NCBI GenBank assembly: GCA_947307225.1
Contig: CAMZIL010000007.1
Coordinates: 1-42,850 of the forward strand
Length of the DNA: 42,850 nucleotides
Direction: 5' to 3'
Source: an uncultured Candidatus Saccharibacteria bacterium
GTDB taxonomy: Bacteria; Patescibacteriota; Saccharimonadia; Saccharimonadales; Saccharimonadaceae
The notes beneath the pieces were generated by a model that saw only the letters and a program-made list of their open reading frames with translations, was not told the DNA's origin and did not search any database. Below, piece by piece: positions 1 to 42,850 of this stretch (within the stretch, counting starts at the first letter, position 1; every line of letters starts with the position of its first letter). The position numbers were made by a program, and so were the translations under genes.

Positions 1-245
1 CGATATTTCCCGCTCGGTGTTAAAGACAGTTTAATATAATCTGTGTCATGCTCTTTGATGTTGTTCTCGATCATATAGTCTTTGACCATATCCCACAAAA
101 CTTTCAGCTCTTCATCTGCATGTTGTTTCGCTTGCAGGTAGTCTGCGAACTCTTTGTTTTTAAGCGCTAGTTCATTGCCCATAACGGCAAGCGCTTTTTC
201 TCTCGACACTGCGGTGTCGATTAACTCTTCTAATTTGTCGTCCAT
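1..245 (-). CDS. hypothetical protein, C-terminus cut by window edge
   Basis: The first 81 residues are visible, reading from the ATG at 243-245 leftward to the window edge without a stop. The start overlaps the stop of the upstream gene by one base (TAATG), so the two are translationally coupled. The visible part is acidic and mostly helical (MDDKLEELIDT...), then changes to a Thr/Ser/Gly segment ending LTPSGKYR. A long helix followed by such a segment is seen in several small phage proteins beside recombination genes (Gp157- or Gam-like), but that resemblance is only architectural and I do not assign a function. It lies downstream of the SSB/Sak4 pair in the same leftward transcription unit. 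Confidence 0.75.
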   Translation of the reverse strand, partial: MDDKLEELIDTAVSREKALAVMGNELALKNKEFADYLQAKQHADEELKVLWDMVKDYMIENNIKEHDTDYIKLSLTPSGKY

Positions 246-511
246 TACGCGTCCTCCGCAGGGTCTGGCATAATCTTTGCTAGCTTAGTTAGTTCTTTGC
301 CGGCCTTCTTAATGCTTATACCGCGGTGGCTAGCAACAGCGCGAATAAGAAATGCAGCCGCAGCCGTTACGCCAGCTTCATCTCCGGTCGTAGCGAAAGT
401 AGTTTCGCCGTCCTCAAAATCGCTGACAAACTGTACGGCAGTCTTTCCCTCATAGCGCGCAATAGTTTGCACGTCATTAATTGTTTGCGTCAATTTATAC
501 GATAATGACAT
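245..511 (-). CDS. small hypothetical protein (88 aa)
   Basis: 88-residue mixed protein (MSLSYKLTQTINDV...). The start is supported by a strong Shine-Dalgarno AAAGGAGG about 9 bases upstream of the ATG in a polypurine leader. The middle contains FATTGDEAGVTAAAAFLIRAVA, suggesting one amphipathic or buried helix, and the C-terminus ends DPAEDA. No catalytic motif is visible and no family is recognised. Its leader adjoins a roughly 180-base structured intergenic element (547-724), so its expression may be controlled by RNA structure. The stop overlaps the start of the next gene. Confidence 0.7.
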   Translation of the reverse strand: MSLSYKLTQTINDVQTIARYEGKTAVQFVSDFEDGETTFATTGDEAGVTAAAAFLIRAVASHRGISIKKAGKELTKLAKIMPDPAEDA

Positions 512-546
512 TTTTATTTTCCTCCTTTCTTTTATTATTATTTATT

Positions 547-724
547 CCCCAATATGGGGGGTTGCGGGTACCACTCAAGGCAGAGGAACCATTAGAAAGC
601 AAGTGTAAAGTGTGGAGGTAATACATATGCATAACGGGAGGTGTATATCTGCCAGGATATAAAGGTGGGGTGCTTTAATTTATATAAAACGGTGTGGTAC
701 CCACAACTCCCCCTACTGGGGGAG
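547..724 (-). ncRNA. structured intergenic RNA element (leader of 245-511 gene)
   Basis: The 219-bp gap 512-730 holds nested inverted repeats. A 14-bp closing helix pairs 561-574 (GTTGCGGGTACCAC) with 694-707 (GTGGTACCCACAAC). Its only non-Watson-Crick position (565/703) is C.A in + strand RNA but G.U in - strand RNA, which favours leftward transcription, the direction of the flanking genes. Flanking hairpins are CCCC/GGGG at 547-559 and TCCCCC/GGGGGA at 708-723. Inside, AAAGCA/TGCTTT, GGCAGA/TCTGCC and ATATC/GATAT helices are possible. None is followed by a U-run, so this is not a simple terminator. It could be a cis-regulatory leader or a separate small RNA; no known riboswitch class is recognised. 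Confidence 0.5.
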
Positions 725-730
725 AGACAA

Positions 731-1267
731 TTAAAACGGAATGTCTAAATCGTCGGTGATAGCGTCGCCGGAGTCGATGATATCTTCCGCGCTATCTTGT
801 TTTTGGTAAGGTTCGTCATCTGGGTGGCTCATACGAACGCTCGTAGAGGTGAAATCTGCGCGGCTGTATTTTCCATCTGGCCACGTTTCAATCTCTACCT
901 CTGGCGAGTTCTTCTTAATCAGACGTTCATAAGCTTGCTGATACGCCTTCGCGATATTCTCTTTCGTTCCCTTGCTCTCGCAAAGTTCGACCGCTTTCTG
1001 CGCATCTTCCTTAGTCGCACCGAGCAACATCATTAACGCTCGGTTATGAACGAAGCGCCAGTTCTCGTTTTTAAAAGACAGCCAGTGCGTAATCTTTGGG
1101 TATTGATAGTCGTCTTCTGCAAGTTTAAAATCTTGCGCGATGGAGCCATTATTGCCAGCTTCGTGGATGTCAATCCCGGCTACCTTCACTTTATAAACTC
1201 CAGCCGGTGCGTAGTCTTTAAAGTTACCGCCAGCTTTTTCTTCTGCTTCTCCCCAGTTAATTGCCAT
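731..1267 (-). CDS. DUF669-like phage single-strand DNA-binding protein
   Basis: 178 residues. The N-terminus (AINWGEAEEKAGGNFKDYAPAGVYKVKVAG) matches the style of DUF669 proteins, which sit beside Sak4-type ATPases in many phages and are thought to act in DNA binding/recombination. The C-terminus is an acidic tail ending DDLDIPF, very like the DDDIPF tip that bacterial SSBs use to dock partner proteins. This supports a role coating ssDNA and recruiting host or phage replication proteins. The SD is AAAGGAG before the ATG. It is the gene directly downstream of the Sak4-like ATPase, three bases apart, so the pair is probably co-expressed. The family assignment is from motif memory; the tail is seen directly. 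Confidence 0.75.
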   Translation of the reverse strand: MAINWGEAEEKAGGNFKDYAPAGVYKVKVAGIDIHEAGNNGSIAQDFKLAEDDYQYPKITHWLSFKNENWRFVHNRALMMLLGATKEDAQKAVELCESKGTKENIAKAYQQAYERLIKKNSPEVEIETWPDGKYSRADFTSTSVRMSHPDDEPYQKQDSAEDIIDSGDAITDDLDIPF

Positions 1268-1270
1268 AAA

Positions 1271-1990
1271 CTATTTCTCCTTTCGGTTTGCTTTATTAGT
1301 TAATATATCGTTCACGTCTACTTCGCTTAGGTTAATCTCGCCGGTCAGCGAAGTGCGGTTTTTAGCAAGCGCAATATCGTCGCTCTCTAACTGCAAAATG
1401 CGGTTGCCGGTTGCATCTTTCTTAAGGTAGAAGATAGCGTCGCACCATTCCATAAATGCGTTAAGCGTGTTCGGGTCGATCTTCGGCGTGATTTGCTCGA
1501 TGTTCGTACCATCGCTCTCCATCATCTCTTTCTTATCGGCGTGCGCCAATAAGCAGATGCCATACCCTTTCGCGTTCAGCTCGCCAAGCATCGGCAATAA
1601 ACGTGTGCGAACTTGGTTCTCAAGTATCTGCTTACCGTTGCCGTACCCGCCGTTTGAACGGTTTAATGTTTGACTTAACCCCTCTTTGCTTCTGTTGATT
1701 CCGGCCACTTGCTCTACCATAAGTCGCACCAACCAGTCGGCAGTGTCGATTACAATGTAATCTAGCTTGCGTTCTTTGGCTCCGCGCAACTTGATGAGTA
1801 GTTCATAGAACTCGTCAAGGTTGGTGATCTGCGTCGTTCGTGGGGTGTCTACGAAGTTCGCTCCTCCCTCAATGTCTATGATAAGACTACGCTTAAGCTT
1901 GCTTGCTAATGTAGTTTTGCCAATACCCGGCAAAGAATACACCATAAACTTAGGCGCAGTTGGCGTGGCTCCAGTCAATATTTCTGCCAT
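1271..1990 (-). CDS. Sak4-like AAA_24 family ATPase (RecA-fold recombinase)
   Basis: 239 residues with a Walker A motif near residues 19-27 (LPGIGKTTLA), a short acidic strand after it (SLIIDIEGG) and a Walker B-like DYIVIDTAD near residues 78-85. The length and layout fit the phage AAA_24/Sak4 family, RecA-fold ATPases that promote single-strand annealing or strand exchange together with an SSB partner. The next gene downstream encodes the SSB-like DUF669 protein, the usual partnership. The SD is AGGAAGG upstream of the ATG. It should act at replication/recombination intermediates. The alternative is a generic phage nucleotide-binding protein, which is the same family under another name. Confidence 0.8.
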   Translation of the reverse strand: MAEILTGATPTAPKFMVYSLPGIGKTTLASKLKRSLIIDIEGGANFVDTPRTTQITNLDEFYELLIKLRGAKERKLDYIVIDTADWLVRLMVEQVAGINRSKEGLSQTLNRSNGGYGNGKQILENQVRTRLLPMLGELNAKGYGICLLAHADKKEMMESDGTNIEQITPKIDPNTLNAFMEWCDAIFYLKKDATGNRILQLESDDIALAKNRTSLTGEINLSEVDVNDILTNKANRKEK

Positions 1991-2051
1991 ATTGATTTGC
2001 CTTCCTCATATTGTATTGTAATTAAATTTGTTATTCCCCTCATCATCTATA

Positions 2052-3290
2052 CTACTCCTCCTTTCCGCTTTTGTCAATATTTGCGCACCAGACTTTTTCA
2101 GAAAAGTCCGACTTATTTTTTAAACATTCGTAGATGTCGTCCTCTATTGTTTCCTCTGCTTTTAGATAGTAGAAGAACATCGGCTTCTTCTGCCCGATAC
2201 GCTTAATGCGTCCCCTCGCTTGCACGCTCGTGCTGAAAGAATAGTTTGGGCTAACGGCGCACCAGTAGTTCATAAACTGTAGGTTTAATGCCTCGCCACC
2301 ACTCGCATAATGCGCTACCACAATATCGTATTTACCTATCGTATTGATAGCAGGTATCTCGTGGTGCTTCCCATCGATGCGCCATACCCTCGCTCCCTTA
2401 GGTAGAACTTTCTTTGCAATTTCGCAAACCACTTCTTCCTCCTCGATATAGTTGCAAAAGAATACGCAGTTCGTTCCAAGGTTCTCAATAAAGTCGCTTA
2501 ACCACTCCTTTTTCTCGTCTGTGAGACAGATTTGCCGTAGGTAATGGCATAAGCCCATCGTCGTTTCGATTAGCTCACCGTCCCTATTAAGCCTCGTTTT
2601 TATAATCTTCTTATAATCTTTAGGAGGTTTAAACTTCACGACTTTATGCGTCTCGCCAGGTAGTTCTCTTGCAGCTCTCTCTGTGCTAGGTATTGTCGTT
2701 ATACTATGCCAAATTTTTACGAGCTTCTCTTCGTTCAAATAAGATGTAATCTCTGGGTAGCCCTTATAGGTTTGTACGATACAGTACTCGCGCATAAAAC
2801 CGGTCTTATTGTTTACTTTTTTGGTCGCTACCATATATGGCATAATATCTATCCATCGATCGCCGGGTGTGGCCGTATAGCCAGACCAATCTTTCGTTTT
2901 ATAACATATATTCTGGAACGCTCTACCCATCCCGGTCGTATAACCTTTAGCTTTTGCCACCTCGTCAAAGATGTAAACATACTCTCCAAGGTTGTCCTTG
3001 TTCTCCTTTTGCCACTTCGCTAGCTTATGCCAACTAATAACGTTGAATTTTATTGTGCTTCTCCACTCTGCTCCATTCCAAATGTCGGCCTCTTTCTCCA
3101 TATCACCGCTTTTTGTTTTTGTTGCAGTAGTTACCACGAGAACCTTATCTTTCTCGGTCTCTAAACACTTTTCCTTCGCCCAACGCATTGCAATAGCAGT
3201 TTTTCCGAAGCCTGTACCAAGAATTGCGATGTTTTTATCTCCTAACAGTTCCTCCATAGCTTCTCTCTGGAACTCGTACAACTCAGGCAT
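2052..3290 (-). CDS. SNF2-type superfamily 2 DNA helicase/ATPase
   Basis: 412 residues. A Q-motif-like start (YEFQREAMEEL) precedes Walker A GTGFGKTA at residues 25-32. The Walker B/motif II reads YIFDEVAKAKG near residue 110, where DEVA replaces the usual DExH. GYTATPGD near residue 138 is motif III. The second lobe has FFCNYIEEEE, VVAHYASGGEALNLQ (motif V) and QARGRIKRIGQKK (motif VI), the arrangement of SNF2-like phage helicases. It probably remodels or unwinds recombination/replication intermediates with the neighbouring Sak4 and SSB-like proteins. The start follows GGGGGAGAG and overlaps the end of the upstream zinc-finger gene by eight bases, so translation is probably coupled. Confidence 0.85.
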   Translation of the reverse strand: MPELYEFQREAMEELLGDKNIAILGTGFGKTAIAMRWAKEKCLETEKDKVLVVTTATKTKSGDMEKEADIWNGAEWRSTIKFNVISWHKLAKWQKENKDNLGEYVYIFDEVAKAKGYTTGMGRAFQNICYKTKDWSGYTATPGDRWIDIMPYMVATKKVNNKTGFMREYCIVQTYKGYPEITSYLNEEKLVKIWHSITTIPSTERAARELPGETHKVVKFKPPKDYKKIIKTRLNRDGELIETTMGLCHYLRQICLTDEKKEWLSDFIENLGTNCVFFCNYIEEEEVVCEIAKKVLPKGARVWRIDGKHHEIPAINTIGKYDIVVAHYASGGEALNLQFMNYWCAVSPNYSFSTSVQARGRIKRIGQKKPMFFYYLKAEETIEDDIYECLKNKSDFSEKVWCANIDKSGKEE

Positions 3291-3633
3291 CTCTCCCCCT
3301 TTTCTTTTGGCCTAGCTCGTTCGCCAATATCACTGCTATACTCTCCACGCCTCCGCCATTTGAAATATCAGCCAACACCTTTTCCGCCACTCGTTTATAC
3401 TTAGCCTCCTTTTCTTTTTCTCGTCTCTTTCTATTAAGAAACTTAGATGTGCTATTCCTTTTCAGCCTAAACTCTTCATCGACTTTCCTGCGTCGGCTGA
3501 TACTCTTGGTGCAAGAGATGCTCGCTCCTCGCCTACGACACTCATCGCTACAATATGCAGCGTTTACTCTTACGCATCCTCGCTCGTTCGGTGGTATTTC
3601 TCGCCCGCAAATCTTACATTTTTTACTATACAT
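3283..3633 (-). CDS. small zinc-finger protein
   Basis: 116 residues. The N-terminus has a CxxC knuckle (CKICG, Cys6/Cys9) and, about 20 residues later, YCSDECRRR with a CxxxC pair (around Cys28/Cys32), the treble-clef style common in phage zinc-finger proteins that look like truncated HNH proteins. No HNH catalytic His/Asn pair is visible. The remainder is very basic and helical (RRRKVDEEFRLKRN, RKRREKEKEAKYKR), consistent with nucleic acid binding. The start has no good SD and lies just past the stop of the upstream gene, suggesting translational coupling. It overlaps the helicase gene by eight bases, so the two may be co-translated. Confidence 0.65.
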   Translation of the reverse strand: MYSKKCKICGREIPPNERGCVRVNAAYCSDECRRRGASISCTKSISRRRKVDEEFRLKRNSTSKFLNRKRREKEKEAKYKRVAEKVLADISNGGGVESIAVILANELGQKKRGRDA

Positions 3634-3634
3634 T

Positions 3635-4069
3635 TTATTTATTAATCCGTTCTTCAGCTAATTTTAAGAACTCGTTTTTAACGTATTCGAATTTAGAAAC
3701 AGCTAAGTTGCTCGCATACGACACTAACTCGGTGTATTCTTTGTCGCTTATATCTAAATGCTGTTGTTCGATAATAGTGTCAATAGCAGACTCGCCAACC
3801 ACTGAACATAGCTCTTCGTAGTTGCTCTTCAACTTATCCAATTTACCGTTAGTGTAATAAGCTTCTCCGCTAAAGTTTCTGCGCAGGATATCCTCGATAT
3901 CTTCTTTGATTATTTCGTCGTATAAAACAGATAGAATATTTTTACACCGCTCTTTCGCTTCCTTCTGTTTTTTGCGCATCTCTATAAAAGCTTTTACTTC
4001 TTCGTCGTCGTAATCAATCAAATCGTCGTCGCCATTCTCGGCGGCAAATAAAACTTTAATCTTTCCCAT
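3635..4069 (-). CDS. hypothetical helical protein (144 aa)
   Basis: 144 residues. After a short hydrophobic start (MGKIKVLFAAEN), an acidic patch DDDLIDYDDEE precedes a charged helix (AFIEMRKKQKEAKERCKN) and several further helices to EERINK. No motif or family is recognised. A strong SD, AGGAGG, lies before the ATG. It is in the left-arm unit of small unknown genes that leads into the helicase/Sak4/SSB genes; such small early proteins often modify host functions, but nothing in the sequence shows this. Confidence 0.65.
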   Translation of the reverse strand: MGKIKVLFAAENGDDDLIDYDDEEVKAFIEMRKKQKEAKERCKNILSVLYDEIIKEDIEDILRRNFSGEAYYTNGKLDKLKSNYEELCSVVGESAIDTIIEQQHLDISDKEYTELVSYASNLAVSKFEYVKNEFLKLAEERINK

Positions 4070-4087
4070 AATAGTCTTCCTCCTATA

Positions 4088-4342
4088 TTATTTTAATTCG
4101 TTTTCTTCTACCCACATATGATAATGGTTAAGGTCGTGATACCCGTCCTGCCAAAAGTCAAAGTAGTCGCCAGGTACATATTCCTCTCTGTCGTAATAAC
4201 CGGTCGCTTCCTTTTTCTCCTGCGCGTATTCTCTTGCTAAATGTTTTTCTGCGTCGCTCCTATTGGTGTACGCGCCACAGCAACCGCTATTAATACCGCT
4301 CATATCGCCGTTAGACGTGTATAAGACTAAATATACTTTCAT
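4088..4342 (-). CDS. small hypothetical protein (84 aa), Tyr/Asp-rich
   Basis: 84 residues starting MKVYLVLYTSNGDMSG, a beta-strand-like opening, followed by SGCCGAYTNRSDAEKHLAREYAQEKKEATGYYDREEYVPGDYFDFWQDGYHDLNHYHMWVEENE. The pattern (short strand, Cys pair, helix, aromatic/acidic tail) resembles small phage proteins of unknown function that carry a strand-turn-helix core. The SD AAAGGAGG lies about 10 bases upstream of the ATG. No catalytic residues can be argued. It is acidic and probably soluble. Confidence 0.65.
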   Translation of the reverse strand: MKVYLVLYTSNGDMSGINSGCCGAYTNRSDAEKHLAREYAQEKKEATGYYDREEYVPGDYFDFWQDGYHDLNHYHMWVEENELK

Positions 4343-4361
4343 TCCTCTTCCTCCTTTCTTT

Positions 4362-4640
4362 TTATAGTTTCCTAGTATGGTCTTGAGCTGGTGGGATTTT
4401 CGGTTTCTGACCTACGTCCTCCCATTTCGCGTATTGTGCAGGATAGCCCCATACCTTAGGTTTATCTAACTCCCTCTTATCTTCCGTTGGCTTCTCTTTT
4501 CTTATTGTTATACCTCTGTGTTTAACCTCTTCGCCATAGTTGGCATTGTCGATTACCCACATAATGTCGTCTGCTAATGTGTACTCGCCATCGTCGCAAA
4601 GATCGGTCGCTGAGCCACACCACTCTAATACTATTCTCAT
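4362..4640 (-). CDS. small hypothetical protein (92 aa)
   Basis: The reading frame can be extended to a GTG at 4652, but the ATG at 4638-4640 overlaps the TGA stop of the upstream gene (ATGA), the usual coupled start, so I place the start there: MRIVLEWCGSATDLCDDGEYTLADDIMW..., 92 residues. The middle reads ITIRKEKPTEDKRELDKPKVWGYPAQYAKWED and the C-terminus is basic and Pro-rich (KPKIPPAQDHTRKL). No family is recognised. It follows the 155-aa gene directly and is likely translated with it. Confidence 0.6.
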   Translation of the reverse strand: MRIVLEWCGSATDLCDDGEYTLADDIMWVIDNANYGEEVKHRGITIRKEKPTEDKRELDKPKVWGYPAQYAKWEDVGQKPKIPPAQDHTRKL

Positions 4641-5104
4641 TTTGATAGCCACTCGTCGTCGTTAATCTCGCTAACAACCTCTAAGATTGGAAAGTCGCCA
4701 CATTTCTCCCAGTTCTCACTAGTGTCGTTCCAATACTCTTCCGTTGTCGCGCCGTCTTCCCCAATGCACACTTCCTTACATAGCTCGCCACTTTTGTCCA
4801 TTGCCTCGTGATATGCTCGCTCGTCAAAGAAGTTATAGCCCATCCACTTAATGTCGTCCCAACCGAACTCTACGTACTTTCCATCTTTCGTCTCCCTAAA
4901 GATGTCCGGCTTAAGTGTCATCTTCTTATTGTAAATCGTCGGTATATTCCACCCACCTTTGTCTTTCAAAACAATAGTGTGTTCATCTTCTTCTACTACC
5001 TCGCTATCTTTAATGTAGTTCGTATAGTATTTCGGTGCCATCTCTTTAATAAACTCCCAACCTTTCTTAGTCGTCCCAATGCGTACATCACATCTGTATC
5101 CCAT
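4637..5104 (-). CDS. hypothetical protein (155 aa), acidic and Trp-rich
   Basis: 155 residues beginning MGYRCDVRIGTTKKGWEFIKEMAPKYY. It alternates strand-like segments (DEHTIVLKDKGGWNIP, KYVEFGWDDIKWMGYNFF) with acidic stretches near the end (CIGEDGATTEEYWNDTSENWEK). The opening with MGYRxDV resembles small phage proteins that start MGYRSDV, a recurrent but uncharacterised type. The SD AAAGGAGG stands before the ATG, and the stop overlaps the next gene (ATGA). No enzymatic motif is visible. It sits in the run of small left-arm genes. Confidence 0.65.
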   Translation of the reverse strand: MGYRCDVRIGTTKKGWEFIKEMAPKYYTNYIKDSEVVEEDEHTIVLKDKGGWNIPTIYNKKMTLKPDIFRETKDGKYVEFGWDDIKWMGYNFFDERAYHEAMDKSGELCKEVCIGEDGATTEEYWNDTSENWEKCGDFPILEVVSEINDDEWLSK

Positions 5105-5122
5105 TAACGTCCTCCTTTCTTG

Positions 5123-5533
5123 TTAATCAGTTTTCTCGATAAAGTATTTGAGCTTATCTTTCGGCCAGTTGTCGAAAACGTAGCCGTCAATAATATCGCA
5201 TACTTCTTGGTATTTTTTCGCTAGAGCTTCTTCCTTTTCCCACGTCGCCCACACTCGCCAATTACAGTAAAGATATGTCGCCGTAGTCATTTTCTCGTCT
5301 TCCATATCTTTCATCATCGTGTAAAGTGTGTCGTGTTTCTTGCCGAAAAGATCGCCCGTTAAGTTCGTGAACATATCTGCCACAGCAAGTGCACGCATAT
5401 ATTGCTCACTTTCCTCGTCCAAGTTCATCTCTTCGTAGTTACCAACTAACGAGTGTAATAGTTTCTCTGAAAACTCAAACATCTCGTCCGATGTCAGCGC
5501 GTCTAATTCTTCTTGTGTAACTTTTATAGGCAT
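5123..5533 (-). CDS. hypothetical acidic helical protein (136 aa)
   Basis: 136 residues, strongly acidic and helical (VTQEELDALTSDEMFEFSEKLLHSLVGNYEEMNLDEESEQYMRAL...), with a Trp cluster YCNWRVWATWEKEEALAKKY in the second half and YVFDNWPKDKLKYFIEK at the end. The SD AAAGGAG is embedded in the last codons of the 45-aa gene upstream, so expression is coupled. No family is recognised. The acidic surface would fit a small inhibitor or DNA-mimic type protein, but that is only a possibility. Confidence 0.65.
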   Translation of the reverse strand: MPIKVTQEELDALTSDEMFEFSEKLLHSLVGNYEEMNLDEESEQYMRALAVADMFTNLTGDLFGKKHDTLYTMMKDMEDEKMTTATYLYCNWRVWATWEKEEALAKKYQEVCDIIDGYVFDNWPKDKLKYFIEKTD

Positions 5534-5536
5534 TTA

Positions 5537-5674
5537 TTATTCTCCTTTCTTGTTAATTTTTGTCGCTATTTCTCTCGCTAAGTCGCTGATGTTCCACGAC
5601 GGGTCTTCTGCCTCGCTCTCGCCATAGTTTCTCGCAACCCAACTTTTAATAATTTGCTCTATCTTGTCAGTCAC
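5537..5674 (-). CDS. small GTG-initiated protein (45 aa)
   Basis: A short reading frame begins at a GTG (5672-5674), six bases after a perfect GGAGG that lies in the last codons of the upstream gene. It reads VTDKIEQIIKSWVARNYG, then SEAEDPSWNISDLAREIATKINKKGE and stops at 5537-5539, three bases before the next ATG. Both flanking junctions are tight and its own end supplies the SD of the next gene, which argues that it is translated. The product would be a two-helix, amphipathic acidic peptide. No family is recognised. Confidence 0.6.
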   Translation of the reverse strand: MTDKIEQIIKSWVARNYGESEAEDPSWNISDLAREIATKINKKGE

Positions 5675-5675
5675 T

Positions 5676-5873
5676 TTATACCTCCTTTCCCATAACCAAC
5701 GCTATTAAAATCGCTTCTTCATATGTTATATTGCTCGTTCCTGATACATATAGTGGGTAGTCGCTGATAAACTCCATAGCTTTCTCGCCGGCTTGCTCCA
5801 CCATTCTCTTTGGCATTTTTGAAATGGTCGCCTTCCATTGTTCAATTTGTTTTTGTATAGCTCTCTGTGCCAT
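5676..5873 (-). CDS. small hypothetical protein (65 aa), first gene of left unit
   Basis: 65 residues (MAQRAIQKQIEQWKATISKM...), with a basic amphipathic N-terminal helix and a C-terminal segment NITYEEAILIALVMGKEV. The start is chosen because GGAG lies about six bases upstream of this ATG. A competing frame, 5726-5920, overlaps it but lacks that support. It is the first gene after the consensus promoter at 5941-5969, so it is likely the most strongly transcribed of the left unit. No function is recognised. Confidence 0.6.
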   Translation of the reverse strand: MAQRAIQKQIEQWKATISKMPKRMVEQAGEKAMEFISDYPLYVSGTSNITYEEAILIALVMGKEV

Positions 5874-5940
5874 CTCGCTCCTTTCGTTTTACATTTAACT
5901 CGCTCTTTTTCACCTTTCATATTATATTTATTATAAGTCC

Positions 5941-5969
5941 ATTATAGCATACATAATTAAGAAAGTCAA
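5941..5969 (-). promoter_or_regulatory. consensus sigma70-type promoter, leftward
   Basis: On the - strand TTGACT (5964-5969) and TATAAT (5941-5946) are separated by exactly 17 bases, and the -10 carries an extended upstream TATGC. It faces the 5873-to-1 gene string and is the obvious promoter for it. Confidence 0.85.
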
Positions 5970-5996
5970 TAGTTTTTTGCAATTTCGCTCATTTCG

Positions 5997-6083
5997 CCCT
6001 TCATCGTCGTCATCATCTTCATCGTCATCTTCATCGTCATCGTCGTCATCGATCTCGCCCGTCATCGTCATCATCGTCGTCGC
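5997..6083. repeat. TCATCG/TCGTCA microsatellite tract
   Basis: About 85 bases made almost only of TCA, TCG and TCT triplets (repeats such as TCATCGTCATCTTCATCG). It lies upstream of the promoter at 5941-5969. In the + frame it would encode polyserine, which I regard as a by-product. It could be a replication-slippage product or a multivalent binding site. Confidence 0.8.
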
Positions 6084-6334
6084 TTGTAGTTTCGTAGTGT
6101 CGTCGAGTAGTTTCGGCGCGCTTCGCTCGTGTCGGCGTGTCGTAGAGGATGATAGTGTTCGCTCTACACGGACGCTTTTCAGAGTCTCACTGCTAGTTTT
6201 TGTTTCTTGTTTATTTTTGTACCTCGCTCTATAATCTCTCTTGTCGTTCTTATTTAGTTCTCCCTCATAACTCGCACTAAGTCGTGCTATTAGTTTTAAT
6301 AATAAAGTCGCGGCATAATGTCGCCACGAAAAAT
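6084..6334. other. non-coding gap with GATAGTG/TCGCT repeats
   Basis: No supported gene lies between the left unit promoter and the terminator of the MoxR/VWA operon. The gap contains GATAGTG followed by TTCGCTCT at 6151-6165 inside a small hairpin (GTAGAG 6142-6147 with CTCTAC 6162-6167), and a TCGCTCTATAAT copy near 6223-6234. These motifs recur in the 11.5-11.8 kb gap. Confidence 0.5.
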
Positions 6335-6383
6335 CGCCGAGTGTTATGATAGTGCTCGCTAAGAGCGCTATCTAAACTCGGCG
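6335..6383 (-). terminator. terminator of the MoxR/VWA operon
   Basis: A long hairpin pairs CGCCGAGT (6335-6342) with ACTCGGCG (6376-6383), with an inner GATAG/CTATC plus GCTC/GAGC stem. On the - strand the outer stem is followed by ATTTTT. It starts eight bases after the 6391 gene end and fits rho-independent termination of leftward transcription. The inner left arm contains one of the GATAGTG-CTCGCT repeats. Confidence 0.75.
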
Positions 6384-6390
6384 TATAATA

Positions 6391-7971
6391 TTATGCTTTA
6401 ATGTCTACCACAGAAACTTGCTGGCGAATGTCGTACTCGTCATATTTCTGTGCGGTCTCTGCATCGTTTAGCACTCTAATGTCGCTAGATATATTTACAT
6501 CTAACCATTTTAGTTTACCTTTATTAATATAGTCGGTCTCTAAAGTTGACCCTTCTAGGTCTTTCTTATGTATCTCGTCAAGGCCGTCGCTGATGTTTAA
6601 CACTACAATTTGCTCGTATTGTTTATCTTTAAGTTGCTGATTAACTCGCTTCAGTACGCAACTAAAGTCGTTCCCACCGCCCGCTTGGTAGTTTCGCATT
6701 TGTTCCTTCCAAGTGTCGCTCTCTACTGGCACTAACGGAGTCGCACTACAACGATGCATAGTCGCTTGCAAGTTCTCATAATGAACTTCTAGTTTAAGTT
6801 TCTCGGCTTGCTCTTTTACTTGTTTCATTAAGTCGTCGACGATATTCGCCACATATTCTTGCTGATTAACCATTGAACCACTCGCATCCACAGCTAGCAC
6901 AGTAAGCACGTTCGATTTGTCTACTTCTTTAACTCGCTCAATCTTCGTTCCTTTACGTAGCACGCTATATCGCTGGTCACCATACATGCCAATTCGCTTG
7001 CTTGGTCGCGCATAAGTCTTCTTTAACACTCGTTTCTTTACGTCGTTATAAATTACGCAATCTGAGGTCGCATCATATTTTAGCTCGTTAGTAAGGCTCG
7101 CTAAGATTAACTCTTTAACTTGCTTTAAGCCTTTCTTCTTAAGCTCGCTCGATAGTTTCTTGTCGGTAGAGCTGTCGCCTTCGTCGCCCATACCTTCCGC
7201 ATTAGCCACGCTCTGATCGCTCGCTTGCTTTTCTTGTTCAAGCTCTCGCTCATAGCGCTCGGCCTGTCCGGTCGCTTCCATCATTTCATCCATTGCCTCG
7301 CCGGACTGGCTCGCTGAACTGCCACGTTTGTCTTGCTCGTTCAGCACAAGTTTATTCATAATCGCTTCCAAAGTATGTGCGCCTAAAGTCTCTGGGTGAA
7401 ATCGCTTATTAGTTACTCCAGGAAGTTGCTGAGTTGGATTGAACATATATGTTCGCCCCATAATGCCGTCGTTTGCTTGTATCTCGCACGCTACTTGCAA
7501 CTTTTGCTGGTATAGTTTGCTCTTCTTTCTCGCTGCAACACGTAGCTTGCTATGCTCGTTAAATGCGTGCGTTAACTCGTGCAATATAATGTCTTTAATC
7601 TCGCTCAACATTATATATTCATTTAGCACCCATTCGTTGCCGTCAGCGTTCGCTAGCCAACGTTGCTCCGAGTCGGTGTAGAACTTCTCTTCGCCAATTC
7701 GCTCTATGAGTTCCTTCGTATTATATTCTTTAAACGGTCGCTCTAGAAGTTGCTTCATCATTTTCGCTGAGATAAATACGTTTTTGCCGTCGGTACAAGC
7801 CGGGCTACCAGTTCGCTCTAAGACGGCGTTCTCTTTCGCATACTTAGTCGCCGTGCAGATTCGCTCAGGGTATTTCTCCAGAAGGTATCTGCCGGTAATC
7901 GTTTCTTTAAGTTGTTCCAAAGCTTTCTCGATAAGCTCGTCATATTTTTTAATCGGGTATTCTTTCACCAT
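6391..7971 (-). CDS. metallopeptidase-like/VWA domain protein (DUF2201 type)
   Basis: 526 residues. The start is set at the ATG at 7969-7971 because AAAGGA lies five bases upstream; the frame extends six codons further but without an SD. The N-terminal domain has HELTH at about residues 131-135, a HExxH-type zinc-peptidase signature as in the N-terminal metallopeptidase-like domain of DUF2201 proteins. An acidic/Gln-rich linker near 200-260 leads to a C-terminal von Willebrand A domain with the MIDAS motif DASGS near residue 362. Such proteins are partners of MoxR AAA+ ATPases in bacterial chaperone-like modules, and a MoxR-type ATPase lies two genes upstream. The phage target is unknown. It is the last gene of the operon, followed by the terminator at 6335-6383. 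Confidence 0.85.
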   Translation of the reverse strand: MVKEYPIKKYDELIEKALEQLKETITGRYLLEKYPERICTATKYAKENAVLERTGSPACTDGKNVFISAKMMKQLLERPFKEYNTKELIERIGEEKFYTDSEQRWLANADGNEWVLNEYIMLSEIKDIILHELTHAFNEHSKLRVAARKKSKLYQQKLQVACEIQANDGIMGRTYMFNPTQQLPGVTNKRFHPETLGAHTLEAIMNKLVLNEQDKRGSSASQSGEAMDEMMEATGQAERYERELEQEKQASDQSVANAEGMGDEGDSSTDKKLSSELKKKGLKQVKELILASLTNELKYDATSDCVIYNDVKKRVLKKTYARPSKRIGMYGDQRYSVLRKGTKIERVKEVDKSNVLTVLAVDASGSMVNQQEYVANIVDDLMKQVKEQAEKLKLEVHYENLQATMHRCSATPLVPVESDTWKEQMRNYQAGGGNDFSCVLKRVNQQLKDKQYEQIVVLNISDGLDEIHKKDLEGSTLETDYINKGKLKWLDVNISSDIRVLNDAETAQKYDEYDIRQQVSVVDIKA

Positions 7972-7982
7972 AATATTCCTTT

Positions 7983-9053
7983 CTAACATTCCTTAACAAG
8001 TTCGCTCATGCTAACACATAATGCCGGCACGAACACTCTCGCTCTATACTCGTTCTCTCTAATCGCGTGCAAGCCTGTATACAAAGTCATCTTCTTAGCG
8101 TCGTCGTCGCCCTTCGCTTTGTAAGTTTGCAAGATTAGTCGGTATGCTTTGCTACTCAATTTATTCGCACGATAATATACGTCGTTACTTTTGCCCCAAA
8201 CTCGCTCGTTATTCTCGAGGCCAAGCTCGTCCAGCATCTTTACCATTCGTTTCGCTTTATAGTATTCGGTAATCGCTGCAGTAAGTTGCCCGAAATATCG
8301 CTTGTAATAGTATGTTCCAGTTCCGTAATAACCCAACGTAGAAGCTTTCTTGGTAACTTGCTCGATAGTGTGGTTCAAGAATGTGTTGTTCCTACTCGGT
8401 CGCAATGCTATCTCGATTAAGTCGTGCTTTAACTCGTTCGTAAGCTCGTCGCCTAAGATTTCGCCCAACTTATCCCTATTAAAGTATCCGTAAAAGTTCG
8501 CGCCATAATTGCTCTCTACATTTTGTATTGTAGCCCTATCTTGCTTTGCTTTCTTGATAAACTCTTTGTGTAATTCCGGCGCATAACGTTTCACGATATA
8601 GTTAATACGCAACATCTCTTTACAGCGTGAATTGCGGTGCTCGTTCTCGAACCTCGCATCGTGTGGTCGCAGGCTAAATACCGCCATTTGTTCCACGATT
8701 TTCTTGCCGTATAACTCGCACGCTTTCTTGTAAAATATGCTCTCACGATATGTTCCCACTTTATACTTGTCGTTTACAGTTCCAATTTTATATATCTTGT
8801 TATACTTGCAGAAACTCTCGTCGTCTATGCTCGCTTTGCGAGTTGACATTTTAACCGCACGATAAAGTTTGTTGTAAGGTTGCAGAATCCATTCGCTACC
8901 GAACATCGCACCTAGTATGTTTCCAATGTCGCTACTGTCGACTTTTAACCTCATCGCTAAACGTCGCTTAAAGTTATCTTCATAACCGCTTCTTATTCTA
9001 TCTTCATAATTTACAATATCTCGCGGGCTAATGTGTGTTAAAGTCTCTTTCAT
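7983..9053 (-). CDS. unknown protein of the MoxR/VWA module (356 aa)
   Basis: 356 residues, basic and Tyr-rich (RSGYEDNFKRRLAMRLKVD, YYGTGTYYYKRYFGQL), mostly predicted helical. I recognise no family. It is locked between the MoxR ATPase gene (TAATG overlap at 9053) and the VWA gene, a position in MoxR modules usually held by an accessory or substrate-adaptor protein, so a role in the same complex is a reasonable inference. The SD AAGGAG lies in the end of the upstream gene. Its HDARFENEHRNSRCKEML stretch holds His/Asn/Cys residues but forms no motif I can name. Confidence 0.7.
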   Translation of the reverse strand: MKETLTHISPRDIVNYEDRIRSGYEDNFKRRLAMRLKVDSSDIGNILGAMFGSEWILQPYNKLYRAVKMSTRKASIDDESFCKYNKIYKIGTVNDKYKVGTYRESIFYKKACELYGKKIVEQMAVFSLRPHDARFENEHRNSRCKEMLRINYIVKRYAPELHKEFIKKAKQDRATIQNVESNYGANFYGYFNRDKLGEILGDELTNELKHDLIEIALRPSRNNTFLNHTIEQVTKKASTLGYYGTGTYYYKRYFGQLTAAITEYYKAKRMVKMLDELGLENNERVWGKSNDVYYRANKLSSKAYRLILQTYKAKGDDDAKKMTLYTGLHAIRENEYRARVFVPALCVSMSELVKEC

Positions 9054-10099
9054 TAGTTGTTCTCCTTATTTAATTCGATAACTCGTTGGTTAATCTTAAT
9101 GATAGCCTCGACGGCTTTCTTCGTTGTGCCTTTCGGTGAGTTAAGTATCTGCCTACGTAGCGCGTTAAGCTCGTCCACGTCCGTCATCATTAAGATGTCT
9201 TGCGTAGTCGGTAGATTATCTTTACGCTCTTGTGGCACTACAACCTTGCTGATATTCTCGCTAGTCAAGTTCGCCCAGTTGGTCGTTACAATACCGTGTC
9301 CAATAGTGCGCTTGCTAATCTCGTCCGCCATTCGCGGAGTAAAGTTGTCCGCTACTTTCGCACGATAATTGCATACTTTAAAGTAGTTCATTAAAGTACG
9401 TGGGTTCGTTCCGTAAAATTTCGTATTGTCGCACCAGTGCTCGCTTGCGTCGTTAATAGTGTCGCTTACGAACTTCTCTAAACGTTCCGTTCCAAGTAGT
9501 CGCTCAATATCTGGCATAACGTCGCTCGCTATGCCCATCACATATTGTTTATAGTCGCTCGGCGTGTTCGTCATACGAACCGTTACGAACCTCGTTTTAA
9601 GTGGACGGCTAAGCTCGCACCCTTCGGTCGTATCTTCCGCTGTATTCGCTGCCGAGACTATCACTACATTGTCGGGCAGTTTGTCGTCCGGGTGAGTCGG
9701 TACGATTCTCGCTGTCAAAAGTATCTGAATAGCGTTCATCACTTCAGGTCGCGCGATAGTAATTTCATCTAAGAACAAGATTTGTGGTCGCTCTGGGTCG
9801 TTCTTGAAGTTCTCTAAAATCTTTACTAGCCAATCTGGCTTGTCATAGTTAATCATATTCGTCGCTGCGTTATGTACCGGAATACCGTTAATCATCTCTT
9901 CGCACAAGCTCGCTGCGCCAAGTTGCACGATAAAGTATTCGTCTGCCATCGCTTCAATAATTGACGATTTACCACACCCAGGCTCGCTGTATATAAGTAA
10001 ATTCGTTTTCGTTGCTAAACATTCCGCTACTAAGTCGCGAATCTCGCTAGCCTTTACAATAGATAGCCCCTCGTAAGAGCCGTTAATTGAGTTTTCCAT
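9053..10099 (-). CDS. MoxR-type AAA+ ATPase
   Basis: 348 residues. Walker A SEPGCGKSS is at 38-46 and Walker B ILFLDEITIARPEV has Asp111/Glu112, with the long insert after it (RPEVMNAIQILL) that marks MoxR/RavA-like AAA+ proteins. Sensor 1 is SAANTAED (Asn152) and LSRPLKTRF (Arg165-Arg170) provides the arginine finger region. These ATPases form hexamers that remodel proteins together with VWA partners; a VWA/metallopeptidase protein is encoded two genes downstream. The SD is AAGGAG followed by GAACGAAAATAC before the ATG, almost the same leader as the next gene upstream. A gas-vesicle GvpN or McrB-like role is less likely given the VWA/HExxH neighbour. Confidence 0.9.
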   Translation of the reverse strand: MENSINGSYEGLSIVKASEIRDLVAECLATKTNLLIYSEPGCGKSSIIEAMADEYFIVQLGAASLCEEMINGIPVHNAATNMINYDKPDWLVKILENFKNDPERPQILFLDEITIARPEVMNAIQILLTARIVPTHPDDKLPDNVVIVSAANTAEDTTEGCELSRPLKTRFVTVRMTNTPSDYKQYVMGIASDVMPDIERLLGTERLEKFVSDTINDASEHWCDNTKFYGTNPRTLMNYFKVCNYRAKVADNFTPRMADEISKRTIGHGIVTTNWANLTSENISKVVVPQERKDNLPTTQDILMMTDVDELNALRRQILNSPKGTTKKAVEAIIKINQRVIELNKENN

Positions 10100-10117
10100 G
10101 TATTTTCGTTCTCCTTA

Positions 10118-10381
10118 TTATTTATTAATCTCGCTTACTAGCTTCGCTAGTTCGCTTTTTGTTTTAATTTCGTCTGTTAACTTAATCAAATAATCTTTCA
10201 CGATTTCCGCACACGCAAGTTCCTCGTTAATCTCGTCAAGATCTTCGCTGTCTAAGCTCTCTTTCTCAACTTTCTCGCTTAAGTGTTCCACGTACATCTC
10301 TATAATCTCAATCGCCCAAATTAGTTTGTACTCGTCGCTGGCTTTCACGCCCGCTAATACGTACCCCTTAAAGTCTTTCAT
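10118..10381 (-). CDS. small acidic helical protein (87 aa)
   Basis: 87 residues with heptad-like acidic helices (EMYVEHLSEKVEKESLDSEDLDEINEELACAEIVKDYLIKL), likely a short coiled coil. The leader AAGGAGAACGAAAATA before the ATG is nearly identical to that of the MoxR gene downstream, suggesting the two should be translated at matched levels. No family is recognised. Its place at the head of the MoxR module could make it an adaptor, but nothing in the sequence proves this. Confidence 0.6.
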   Translation of the reverse strand: MKDFKGYVLAGVKASDEYKLIWAIEIIEMYVEHLSEKVEKESLDSEDLDEINEELACAEIVKDYLIKLTDEIKTKSELAKLVSEINK

Positions 10382-10411
10382 TATTTTCGTTCTCCTTTGT
10401 TGTTATTAAAT

Positions 10412-10606
10412 TTAGTCGTTCTGCATCGCTGAGATGCTCGCACGATAACGTTGCTGTTGTTTCGTTCTCGCTAACCTCCTTTCTTGTGTGCGCTTTTTAA
10501 CGCTGCTCTTACGAATCGCTTTTAACTGTCGTTTGATATTTGTCGTTTCATAGTCGTCATATATCTCGTAATCATTCCATCTTGAGTCGCTCAAATAGTT
10601 TTCCAT
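10412..10606 (-). CDS. small highly basic protein (64 aa)
   Basis: 64 residues. An acidic/aromatic N-terminus (MENYLSDSRWNDYEIYDDYETT) is followed by a strongly basic C-terminal half (RQLKAIRKSSVKKRTQERRLARTKQQQRYRAS), probably one long basic helix that binds nucleic acid. The start has AAAGGA about seven bases upstream. No family is recognised. It lies in the promoter-proximal part of the MoxR/VWA operon. Confidence 0.55.
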   Translation of the reverse strand: MENYLSDSRWNDYEIYDDYETTNIKRQLKAIRKSSVKKRTQERRLARTKQQQRYRASISAMQND

Positions 10607-10629
10607 ATAATCCTTTCTTGCAATATCGC

Positions 10630-10884
10630 TTATTTAACTAGATTGTTATAGTCGTCGCACCAAGCCGTTTCATATTTCTCAGCCTCAGCCATACAGGCTG
10701 CTCGCTCGGCTTTGTATTCCGCATAACTCGCTTTCGCTTGTTGTATCGTATATAAGCCAGTGAAAATCGCTGCCCAAATCGCTGTGCAAAGTAGCAACAA
10801 ACTCGCTACATTAAGATTATGTTTTAGTTTTTTGTTTTCGCTCGCTAGATAATCACGCTCTGCGAAGTTCGTTCTATAAATCAT
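10630..10884 (-). CDS. small single-pass membrane protein (84 aa)
   Basis: 84 residues with one transmembrane segment at about 28-49 (VASLLLLCTAIWAAIFTGLYTI). A charged N-terminus (NFAERDYLASENKKLKHN) and a charged helical C-terminus (KASYAEYKAERAACMAEAEKYETAW) flank it. Two Cys lie in the C-terminal part. There is no signal-peptidase site, so it should be an anchored membrane protein; more positive charge before the segment suggests N-in. Its start has AGAGGA upstream. It could tether the MoxR/VWA complex to the membrane or act in early takeover; both are guesses. Confidence 0.6.
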   Translation of the reverse strand: MIYRTNFAERDYLASENKKLKHNLNVASLLLLCTAIWAAIFTGLYTIQQAKASYAEYKAERAACMAEAEKYETAWCDDYNNLVK

Positions 10885-10938
10885 ATTGTATAATCCTCTT
10901 TATTATTTCGTTTAGTATTTTCGTTTTTGTTTGTCGCT

Positions 10939-11421
10939 CTATTCTATCGTTGCCTCCTTCCAATTTAATGCTCGCTGAATAATGTCGTAAACTTTATCCA
11001 TTGGAATATATCGCCCTGTTTTCTTTCTCAGTTTGCTCGCTAGTTCGTATTGGTCTTCACACTCGCTCGCAATCCTTCTCACCGTTTTCGCTGTGAGCGT
11101 TATGCTATGTTTCTCTGCAAACTCTCTCGCACGTTCCTCTCTATAATTTCGCTTTGGAATTATAATTGAACCGTACCCATACTCGTTCGCTTCTTTAATT
11201 CGCTCTAATTCTTCGTCCGTTAATTTGCGCACCTTAACTTCGCCGTGCTTGCTCGCTCTACCACCTCGGTGGCTAATGCTTCCGGCAAACTCGCGCTTTA
11301 ATTCCGCCATAATATCGCTAGATAAGTTAAAGTTTAAATCTAACTCTATTGGCTCGCTAATAAATTCGCTCGTATCAATATCTAAATTGATATTGATATG
11401 CTCGCTCTCTTTATTCGCCAT
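10939..11421 (-). CDS. hypothetical protein (160 aa) with shared N-terminal motif
   Basis: 160 residues. The N-terminal part, SEPIELDLNFNLSSDIMAELKREF, closely parallels SEPININFNLSSEQANAFSEMFKK in the next gene upstream (11907-12329), so the two share an N-terminal domain, probably by duplication. The rest is basic and helical (RASKHGEVKVRKLTDEELERIKEANEYGYG, then LTAKTVRRIASECEDQYELASKLRKKTGRY, resembling a helix-turn-helix-like or SAP-like pair of helices). DNA binding is plausible but not shown. The region before the ATG has AAAGCGAG instead of a GGAGG, an odd SD that matches the local AGCGA motif. It is the first gene after the promoter at 11470-11498. Confidence 0.6.
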   Translation of the reverse strand: MANKESEHININLDIDTSEFISEPIELDLNFNLSSDIMAELKREFAGSISHRGGRASKHGEVKVRKLTDEELERIKEANEYGYGSIIIPKRNYREERAREFAEKHSITLTAKTVRRIASECEDQYELASKLRKKTGRYIPMDKVYDIIQRALNWKEATIE

Positions 11422-11469
11422 ATTTTCTCGCTTTCTTATTATTAATTATTTATAATACCCTACATATAT

Positions 11470-11498
11470 ATTATAGCATACTCGCTCAAGTTTTTCAA
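11470..11498 (-). promoter_or_regulatory. sigma70-type promoter of MoxR/VWA operon
   Basis: On the - strand TTGAAA (11493-11498) and TATAAT (11470-11475) are 17 bases apart, with the same extended TATGC before the -10 as the promoters at 5941 and 12436. It faces the 11421-to-6391 operon. Confidence 0.8.
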
Positions 11499-11846
11499 TA
11501 ATTCGCTTTGATTTCGTTTTATAGTTTTACAAATTCGATCGCTCCACAAACTCGCGCGGATCGATCGCTTGCTAACCTTTCTCACATTTCTCGCTCTACA
11601 AAGTTGATAGTGATAGTGAGCTCGCTCTATAATTTTTCTCTATTGGCTCGCTGCGGAAGCTCGCTCGAGTAAGAGTGTAGTTAAGGTTGGATAGTGATTC
11701 GCTCTGGAGATCCGCCGGCGATCTTCGCTCTATAATCTCGCCGGCTCTCGCTCGCTAATTTTTGCTATTATATGCTTATGCTTATATACTCGCTTGCTCG
11801 CTCGCTCTGTTTTTTCGCTCGCTTTACTCGCTCGCTAAAAGCGCAA
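11499..11846. repeat. non-coding gap saturated with TCGCT motifs
   Basis: No gene is supported here. By eye about 24 TCGCT pentamers lie on the + strand within 11461-11940, against one AGCGA before 11940 (11851-11855). Longer units recur: GATAGTG at 11606-11618 (tandem) and 11690-11696, each followed by TCGCT; TCGCTCTATAAT ending at 11633 and 11736; and a perfect inverted repeat GCCGGCG (11714-11720) with CGCCGGC (11739-11745). Similar units occur in the 6.1-6.36 kb gap. Confidence 0.8.
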
Positions 11847-11876
11847 AAAAAGCGAGGGCTTTTCGCTCTCGCTTTT
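11847..11876 (-). terminator. terminator after the 11907-12329 gene
   Basis: AAAAGCGAG (11848-11856) pairs with CTCGCTTTT (11868-11876) around an 11-base loop. On the - strand the stem runs into a seven-T tract; the + strand also has a T-rich flank, so it may work both ways. Confidence 0.75.
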
Positions 11877-11906
11877 CTTTTTTCTATCTCGCTTTACTTG
11901 CTCGCT

Positions 11907-12329
11907 TTACTTGCTCGCTAAGTAAGTAAGCACTTGCTCATTAGCGACGATATTATGCGCTTTTAGCACTTGCTCTATATTTTCGCTTGTATTCGCTAGT
12001 TTATTGGCTTTTAGTACGGCTTGAATAAGGGCTTTAAACGCTTGTACTTTTTCGCATTGTACTCGCTCGCTCTTTTTCTCGCTATCTCCCCATATAACGC
12101 TTTTAAGCGTGCTTTTAGGGATATGCTCGCTATAATTGAAAACTAGCACTTGCTTAGTTTTTTCGCTCTCGCTCTCGCTCTTGCGGTTATGAATAACTAG
12201 ATATGAATAACCTAGTTTATGATATTTTTGCGCCAGTTTTTCAGTGGCTCGCTTTTTAAACATCTCGCTAAAAGCATTGGCTTGCTCGCTTGATAGATTA
12301 AAGTTTATATTGATTGGCTCGCTTTTCAT
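11907..12329 (-). CDS. hypothetical protein (140 aa), paralogous N-terminus
   Basis: 140 residues. The first 25 (MKSEPININFNLSSEQANAF) match the N-terminal motif of the gene at 10939-11421. The middle holds SESESEKT, encoded by tandem copies of the AGCGAG motif that fills this region, and the C-terminus is helical (FKALIQAVLKANKLANTSENIEQVLKAHNIVANEQVLTYLASK). No family is recognised. It is the first leftward gene from the arm junction, with its own terminator downstream, so it is likely a very early product. The SD could be AGAGGA some 13 bases upstream; AGCGAG sits where an SD normally would. Confidence 0.6.
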   Translation of the reverse strand: MKSEPININFNLSSEQANAFSEMFKKRATEKLAQKYHKLGYSYLVIHNRKSESESEKTKQVLVFNYSEHIPKSTLKSVIWGDSEKKSERVQCEKVQAFKALIQAVLKANKLANTSENIEQVLKAHNIVANEQVLTYLASK

Positions 12330-12435
12330 TGCTCGCTTTTCCTCTCTATCAGTGCACTATTTAATTATTATTATTTAGTTTTTGCTCGCTTTATGTTTTT
12401 GCTTGCTTAGTTTTTTAAAGTACAATGATATTATT

Positions 12436-12446
12436 ATTATAGCATA
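12436..12446 (-). promoter_or_regulatory. extended -10 promoter of the 12329 gene
   Basis: On the - strand TATGC-TATAAT (TATAAT at 12436-12441) repeats the extended -10 of the other two left-arm promoters; the -35 position is not a good match. It lies about 107 bases before the 12329 start codon. Confidence 0.6.
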
Positions 12447-12484
12447 TCTTGCTCGCTTGCATAGTTTTATTTTATCGCTATTGT

Positions 12485-12904
12485 AATTCGCTACCCCACA
12501 GTCCCCCCTTTTTGCCGTCTATACCCCCTGATTTATCAGGGGTGATTTGGGGTTACTACCAAGCCACATCAAAACATACAAATGTGTTGTAATATGAAAA
12601 TTAAAACATATTTTGAAATTTTTTGTATCCACGCGATTAAGACATTTCTGAAAAATAAGTCAATTTTTTACGAAAACAATCCAGGCGAAAAGTCAAGTAC
12701 CCCTGTTAGCAAATCCATATTACACCAAAATGTTTTTTGAGAATGTAAAGTATAACCGGCTTAAACCGCTATTACGCCATAAAATCGAGTTGGATACAAG
12801 TTGGATACAGGAGGCACTTTTTTGTAAAAAATTTGCATATTACAGTATATTCTTGCCAGACGCGCCAAAGGATGGCTTGATATAGAGAAAAAATAAAAAA
12901 TCGG
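12485..12904. promoter_or_regulatory. arm-junction control region (possible origin/operators)
   Basis: This AT-rich non-coding stretch separates the leftward and rightward arms. It contains an 18-bp palindrome at 12525-12542 (CCCCTGAT/ATCAGGGG around TT), a perfect tandem 11-bp repeat AGTTGGATACA at 12788-12798 and 12799-12809 with a related inverted TTGTATCCA at 12623-12631, and a homopolymer-rich segment. A spacing of 11 bp puts the two copies on the same DNA face, as in operators or iterons. No gene is supported here. The TCGCT motif ends at 12491, at its left edge. Confidence 0.55.
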
Positions 12905-12933
12905 TTGCAATGAGGCCGGAAGTGCGGTATAGT
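12905..12933 (+). promoter_or_regulatory. rightward sigma70-type promoter
   Basis: TTGCAA (12905-12910) and TATAGT (12928-12933) are separated by 17 bases, about 32 bases before the first rightward gene, whose SD is AAAAGGAGG. Confidence 0.75.
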
Positions 12934-12965
12934 CAGAGTATCAACTAATCGTTAAAAGGAGGCGC

Positions 12966-13235
12966 ATGGAGAGCGACGATTTCACTTACAGCTCGTTTAG
13001 TGAGGCGGTTGCCAAACTGGCGAGACACAATATTAATATCATTCACATCTACCAGGACGAGGCATCGGCATTCGTGAGCGTGGATTTTGAGTTTCAGTGG
13101 AGGCCGCGGGCTAACGGGCCGACTAAGTGGACGAAGATGAGCATGCCACTGCATTCTAGTATTACGTTCCCGGAGCTGGCCGCATCACTGGTAGCCATGG
13201 TGCAGGAAGTAAGGGCTGAGGTAGAGGGGCGCTAA
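12966..13235 (+). CDS. hypothetical protein (89 aa)
   Basis: 89 residues (MESDDFTYSSFSEAVAKLARHNINIIHIYQDEASAFVSVDFEFQW...). The N-terminal helix SFSEAVAKLARHNINI, strand INIIHIYQ and sheet AFVSVDFEFQW suggest a small alpha/beta fold. SD AAAAGGAGG lies upstream of the ATG. It is the first gene of the rightward arm, one base before the primase-helicase gene, and probably co-expressed with it. No family is recognised. Confidence 0.7.
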   Translation: MESDDFTYSSFSEAVAKLARHNINIIHIYQDEASAFVSVDFEFQWRPRANGPTKWTKMSMPLHSSITFPELAASLVAMVQEVRAEVEGR

Positions 13236-13236
13236 G

Positions 13237-14949
13237 ATGGATGGGCAGGAGGTGATAACGGCTGATGCGATGGACGCGCTACAGCTTACTTATGGGGTGC
13301 CGACGCGCACACTAGGCGAGGTGTCGGCGATTGCTCAACGTGTTGGAGCCAGCCTAAGTAGGCAGACTAAGGCGGGGGAGACGGCACGGGCTCTGATTAC
13401 GTGCACTATTATTAAGGGGGTGTACGAGCTGGTGAAATTAGCCAACTCGGAGACGTTTTACTATCGATCGAGAAGATATAACCCGGATGCCCCACAAGAG
13501 GCTATTGTTATGACCGCTTTGAACCGGGAGCAGTTGGATGATATAGTTAAGACATGGCATAAGCGAGTGTTTCCTGGCTTTTTCGAAAGCAGTGAGCTGA
13601 AACGAGCGTGTAACACTGTTTATGAGAATATAGAGGAGAAGATTATGGATACGAAATCAGATTACACCATCGTCTCCGATTCTCTCTGTTACGACTCAGC
13701 GACTGGCAAACTTTTACAGAGAGAGGAGCTGCTAGACCCCGACTCTAATCAGATACCACGGGTATACCGTCGGATGTTCGATTCGGACAGGGTTTCTGGA
13801 GACCAGGTGATAGTCCCATCTCTGACCCAACGCCAATCAGACATTCTCCTAGAAGAATATAATCTTACTCTGGAAGAGTTGGGCAATAATAAATTCAAGC
13901 AACATATACCAGAGATTAGCCAGTGGGCATGCGGAGAAGAAGATATATATCGCGACATTATATATATGTATGCGACGGCGTTCATGAAGACTAAGCCACT
14001 AGGGGTATTCTTCCCTGTTGGTGTCGGGCGTAACGGTAAGTCTAGCTGCATGGATCTGTGGGCTTCCTTAGTAGGGACGCGCAATGTGGCGCGGGTGCCC
14101 CTCGACAAGCTTGGGGAGAAGCACTTCGTCACGTCTTTACAGAGAGCGATGATTAATATCCCAGATGAGACGAATGAGTCGTATATTAAGGACCAGGCGG
14201 CTTTTCGTATGGTGGCCGCACATGCCGCATATCAGGTAGAGCGGATGGCATCAAATGAGCCAGTTACCTTACATTGCGACTTTATGATGGCATGTCCGAG
14301 CAACCATATCCCGAAATGGTCGGGCGACTCGGCGGAGGCATGCGTGAAGCGTACGAAAGCGATTCCGTTTAACGCCGACTTTAGTGCATCTGACCTATTG
14401 GCCACCTCTTGGGGGCAGGAGCATTTCACGCCGGATTTCATGGCGAAACTTGCCGGTCATGTGCTAGCGTATGCGTCATATTATTCGAGAAACGAGTGGG
14501 AGGAGACGGCGACGATGATTATGGAGCGCCAGGGTATCGAGGAGGATACGGCGAGCCAGTTTGTTTACGCGCGTCTCTGGTCTGCGATTTTCTGTGGCTA
14601 TGAAGACTTCGAACTTGTAAAGAAAGACTATTCGAACTGGTGTAAGCAGAAGGGCGTCCAAGAGGAGGACATTAAGCGCACCGATGTGTTCTGGCGACGC
14701 TATAAGAGAAATATGGCGAAGAACCCACGCAATGGGCGCGAGGCACATGTATATAAGCGTAAGGATGGAGCGAACAAGATTATTATGTTTAGCGACTTAC
14801 GCTTAAGCAACAAAGCGAAGACCTTTATGGATGGGCGCAAGCTATGCGACTATGTCGAGTTAGGCAGTATCGTATACGACCTTGAGCAAGAAGGTATCCT
14901 TAAGACTGATGCGGATAAAAAACTTATTCAGATGAAGATGGGGTTCTAA
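13237..14949 (+). CDS. SF3 primase-helicase (D5-like)
   Basis: 570 residues. The C-terminal part is an SF3 helicase: Walker A VGVGRNGKSS around residues 262-271, an acidic Walker B-like MINIPDET near 306, motif C/sensor-1 region CDFMMACPSNHIPKW around 350, and KRTKAIPFNADF with a likely arginine finger. The N-terminal 200 residues resemble the D5_N region that precedes the helicase in phage replicative proteins. I do not see a clear primase zinc finger or AEP triad, so primase activity may be weak or in the neighbouring small gene. It should unwind DNA at phage forks. It starts directly after the 89-aa gene. Confidence 0.85.
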   Translation: MDGQEVITADAMDALQLTYGVPTRTLGEVSAIAQRVGASLSRQTKAGETARALITCTIIKGVYELVKLANSETFYYRSRRYNPDAPQEAIVMTALNREQLDDIVKTWHKRVFPGFFESSELKRACNTVYENIEEKIMDTKSDYTIVSDSLCYDSATGKLLQREELLDPDSNQIPRVYRRMFDSDRVSGDQVIVPSLTQRQSDILLEEYNLTLEELGNNKFKQHIPEISQWACGEEDIYRDIIYMYATAFMKTKPLGVFFPVGVGRNGKSSCMDLWASLVGTRNVARVPLDKLGEKHFVTSLQRAMINIPDETNESYIKDQAAFRMVAAHAAYQVERMASNEPVTLHCDFMMACPSNHIPKWSGDSAEACVKRTKAIPFNADFSASDLLATSWGQEHFTPDFMAKLAGHVLAYASYYSRNEWEETATMIMERQGIEEDTASQFVYARLWSAIFCGYEDFELVKKDYSNWCKQKGVQEEDIKRTDVFWRRYKRNMAKNPRNGREAHVYKRKDGANKIIMFSDLRLSNKAKTFMDGRKLCDYVELGSIVYDLEQEGILKTDADKKLIQMKMGF

Positions 14950-14950
14950 T

Positions 14951-15346
14951 ATGAAGACGTTGGTGGACGCAGTATTAGAGAGCAATAATCAGTCTTACAA
15001 CCCCGCAGACTTTGATGAGTATGGGTTACCGAGGAATCGGGCGGACGAATTAGATTACACTGCGGCGAGAGTGTTCGCACGTAACCCGAGACTATATCTT
15101 AACGAAGACGATGGCCATCTGTATATTCATCACCGGAGGGTGAATGAGACGTATAACGAGCTGATGCGGCTGAGTAATATATATAATCAGTGGACACGCC
15201 CATCTAGGGCCCAAATGGTATGGAACCGCATACATGAGGTGGCCCCAAGGTACTCAAGAGATCGCATCTGGATAACAGATGAGTTATTATGGGACGTAGA
15301 AGATCAATCAATAGTTAAACAATCACCAAAGGAGAACCATATATAA
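14951..15346 (+). CDS. hypothetical protein (131 aa) next to primase-helicase
   Basis: 131 residues: MKTLVDAVLESNNQSYNPADFDEYGLPRNRADELDYTAARVFARNPRLYLNEDDGHLYIHHRRVNETYNELMRLSN... It starts one base after the helicase stop and its own stop overlaps the start of the nuclease gene (TAATGG). The middle section (FARNPRLYLNEDDGHLYIHHRRVNETYNEL) looks like an N-terminal D5/primase-associated segment, so it may be a helicase accessory or loader. This is positional inference; no family is recognised. Confidence 0.6.
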   Translation: MKTLVDAVLESNNQSYNPADFDEYGLPRNRADELDYTAARVFARNPRLYLNEDDGHLYIHHRRVNETYNELMRLSNIYNQWTRPSRAQMVWNRIHEVAPRYSRDRIWITDELLWDVEDQSIVKQSPKENHI

Positions 15347-15636
15347 TGGCACGAGAAGCAGATTTCCAGTCCAAAGTGCTAAAGTACCTCCGATCCAAGG
15401 GGTGCATAGCGTATAAAATGCAGCAAAATGCGACAACGCGCATCGCTACACCCGATATTCTCTTCATCAAAGAGGGTTTTTGGGGCGCGATTGAGTGCAA
15501 AGCGTCATCTAGGGCCAGATTCCAGCCTGGTCAGAAGGAGATGGTGGCGAAATTGGACGACTGGTCATGGGCGCGCGTGGCGTACCCGCAAAATTGGGAT
15601 ATAATTAAGAGTGAGCTAGAAGAAATTTTAAAATAA
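15346..15636 (+). CDS. VRR-NUC domain nuclease
   Basis: 96 residues, the size of minimal stand-alone VRR-NUC proteins. The PD-(D/E)xK-type residues are visible: Glu4, PDILF (Asp37), IECKAS (Glu50/Lys52), followed by FQPGQKEM with the conserved Gln. Family members cut structured DNA, including Holliday junctions and flaps. Its position with the SF3 helicase points to processing of replication or recombination intermediates. The start overlaps the previous stop by one base. Confidence 0.85.
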   Translation: MAREADFQSKVLKYLRSKGCIAYKMQQNATTRIATPDILFIKEGFWGAIECKASSRARFQPGQKEMVAKLDDWSWARVAYPQNWDIIKSELEEILK

Positions 15637-15645
15637 GGAGGGCAA

Positions 15646-16023
15646 ATGAAAGACAGCTACAATATCTTGTGTAAACATACGGAAGAATTTAAGCGTCATG
15701 CGGAATCTTCTATGTCTACAATCGTAGATGTCATCAACTGGGGGCGAGATAAGGGGCTGAATGACCCAAAAGCCCAGCTGAACAAGGTTATCGAGGAGGT
15801 CGGAGAGATTGCGCATGAGGTTACGCGCAACCACTACGACTTGAGCACCGGCGCCGTATCTGATGAGCTCTCCGATGCGATTGGCGACACGCTTGTAACT
15901 GTTTTGATCTTATCTGATATTCTCGGCGAGGACCCGATGGCATGTTTAGCTGAGGCATATGAGCAAATTAAAGGACGTTCAGGAGAGACAAAGAATGGCA
16001 CTTTCATTAAAGAAGAAAAATAG
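15646..16023 (+). CDS. MazG-like nucleotide pyrophosphohydrolase
   Basis: 125 residues. The all-alpha NTP-PPase signature is clear: IEEVGEIAHE (Glu51/Glu54) followed by DELSDAIGD (Glu74/Asp77/Asp81), which bind the metal ions. Phage MazG proteins hydrolyse (d)NTPs or alarmones and are thought to tune nucleotide pools during infection. SD AAGGAGG lies upstream. The 3' end overlaps the next gene by 29 bases. The C-terminal tail after residue 110 (KGRSGETKNGTFIKEEK) is probably disordered. Confidence 0.85.
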   Translation: MKDSYNILCKHTEEFKRHAESSMSTIVDVINWGRDKGLNDPKAQLNKVIEEVGEIAHEVTRNHYDLSTGAVSDELSDAIGDTLVTVLILSDILGEDPMACLAEAYEQIKGRSGETKNGTFIKEEK

Positions 16024-16297
16024 CGAGTATATCATCTGTTGTAAATGTGGCGACACGCAAAGCTTTAGCCGCGATGCGTTTAAACTTCTTTTTCCTGGGC
16101 GCGCTCTCCCAGAGCAGTATCTGCAGCCAGATCTACATAAGCTGGTCGACAAACTGAACAAGAACAGTAACTTCTGCAAATATATCACTGAGAACCTTTT
16201 GAACGGGAAGAATAAGTTCTCCTATTACTTCTCGGTGGATCCAAAGGGGAACGTGGTGGAGCAATATAATCTGTTAACCGGAAAGAAGGTGTTATGA
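15995..16297 (+). CDS. small CCxC protein (100 aa)
   Basis: The frame can be opened at 15959, but the ATG at 15995 follows AGGAGAG by eight bases and leaves a compact product, MALSLKKKNSEYIICCKCGDTQSFSRDAF..., so I choose it. It has a CCKCG knuckle near residues 15-19 but no second Cys pair, so zinc binding would need another partner. The C-terminal half ends FSYYFSVDPKGNVVEQYNLLTGKKVL, a strand-rich segment. The 5' end overlaps the MazG gene and its TGA stop overlaps the next ATG (ATGA). No family is recognised. Confidence 0.6.
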   Translation: MALSLKKKNSEYIICCKCGDTQSFSRDAFKLLFPGRALPEQYLQPDLHKLVDKLNKNSNFCKYITENLLNGKNKFSYYFSVDPKGNVVEQYNLLTGKKVL

Positions 16298-16611
16298 TTG
16301 CAATTATAACTTGCGCCTGCGGCGGAGCCGAGGAGATGGCTCGGTCTATCTTGCGCCAAGCCGACTATAAAGATTGGCTGAAGATGCCAATCGCTAATGG
16401 CAAGGACCAGTCTAAATATGTGATGGACTCTCTGCGTAGCAAGTACCAGAATAATGATAACTTCAAGGCGCTGGACGCGTATTATCCTGGTCGGAGTAGC
16501 TATATCGTAATAATCGGTTACGATAAGGGGGCCTTCAAGTGGGCCGACGTCGCAAGAGGCAAGCTGAAAGAGCGTCTTGACGGTGAACTTATCGTGCGTG
16601 ATTTTTCTTAA
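16294..16611 (+). CDS. hypothetical protein (105 aa)
   Basis: 105 residues opening with a hydrophobic strand and a glycine turn (MIAIITCACGGAEEMARSIL), then helices, then SSYIVIIGYDKGAFKWADVARGKLKERL and a terminal strand. This alternating pattern suggests a compact alpha/beta protein. It is translationally coupled to the CCxC gene by ATGA. No catalytic motif is visible. It ends the DNA-metabolism cluster, followed by a promoter-like sequence. Confidence 0.6.
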   Translation: MIAIITCACGGAEEMARSILRQADYKDWLKMPIANGKDQSKYVMDSLRSKYQNNDNFKALDAYYPGRSSYIVIIGYDKGAFKWADVARGKLKERLDGELIVRDFS

Positions 16612-16612
16612 T

Positions 16613-16641
16613 TTGCTTATTTTTGTGCGCCATTATATATT
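16613..16641 (+). promoter_or_regulatory. likely promoter before late genes
   Basis: TTGCTT (16613-16618) and TATATT (16636-16641) are 17 bases apart, with SD AAGGAGG after it. It lies at the junction between DNA-metabolism and packaging genes. Confidence 0.5.
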
Positions 16642-16664
16642 AATAGTATGTAAGGAGGCATTAA

Positions 16665-17096
16665 ATGCAGGACAACAACTTGCCAGTAGGCTGCATCTCG
16701 GTAGACGAGGCAATCAAACTTATCAACTCTGATACGCGTACGAACGCAAAGGTGGACACAGAGTTCCTTCTTCGGAATCTTCCATATCTACGCCCAGATG
16801 GTACATACACCATCAAGAAGCTGCGTACTGAGGATGGCCGTTTGGTCGAAGACGGCAATACCACCGCTATCGTACGTACAGAGTATGAGAAAACTATCTT
16901 AGAGCATGCGATCGTGGAGCATTATAAGAAGATGACCACGCGCCAAGACTTTAATCCAGATACGATTGGGTTGCGTAACATTACAACCACAGTGGACGAA
17001 GAGACTAATATTGGTGCACGCTTGATGAAGAACAAGAAACCATTGATCAAACCAGGCGAAGATTTAGGCAGCGGCTCCAAGAATATCGAGGAGTAA
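16665..17096 (+). CDS. hypothetical protein (143 aa) at start of packaging cluster
   Basis: 143 residues: MQDNNLPVGCISVDEAIKLINSDTRTNAKVDTEFLLRNLPYLRPDGTYTIKKLRTEDGRLVEDGN..., with a Thr-rich middle and a polar C-terminus. SD GGAGG lies before the ATG. Position before the large terminase suggests a terminase or packaging accessory, but no helix-turn-helix typical of TerS is evident. No family is recognised. Confidence 0.65.
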   Translation: MQDNNLPVGCISVDEAIKLINSDTRTNAKVDTEFLLRNLPYLRPDGTYTIKKLRTEDGRLVEDGNTTAIVRTEYEKTILEHAIVEHYKKMTTRQDFNPDTIGLRNITTTVDEETNIGARLMKNKKPLIKPGEDLGSGSKNIEE

Positions 17097-17097
17097 T

Positions 17098-17349
17098 ATG
17101 CAAGATATCAAGGAGTTTCAACAGACTTACGCCACTTTTATGGATGCGTTCAACCGTATCTCAAAAGCTAGGACTTCTAGAGAGGTAGACGAGTTGGAGA
17201 TTAAGTGTGTCCGCACTCTCCAACTTCTAGAGGCGCAAATCGGCTACGTCGGTCGTGGGCTTTATGATGAGGTCCTCTTGCGCCGCCGCGCCATCAGTGC
17301 CGGATTACCAGAGGAAGAAAAAGTCGTGAAGAAAGGTAAGAGGAAGTAA
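17098..17349 (+). CDS. small helical protein (83 aa), possible packaging accessory
   Basis: 83 residues, almost wholly helical (DIKEFQQTYATFMDAFNRISKARTSREVDELEIKCVRTLQLLEAQIGYVGRGLYDEVLLRRRAI), with a basic tail KVVKKGKRK. It starts one base after the previous stop and its own stop overlaps the next ATG by one base. A small helical protein with basic tail next to TerL could be a TerS-like or DNA-binding accessory; this is inference from place and shape only. Confidence 0.65.
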   Translation: MQDIKEFQQTYATFMDAFNRISKARTSREVDELEIKCVRTLQLLEAQIGYVGRGLYDEVLLRRRAISAGLPEEEKVVKKGKRK

Positions 17350-17594
17350 TGGATGGGGTAGTGGTGAATGTTGACGATATCACCATCGATGACGTCAACA
17401 AAAACCTCCTATCCAGGCTTAACACCTTAATCAATGACGCCGATTCGGAGGAGATTTTGCAGATAGCTGAAGCTGTAGCGAAACTCAACGCGTCGCGTCG
17501 TAATAATGACCAATTCGCGAAGCCAGCATCGCAGGAGGAGAAGTCTGAGTTTGAGCGCACGGCTGCGATAGGAGAGATTTTAGGAGCGAAGTAA
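17349..17594 (+). CDS. small helical protein (81 aa), candidate small terminase
   Basis: 81 residues, acidic and helical (VDDITIDDVNKNLLSRLNTLINDADSEEILQIAEAVAKLNASRRNNDQFAKPASQEEKSEFERTAAIGEILGAK). It directly precedes the large terminase with its last codons forming the SD for it (TTAGGAG). The immediate upstream position is the classical TerS slot, and the repeated helix-turn arrangement would suit an oligomeric TerS core. I see no clear helix-turn-helix, so confidence in function is modest. Confidence 0.65.
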   Translation: MDGVVVNVDDITIDDVNKNLLSRLNTLINDADSEEILQIAEAVAKLNASRRNNDQFAKPASQEEKSEFERTAAIGEILGAK

Positions 17595-17595
17595 G

Positions 17596-19308
17596 ATGGG
17601 CAAAATCTTAAGCTCCGACTATAGCTTGTCAGATGACCACTTAAGCAAAGAGCAGATTATTCGTGCCCTTTCTGGTGATTTTGAGGGTTTTAAGTTTTTC
17701 TTCAATAACTTTTGCCAGTTGCAAGATAAGGATACGCGGCAGTTAATTCACCCGGTCCTCAACAAAGGCCAGGAAATGATTGCCCGTACGCTGCTCGATT
17801 ATATTTCTGCCGACACGAGAAAAGATTATCATCGAGAGTGTGTTATTCTCGCCCCGCGTCAGATCGGCAAGTCTACTCTGATTACTGCTATTTCTAACTA
17901 CATGATGGCATATGTACCTGGCTGCGAAAGGGTGAATCTTGTGCATACCTTACACACAGGGGCCGCAGCGGCAAAGTATTGCTCGCAAAAGATTATCCCT
18001 ATTGTCACAGGGGTGCACCCTGATATATTTCCAACTATCGAGAAGAATACTATTGGGACGTCTACTATGCTGAATTATAAGAACGTGAAAGGGTACGAGC
18101 GTAATGGTATCTATGAGGTGACGTCCGCTGGTTCAAACTCCGTACGCTCTAGCACGGTAACGATTTGGCTAGCAGACGAGCCATCTGAGTATCGTTCGCC
18201 GGAGGCAGTAGAAGATGCTATTTCTGGTGCTATTGGCGACTATGGGTTCTCGTTCACCGCCTATATTGGTACGTTCTCTGATAAGGTGTCGTCTTATTTT
18301 CTAGACAAGATAAAAACCGCTATCGATAATCCCGACGAGATGGACCTCGTGTTTATCCCGTGGTTCTTAGTATATGGTCGACCAGGTGACGCCCGCGATG
18401 TAGACCTCGAGACTCTTTCCGAATACGAGAGAGACGTCATCCTGCCAGAGATGCAGAAGTATAACATCCCACCTGAAGAGTTCCCGGCCAAGATCGGTTG
18501 GTATCGTCGTCGCGCAATGCGCACATCTAAGATGCGTTACGAGTTCCCGACGAGCGTAGAAGATATTCTTACTCTTACCTCTGATAAGAAAGTGTTCAAC
18601 CAAGATTCGATCGATTACCAGAGAGGACTGGTTGAAGAGGGGACGCCATATCGCCTAATCACAGACAATATGACGAAGAAAGTCGAGGCTCAGGCGACAG
18701 ACTCTTCCCCGTTCAGGATATTCAGGAGGCCAGTTCCAGGCCACCACTATAAGGTTGTAGTGGATCCGATTGTGGCTGCGAATGAAGACACAGACATTTT
18801 TGCCATGTCGGTGTTTGATGACGAAACGCTTGAACAGGTGGCCGTGTTCCAGGCGAGAGAGTATCAGGCTGAGGAATACGCCGATTACGCCGTGTCTATC
18901 GCTAAGATTTACAACAATGCGCTGATTTGCCCAGAGTCGAACGTGGCTGACGCTTTTATTGTGTCGTGTCGCGCGCTTGGGTACTATTTCTTCTATTACT
19001 CTTCGCCCGCCGCTCGCAAAAATAAGGACCCTGGTATCCGTACCACAGTTAGCTCGAAAGAGTCGATGGTAGATAAACTCGGGTTGCTCCTCGATACGAA
19101 GAAGATAAAATTGCACGACAGAGAGACGGTAGACGAGCTCGATACGTTTGAGAAGAGGTCTAGGAGAAGTTCGACTGGAGCTCAATCTGTGAGGATGGCG
19201 GCGAGAAAAGGTCATCATGATGATATGGTGGCTACTCTCTGGATCTACGCTGGGACTTTGGATGAGAAACAACTCACTGGTCGTTCGCACGGCTGGGCGA
19301 TTATTTAG
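17596..19308 (+). CDS. terminase large subunit (ATPase-nuclease)
   Basis: 570 residues, close to the normal TerL length. The N-terminal ATPase has Walker A LAPRQIGKSTL near residue 90 and Walker B TIWLADEPSEY near residue 191, with the adjacent catalytic glutamate in DEP. The C-terminal RNase H-like nuclease has YKVVVDPIVAANEDTD (Asp near 390), ICPESN (Glu near 445) and RKGHHDDMVATLWIY (Asp near 540). This motor translocates DNA into the prohead through the portal encoded next and cuts the concatemer. The SD is TTAGGAGCG. No truncation or frameshift is seen. Confidence 0.95.
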   Translation: MGKILSSDYSLSDDHLSKEQIIRALSGDFEGFKFFFNNFCQLQDKDTRQLIHPVLNKGQEMIARTLLDYISADTRKDYHRECVILAPRQIGKSTLITAISNYMMAYVPGCERVNLVHTLHTGAAAAKYCSQKIIPIVTGVHPDIFPTIEKNTIGTSTMLNYKNVKGYERNGIYEVTSAGSNSVRSSTVTIWLADEPSEYRSPEAVEDAISGAIGDYGFSFTAYIGTFSDKVSSYFLDKIKTAIDNPDEMDLVFIPWFLVYGRPGDARDVDLETLSEYERDVILPEMQKYNIPPEEFPAKIGWYRRRAMRTSKMRYEFPTSVEDILTLTSDKKVFNQDSIDYQRGLVEEGTPYRLITDNMTKKVEAQATDSSPFRIFRRPVPGHHYKVVVDPIVAANEDTDIFAMSVFDDETLEQVAVFQAREYQAEEYADYAVSIAKIYNNALICPESNVADAFIVSCRALGYYFFYYSSPAARKNKDPGIRTTVSSKESMVDKLGLLLDTKKIKLHDRETVDELDTFEKRSRRSSTGAQSVRMAARKGHHDDMVATLWIYAGTLDEKQLTGRSHGWAII

Positions 19309-19337
19309 GTTTTATTTTATAAGGTGGAGAAATATTT

Positions 19338-19343
19338 TATTAT
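19338..19343 (+). promoter_or_regulatory. -10 box for leaderless portal mRNA
   Basis: TATTAT lies exactly six bases before the portal ATG (19350), placing transcription start at or next to the start codon. The nearest SD-like sequence (GGTGGAG) is over 20 bases upstream, too far to serve this ATG. Confidence 0.6.
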
Positions 19344-19349
19344 TTAGTT

Positions 19350-21527
19350 ATGAGCAGCTCGAAAAATTATATAGATTGGAATGGTGACTTCAATTATCCG
19401 CTGCAGTGGATTTATGAGTCTATGCCGGCTCGTTACGCCTACCAATGCTGGCTGCATCGTGCCAACCTCGCGATGCAACAAAAGCCGAGCGTTAACTTGT
19501 ACAAGGCCGAGCTAGAGAGCAATTTGAAGTCTATTCCAGATGACAGAATATCAAAGGAAGATCGCGCACGCTGTCTTTGTGTGCCAGAGGGGCGGTCAAG
19601 TGTTATCCGTGAGGCGGTGAAGAATCGTGTCAACCAGATGGCAAGCGGTGTTGACGCGTATGAATGCACCATAAATGACCCGTATATGCTCGTCGACGAC
19701 GAGACTGAGGACCTACTTGCGGCAAAATGCGAACAGGACTATATCGAGAGCAAACTGAACACTTTTGCCTCTAAGTTCTCTCGTGACTTAACCCTTTACG
19801 GTATCACGGCGGTATTAGTCAAATACTGTCCAGAATCTGACAAGAACGATATCTACCGTATCAACCCGAAAAACCTTTGGTTTGATACGATGTATAGTTC
19901 TACTGGTCAAGAACGCTTCCGTGGATATTCGACGATGATCTCGTATGCAAAGCTCAAGTGTATGATTGAAGCCGAGCACGACATCATTAACACTAATCTG
20001 GAAGTACCGGACCGATCTATCCGCAATAAGAACGGTATGCCGGATAAGCATATTAAGGTCGGTCGCCGTAAGATTACAACGCTTAATGACCTCGATATTT
20101 ATATTGAAGATATGAACAAGCTAGCAAATTCTCCAGATTTGCAAGGCTGGCCATCAGATTACTTCAATGAGTATTCGCACGACCTTCAAAACTGTTACAA
20201 CATTAACTGGTATCGCACACTCGCTACCGACGCTGAGGCTAAGACCAAGAGCGGCTATAACGGTGACGATGTTGAGCTAACGGTTATTTATGATTTAGCC
20301 CGCAAGATTGAGTTTAAGATCATCAACCGCCGTTTTGTTATCTCTGCGAATAAAGACGCCTTCCGTCGTAACATCATCTTTGAAATTCATAACCCGATTA
20401 CAGATGAGGTCACATACCGAGCAGAAGAGTATTGTCTAGATTGCCCTCTCAAATTCGCATACGAAGAAGTAGAAGGCCGCGACTCATTCGCCTATCCGTT
20501 CTCTCCTATCTTTACTTTGCTCGACGACCATGACGAGCTATGTGCATGGCGCGCCAAGCGTGCGCATGTGACGAAGATTCTCTCTGTTCTCCGTATCGAA
20601 ACGAACGGCGCTGACGCTCAATCGCTCAAGGGAGTGTTGAATGTCATGGGTATCGTTCTAGATAATGTCCAGGGGGATATTAACTCTATTAACTTTGCAT
20701 ACGACTATACCCCAATCGACAGCGAAATCCAGATTCTCGAGCAGAAGATTATTAAGAACCTTAGCGCGTATGACCAGTTCGACGCTCTACAAGCTATGGG
20801 CGACCGCGCGAGTGCGGCTGAGTCTGGTATGGCTCAAACTGCCATCGCTCAAGGTCTTTCTACCCACCAGAATACGATTATGGGGCTGTACGCAGATATC
20901 GCCCGTCAGTGTCTTGGCAACCGCGTTGTTTACTCGCCTAACCAAGAGTTCCCTATTACAAACCTCGGCCAATACTCGTCTATCACCATCCAACAGATGG
21001 CTTTGAATACGATCATTAATGTAAAGCCGAAGCTGGCTAAAGAGGTGCGCGAGAAACTGCTAGCTGCGAACGCTATTGCTATCGCATCCAACTTCAAAGA
21101 CATCTTGTCCGAAGAGGGTATTGCTTACTTCCTCTCTCAAGGTATGTTTGGACAAGCCCCACGTAAACTCGTATCTACCTTCTTGAATAAACCGAAGACC
21201 AATCCTGATGAGGTCAAAAACGCCACACTGCAAGCTCAAAACCAGGCAGAGATGCTTAAACAGAACCAGGCCATGTACGAGCAGGACCCAGTTAAATATG
21301 AATCTGAGAACGTTATGGAGCAAGGCACGCCAGACCAGATTGACCAAGTTATAGCTTCTCTAGGCGGCGGTCAAGCCCCAGCTATTGAGCCGAACTCTGA
21401 CGATTTGAGCGAAGCCTCGCCGGAACTCCTTGATATGCCAGAGCAGGATGGTGCGTATGCGCCCGATTTAGCTGGAATGACGTCTGAGCTCGGTGCTCAA
21501 TACGCCAATCCAAATGGCATGATATAA
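19350..21527 (+). CDS. portal protein
   Basis: 725 residues, typical of podovirus portals. It follows TerL, begins SSSKNYIDWNGDFNYPLQWIYESMPARYAYQCWLHRANLAMQ, has a mixed clip/wing region, and a long central part with AYDYTPIDSEIQILEQKIIKNLSAYDQFDALQAMGDRASAAESGMAQTAIAQGL, the stem/crown-helix style found in portals with a helical segment before a Gln-rich tail. The last 120 residues are Gln/Pro/Glu-rich and low complexity. It forms the dodecameric vertex for DNA entry. No usable SD precedes the ATG, which instead sits six bases after a -10 box. Family assignment rests on position, size and segment style. Confidence 0.85.
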   Translation: MSSSKNYIDWNGDFNYPLQWIYESMPARYAYQCWLHRANLAMQQKPSVNLYKAELESNLKSIPDDRISKEDRARCLCVPEGRSSVIREAVKNRVNQMASGVDAYECTINDPYMLVDDETEDLLAAKCEQDYIESKLNTFASKFSRDLTLYGITAVLVKYCPESDKNDIYRINPKNLWFDTMYSSTGQERFRGYSTMISYAKLKCMIEAEHDIINTNLEVPDRSIRNKNGMPDKHIKVGRRKITTLNDLDIYIEDMNKLANSPDLQGWPSDYFNEYSHDLQNCYNINWYRTLATDAEAKTKSGYNGDDVELTVIYDLARKIEFKIINRRFVISANKDAFRRNIIFEIHNPITDEVTYRAEEYCLDCPLKFAYEEVEGRDSFAYPFSPIFTLLDDHDELCAWRAKRAHVTKILSVLRIETNGADAQSLKGVLNVMGIVLDNVQGDINSINFAYDYTPIDSEIQILEQKIIKNLSAYDQFDALQAMGDRASAAESGMAQTAIAQGLSTHQNTIMGLYADIARQCLGNRVVYSPNQEFPITNLGQYSSITIQQMALNTIINVKPKLAKEVREKLLAANAIAIASNFKDILSEEGIAYFLSQGMFGQAPRKLVSTFLNKPKTNPDEVKNATLQAQNQAEMLKQNQAMYEQDPVKYESENVMEQGTPDQIDQVIASLGGGQAPAIEPNSDDLSEASPELLDMPEQDGAYAPDLAGMTSELGAQYANPNGMI

Positions 21528-21528
21528 T
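21523..21528 (+). promoter_or_regulatory. -10 box for leaderless mRNA of 21535 gene
   Basis: TATAAT (embracing the portal stop codon TAA at 21525-21527) lies exactly six bases before the ATG at 21535. No SD is present. Confidence 0.6.
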
Positions 21529-21534
21529 CATGAC

Positions 21535-21741
21535 ATGGAAGATAAATCGATAAATATTCCAAAGCTCATCAACAAAAGCTACGAACCGAAAGATGTCGTA
21601 GCTTTTGTCGTAGATAAGATGCGCCAATATAATTGCCGTATGGGGAAAGAATATGCCGATAGAGAGCTCGAGCTTTATATCGACATTCTTGACGAGCTCG
21701 GCAATAAGCTTGGTAGCAAAAAGAGCAAGGTTATTTTATAA
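21535..21741 (+). CDS. small protein between portal and scaffold (68 aa)
   Basis: 68 residues: MEDKSINIPKLINKSYEPKDVVAFVVDKMRQYNCRMGKEYADRELELYIDILDELGNKLGSKKSKVIL. Mostly helical with a basic C-terminus. It lies seven bases after the portal stop and has no SD, only the -10 box at 21523. Small genes at this site can encode head-completion or prohead proteins; no family is recognised. Confidence 0.65.
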   Translation: MEDKSINIPKLINKSYEPKDVVAFVVDKMRQYNCRMGKEYADRELELYIDILDELGNKLGSKKSKVIL

Positions 21742-21771
21742 TAACGTTATAAACTTAAGTGAAAGGACTAC

Positions 21772-22467
21772 ATGGAAGAACAACCAGTAGCTGCCGCCCC
21801 GGCGACAGAAGCACCCTCTACTAACTCTAACCCAGCTCCAGCCCAGGAAGCAGCGCCAGTAGCTCCGGCGGCTCCGGCAGCTGACATCCCAGCCGACCAG
21901 ATTGAGGCGTTTAACAAATTTGTTAATGCCAATGGCGGCTTTGAGAAGGCGTTCGCTAAGTTGAAGACTGACGTATCTACGCCGGCTCAACAGCCACAAC
22001 CTGTTCAGGCAGCTGAACCAGTTACGGTTCGAGACACCGCTCCGCAATTTGAGGATAGGGTGCCAGAAGGCTTTGCTACTCTAGAAGAAGTTATTTTAGA
22101 GCAGTATTACGACTCGCTTGCGAACAGGCCAGAGTACGCAAGTATCTCCGATAAGATTCGCACTGGCGAAGTTTTCAATGAGATGAAGAAGTTTAACATC
22201 ATGCCTATGCAAAATGGCGCCGTCAACCGTAGACAGGTGAAGGACTTTTTGGATATGTATGTTAAGACCATCCCTGCAGCCACCCCTGCTGCTCCAGTTA
22301 CGAGCACTCCAACTGCAGACTACGTGCAGGTTGGCGAAAACATCACAAATAAGGAAGACGCATACCGCGTTCTCCTTCAAAACACGAAGCTACGTGGTAC
22401 TGGCATAGCAGAGCATCCGCAGACGCAAGCTGCTAAAGAGTTCATCAAGAACATGTACAAGAAATAA
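21772..22467 (+). CDS. scaffold-like head assembly protein
   Basis: 231 residues. The N-terminal 75 are an Ala/Pro/Glu-rich, low-complexity segment (EEQPVAAAPATEAPSTNSNPAPAQEAA), followed by an acidic helical region, a second low-complexity stretch (TIPAATPAAPVTSTPTAD) and a basic C-terminus (KEFIKNMYKK). Such acidic, disordered proteins with a basic end placed immediately before the major capsid gene are the usual form of phage scaffolds, whose basic C-terminus docks to the capsid. SD AAAGGA lies five bases before the ATG; a strong terminator follows. Confidence 0.75.
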   Translation: MEEQPVAAAPATEAPSTNSNPAPAQEAAPVAPAAPAADIPADQIEAFNKFVNANGGFEKAFAKLKTDVSTPAQQPQPVQAAEPVTVRDTAPQFEDRVPEGFATLEEVILEQYYDSLANRPEYASISDKIRTGEVFNEMKKFNIMPMQNGAVNRRQVKDFLDMYVKTIPAATPAAPVTSTPTADYVQVGENITNKEDAYRVLLQNTKLRGTGIAEHPQTQAAKEFIKNMYKK

Positions 22468-22498
22468 AAATAGTCCCCTTCGGGGGATTATTTTTTTT
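22465..22498 (+). terminator. rho-independent terminator after scaffold gene
   Basis: TCCCC-TTC-GGGGGA hairpin followed by ATTATTTTTTTT, immediately after the scaffold stop codon; flanking AAAAATAG extends the stem. It isolates the capsid gene's transcript. Confidence 0.9.
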
Positions 22499-22534
22499 AT
22501 TTTTGATTTTTAGTTGTTATTATTACCTTGTAAG

Positions 22535-22678
22535 TCTACTTTAGCTAAGTAGAAGACTGTTCCCAGATTGACCCCCGTTCAACGCAAAGGTTCGGAGGCA
22601 ACAAGATGAGAAAAGCCTACTATGGAGCGGCTAATGGATCGACGGCCTGCACCCGCCGAGAAAGTAGTAAAGTGAGGC
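22535..22678 (+). promoter_or_regulatory. structured leader of the capsid gene
   Basis: The 220-base gap between terminator and capsid gene contains a perfect hairpin TCTACTT (22535-22541) with AAGTAGA (22547-22553). Further down nested arms CTACT/AGTAG (22617-22621 with 22663-22667) and GCGG/CCGC (22627-22630 with 22653-22656) are possible. I see no clear promoter here, which is surprising because the gene is isolated by a terminator. It may be a stabilising or translation-enhancing leader. Confidence 0.4.
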
Positions 22679-22719
22679 ATTATATTAAAGTTAATTTTAG
22701 TTAAAGGAAAAACCATACT

Positions 22720-23883
22720 ATGGCAACCCTAGAATCGTCCACTTACGAGCAGACCGTAGTTACGGCTCCTACCGAACCGTCTACCTCCTCTAAGTTCGAC
22801 CTCGACATCATGGCTCCTTTGCTTCGCGAGTTGGTCTCCGATAAGATTATTGACGAACCAAAACTCTCTCAGGACCTTGATAGCGCTCGCTCGTTCTTCC
22901 GTGGTAACACGATTGTCGACGACGCATTCTTGCTCAGCAACCTCAAATGGGGTCAGCAAGTTCGTGTAAACATTAAGAAAGATCAGAACCCATTAAGCCT
23001 CTTCCAGAAGAAAGATTTGGAATACGAAGCTGTTGATAGCTGCCACGATCAAATCGTTCTCGATTGTGCCGTTCCTTGCATCAACACTTTGCCAACCTTC
23101 CAGAACTTAATCTTCCGCTTTGACACTGAATATGCCTACGGCGTACGTGCCTGCGACAAGAACAAAGATTTCTGGAACTTTGAGTTCTTCACCGAACAGT
23201 ATGCTTTGTCTCGCCGCGCTGAACAATTCGGCCGCGAATTAGACCTCTGGAACACTGTTATCCGTGGCCTCATCGCTGCACCAGCTATCACTGTTGATGC
23301 TAAGCTTGCTGCCACCCATCCAACCCACTACTGGGCAGCACTTGGCACTGTTACGGCCGTTGGTCGTGCCGCCATCACCCAGGCTAACTGGTACATGGTT
23401 ACCAACTTTGCCGATGTGAACCCAACTGTGTTCATGACCGACGAAGCTGCCCATGAGCTCATCCGCAGCGTTGAGAACCCATACAACCTCAACCGTTCAC
23501 AGAACGTCGTTAACACCTTCGAAGACTGGAATGTCCCTGGCTTCTTAGTAAGCACTGCCGTTAAGGAAATCCTCGGCACTGTTAACAGCGTTGTAATCAT
23601 GAAACGCAGCCCATGGCTCACCGTTGGCGGCGGCGGTTCCGGTTACACCGGTTTGACCACTCAGTTCCCACTCTGGAGCGAAGATACGTCTAAGCAATAT
23701 GTCGCTATTCTCGACCCACGCGTTGGCTACCAGTTCGCTAAGGATGGTTACCACTTGGTAATTAATCCATACGACTGCGACAAGCTCATCCGCGGTATGA
23801 TCGATACCGAATATGTTGGTTCAGGTATTACCTTCCCACAATACGGTATGATTCTCGAGTTCACCGCATCCGAGTACGTCTAA
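22720..23883 (+). CDS. major capsid protein
   Basis: 387 residues. The product is rich in C/T-ending codons with low use of rare ones, as expected for the most abundant virion protein, and lies between the scaffold gene and a terminator. The sequence (DIMAPLLRELVSDKIIDEPKLSQDLDSARSFFRGNTIVDDAFLLSNLKWGQQVRVNIKK...) fits an HK97-type fold plan, but no single motif proves it. SD AAAGGA is ten bases before the ATG. The preceding leader is structured. It is transcribed as its own unit. Confidence 0.8.
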   Translation: MATLESSTYEQTVVTAPTEPSTSSKFDLDIMAPLLRELVSDKIIDEPKLSQDLDSARSFFRGNTIVDDAFLLSNLKWGQQVRVNIKKDQNPLSLFQKKDLEYEAVDSCHDQIVLDCAVPCINTLPTFQNLIFRFDTEYAYGVRACDKNKDFWNFEFFTEQYALSRRAEQFGRELDLWNTVIRGLIAAPAITVDAKLAATHPTHYWAALGTVTAVGRAAITQANWYMVTNFADVNPTVFMTDEAAHELIRSVENPYNLNRSQNVVNTFEDWNVPGFLVSTAVKEILGTVNSVVIMKRSPWLTVGGGGSGYTGLTTQFPLWSEDTSKQYVAILDPRVGYQFAKDGYHLVINPYDCDKLIRGMIDTEYVGSGITFPQYGMILEFTASEYV

Positions 23884-23887
23884 CCAC

Positions 23888-23919
23888 AAAAATAGCCCTC
23901 TCTCAAGGGGGCTATTTTT
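23888..23919. terminator. bidirectional terminator between capsid gene and 23952 gene
   Basis: AAAAATAGCCC (23888-23898) pairs with GGGCTATTTTT (23909-23919). Both strands have T-tracts, so it can stop the capsid transcript and the convergent gene. Confidence 0.9.
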
Positions 23920-23951
23920 TGTTCCTTTTACACAAAGGACTACTAATACTA

Positions 23952-24341
23952 CTACTTTTTTATCTTATCACTTTTCTTATCTTCGCGACAGGCTTGACAT
24001 CCGCTCAAATCAGTATCTGTTATCTTCCCCCATACAGAGTCCACCAACTCGTCTATCTCGTGCAAAAACTCAGCGTCGCCCGTATCTGTTTCGTATGCTA
24101 TCTGGCGAAGGGCGGCAGTAGCCTTACCGAGACAATGTAATTTTTCTGGCGCGTCAAAGTGCTTTGCCATATATTTGCGACGTAGGTCTTGCGCTCTTTT
24201 AGCTGTTACTTGATAGAATATTTCATCTTCTTCCCCGGCAGAAAGCTGTGCAGAGCGCAGCGCATGCGCTCTTATATGCTCTAGCTCGCCTATTAAGCGT
24301 ATGCCGTCGGAAATGTTTGCTAAATCATAATCGAAGGCCAT
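23952..24341 (-). CDS. leftward small helical protein (129 aa) within late region
   Basis: A single leftward gene inside the rightward late block. The frame extends to 24353, but the -10 box TATAAT overlaps the first ATG and the mRNA start predicted from it lies about four bases before the ATG at 24339-24341, so I take MAFDYDLANISDGIRLIGELEHIRAHALRSAQLSAGEEDEIFYQVTAKRAQDLRRKYMAK..., which is helical with many Arg. The C-terminus has GCQACREDKKSDK. No family is recognised. It could be a moron: it has its own promoter and a shared terminator with the capsid gene. Confidence 0.65.
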   Translation of the reverse strand: MAFDYDLANISDGIRLIGELEHIRAHALRSAQLSAGEEDEIFYQVTAKRAQDLRRKYMAKHFDAPEKLHCLGKATAALRQIAYETDTGDAEFLHEIDELVDSVWGKITDTDLSGCQACREDKKSDKIKK

Positions 24342-24351
24342 ATATACCATC

Positions 24352-24357
24352 ATTATA
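24352..24357 (-). promoter_or_regulatory. -10 box of the 24341 leftward gene
   Basis: On the - strand TATAATGATGGTAT is identical over 14 bases to the promoter of the divergent gene at 24460, although here the ATG lies ten bases after the box instead of six. Confidence 0.6.
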
Positions 24358-24447
24358 GTATAAAGAGCGCACTAAATGAATATGTGCAGATAGTACCGAG
24401 TAACCATGTTGGCGTAGTTAAAAATCTCTTTCTTTTTTCTATACTGT

Positions 24448-24453
24448 TATAAT
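24448..24453 (+). promoter_or_regulatory. -10 box for leaderless 24460 mRNA
   Basis: TATAAT, then GATGGT, then ATG: exactly six bases between box and start. No SD is present. Confidence 0.65.
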
Positions 24454-24459
24454 GATGGT

Positions 24460-25167
24460 ATGAGTAGTTTTCTAGATGAATTAAGAAGGGCGTTTGGGCA
24501 GCACGTCCCAGGCCCAACAAGACATTTTAGCGACTTTTCCGAGGAGGAAAAAGCTAAATACCGTGCTTCTATGCCGGCAAACACACGAGTAGAAACAGAG
24601 ATAAATCTGTCGCAATTTCCAGAGGTGAAGTCCGCACCAAAGCTTAATGCAGGTGAACGGATGGCTCGAACGCGCGCTATTCCGATCGAGTATGATGAAT
24701 ATGTCATAGACAATAACGGCAAGGAAAGGACGATAACTAAGACTGGGTATGTTGAAGTGGACGAGGAAGACCTTGCTAAAAATAAATACCTACAAGGGCT
24801 AGTGTTCGGCAAGGGCACAAGTAGATTCAATAACACTGGCACGATTGGTGTCCATGCGTTAGTGCTGGATGAAGGTATCGGAGAGGATGGTGGCCACCAT
24901 GTTGGCTCAATGCGCGGACAAGACGCAATGAACAAAATCGACGAACTGCGTAAGAAGAACCTTCGCGTAGCTACTCAGAGGGCCCCTTATAGGAAGCAGG
25001 CTTCAGATGCAGATAGGAAACTATATTATGACCGTTCTTATCCGTATGTATATAAGAGCGACGATTATAGCCGATATAGTTATCGCTACGGCAAATCAGA
25101 TGGCAACTGGCGCTCTATCCCCGGTGCTGTAGATGAATTTTTGAATCGTTACCGAGATTTGCAATGA
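24460..25167 (+). CDS. hypothetical protein (235 aa), late region
   Basis: 235 residues: MSSFLDELRRAFGQHVPGPTRHFSDFSEEEKAKYRASMPANTRVETEINLS..., mixed and polar, ending in a Tyr/Ser/Asp-rich basic part (YYDRSYPYVYKSDDYSRYSYRYGKSDGNW). The ATG is placed six bases after TATAAT without an SD. Its position between capsid and lysis genes suggests a virion or assembly role. The tandem Tyr-rich tail may be disordered. No family is recognised; TGA is its stop and a terminator follows. Confidence 0.7.
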   Translation: MSSFLDELRRAFGQHVPGPTRHFSDFSEEEKAKYRASMPANTRVETEINLSQFPEVKSAPKLNAGERMARTRAIPIEYDEYVIDNNGKERTITKTGYVEVDEEDLAKNKYLQGLVFGKGTSRFNNTGTIGVHALVLDEGIGEDGGHHVGSMRGQDAMNKIDELRKKNLRVATQRAPYRKQASDADRKLYYDRSYPYVYKSDDYSRYSYRYGKSDGNWRSIPGAVDEFLNRYRDLQ

Positions 25168-25171
25168 TCTT

Positions 25172-25203
25172 AAGCGCAGCTAATAAAAAGAGCTGCGCTT
25201 TTG
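25172..25203 (+). terminator. rho-independent terminator after 24460 gene
   Basis: AAGCGCAGCT pairs with AGCTGCGCTT around AATAAAAAG and is followed by TTGG. It begins soon after the stop codon. The U-tract is short. Confidence 0.75.
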
Positions 25204-25243
25204 GCAGGTTATAATAAAAATATAGTTTAAGAAGGAGGGATGG

Positions 25244-25372
25244 ATGAATATAATCCAGACACTAAAAGCTAAACTTCTTGGCAAAAAGTCGTTTGAAGAA
25301 AATGAGCTTGTCGATATGGGCCCTGGCAAAAAGCCTGGCCGACCTAAAAAGGCGGTAAAGCATGGCAAATAG
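25244..25372 (+). CDS. tiny basic protein with AT-hook-like motif (42 aa)
   Basis: Not a long frame, but well supported: SD AAGGAGG lies a few bases before the ATG at 25244, and the stop at 25370-25372 lies within the start of the amidase gene (its ATG is at 25362), so the two overlap by 11 bases. The product is MNIIQTLKAKLLGKKSFEENELV, followed by DMGPGKKPGRPKKAVKHGK. KKPGRPKKA is an AT-hook core (GRP with flanking basic residues). It could bind minor-groove DNA; why it should sit upstream of the endolysin is not clear. Confidence 0.6.
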   Translation: MNIIQTLKAKLLGKKSFEENELVDMGPGKKPGRPKKAVKHGK

Positions 25373-26312
25373 TCCATTAGTCAACGTAACCGTGAAAGCT
25401 GACCCGAGCAACTACACTGCTGGGCGCGGTGGGTTCGTCATTAATCACATTACTATTCACCACATGGCTGGAGTTCTTACGGCCGCTCAGTGTGGTGCTA
25501 TTTTTGCCCGCAAGGGGCGGGGCGGTTCTTCCAACTACGGCGTAGGCTCTGACGGTAAGGTAGGTCTCTACGTTAATGAGAGCGACCGCGCCTGGGCTGA
25601 CAGCAACTGGCAGTCTAACTGTACGACAGTCTCTATTGAGACATCTAACAGCGCCACTGGCGGCAACTGGCCTGTCTCGGATAAGACCTTCGATAAGCTC
25701 GTAGAGTTAGTGGCTGATATCGCTAAGCGTAATGGACTGGGCAAGTTAGTGCCTGGCAAAAACCTGACTTGGCACTCTATGTATACGGCCACCACATGTC
25801 CTGGCGACTACCTACGCGGTAAGATGCAAGAGCTGGCAGACCGCGCAAATGCGATTAATTACCCGCCTGCACCGACCGTCGAGTTAGTATGGACGAAGCA
25901 CGACAAAGTGCAGAAGTATGTTTTCAATAAGCAACCTACCACTTTATGGAATTTCAATTCTGCCACTTGGGGCGGCTGCAAATCAGTTAAAGAGTACCCT
26001 AAGGGTGACTTAGTTAGTATTTATGGCGAAGTGTACAACAAAAACCTCAACGCCGTCTACTATTTGACCGAGTATTCGTACACTAAAGGCATCACAAACG
26101 GCTTCAACAAGGTCGACCTTGACCTTAAAGAAGAGCCAAAGCCTGAACCGGAGCCAACTCCGGAGCCAACTCCAGAGCCAACCCCAGAACCTGAGCCGGC
26201 TCCAGAGCCAGAGCCAACGCCTGAACCAGAGGACCCAACTGTTGGCATCTTGCAGGAGATTATTAAGTTCATCCAACACATTATCGATTTAATCACTAAG
26301 AAGGAGAAATAG
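25362..26312 (+). CDS. endolysin: N-acetylmuramoyl-L-alanine amidase
   Basis: 316 residues. The amidase_2-like domain covers about 20-165: NHITIHHMAGVLTAAQ (zinc His), GSSNYGVGSDGKVGLYVNE, WHSMYTATTCPGDYLR (second His, catalytic Lys/Asp region). A second module 170-255 (LVWTKHDKVQKYVFNKQPTTLWNFNSATWGGCKSV...) resembles an SH3-like wall-binding domain. Then comes a Pro/Glu/Thr-rich linker (PEPEPTPEPTPEPTPEP style, about 260-290). The last 23 residues (VGILQEIIKFIQHIIDLITKKEK) form an amphipathic helix. It cleaves the amide bond of peptidoglycan; the holin follows. It probably has a cytoplasmic start with no signal peptide. The final helix is unusual. Confidence 0.9.
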   Translation: MANSPLVNVTVKADPSNYTAGRGGFVINHITIHHMAGVLTAAQCGAIFARKGRGGSSNYGVGSDGKVGLYVNESDRAWADSNWQSNCTTVSIETSNSATGGNWPVSDKTFDKLVELVADIAKRNGLGKLVPGKNLTWHSMYTATTCPGDYLRGKMQELADRANAINYPPAPTVELVWTKHDKVQKYVFNKQPTTLWNFNSATWGGCKSVKEYPKGDLVSIYGEVYNKNLNAVYYLTEYSYTKGITNGFNKVDLDLKEEPKPEPEPTPEPTPEPTPEPEPAPEPEPTPEPEDPTVGILQEIIKFIQHIIDLITKKEK

Positions 26313-26572
26313 TGGAAATTTTCAATTTAGACCCGATCACGACAGCAATCTTACTAGGCATGATCGCTGGTATTGTAGAATTTGCGAAAGCGTTCTGCAC
26401 AATGTTATTTGTAGATAAGAAACAATGGAAACCATGCGTTGTTATTGCGACAGCGGGTGCCACAGGCGCACTCACGGCATTAGCATTAGGCATCAGCCCT
26501 CTTATGGGCGCCGTTGTAGGCTTCGCCGCTTCAGGGTACATTACCATCGCTCAAAACATCGCTAAGAAATAA
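26312..26572 (+). CDS. holin-like membrane protein (86 aa)
   Basis: 86 residues from a GTG start that overlaps the amidase stop by one base (TAGTG), with AAGGAG upstream. It has about three hydrophobic segments: TAILLGMIAGIVEFAKAF, CVVIATAGATGALTALALGI and MGAVVGFAASGYITIAQNIA, plus a charged loop KKQWK in the middle and basic ends. Size, hydrophobicity and adjacency to the endolysin support a class I-like holin that permeabilises the inner membrane. A terminator follows at once. Confidence 0.85.
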   Translation: MEIFNLDPITTAILLGMIAGIVEFAKAFCTMLFVDKKQWKPCVVIATAGATGALTALALGISPLMGAVVGFAASGYITIAQNIAKK

Positions 26573-26598
26573 GAACAGACCCTTCGGGGTCTATTCTT
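26571..26598 (+). terminator. rho-independent terminator after holin gene
   Basis: AAGAACAGACCC-TTCG-GGGTCTATTCTT: a stem with a UUCG loop followed by AATT, with the whole AAGAA/TTCTT arms also paired. It overlaps the holin stop. Confidence 0.8.
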
Positions 26599-26600
26599 AA

Positions 26601-26684
26601 TTGTGGCGCAGATGACAGACCAAGCACACTACTAAAAGAAACTATGTTTCTGATCAATTTATTGTTTTCTGTTCCGCGCCACAA
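26601..26684 (+). ncRNA. structured RNA element between holin and 26739 gene
   Basis: A 9-bp closing stem pairs TTGTGGCGC (26601-26609) with GCGCCACAA (26676-26684). Inside, CAGA/TCTG pair and the AGAAAC-TAT-GTTTCT hairpin is perfect. It is followed at 26685-26700 by CTAGG-GATAGA-CCTAG. No promoter is obvious and no U-run follows, so a cis-acting leader is the more likely identity. No known class is recognised. Confidence 0.5.
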
Positions 26685-26719
26685 CTAGGGATAGACCTAG
26701 AGTACCTTATAGTCTGCTC

Positions 26720-26738
26720 AGTAAAGGGGGTGTTTACT
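26720..26738 (+). promoter_or_regulatory. hairpin presenting the SD of the 26739 gene
   Basis: AGTAAA (26720-26725) pairs with TTTACT (26733-26738) with GGGGGTG, the SD, as the loop; the ATG follows the stem directly. An SD in a loop next to a stem ending at the start codon suggests controlled translation. Confidence 0.5.
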
Positions 26739-27107
26739 ATGAGCAAGAAGAACAAAAGCAAGCGCGCAAGAATCCCGCCGATTTCTACGCAGGACAGACA
26801 CCACATCTGCTTTCAGAAGAGGCATTGGAATAAGGGTTATGCAAGGGCAATCTGCATGGCATTCGTGCGTTATGTGCCGGTGGTTTACCACCGTGAGCTT
26901 CATGCTCACCTTAAAACAGTGCCAGTGCCAGACAACGCCCTGCTTAAAGCCGCTTGGGATAAATACCAGGCTAACAAGGTGGAAATTGACAGCTATGATG
27001 TTGCGAGAGCAGCAGCGTGGCTGTATGTGAATATCCCCGATGAGGCCTTCAGAAAAGCAATGCAATTCCAGGTGGATTTCTTCGCGACTCGCTACGGGCG
27101 ACTCTAA
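26739..27107 (+). CDS. small basic His-rich protein (122 aa)
   Basis: The frame includes a GTG at 26730, but that lies within the SD hairpin; the ATG at 26739 follows GGGGGTG by six bases and is chosen. The protein begins MSKKNKSKRARIPPIS and has RHHICFQKRHWNKGYARAICMAFVRYVPVVYHRELHAHL, dense in His and basic residues. This is reminiscent of an HNH-like core without its usual Asn/His ordering, so I do not call it a nuclease. The helical remainder is VEIDSYDVARAAAWLYVNIPDEAFRKAM. It could bind nucleic acid. It is its own transcription unit with structured leader and terminator. Confidence 0.65.
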   Translation: MSKKNKSKRARIPPISTQDRHHICFQKRHWNKGYARAICMAFVRYVPVVYHRELHAHLKTVPVPDNALLKAAWDKYQANKVEIDSYDVARAAAWLYVNIPDEAFRKAMQFQVDFFATRYGRL

Positions 27108-27124
27108 TGTCGCCCACTTTTTTG
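27096..27124 (+). terminator. terminator at end of 26739 gene
   Basis: GGGCGAC (27096-27102) pairs with GTCGCCC (27109-27115) with the stop codon in the loop, followed by ACTTTTTTT. Confidence 0.8.
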
Positions 27125-27152
27125 TATTTTAATATCTTAAAAACTGCTGTGG

Positions 27153-27158
27153 TAATAT
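27153..27158 (+). promoter_or_regulatory. -10-like box for leaderless 27165 mRNA
   Basis: TAATAT lies six bases before the ATG at 27165, with no SD. It is a weaker box than the others of this design. Confidence 0.5.
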
Positions 27159-27164
27159 AAAAGT

Positions 27165-27761
27165 ATGGATAATGAAACTTATACCTTTGAAGATAGGATG
27201 TATGTAAACCCAACTACATCAAGAGACGAACAGCTTAAGTTCGTCGATAATCTTCGCGCCATTCAGGCAGAGGACGCTGCGAGGATAGCGCGCGATACGC
27301 ATAATCTTGGGACCGATGTAACGTCCAACCTTGGTGGCCTTAGTGGCTCAGAAGGTGTATGGTCTCGTCAGTATGTCGACCCACAAGTTAATTCAATGGT
27401 CGAAAGTCTGCGGTCTGCGGCTCAAGCACAGGCTTTAAGCGACGCTCTTGGCAATTATCAAAACCAACTGCAAAATCGTTATAGGCAAGCTTATCGTAGG
27501 GCACAAAAGAGGGCAGCAGGCAATGGCGGCAACAATGGTCCAGCCGGTAATAATGGAGACGGAAAAGTTACATTCGTCCCTGCGACGAGTAAAAAGGTCG
27601 GGTCAAAGAGTTTTGCCGGGTCGGAGGGCAACACAATAGAGGTAGATACTAACGGTGATGGTGTGCCAGATTCTACGATTGATCTAAGCGCGCTGCCCAC
27701 CAGCGAAGAGATGTCTGAATGGGCCCAAACGTATAGAAATACTCATCTGCCAATGTATTAA
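27165..27761 (+). CDS. probable internal virion/ejection protein (198 aa)
   Basis: 198 residues: acidic N-terminal part, a long helix AAQAQALSDALGNYQNQLQNRYRQAYRRAQKRAAGNGGNNGPAG ending in a Gly/Asn-rich stretch, and a short C-terminus with EVDTNGDGVPDSTIDL, which has a DxNxDG calcium-loop-like pattern (DTNGDGVPD). The coiled helix then Gly-rich linker also appears in the leftward gene at 35810-36511. It precedes the giant internal virion protein and may be a core or ejection partner. There is no SD. Confidence 0.65.
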   Translation: MDNETYTFEDRMYVNPTTSRDEQLKFVDNLRAIQAEDAARIARDTHNLGTDVTSNLGGLSGSEGVWSRQYVDPQVNSMVESLRSAAQAQALSDALGNYQNQLQNRYRQAYRRAQKRAAGNGGNNGPAGNNGDGKVTFVPATSKKVGSKSFAGSEGNTIEVDTNGDGVPDSTIDLSALPTSEEMSEWAQTYRNTHLPMY

Positions 27762-27786
27762 ATAGCTTGCGTATAAGGAGAATAAT

Positions 27787-30700
27787 ATGGACAACACAAA
27801 AGAAAGTGATTCTCTAGGGAGTTGGTTAAATTTCAAGGCCAAAGCGAAGCAGCCAGACGCAACAGCTTATGAGTATTATGACGAAAATGGCGAATATATT
27901 GGCGGCGGCTATGAATATAAAAACCAAAAGGGCGTTTCACCTGGTGACACAATTTATAAGTTAGACAATGGGACATGGACGGCAGATACTAGCAAGGTTA
28001 AGACCGCCGTCACTCTCGACAAAGTAACCGGCAATATCTCCGTGCAAGCGCCAGAGTATATTATCGAACGCGATGGTTTTAAAGATCAGGTCAAAGGCGT
28101 GTTAGAAAATTTGTCGAGATATTATAAGGCGGACCATAATTACAAAGTCCCGATGCAGGACGGCTCTACGAAAAGCATAGATGAGATTATCGCAGATCTG
28201 AATGACCCAAATAATAGCGAAAGTATTGCGTCTTATGCGAAGTCTGTCGACAATATGTTGAAACAAGAAAATGGTTATATCGATGAAAAAGGTAACAAAC
28301 ATAGTGGCGATCGAGTGACGTATGGCATTAAGGACGGCATTGAGTTGAACGACAGATATTTTATGTGGCGGAATATGATCGCATTAGGCAAAGATGTTAA
28401 AGATGAAACCCGCCAGGCTATACCGAAAGAACTTGCGGAAGCTGAGTTTTTACGTAGGCTCGACTCATATGATGAGGAAACCAGCTCTGTCTCTCTCAAG
28501 AATCTTATGGAGGAAGGCTGGAACCGCGATAAACACTCAGATGAAGAGCTGAAGGCGCTCAATGAAGCCCTAGAACGCTATTTTGGTAATTCCGACCAAA
28601 GTGATATGGAGGAATACGGTAGATGCATTGCGCTATATGAATTTATTAACGGCAGAGCCCCAGACGTAGCTTGGATCCGTAACGTCGTAGAAACGGTCGG
28701 CCAAGCATTCGGCGGAGCGCTGACATTCACCACAGACGTAGGTGTGTATTTGATTGGGGGCACAACAACCGCTATTTTTGGCACTGTGGAGGACGCGTCA
28801 GAGGATTTAGCTCATTATATATTTAAGACGGAAGATAATGATAGCAGCGACATAAAAGCGTGGTACACAGAGTTCACGAATATTTGGGAAAATGATTGGA
28901 AAGCTCAAAGACAAGAAGACTTGGAGTTGTTGTCTGACACGCAGGCTGTCGCTAATAATCTTGCGTATGGGGTGGCCAAATTAGCTACATTAATTTCGGC
29001 TGGCAATGTTATAAGTAGTGGGTTCAAATTAGCGGCATCCGGTATCGCGGAAAGCGCGTCGCTAGCTGCCGCTATGTCGGCTGAAGGCATAGCTGGAGGT
29101 GCTGCAGGTGCAGGGGCTATCGCGAATGGTTTTTCTATTATAATGTCGTGGTGCAATCCTGCCACCGTTGCTTCTATCGCTAACACGGTTTCGCTGTTGA
29201 CGCAATCTGGCTCCGCTTCTGTCATTATAGGATTAGTCGGTGAGTCTTTTGGCGAAGCCATAGCTGGTAATCCTCGCCAGTTCTACGAAGTGTTAAATAG
29301 TGGGCAATTAACACCGCAAGCTAAACAAGATCTATGGGACGAGTTTCTCGGCAATGCTATTGGCTATGGTATAGGCGCCACCGCTATAAAAGGGTTGAGC
29401 GTCGTAGGCGAGACGGTCCGAGGTCGCGCCTTGTCACATAATATTTCTAAGGTGTTAAACTCGATAGCAGTAAAAACTGGCAATATCAAAGATAAGATCC
29501 GCATGAAGATACATGGTGTGGATGACATTTCTGATTATGTCAAAAAGCTGTACGATTCGGACCATTTACGCAAAGCTGATGCTGTTTCGATGAATCAGAT
29601 GCTTAGGAAGGCTCAAGAGGAAGTTGCTAGCACGAAGTTCGTCAAAGTGTTGGGCGATAAACAAGAAATTTTAGACGATCTTGACGATGTAGAGGAGTCT
29701 ATCTTTAAGCTCCGCCGCATGAATAACGCTATCGACGACATGAGATCTGGTGGCAAAGGTATCGCGGCAGAATGGTATCTGTCTGGGAAATACAAGAATT
29801 TTGAGGGGGCAAATAAGGTTCTTGAGGACTCATATGAAGCCATACGAAAGGCGGAAAAAGCTACCAAGATGACTGGTGTGCGCCCAGGTAAGCTTGCTAT
29901 TACGCAAAACACAACTAACTATGTAGGCGGTAAAATCCGCGCTGATATCATCGAAAGCATCCTTAAGGCTAATCCGAACAGCGAAAATGCAAAGGCGATG
30001 AAAGAGGAGCTTGAGTTCTTACAAGATATGATTTCTGAATTTGAGGCAGATGCCTCTCCAGAGCTCATATCCGCATGTTCTCGCTTCGCTGATGATTACC
30101 GGAAATGGTCTGTAGAGGCGAATAATCTCTTGATAGAAGAGGGCCTGCTGAACAAGCAGTTGGTGGAAGAGCTGCGCGCGAGTGGGCTGTGGGGCGAGAA
30201 CGGTGAGCTTTATGCTCCACTATTCCGCGAGAAGCATCTTGAGTCTATGCACAAGTTAAGGGTGAACGTTATTAATAAAGACACTGCGCTAGATCCATAT
30301 CATTATGTGTTCGGTAGCCAAGACGACTTCTTAGATCCATTAGCTGCTAGTCGCATGTATATGCGGCGCTATGCCGATGTCGCTGCTCGCCAAAATGTAG
30401 TAAAAGTTTACACTAGCCTATCTGGCGCTCAGAATAATGTAGTTCTCGATTTTGCCCAGACAGAGGCCGCACGTTTAGCCGAAAAAGGCATCACTGGGGC
30501 TAGAAAAGTAGAAATGAGCGCAACGGTGAAAGACATGGCTAAAGAAATTCGCGCTAGCGAATTAGCTAAAAAGTTTGAGCTCAAAACTCAGGCTAAATAT
30601 GCGTTTAACAAGGGCGAACGCGCAATGCGCGCCGCCGAAAATGCGGTAGAACGTGTTAAGTCTGGCGAGTCGGTAGTAAAGATGACGAGTGGCAAATATA

Positions 30701-33700
30701 GCCGTGCAGCATATAGTATGACCGAGGATGAAATCACCGATATATGGAACGCAAATTTTGGGGTAAAAAGTGCTGCCGCTGGTGGTGATTTTATCCCAGC
30801 AAATATTAAAACTTATGTGCTTACTGATTATCAGTCGCTGCCAAAAGCCACAAAGTCGATGATTCAGGAGAAAGTTGGTGAGGTCAACTTCCTTAAAGGT
30901 GGATCTTTGTTAGAGAACGGTTCAGATGCTGACGTAATTAGAATAATAGGCGAAAAAGCTGGCATCGATATTTCAGACAGCGCTAGTAGCATGGACGCTA
31001 TCTATAGCGCCCTAGACTCTATAGATGCCGGCGCTCTCCCGGCCGTGAAAAAGGCTGCAGGTGGCGGTGCTGAAATAAAGTTAAAAAATGGTTCTAAAGT
31101 AGATATCCCGCCTACTGCCGATACGCAGCGCAAGATAGCGAGAGAACAGCATGAGTTATTGCGCAATTTGTTTGGGCGTCAGCGCGGAGATGAAATTTGG
31201 GAAAGTGCTACAGAATACGCCAATGGTGCACAGGACGCAGCGAAAGCATTTACGCCAGAGGATATCATTCGCCAATCTGAGTTAGATGAAGCCGGTTTCA
31301 GGGAGCTTCAAGAGAAGGCAAAAGCGGAGCGCGAGCTGTCTGAAGAAGTGAAACGCGTAAAAGAGTTGCGCGCAAATCCTGAGCTAGTTAAGGGTAAGGC
31401 TGATGTTGACCTGATGAGAAAGTGGATGGGCAAAGATACGCCAGATGTATCTAATGAGGCTCGTCTCGCCCTATTAAGAGCGGAGACTGCAAAAGACTCT
31501 ATGCAAGAGGCGCGTAAGGCCGCTGTGGTAGAGGCCGAGGCAGCTAAAAAGGCTAAAAAGATCGCAGACATGAGGTCCGGCGCATTATCCGCAGATAACG
31601 CAAAAGAACTCGCCGATGATATGGCAAAAGTTAAGAGGTGGAGCGGAAAATTGTCTAAGGCGGATAAGTCTCTCTTAGAAAAATGGGACGGCCTCATAAC
31701 AGAAGACGATCTCACTAACTTCAAGAAGATGGTCGGTAAGCCAGTCGAAGATGTCAGCACTGATGCGCGTAAGGCCTATCAAGATTTGCTAGACCAGAAG
31801 AACACAATGCGTGGCACGTCATTAGTCGAGTCTCAAGTCCCACAGAGCGGCGACGTCGAAGAATTAAAAGTTGTTAAGACGCGAAAAGAACCAACGACCG
31901 GCGATATTAAACAGGCGCTTGCGTATTATGATTATGGTGGCGAAGATATATCCAATGCCATTTTAGAGAATTACGCCAACATTCAATTAGTACGCAAGAT
32001 TACCTCTAATAACGGAGAGGTATGGGACGAGATTGTCGACTATGACCCAGAGTTCGAGGAAATGGTTAAGCGTAGTATCATAGGGAACACGAAGACGCTG
32101 CGCGAAAAACCAGAGTTCATAGAACTTGCGTATAAATATGCCGAGAATGACGAAATAGCTAGAAGGGAGCTACGCCTATACCAAAGGAAAGACCAATACG
32201 CTGAGCTGAGCAGTGTGCTTGGGAAAAGCGAAGCTGAGGTGGACGACGAAATCTCTGGGCTGGTCGATCGCTACCTGGGCAAGATTATGGAAAAGCCGAC
32301 CATAGATAAGACTTTCAATAAGTTGGTGGAATATTATGGTATCCCAGAGGAAGAAGGGCGCAAATTCTTCGCGCTTAGGTCTGCGCACGAAAACCTTAAT
32401 GGTCCATCCGGTCTCCGCGCACAACTCAAAAAACAGCTCGCTTCAGAGCTCAAAGAAATGGGTTGGAAAGACGCCGACGCAAGGACGAGGGCCGCTGGCA
32501 ATATGGCTGCTCTCATCTGCGACCAAATAGATGATGAGTATAACGATATGCGCGTATTCTTTGACGTAGTCGCTCCAGAGATGGTTGATCAGCCAGGTAT
32601 GTATAGCGAAGTGCGGAAATTATACGCTGAGGTCAATAAGGCTGAAAAGGCTAAAGATACGATAGTTGCAATCCAAGATAATGATGGCCGAGTTGCATTC
32701 GTCGAGACCGACCCTATCGTTGCCTCTCTTTTGAACCACGATACCCTCCCGCGCCCTATGAATGGATGGCAGCGCACTAACTATCTATTGTCGAAAATGT
32801 TCCGTCTTGGCACTACTGGCGTGAACATTACATCTATCGTTAACCAGACCTTCCGCGATTTCGGAAATGCGTTTATCGGCGGCAATATGTATCGCACCAT
32901 CGGGCAAACGCACCAGGAAATTCGAGAGGTGCTCGGCGACAATATCATCGGATGGATAGAACGGGATGACGCTGCGTTAGCCGCATCGATTAGGAAGACC
33001 GCGCAGGAAACTGGTGCAGACGTGAATGAATTAGCAGCAGAAGCTATAGAAAAAACTGGTAAATCTATTGCCCCGACTGTTACGGAGACTGATGTATACA
33101 AGCAGGCCGTAGGGGTGCAGGCAGAAATACGCGGACGCGATTTCGGAGGCGGTATCACTGGGGTGAGAGAGCGCGCGTTTAGAAAAGTGTCTGATAAAAT
33201 TAACAGAACGGAAGATACTCTTGGCAAAGCTAACGAGTTCCGTGAAAGCTATTTGCGTAACGCGGTTTATCAGAACGCATTCGCAGACGGCGTGAAGCGT
33301 GGGTATTCATATGCAAAGTGTCGCGATTTTGCAACGTTTGCAATGAACAACGCAACGACCAACTTCGGTCGTCTTACTGAACATTTCTCGAATTTGCAGC
33401 AAAGTGTTCCGTTCTTGGGGGCTGCGATTAACGGCACTAAATCGTTCTACCGGTTGCTATCTGTTGATCCGGTCGGCGTGATGGGGCGCCTGATGGGCGG
33501 CATTGTGCTTCCAGCGATTGCGTTGACAGCGTATTCTCTCCATGACAGTAAGAACGTAGAAGCGTGGAAGAATTTGAAAGAATACGAGAAAGACGAGAAC
33601 ATCATCTTTGCGGTTGATGGGAAAATCTTTAGTATCCCGATCCCGCAGGAAATTGCCTCCTTCGTGAATCCATGGCGCACACTCGTAGAGGATATTTACG

Positions 33701-35145
33701 ACGCGAATCAGCACGACTTCTGGCAATTAGCTGCTAACAACGTAGTAGGGTTCTCTCCGATTTCCTTAGAAGGTTTTGTAAACATAGACCATAATGTTCT
33801 AATGGATGGTACCACGCAGAGCAACTTCTTCATCAATAATATCGAGCCCGGTGTAGCGAAAGTATTCTCACAACTTTCCCCTGTGTGGATGAAAGCACTA
33901 GCGATGTACGCTACGAAAATTGACCCATACACAATGAAGAAGATAGACGCCGACCGCTATGGCATTGATCCTGATACCGGAGAGGAAATTATCTTAAACG
34001 ATTATTCAAGCAGGTTAGCTTCGCTGGTGGCTAAAATGACCAAGGGCACCCCATTTGAGATGTCATCAGCAATGGCAGAGAAGATGTTGGGAAGTATCTT
34101 TGGTGCAGCCCCGATTGATTATATTGGTTGGATGATTGAAATCGGCGAGGGCGTCACTGGCACTGGCGGCGCAACGATAGGTGGCGCCATTGAAAGTGTT
34201 GGAAAAGGTCTCGTGGAGAAAGTCACATCTCCGATGTACGTTCCGCAGTACAGAACTATGGCTGAAGACCAATGGAAGAAGGCAGTATCGCAGCTATATC
34301 TCGAGCGCAATGAGCTATTAGAGAGCGACCAGTGGCAAGATTATATGAAGAAATATCGCAATGCCAAGACCGCAGAAGAACTAGAAAAATTGAAATCTGT
34401 GCGCGAAAACTTAGTTGCTAATTACTATAAGGACGTTAAAACCGTAGTTGATAATCTTATCAAGCAGTATCCAGACAGCTACACCGCCGAGAAATACAAC
34501 TCAGTAATTGCGCTAAGCGTGTTAATGAACGTCGGTGCAGATACTACTGAGTACGGCAAGCAAGAGCTAGACGCTGTTTATAAAGACGCCAAACGCAAGG
34601 CTGTCGGTACGATGCACAATATTGGCTTCACCTCTCCAAAGGATTACTCAGCATTTGGTTATGTGCGTACTAACAGCGCTGGAGAAACATATGTCGCATA
34701 TAGCACCCCTATGTCTATCTTGAACATTAGAAACTCTATCTCTGGCGCTGGTGCAATGCATGCGGCGAACATAACGAGCATCCTTGACGCTAAAGGTCTT
34801 ACTAAATACGGCGATGCGTATAAAGAGATGCAAGCACAAGAGAATGCCATCCGGGCGAAGGGCAATCTCGTTAGCGAAGACTACGATAAGATTAATAGCC
34901 TTAGGAAGAATTGGGATGTTCAGGTCATGTACGCCCTTTACCCATATATTGAACAGTATGGTATTGATGCAGTGCTCAACGATTCACAGGTTATTGACGT
35001 CCTAGATGATATAGTACGCGTCCCTACCGACTTCGAGGTGACCAACAAGGGCAGATTCTTCTCTTCATCGAGACTAAATAAACAGAGAGGCTTCGCGCCT
35101 GCCTATATCGAGTATGTGTATAATATGATTAAAGGAGAAGACTAA
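27787..35145 (+). CDS. giant internal virion/ejected protein (2452 aa)
   Basis: 2452 residues, about one sixth of the window. Hydrophobic segments lie near residues 298-335 (FGGALTFTTDVGVYLIGGTTTAIFG) and 390-510 (an Ala/Gly-rich, membrane-like stretch with ISAGNVISSGFKLAASG). A long charged helical region follows. Around 1668-1740 (MFRLGTTGVNITSIVNQTFRDFGNAFIGG) the sequence has the style of the large polyvalent protein-associated domain (LPD38), seen in ejected phage/MGE proteins. A further hydrophobic part lies near 1894-1918. Such proteins exit the capsid with DNA and form the trans-envelope channel. SD AAGGAG precedes the ATG. I cannot see a peptidoglycan hydrolase motif. Family naming is from memory and should be checked. 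Confidence 0.75.
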   Translation: MDNTKESDSLGSWLNFKAKAKQPDATAYEYYDENGEYIGGGYEYKNQKGVSPGDTIYKLDNGTWTADTSKVKTAVTLDKVTGNISVQAPEYIIERDGFKDQVKGVLENLSRYYKADHNYKVPMQDGSTKSIDEIIADLNDPNNSESIASYAKSVDNMLKQENGYIDEKGNKHSGDRVTYGIKDGIELNDRYFMWRNMIALGKDVKDETRQAIPKELAEAEFLRRLDSYDEETSSVSLKNLMEEGWNRDKHSDEELKALNEALERYFGNSDQSDMEEYGRCIALYEFINGRAPDVAWIRNVVETVGQAFGGALTFTTDVGVYLIGGTTTAIFGTVEDASEDLAHYIFKTEDNDSSDIKAWYTEFTNIWENDWKAQRQEDLELLSDTQAVANNLAYGVAKLATLISAGNVISSGFKLAASGIAESASLAAAMSAEGIAGGAAGAGAIANGFSIIMSWCNPATVASIANTVSLLTQSGSASVIIGLVGESFGEAIAGNPRQFYEVLNSGQLTPQAKQDLWDEFLGNAIGYGIGATAIKGLSVVGETVRGRALSHNISKVLNSIAVKTGNIKDKIRMKIHGVDDISDYVKKLYDSDHLRKADAVSMNQMLRKAQEEVASTKFVKVLGDKQEILDDLDDVEESIFKLRRMNNAIDDMRSGGKGIAAEWYLSGKYKNFEGANKVLEDSYEAIRKAEKATKMTGVRPGKLAITQNTTNYVGGKIRADIIESILKANPNSENAKAMKEELEFLQDMISEFEADASPELISACSRFADDYRKWSVEANNLLIEEGLLNKQLVEELRASGLWGENGELYAPLFREKHLESMHKLRVNVINKDTALDPYHYVFGSQDDFLDPLAASRMYMRRYADVAARQNVVKVYTSLSGAQNNVVLDFAQTEAARLAEKGITGARKVEMSATVKDMAKEIRASELAKKFELKTQAKYAFNKGERAMRAAENAVERVKSGESVVKMTSGKYSRAAYSMTEDEITDIWNANFGVKSAAAGGDFIPANIKTYVLTDYQSLPKATKSMIQEKVGEVNFLKGGSLLENGSDADVIRIIGEKAGIDISDSASSMDAIYSALDSIDAGALPAVKKAAGGGAEIKLKNGSKVDIPPTADTQRKIAREQHELLRNLFGRQRGDEIWESATEYANGAQDAAKAFTPEDIIRQSELDEAGFRELQEKAKAERELSEEVKRVKELRANPELVKGKADVDLMRKWMGKDTPDVSNEARLALLRAETAKDSMQEARKAAVVEAEAAKKAKKIADMRSGALSADNAKELADDMAKVKRWSGKLSKADKSLLEKWDGLITEDDLTNFKKMVGKPVEDVSTDARKAYQDLLDQKNTMRGTSLVESQVPQSGDVEELKVVKTRKEPTTGDIKQALAYYDYGGEDISNAILENYANIQLVRKITSNNGEVWDEIVDYDPEFEEMVKRSIIGNTKTLREKPEFIELAYKYAENDEIARRELRLYQRKDQYAELSSVLGKSEAEVDDEISGLVDRYLGKIMEKPTIDKTFNKLVEYYGIPEEEGRKFFALRSAHENLNGPSGLRAQLKKQLASELKEMGWKDADARTRAAGNMAALICDQIDDEYNDMRVFFDVVAPEMVDQPGMYSEVRKLYAEVNKAEKAKDTIVAIQDNDGRVAFVETDPIVASLLNHDTLPRPMNGWQRTNYLLSKMFRLGTTGVNITSIVNQTFRDFGNAFIGGNMYRTIGQTHQEIREVLGDNIIGWIERDDAALAASIRKTAQETGADVNELAAEAIEKTGKSIAPTVTETDVYKQAVGVQAEIRGRDFGGGITGVRERAFRKVSDKINRTEDTLGKANEFRESYLRNAVYQNAFADGVKRGYSYAKCRDFATFAMNNATTNFGRLTEHFSNLQQSVPFLGAAINGTKSFYRLLSVDPVGVMGRLMGGIVLPAIALTAYSLHDSKNVEAWKNLKEYEKDENIIFAVDGKIFSIPIPQEIASFVNPWRTLVEDIYDANQHDFWQLAANNVVGFSPISLEGFVNIDHNVLMDGTTQSNFFINNIEPGVAKVFSQLSPVWMKALAMYATKIDPYTMKKIDADRYGIDPDTGEEIILNDYSSRLASLVAKMTKGTPFEMSSAMAEKMLGSIFGAAPIDYIGWMIEIGEGVTGTGGATIGGAIESVGKGLVEKVTSPMYVPQYRTMAEDQWKKAVSQLYLERNELLESDQWQDYMKKYRNAKTAEELEKLKSVRENLVANYYKDVKTVVDNLIKQYPDSYTAEKYNSVIALSVLMNVGADTTEYGKQELDAVYKDAKRKAVGTMHNIGFTSPKDYSAFGYVRTNSAGETYVAYSTPMSILNIRNSISGAGAMHAANITSILDAKGLTKYGDAYKEMQAQENAIRAKGNLVSEDYDKINSLRKNWDVQVMYALYPYIEQYGIDAVLNDSQVIDVLDDIVRVPTDFEVTNKGRFFSSSRLNKQRGFAPAYIEYVYNMIKGED

Positions 35146-35147
35146 AG

Positions 35148-35813
35148 ATGGATTTAGAGGCACGGATACGAAAAGCCACAGATAGCTTCTTTGGGGAGAA
35201 CAGGCGCCAAGCCTCTTCTCCTCAGCCTAGCGCAGATAGGTTCGATATGTACGATGATTTGCGCAAAGATATTGCTAGCGAAAAGGAGCGCCGATACTCT
35301 AGCGGGGCGCGGCCGAAGCTGTCTCTTGAGACTAAGGCTATTATTAAAGATTTAGCTGGCGCCTTTTGCTCAGCTAAGAGGAGATACGATACAAGCCGTG
35401 AAAGAGGAGATATCCGCGTTGCAAAGCTTATTGCCGCGCAGTATATGCAAGAGGTGTTTCTTCCAGCCGTAGAAGCTATTGTTAAACTCAATAGTGTAGA
35501 TGAAGTTTTAAGCTCCTCTAATATGCTAGATAAACTTGACGAGTATACTATCGTCGAGGGAAATAGCAATGGCTCTGGCTATACGAAATCCTTCTTAAAG
35601 ACATTGTACCAGGATGAGATTGGCAGCGGCCCGACAATGTCAGATGCGGTCGTACGCAGAGGTCTCGCCGATATCGAAGTCCTGCTTGCTAACGGTGCGG
35701 TGCGCACGGCGATTGGAAAAGCAGAGAAGCTATTAAAAAAGATAGACGCCGGACAGAATATTGCTGTTGACGACGACTATCTTATTCTCAATAAAGTTAT
35801 TTCTAGAAGCTAG
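35148..35813 (+). CDS. hypothetical helical protein (221 aa), late arm end
   Basis: 221 residues: MDLEARIRKATDSFFGENRRQASSPQPSADRFDMYDDLRKDIASEKERRYSSGARPKLSLETKAIIKDLAGAFCSAKRRYDTSRERG..., helical and basic in the first half, acidic later. It starts two bases after the stop of the giant gene, with AAAGGAG upstream in its end, and probably functions with it as an internal virion or ejection protein. Its stop TAG shares the CTAG palindrome 35810-35813 with the stop of the convergent gene; there is no terminator between. Confidence 0.65.
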   Translation: MDLEARIRKATDSFFGENRRQASSPQPSADRFDMYDDLRKDIASEKERRYSSGARPKLSLETKAIIKDLAGAFCSAKRRYDTSRERGDIRVAKLIAAQYMQEVFLPAVEAIVKLNSVDEVLSSSNMLDKLDEYTIVEGNSNGSGYTKSFLKTLYQDEIGSGPTMSDAVVRRGLADIEVLLANGAVRTAIGKAEKLLKKIDAGQNIAVDDDYLILNKVISRS

Positions 35814-36511
35814 CCTCCAAACGACAGACCGAGAGCTTCCATAAGCGCTCTGTCTCCTCCTGATAACGTTGGCCAGTAAACTTCTTGACGATTGTTGCCG
35901 GTGTATGTGTTTAGATGCGGGCGCTTAGTATTTTGCTGTGCATCATAGATACGCTTTAAGGCGTTATATTCGTTTTGATTAAGCACATTTTTTGCCATTG
36001 AAAGCACTTGTGCGTCATTTGTTGCACCGTTGTTTTTGGCCCACGTAGCAAACCTGATCTTGTTGCCGTTATTATCGAAGAAATCAGAGCCGCCAGATGC
36101 ATTAGAGGTGACCTTACCATATGCATAGCCACCACCCGTTCCGCCGGTTCCACCTCCGTTACCGGCGCTATTCAAGTCGCTAATAGCGTCTTCTATGCTT
36201 TTTATATTATTATATACATTTACGGCATTAGAGCGGAGTTTGTCTAGGCCAGTTTGGTAAGTGGTGAACAGTTTCTGCCGATTAGGTAAATATGTTTGCG
36301 TCTCATACTGCATTTTACTGCGCTCTGGAAAGTTAGAATACATCATGCCTTTTGCGTTCGCTTGCGCCATGATTGACGCCTCATCGTTACGGCGCTGCTG
36401 TTCTAATTGCGATAAGTTAGCGGCATATGATCTATCGAGAGAATCGCGATAGTTCTTAACAAAATCATTTAAGTTGTTGCCTTGTAAATCTTTTATATCA
36501 AAGCCATCCAT
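35810..36511 (-). CDS. probable virion protein with Gly-rich linker (233 aa)
   Basis: 233 residues: helical N-terminal part (YAANLSQLEQQRRNDEASIMAQANAKGM...), a long helix, a GNGGGTGGTGGGYAYGK linker near residue 118, and a C-terminal region KNNGATNDAQVLSMAKNVLNQNEYNALKRIYDAQQ. This helix/Gly-linker architecture resembles the gene at 27165-27761, although the residues differ. It has no SD; the ATG lies six bases after a TATACT box (36518-36523). It overlaps the convergent stop. A role as a virion-associated protein is an inference. Confidence 0.6.
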   Translation of the reverse strand: MDGFDIKDLQGNNLNDFVKNYRDSLDRSYAANLSQLEQQRRNDEASIMAQANAKGMMYSNFPERSKMQYETQTYLPNRQKLFTTYQTGLDKLRSNAVNVYNNIKSIEDAISDLNSAGNGGGTGGTGGGYAYGKVTSNASGGSDFFDNNGNKIRFATWAKNNGATNDAQVLSMAKNVLNQNEYNALKRIYDAQQNTKRPHLNTYTGNNRQEVYWPTLSGGDRALMEALGLSFGG

Positions 36512-36517
36512 ATCTTT

Positions 36518-36523
36518 AGTATA
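36518..36523 (-). promoter_or_regulatory. -10 box for leaderless 36511 mRNA
   Basis: On the - strand TATACT, AAAGAT and ATG follow directly, with exactly six bases between box and start. A divergent + strand TATAAT lies at 36555-36560. Confidence 0.6.
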
Positions 36524-36565
36524 GCAAAACTGCTTGAAATTAAATTAAAACTGTTATAATGTATA

Positions 36566-36622
36566 GGTATATTCGATTTCCATGATATACGAAAAGCCCC
36601 CGCCCCATTCCGGGGGCTTTTT
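36566..36622 (+). ncRNA. candidate short RNA of about 57 nt
   Basis: Downstream of a + strand TATAAT at 36555-36560 are a six-base-pair hairpin arm pair (GTATAT with ATATAC) and then the terminator hairpin at 36592-36621. No coding frame is supported. The element lies between two leftward genes and mirrors the arrangement at 39815-39974. The terminator may instead serve only the leftward gene, so this is tentative. Confidence 0.35.
36592..36621. terminator. bidirectional terminator after nozzle gene
   Basis: AAAAGCCCCC (36592-36601) pairs with GGGGGCTTTT (36612-36621), with T-tracts on both sides. It ends the leftward nozzle transcript. Confidence 0.9.
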
Positions 36623-36623
36623 G

Positions 36624-39095
36624 TTAGTTGTATTGTCTTACACGGGTCTCGAACAACACGCTTACAAGATTAGCCTGCGCTCTAAATGTGCGGCACTTTA
36701 TCTTCTCTTGGATTGAGATTGCGCGAATGCGTATGTTCGATATCGTCAATAATGCGATAGATTTTTCTTCATACGTATCTTGGTATGGGAACGGTTCCTC
36801 CGGCGGTTGCTCCAGTTTAATCGTGTCCCAGCAAGGGAATCGGTACCAAGATTCATCGCCTCTAGTCTGGTATAGTTCATTCACGTCTGCCGATAGGCTG
36901 AACCACCACCACCTGTTGGAGTTTGCGATAACTTTGTTGTGCACGCGGTTGACAATCATATTAGCTGCGTTGCCAGGGATGGAGATGTATTTAGTGTGGC
37001 GCTCGAAGTCGATCGGGGAGTCAAGACGACGCCAGCAATCCTGCGCATAAAGTTTCATGATGCACGGGTAATCTGGGTGAATGCCAGTGATATCAAAGTC
37101 GTCGTCGTGGCGCACGTCACAAAACGGGATATTGTCATCTTGGAACCATGGGTACTGTTGATAATTCATATCCTTATCCCAGATAAGACACTTCGGTTTG
37201 CCATCAATCACGTCTGTATAGTTGAAGTAAAGCTTGTTTGCGTACCCCCATAATTTGCGCGGCTTCTTCATATCGACGCGGTCGGTGAGGCTGTCTACGC
37301 TAGACGGGATTTTATTCCACACTGCACCTGAGAACCTGCGAATACCCTCATCTGTGTCGAATGAGTACACGATACCTTGATAGTTCGTAATATCTCCTGC
37401 GCTTTGTACGCCTCCTCCGTCGATATAAGATGTAATCTGTTGCGGGATAGCGTCTTCCATGATGGTGTTTTTGCCATCAGTCGAAAAGAGCGAGAATGAG
37501 TGTTTCGATGCGATTAGCAGGGTATTGCTTTGGTATTCAACGATTGCTGTAACCGTATTAGTGCTCGTAGAGTACGGAGAGTCATTTGGCACATAGAAGC
37601 GGTATGGGTAGCTGTCGTAGTTAGGGCCTTGTGCATCGATGGACGAACATTGGATTAGATTTGGATCATTACGGAACCCGCCGAGGTAGATGCGGTTATT
37701 ATGCTTACAAATGATAGATGCGCCAACTACTGGGCGAGCGTCGCTATATTTGGCGCTGATGCTTGCCTCTGTTGTCTGGCCGGCGGCCACATAAGAAACG
37801 GTGATGGTGCCATCTTCGGCTGGTGAGCCAGTATATGTTATACCGTATGTCGCCAGGCTGACTACGTCGTCCTTGTAGTACCATTGATTGTTCATGTAAA
37901 CGAAATTATAGTCGCCAGATTCGCCGCCAAGGTCGGATGCCTGGAACGTGGCTAAGTCTGGTTCGCCGACTTGGACACTCTCTGCGGCACTACCTGGGAA
38001 GGCATATGAAATCCACACGCCAATCTTAAAGGTTTGGAGAGAAGTGTATCCATCGACATAATATACATTATCGACCGCCTGGACGATATTCACCTCTTTA
38101 GCGCGAGCATCGACATGGAGGTTAGTGTTCTCTACGATTTTATTCATTGCATAGTCGTAGATAACTAGGCGAGCTGAACGTGAATCTTTAATACAGTACA
38201 CATCGTAGCGGTGGCCGTTAAGAGAGATCATTGCGCCGCTATCTTGGTCCTCGTGACGGTTCACTGGGATGGACTCATAGTCGCTATAAATCATACCAAT
38301 TAATGGGCGATTTGGAGCCATCGTATACTCGTACTTTTCCTTGTTCGCCGGTACGTTCTTATCGCCTAGATGATAGACGCAATAATGGTGGTTGCCCTTG
38401 CCGGTTGCTGCGATTTCTATCTTGCGTCCAGTGTTAAACGGGTTGGCAGAACGTTCTTGGTCGACTTCGTCCCATATCTCCATACGTACATACAGTTTTC
38501 CACTAGGGCTTGCGTACTGCTTAATTGGGGTCATAGCATACAGCTCTTTATGTTCGAACATATCCATAGACACGTCGCATAGGTCAACTGCAGTTTCATA
38601 GATAGGGCGTCCGCCATCTGTTGTAGAAATATAAATAGATAAGATACCAGTGCAACCATCCGTATTCTTGATTGAGATCGTATTGCCGACGAGCTTGCCG
38701 TTGTAGGGGAGTTCGAATTTGATTTGTTTGCCCTGCCACATCTCCAGCGTCGCCTCTACATCTTCGTCGGTAAAGTCAACTTTTCTCTCTGGAGCGGCAT
38801 TGATAAGGCGCTTAATGCCCTGAACAGATGCAGAGTTTCCCCGTTGGGTGACGAGATTATCGGAATTATAACGGCCATTAATATAATACGGGCTAGAAAA
38901 AGGAGAAGAGTTAACATCATCAGATACAGTATCAAGGCCGTAATTCGCAGTGAGTGAGAGGCCATCATGGATACGGCGCGAGGTACGCGTCTGCCATTCT
39001 GTGCGTGCGTAAGAGCCAGGATACAGCCTATTATTGGCATAATATGATGGCGGCCAAGATATATTGTGCGATTGGTTTTGCTTCCTAACAGCCAT
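36624..39095 (-). CDS. tail nozzle protein (T7 gp12-like)
   Basis: 823 residues, in the size range of podovirus nozzle/tail tubular B proteins. It is strand-rich throughout with repeated short blocks around Gly/Asn, consistent with a beta-propeller (for example VGASIICKHNNRIYLGGFRNDPNL, YQSNTLLIASKHSFSLFS, NYQGIVYSFDTDEGIRRFSGAVW). The gene lies directly downstream of the adaptor gene, as gp12 does after gp11 in T7-type phages. It would form the distal tail tube and carry fibres. SD TAGGAG lies upstream. Assignment is from layout and size rather than a single motif. Confidence 0.75.
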   Translation of the reverse strand: MAVRKQNQSHNISWPPSYYANNRLYPGSYARTEWQTRTSRRIHDGLSLTANYGLDTVSDDVNSSPFSSPYYINGRYNSDNLVTQRGNSASVQGIKRLINAAPERKVDFTDEDVEATLEMWQGKQIKFELPYNGKLVGNTISIKNTDGCTGILSIYISTTDGGRPIYETAVDLCDVSMDMFEHKELYAMTPIKQYASPSGKLYVRMEIWDEVDQERSANPFNTGRKIEIAATGKGNHHYCVYHLGDKNVPANKEKYEYTMAPNRPLIGMIYSDYESIPVNRHEDQDSGAMISLNGHRYDVYCIKDSRSARLVIYDYAMNKIVENTNLHVDARAKEVNIVQAVDNVYYVDGYTSLQTFKIGVWISYAFPGSAAESVQVGEPDLATFQASDLGGESGDYNFVYMNNQWYYKDDVVSLATYGITYTGSPAEDGTITVSYVAAGQTTEASISAKYSDARPVVGASIICKHNNRIYLGGFRNDPNLIQCSSIDAQGPNYDSYPYRFYVPNDSPYSTSTNTVTAIVEYQSNTLLIASKHSFSLFSTDGKNTIMEDAIPQQITSYIDGGGVQSAGDITNYQGIVYSFDTDEGIRRFSGAVWNKIPSSVDSLTDRVDMKKPRKLWGYANKLYFNYTDVIDGKPKCLIWDKDMNYQQYPWFQDDNIPFCDVRHDDDFDITGIHPDYPCIMKLYAQDCWRRLDSPIDFERHTKYISIPGNAANMIVNRVHNKVIANSNRWWWFSLSADVNELYQTRGDESWYRFPCWDTIKLEQPPEEPFPYQDTYEEKSIALLTISNIRIRAISIQEKIKCRTFRAQANLVSVLFETRVRQYN

Positions 39096-39098
39096 ATA

Positions 39099-39770
39099 CT
39101 ATTCTCCTAAGATTATTGGGCTTGCTACTCCCCACTGTTTGTTAAGGGCTTGTACGGCCTGTGGCAACCATTTATTGTCGAGGTAGTCGTAAATATTGCC
39201 AGCAAAGCTGAAATCTTCTGCCTCCTGGAGCCACACAGTTGAGAGGACCATCATCATTAGGTGCTCTGCGATAGCTGATATTTCAATCTCGTCGTCCATA
39301 CTCGTAACTGGGGCAGGAAAACCGTAGACGATAATATCTACAATGACCGGAATATCTAATGGTCTGTCGAATACGAGCCAAATCTTATCATCCTCCTCCT
39401 CGATAGTATACTGGCAAGGCGTGCCAGGCATCTTCAGCTCTATAAGCCCATTATTGTTGTAGAACTCTTCTACATCCTTGTGACAAATTGTGATCTTACA
39501 TGGTTCACCGCCAGTGGAAGAGTAGAAGTTAATCATTGGGATGTCAATGAGGCGGCGGAATTTGCCGTTTATATTCCACCTATAGTGCCCTTTGGCATCG
39601 AGGTTATATTTGTCGTGCTTGGAGAAAATCTTTCCAAGCTTTGGGACAAGTGGCAGGTCACGGAAACACCAGTTGATGCCCTCGATAATGAAGCTATCTG
39701 GGGTGCTCTCAGTGGTATCTCCGCGCAGGGTCCTAAACTTATCCGCGAATTGCTGCACTGTCATTTTCAT
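39099..39770 (-). CDS. tail adaptor protein (T7 gp11-like)
   Basis: 223 residues: MKMTVQQFADKFRTLRGDTTESTPDSFIIEGINWCFRDLPLVPKL... The helical N-terminus with DSFIIEGINWCFRDL, strands in the middle and a C-terminal helical part (AIAEHLMMMVLSTVWLQEAEDFSFAGNIYDYLDNKWLPQAVQAL) fit adaptors that plug the portal ring and carry the nozzle. It sits just upstream of the nozzle gene. No SD is present; the ATG lies six bases after TATAAT. The start choice is therefore unambiguous in the leaderless model; a second ATG is two codons further on. Confidence 0.7.
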   Translation of the reverse strand: MKMTVQQFADKFRTLRGDTTESTPDSFIIEGINWCFRDLPLVPKLGKIFSKHDKYNLDAKGHYRWNINGKFRRLIDIPMINFYSSTGGEPCKITICHKDVEEFYNNNGLIELKMPGTPCQYTIEEEDDKIWLVFDRPLDIPVIVDIIVYGFPAPVTSMDDEIEISAIAEHLMMMVLSTVWLQEAEDFSFAGNIYDYLDNKWLPQAVQALNKQWGVASPIILGE

Positions 39771-39776
39771 AATTCT

Positions 39777-39782
39777 ATTATA
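39777..39782 (-). promoter_or_regulatory. -10 box for leaderless adaptor mRNA
   Basis: On the - strand TATAAT, AGAATT, ATG: exactly six bases between box and start. The + strand -10 of the ncRNA lies 32 bases away in the opposite direction. Confidence 0.65.
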
Positions 39783-39826
39783 GCTAAGGAATGCGCTAAG
39801 AGAGTTTTTTATGCTATACTGATGGT

Positions 39827-39974
39827 GCAGCTAGGCAAAATAGCTAGCTGCCATGATACGAGATGTTGCCTCTCTTTCTTTTATTTTAGGCTGCGCGGTT
39901 CTCGCTCTAGCGCAGCCCAGCACATCTCGAAACCTCACACAAAAAGCGGCCACTTCCTTTCTGGCCGCTTTTTT
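39827..39974 (+). ncRNA. candidate structured small RNA (about 148 nt)
   Basis: An extended -10 (TATGC-TATACT, box 39815-39820) predicts a start at about 39827, which is exactly the first base of stem 1 (GCAGCTAG 39827-39834 with CTAGCTGC 39844-39851). Stem 2 has outer CGAGATGT (39859-39866) with ACATCTCG (39922-39929) and inner GGCTGCGC (39889-39896) with GCGCAGCC (39910-39917), leaving a pyrimidine-rich single strand at 39867-39888. The RNA ends at the terminator 39941-39974. There is no reading frame with an SD. The 12-base CTTTCTTTTATT in the single strand is identical to the + strand opposite the SD leader of the 245-511 gene, that is, complementary to that mRNA. Function unknown. Confidence 0.6.
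39941..39974. terminator. bidirectional terminator (ncRNA and 39973 gene)
   Basis: AAAAAGCGGCC pairs with GGCCGCTTTTTT, around ACTTCCTTTCT. It overlaps the stop of the leftward gene by two bases and ends the rightward RNA. Confidence 0.9.
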
Positions 39975-40935
39975 ATTCGTCTGCTTCTAACGTCTTCTCC
40001 GCTAAGGCGTAAGATAAACCGACACGTCTGGTCTCCTTTATTCGTTCCCCTAGCGCAGATTCGTCCGAATTAATAAACGAACTATTATGATAATAGGCCT
40101 CATACATGCCTTCGCCGAACCAATGTGGTAGCTGTCTTAGCTCGACTCCAGTTTCATCATGGTAGATGTATTTGTCAGTGAAGAATGTTTGCTCAGCTAC
40201 ATCGAAGTCGTATCCAATATCATCTCCATCCGTAACGATAGCTGGGTGACATGCTACGCCTTCGCAGGCAATATAATCTAATACATCATACTGTATTGGC
40301 ACCCACTCTCCGCGTTGCATAACAGAGAGCGTGTTTTTGTGTTGTGAAATTGACGAATGCCAGAACACATCTGGCTTTTCCTCGGGCTCGAGCAGCCGCG
40401 CCGCCCCCGCGTCGTCCGCCTCCCCGCCACCAGAAGAAGTGAGGATAGTGAAGTAGGAACAATCTCCTGTATCTGGAACTTTCCTATCTGGGTCGGCCGT
40501 CACTACTGCGTCTTCAGCGCAGACTGAGCCACAGCTGATATATTCTAACGAATCGAAGCTAATTGGGACCCATTTATTGCCCTTGAACACTGACAGGTGG
40601 TCTTTGTATTGATTGATAGCGGACACACGCTCGAACTCTAGGTTTTCTTCTGGCTCGAGAAATTCCATCTTATCGGTGTCGTGTTCAAGAGGAGCACCGC
40701 TCAGCGTGGTGTAATATTCGCACTCTTCTATCGTATAACCATCATCATGTTCGTCGTCGGTGACGATGGCTCTATGGCTGGCTATATGATCACACGCGAT
40801 ATAATCCAACACGTCATAACTTATTGGGGTCCAGACGTTCCCCTTGAGCACAGAAAGCTTATCGCGGTGCTGGTTCGCTACACGGTGGCGCGACGCACGG
40901 ATATCCTCCTCTGGCTCAAGGAAAGTCATCTTCAT
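39973..40935 (-). CDS. protein with three tandem ~87-aa repeats (320 aa)
   Basis: Three copies of one unit begin at about residues 5, 92 and 181. Each has the order (F/L)LEPEE, about 20 residues with an N/SQHKxxLSV-like segment, a W-P-I-(S/Q)-(Y/F)-D-x-L-(D/E)-Y-I-(A/S)-C motif (WTPISYDVLDYIAC, WVPISFDSLEYISC, WVPIQYDVLDYIAC), and AxVT(D/A)D; only the last has a unique 65-residue C-terminal extension. Period is 87-89. I know no such domain. The place in the tail cluster suggests a virion surface, fibre or decoration protein. SD AGGAGA lies before the ATG. The terminator follows. The acidic tails would suit surface exposure. Confidence 0.65.
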   Translation of the reverse strand: MKMTFLEPEEDIRASRHRVANQHRDKLSVLKGNVWTPISYDVLDYIACDHIASHRAIVTDDEHDDGYTIEECEYYTTLSGAPLEHDTDKMEFLEPEENLEFERVSAINQYKDHLSVFKGNKWVPISFDSLEYISCGSVCAEDAVVTADPDRKVPDTGDCSYFTILTSSGGGEADDAGAARLLEPEEKPDVFWHSSISQHKNTLSVMQRGEWVPIQYDVLDYIACEGVACHPAIVTDGDDIGYDFDVAEQTFFTDKYIYHDETGVELRQLPHWFGEGMYEAYYHNSSFINSDESALGERIKETRRVGLSYALAEKTLEADE

Positions 40936-40946
40936 CTAATCGTCTC

Positions 40947-41492
40947 CTATAAGTTGATCGATAGTTTGGTACGGGATACTGGGATAAATAACTTTTGCCC
41001 AGTAATGGTTTCATCTGTTACCGGCTCACCGTTCTCGCCTGCGTAATATTGTAGACCCGGGGTGTACTCGTGACCATTTGGTAAGTTCACGAAGCCACAG
41101 TTCTGGACGAGAATCATATTAGCAAGCTCACCAACAGCAAGCATGGCTGTTTGATGTGTCGCGTCAGAATACAACATTGTTGGGGTGTTGGCAATATTTG
41201 CTATATACACAGCACGCACCTGGTTCTCAGGCACAGTGATGGCATCATTATTGGCCTCCAACGCCGTTACGTTATCCATATTAGCGTTAGGGAACAGTTT
41301 CCCACCAGGGATGCGTACAAAACTGCGCACAACGTTACCGGTATTTGGGTCTTCGATGTCGCGCTCCCCTAAGAAGTAGTCGACAACACTGTCGAGCGTA
41401 TCCACTGGGATATCGCCGATATATTGTGTAGCAGGCTTCTTGTTGCAGCAGCATCCATCTGGATGACCCTGATGACCGCAATTACAACTCAT
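40947..41492 (-). CDS. Cys-tagged tail-region protein (181 aa)
   Basis: 181 residues. The first 18 residues hold five Cys and two His (CNCGHQGHPDGCCCNKK), too many for structural chance, then a beta-rich body (IPGGKLFPNANMDNVTALEANNDAITVPENQVRAVYIAN...). Cys-rich N-terminal tags are seen in its neighbour at 41918-42595 too. They may coordinate metal or cross-link subunits. SD AAAGGAG is upstream. It is probably a fibre or tail accessory; the body has no family I recognise. Confidence 0.65.
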   Translation of the reverse strand: MSCNCGHQGHPDGCCCNKKPATQYIGDIPVDTLDSVVDYFLGERDIEDPNTGNVVRSFVRIPGGKLFPNANMDNVTALEANNDAITVPENQVRAVYIANIANTPTMLYSDATHQTAMLAVGELANMILVQNCGFVNLPNGHEYTPGLQYYAGENGEPVTDETITGQKLFIPVSRTKLSINL

Positions 41493-41504
41493 ATCTTTCT
41501 CCTT

Positions 41505-41921
41505 TTAATTATTAATATTATTAATGGCGTCGAGCAGGTTATACAAAACCCACTTGCCGTTGTTATACATTAGTACGTCGCCATTCCTAGGCTGGCGGTC
41601 AATACTGACATCTTTGAGCTTAGAAAGCGAGATGATCCCAGAAAGATCATCGCCGCTGATACAATCTACTGAACCGTGTTCGCCGTCAAATTGAAGAGCG
41701 GTAGGAGTTTCACCCTCGCCGTCTGGCGACAAGTGCATATGTGTCGTCGTCTCGGCCGCCTTGACGGCTGGCGTCAAGTCTACAGTTGTCTCGTCCCAAG
41801 AAGTCGTTAAGGTCAATTCTTCTGGGTGCTGGTCGCCTAAAGATAGCTCATGGAATGCGGATATTGCGCTAGCGTCCATCTTCGGACAACCTTTGCTAAA
41901 ATACTCTTTAATATCCGTCAT
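41505..41921 (-). CDS. tail/fibre-region protein (138 aa)
   Basis: 138 residues: MTDIKEYFSKGCPKMDASAISAFHELSLGDQHPEELTLTTSWDETTVDLTPAVKAAETTTHMHLSPDGEGETPTALQFDGEHGSVDC..., Thr/Asp-rich with strand-like repeats, ending in a segment (GDVLMYNNGKWVLYNLLDAINN) with the GDVLxYNNGKW style common in phage fibre and baseplate-peripheral proteins. It overlaps the upstream gene by four bases (ATGA-like junction) and is likely a tail-tip or fibre subunit. No enzyme motif is visible. Confidence 0.65.
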   Translation of the reverse strand: MTDIKEYFSKGCPKMDASAISAFHELSLGDQHPEELTLTTSWDETTVDLTPAVKAAETTTHMHLSPDGEGETPTALQFDGEHGSVDCISGDDLSGIISLSKLKDVSIDRQPRNGDVLMYNNGKWVLYNLLDAINNINN

Positions 41922-42595
41922 AGTACTTCCTCCTTGATATACACTAACTCATTAGTGTTCGGGTCCACGCACACTTTATAGATGTAGTTTCTACCACCTT
42001 CCGTGACCGTAATCGATTCTTTAGACACCTCTTCCACCTGACGATAGCCCACTTCGTTATCACCTCGCCATTCGAGCAGATAATGCTGGTCGCTATTTGC
42101 CGGTGGCAACAGTGAATAAGGCACGCCATCTTTATCGAAGCCCATAATTGTGCGGAGCGAGTCGGCAGTATTATCTGTGTTGTTCCAGGCGGTCCAGGCG
42201 TTGCTGATGCCTTCGCAGCCCTGCGCGCAGTTGTTGTCTTTGCGATATACGAATAACGAGTTGTTCTGGACACCAGAAATGTCGACATCCCCGAGGTCAG
42301 CTACATGCAGGATTGAACCTAATTCTCTTGCCGATATGGAATCGGTGTGGCGCTCCGCCATATAGCGAAGCACCCTTTTAACCGAATCTGCCGTGATGCG
42401 TGTATCTGTCTGCGTCTGGTAAATCATATTTCCGTAGTCGTACCACGTTGATAAACCATTGATGTTGTAGCGCAAGATAGATACGCTATCTGGCATTTCA
42501 TCTATATCAAGGATAGGCTCGTAACACCCACACTTCTTCTTGCATGGGTCTGCACATGGGTCGCAGCACTGATTACATAAGTTATTACAAGTCAT
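41918..42595 (-). CDS. Cys-tagged fibre-region protein (225 aa)
   Basis: 225 residues. The first 24 residues contain eight Cys in a CxxxC-xx-CC-xx-C-xxx-C pattern (CNNLCNQCCDPCADPC), then a body with YDYGNMIYQTQTDTRITADSVKRVLRYMAERHTDSISARELGSILHVADLGDVDISGVQNNSLFVYRKD. The LxDLGDVDISGVQNNSLFVYR segment resembles the phage-fibre linkers in which LSDVxxxxxxxGQxLxYn recurs. SD GGAGTAAG is upstream. Likely a structural fibre or connector. The tag is shared in type, not sequence, with the 40947-41492 product. Confidence 0.65.
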   Translation of the reverse strand: MTCNNLCNQCCDPCADPCKKKCGCYEPILDIDEMPDSVSILRYNINGLSTWYDYGNMIYQTQTDTRITADSVKRVLRYMAERHTDSISARELGSILHVADLGDVDISGVQNNSLFVYRKDNNCAQGCEGISNAWTAWNNTDNTADSLRTIMGFDKDGVPYSLLPPANSDQHYLLEWRGDNEVGYRQVEEVSKESITVTEGGRNYIYKVCVDPNTNELVYIKEEVL

Positions 42596-42604
42596 CTCTT
42601 ACTC

Positions 42605-42850
42605 CTATATTTGTTGAAACGCTGTTGGGATAAACGTGCAACGAACAGCATGGACGCGCCATTGGCCAGCATTGCCTGATCCTAATAACACACGAGCATG
42701 CAGCTTAGCGGTTCGACCTTTAGGTACAATGATTGTACGGGTTGCACTTTCTGACACCGAAGAGTCGGCAGCGGCGAAGTCCCAGCAGCTGTGCGTTGAG
42801 GAAGTAATCTCATAGGTGTTGCCGCCAGAGATATCGCCATCGTGCCAGTT
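42605..42850 (-). CDS. tail-region protein, C-terminal 81 residues visible
   Basis: The frame is open from the window edge to TAG at 42605-42607. It reads NWHDGDISGGNTYEITSS, then THSCWDFAAADSSVSESATR and TIIVPKGRTAKLHARVLLGSGNAGQW, ending RVHAVRCTFIPTAFQQI. Strand-rich with a Ser/Ala-rich turn; probably a virion fibre or receptor-binding protein by its position upstream of the Cys-tagged genes. The N-terminus is beyond the window. Confidence 0.6.
   Translation of the reverse strand, partial: NWHDGDISGGNTYEITSSTHSCWDFAAADSSVSESATRTIIVPKGRTAKLHARVLLGSGNAGQWRVHAVRCTFIPTAFQQI

Follow-up and report, generated by a model that had tools for sequence, protein, structure and literature searches.

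Chi and KOPS are short, non-palindromic, strongly strand-biased words whose density varies with position. Arrays of the iteron or centromere type, such as TubR/ParR sites, consist of direct, polar, short-spaced sites on phage or plasmid DNA and are short and largely non-coding. In Rho utilisation (rut) sites, cytosines are regularly spaced 11-13 nt apart in single-stranded RNA (PMC6407284). The phi29 protein p6 is a phage-encoded multimer that coats long stretches of phage DNA with one monomer per 12 bp; its binding nucleates at fixed places and acts in replication start and early/late switching, and it reads bendability and no specific sequence, the monomers alternating head-to-head in symmetric dimers (PMC10899789). 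Here, we describe a polar, quasi-tandem 13-nt lattice that is laid over genes, promoters and predicted inter-operon gaps of one phage region. Our literature search found no description of such a pattern.

The stretch analysed (the window, 42,850 nucleotides) is probable Saccharibacteria phage DNA. A first-pass annotation had drawn attention to the pentamer TCGCT on the + strand of the leftward arm, which reads AGCGA along the leftward genes, as a dense, oriented motif, almost absent in reverse, that occurs in all codon phases and ends abruptly at 12,491. Counting bore this out. The + strand of the whole window holds 201 TCGCT and 42 AGCGA, only 2 copies of the reverse orientation lie between 3.0 and 12.5 kb, and past the end of the array at 12,491 the count is 0 in 12.5-15 kb. 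The number of TCGCT per 500 bp rises from 1-5 at 3-5.5 kb to 13, 13, 25 and 16 across 10.5-12.5 kb, the pentamer being enriched about 20-fold. Dinucleotide-preserving shuffles per 500 bp did not reproduce these densities (25 observed in 11,501-12,000 against a mean of 5.35 and a maximum of 12; 16 in 12,001-12,500 against 2.1 and 7). Nor did synonymous-codon shuffles of the 19 leftward genes, which contain 120 AGCGA where about 67 are expected, the excess extending to every codon phase (49/23/48 versus 35/10/22). A coding effect was rejected on the synonymous-codon shuffles, and a nucleotide-level signal is supported.

While the AGCGA word is real, it proved to be only the visible part of a longer, degenerate unit tied to a gene cassette. 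This unit, AGCRAnnTTAnnG, repeats every 12-13 nt (about 12.75) from 12.5 to 6.0 kb, with a step that wobbles between 12 and 13. A cyclic HMM trained on a relative (G200, below) gave posteriors of 0.7-1.0 in 500-nt bins over the core lattice; the lag-13 autocorrelation there has a z of about 9, and the 13-nt period was stronger than the other periods tested. Coverage is near-continuous over about 6 kb: the lattice passes through promoters, two predicted gaps between operons and coding sequence in every phase. The unit scored 9.5-15.4 SD (z) above synonymous-codon shuffles in the three main genes, and free fits gave 520/611 versus about 200 nats in the synonymous-shuffle comparison. A tandem repeat or minisatellite was rejected, since the arrays returned by TRF are short and local (2.5-13 copies) and none extends across the region. 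The steady gradient of the first-pass annotation holds for exact AGCGA, whose density follows distance from the edge (Spearman -0.92 in the window and -0.82 in G200), but not for the 13-nt pattern, whose strength forms a plateau of about 6 kb (59-97 nats/kb) and falls near the predicted T2/P3 junction; in the tail the gain drops to near zero and below. The lattice begins just inside a conserved edge element and is absent from the divergent right arm, where the posterior is near background. It has a fixed starting edge, a peak across one gene cassette and a decay downstream onto shared genes. The features are listed in the table.

Table. Features of the leftward arm, its edge and the right arm (window coordinates).
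Feature	Position	Strand	Basis or remark
Divergent right arm: 89-aa ORF and primase-type protein	12966..14949	+	PHROG DNA primase matches
Hairpin, 8-bp stem, CCCCTGAT-TT-ATCAGGGG	12525-12542
C6 box, sense GGGGGGACTG	12499-12508
Conserved edge element (C6 box and hairpin)	12499..12542	.	Intergenic alignment with G200, fine posterior map
Core lattice, quasi-tandem AGCRAnnTTAnnG, oriented leftward	6000..12500	-	G200-trained cyclic HMM
Predicted P1, -10 box TATAAT	12436..12441	-	Sequence and pattern match
ORF1, 140 aa	11907..12329	-	AGCGA 33/kb
Putative terminator T1, inverted repeat with T-runs	11848..11876	-	Terminator tool puts it on + strand; leftward, it likewise reads as a hairpin plus T-run
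T1-P2 non-coding gap, lattice-filled	11499..11847	-	18 AGCGA in 11500-11840
Predicted promoter P2, TTGAAA-17-TATAAT	11470..11498	-	11/12 consensus bases
gene2, 160 aa	10939..11421	-	Alignable in all three lattice phages; candidate reader
64-aa Lys/Arg-rich protein	10412..10606	-	Similar in G200 only
MoxR-like AAA ATPase, cassette gene	9053..10099	-	Pfam AAA_5 1e-8; phrog_1297 ATPase 1e-27
p356, fast-evolving cassette protein	7983..9053	-	20% identical in G200; candidate reader
VWA protein with HExxH (HELTH), last cassette gene	6391..7989	-	VWA_2 (Pfam) weak, 0.0014; HELTH seen in the translation
Putative terminator T2, CGCCGAG..CTCGGCG followed by a T-run	6329..6383	-	Read in sequence
T2-P3 non-coding gap, mostly lattice-filled	5970..6328	-	Posterior 0.6-0.98 down to ~6050
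Predicted promoter P3, TTGACT-17-TATAAT	5941..5969	-	11/12 consensus bases
Weak, patchy lattice tail	4400..5999	-	Posterior 0.3-0.5 per 500 nt
Helicase gene downstream, also present in lattice-less relatives	2052..3290	-	AGCGA counts

The first-pass annotation had proposed a comparison with related phages, and in G200 (terminase 77% identical) the pattern and its end point are indeed conserved. The 13-nt unit was learned independently there and in the window, and each profile predicts the other; the period is 12.75 in both, and 24 of 82 aligned sites are common to the two, against 1.1 at random. A second relative, G466 (capsid 81%), carries a different word, RCTA, at a spacing of about 5.5/11 nt, starting from the homologous edge. 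Strand-specific avoidance of GTC, CCAT and GGTC is common to all three cassettes. The occurrence of the same pattern in one relative and of a different one at the same place in another suggests that a protein reads the nucleic acid itself.

Presence of the lattice tracks the cassette of MoxR-like AAA, p356 and VWA/HExxH genes, and the carriers are these three related phages only. Four relatives without the enclosed cassette show no such pattern; no lattice was found in the distant relatives G201, G202 and G469 or at locus L010, while G468, L173, L172 and L001 are uninformative on this point, being fragments that lack most of the region. The shared helicase gene acquires the word only when the phage bears the cassette, with 4.0 AGCGA per kb in the window and 10.5 in G200 versus 0-0.8 in non-carriers. 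The MoxR-like ATPase loci of three other phages have no lattice, and the VWA protein had no match in the phage collection searched. A word-cluster search of viral contigs returned at least 120 stretches; the loci examined were mostly local periodic repeats, and none had a multi-kb oriented array like that of the window.

The reading we prefer, at a probability of about 0.4, is that the lattice is a polar array of adjoining sites on which a coating protein lines up head-to-tail along the nucleic acid. Each protomer would take up about 12-13 nt and prefer particular bases at AGC-R-A and TTA; the coat, begun at the edge beside the divergent control region, would spread into the cassette and mark or organise it. 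Such a coat may serve early-gene switching, help in replication start or DNA protection. A cassette gene would encode the reader, the best guesses being gene2 and p356, and the reader would co-evolve with its word, which would explain why G466 has another word and spacing. The nearest analogue is phi29 p6, whose contact period is about 12 bp, against 12.75 in the window and G200 and 5.5/11 in G466; here, however, the coding DNA carries a specific, polar word, unlike the sequence-free, symmetric binding of p6. Iteron and centromere arrays share the direct, polar, short-spaced repeats on phage DNA, but the lattice is degenerate and extends over about 6 kb of genes, and gene2 and p356 are candidates for its cognate binding protein. 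Several points count against the coating model. The carriers number only three, all of them related, a single protein family would have to accommodate spacings of 12.75 and 5.5/11 nt, and p6 reads no sequence. The predicted structure of gene2 is confident in its C-terminal part only, and its fold matches, including weak winged-helix-like ones, were all insignificant. The fullest version of the proposal, in which cassette DNA carries a polar, sequence-specific coating code with a 12-13 nt period, overlapping about 6 kb of coding sequence, read by a cassette-encoded protein, spreading in cis to neighbours and serving as a self-identity tag whose word and spacing differ from one related phage to the next, we regard as doubtful.

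The lattice could also be read on the leftward transcript, by a phage or host RNA-binding protein that binds every 12-13 nt and acts in antitermination, transcript stabilisation, selective translation or self-marking, although we hold this to be rather unlikely. AGCGA always points along transcription, P1 and P2 are followed by co-directed genes, and a 13-nt step that wobbles between 12 and 13 fits a single strand no less than a duplex. Nevertheless, the lattice begins upstream of where P1 is predicted to start transcription, with three AGCGA sites there, it is weaker in the 5' leader, and both gaps that follow predicted terminators are filled. As terminators and promoters alike are predicted, transcription may run through the gaps. 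Folding energy was the same as in dinucleotide shuffles, which argues against selection for unstructured mRNA, and no Rfam match at gathering threshold was found in the window, so that a known structured RNA family is not indicated. The known RNA-binding ring whose step is 11-13 nt is Rho, and the host lacks it: PF07497 and TIGR00767 matched nothing in its genome, and TIGR00767 nothing in 12 genomes of the genus. Moreover, rut sites resemble the lattice in their regular step but are C-rich and G-poor, whereas the lattice RNA is C-poor (G over C on the sense strand, C 15-20%); a rut-type signal was rejected on both grounds. In view of the lattice-filled predicted gaps and promoters, reading on DNA, double- or single-stranded, is modestly favoured over reading on mRNA.

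A signal on single-stranded DNA during replication seems improbable. The sense strand would be the lagging-strand template of a fork that leaves an origin near 12.5-12.95 kb in the leftward direction; priming, helicase loading or a strand-binding protein would be guided by the lattice. The polarity, the opposite GC skews of the two arms and the position of the edge, at a conserved non-coding region with a hairpin and G-rich box beside a primase-type gene, are consistent with this. The origin itself is presumed, though, GC skew goes with gene direction as well, no lattice lies on the other fork, and relatives without a lattice share the primase, helicase and Sak4 genes.

More improbable still is an origin without any reader, through slippage, tandem duplication or context-biased mutation of one strand near the edge. 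The shared avoidance of the three words would fit, as would the few perfect short tandem copies (for example 13 nt x 2.5 at 11,888-11,919), but the unit consists of point-level choices across conserved genes in all codon phases and above synonymous shuffles, it is tied to one cassette, and its enrichment with fixed spacing is hard to reach by simple mutation bias.

The analogies with Chi, KOPS and uptake sequences drawn in the first-pass annotation fell away: in 20 host stretches (about 0.4 Mb), AGCGA and TCGCT each occur at about 1.3/kb in either orientation, so that AGCGA is neither over-represented nor oriented as a Chi site, shows no consistent skew of the KOPS/FtsK kind in these stretches, and is not enriched as a DNA uptake sequence, the phage copies moreover having one orientation only. 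That the phage took up a host motif of this sort is highly improbable: the array is polar, dense and non-palindromic and shares with Chi and KOPS a position-dependent density, but it is confined to one phage region, its 13-nt spacing would go unexplained, and its word changes between related phages.

None of the systems compared here matches a second, non-triplet code that runs over several kb of coding DNA and is replaced in a relative by another word. With the lattice, we would have in readable form a system that coats or marks nucleic acid and shapes gene sequence in cis.

The first-pass annotation had described a dense, strand-biased TCGCT motif ending at 12,491, and this was confirmed: on the + strand TCGCT builds up to 25 copies in the 500-bp bin at 11.5-12.0 kb (dinucleotide shuffles gave a mean of 5.35 and a maximum of 12) and stops at that position, the opposite orientation being almost missing from the leftward arm. 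Over the first 2.5 kb, AGCGA, the same word read along the sense strand of the leftward genes, occurs 75 times against 3.4 expected by base composition, and AGCGAG 45 times against 0.8. The view that coding does not cause the motif also held, the leftward genes carrying 120 AGCGA compared to about 67 in synonymous-codon shuffles, with an excess in all three codon phases. The suggested likeness to Chi, KOPS and uptake-type motifs was not borne out, as sampled host DNA had neither an excess nor a skew of AGCGA.

Gene content suggests that the contig is a tailed-phage genome, with PHROG matches for terminase and DNA primase, a Sak4-like protein, a helicase and a capsid-like protein (a name given by inference; 82% identity to its counterpart in a relative). 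Its two gene arms diverge at 12.5-12.95 kb, and much of the right arm is taken up by an ORF of 2,452 aa sharing 47% identity with an ORF in the relative G200. Host assignment relied on the genome bin, in which this is contig 7 (42,850 bp of a 1.07-Mb genome, 97.6% complete), and phage contigs can be misbinned; a Saccharibacteria host is likely because a Saccharibacteria MAG contains a relative of the window's helicase.

Spacing between AGCGA copies peaked at 13 and 26 nt, and the columns flanking AGCGA repeat the motif at a 13-nt offset. Base-match autocorrelation at lag 13 gave z values of 9.2 and 8.7 for two successive 4-kb stretches counted inward from the right end (edge) of the array in the window, and 10.7 and 7.6 in G200; right arms and the host gave about 0, and one stretch of the relative G202 no more than 2.9. 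In G200, AGC-AGC spacing peaked at 13, 25-26, 38, 51 and 64 nt, with a fitted spacing of 12.74, the equivalent window fit being dominated by a 4-nt echo. Among periods 7-19 a cyclic 13-state model won in both phages, and separate training yielded a near-identical profile, AGCRAnnTTAnnG (the lattice unit), with gains of 670 and 796 nats, or 525 and 651 nats when each profile was scored on the other phage. Fitted freely to the coding sequence of the cassette (MoxR-like AAA, p356 and VWA genes) alone, the model gained 520 and 611 nats, against 192-215 for synonymously shuffled sequence and 53 for right-arm sequence of similar length. Scored with the other phage's profile, the three genes lay at z 9.5 to 15.4 above synonymous shuffles. 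As 13 does not divide by 3, coding alone cannot create this period; the pattern itself is well established.

G200 (57.7 kb) and the window are collinear (terminase and helicase 77% identity, AAA 62%, p356 20%) and have the same lattice word and edge. When the two were aligned, 24 of 82 window AGCGA sites coincided with one in G200 (1.1 by chance), an overlap to which common ancestry contributes. A further relative, G466 (60.7 kb; capsid 81%, AAA 48%, primase 23%), has a similar gene layout and a different word: sense-strand GCTA, with 17-41 copies per kb across about 8 kb against 5.7 outside, spaced at about 5.5 and 11 nt and stopping at the corresponding edge. Its cassette coding sequence gained 433 nats at K=11 (207-228 shuffled), and in this phage the gradient did not reach significance.

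With a cross-trained profile in 500-nt bins, the lattice posterior was 0.8-1.0 over 6.35-12.35 kb and faded by about 4.4 kb; the G200 posterior was high across 36.5-44 kb and faded by about 47 kb. The steady gradient claimed in the first-pass annotation thus stands for exact AGCGA density, yet lattice strength is better described as a plateau followed by a tail, because the gain holds at 59-97 nats per kb for 6 kb before dropping. The drop is close to a junction where the VWA gene is followed by putative terminator T2, a non-coding gap and predicted promoter P3, and like layouts are readable in G200 and G466. In both window and G200 the lattice begins about 45-60 nt upstream of the -10 of predicted promoter P1, with a weaker signal across the 5' leader. 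It runs on through the gap between putative terminator T1 and predicted promoter P2, which carries 18 AGCGA in 341 nt, and covers most of the T2-P3 gap. Reading at the mRNA level comes first among the alternatives; since these gaps would be little transcribed if the predicted terminators and promoters function, they favour reading on DNA, an argument that readthrough would void. RNA folding energy was ordinary, and the window had no match to Rfam families.

Positions of features in the window and two related phages
Feature	Window	G200	G466
Putative terminator T2	6,329-6,383		
Predicted promoter P3, TTGACT-17-TATAAT	5,969-5,941		
VWA protein gene	6391-7989 (-)		
2,452-aa ORF	27787-35145		
C/G-rich box and CCCC..GGGG hairpin (8-bp stem)	12499-12542	near 16060-16120 (L012)	
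CACTATC, T1-P2 gap	11696, 11618, 11612		
CACTATC, around T2 and in T2-P3 gap	6354, 6157		
CACTATC, one per gap		36901, 42322	
Word-avoidance region	5.0-12.49 kb	36.1-43.6 kb (L012, L013)	1.5-9.0 kb (L181)

The box and hairpin at the lattice edge, conserved between window and G200, may mark an origin or control element. The heptamer CACTATC occurs in a single orientation; G466 differs, lacking such recurrence.

The three phages with a lattice (window, G200 and G466) all have the AAA and VWA genes. Neither these genes (by tblastn) nor a lattice (by lag and word tests) was found in the relatives G201, G202, G469 and the 21-kb L010 locus, some of which may be incomplete contigs. Helicase, Sak4 and primase-type genes are nevertheless common to these relatives and the carriers. 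Some 9 kb downstream of the edge, the helicase orthologues carried AGCGA at 10.5 per kb in G200 and 4.0 in the window against 0-0.8 in array-less relatives, and GCTA at 21.5 per kb in G466 (partial gene only) against 2.4-8.1 elsewhere. Because of this difference, the word appears to be imposed in cis on the shared gene, more weakly as distance grows. The three carriers are mutually related and represent few independent events. The VWA protein, encoded beside the MoxR-like ATPase, also has a HELTH (HExxH) motif, which suggests a metallopeptidase-VWA fusion; it has no relative among the phage record collection.

Codon usage is shifted in each of the three cassettes: the AGC share of Ser codons was 0.59-0.67 against 0.20-0.26 in right-arm genes, and the CTA share of Leu codons in G466 was 0.70 against 0.08. 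In every cassette GTC, CCAT and GGTC were at 0.06-0.28 of expectation (right arms, 0.58-0.89). This strong sense-strand avoidance extended to TCC and CCC and was absent from the right arms, with GTC alone at 0.19-0.28 in the cassettes against 0.77-0.81 there, and the avoided words are common to the three cassettes although the enriched words differ.

An ordinary tandem repeat was rejected, TRF detecting short arrays only. In L050, L104 and like viral loci, a pattern scan found local oriented GCTCGCT repeats, many of them periodic gene repeats with matches about 108 nt apart, which do not resemble the phage lattice. A Rho reading was rejected since host and genus lack Rho: its family model had no match in the host genome or 12 genomes of its genus, which also lack the ATPase cross-matches given by other families of the order, a hint that F-type ATP synthase may be missing there too.

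A polymerising nucleic-acid-binding protein, which we infer, offers the most economical explanation: the lattice would be a series of adjacent sites for it, and its coating would be nucleated at the edge. Protein p6 of phage phi29 touches DNA at 12-bp intervals and organises that phage's genome; its mode of action is comparable to the proposed one, but it reads bendability and not sequence (PMC10899789), so membership is not claimed. One candidate reader, the 160-aa protein gene2 (10939..11421, - strand), is alignable across the three carriers, with weak predicted structure and fold matches; a second candidate, p356, diverges fast. After mRNA-level reading, a replication signal ranks second among the alternatives and a mutational origin third. 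The function of the lattice is less established than the pattern, and coating is a proposal. As no system considered imposes such a rhythm on coding DNA, in a literature searched in part, we rate as new this long, polar, non-triplet and sequence-specific rhythm over kilobases of coding DNA.
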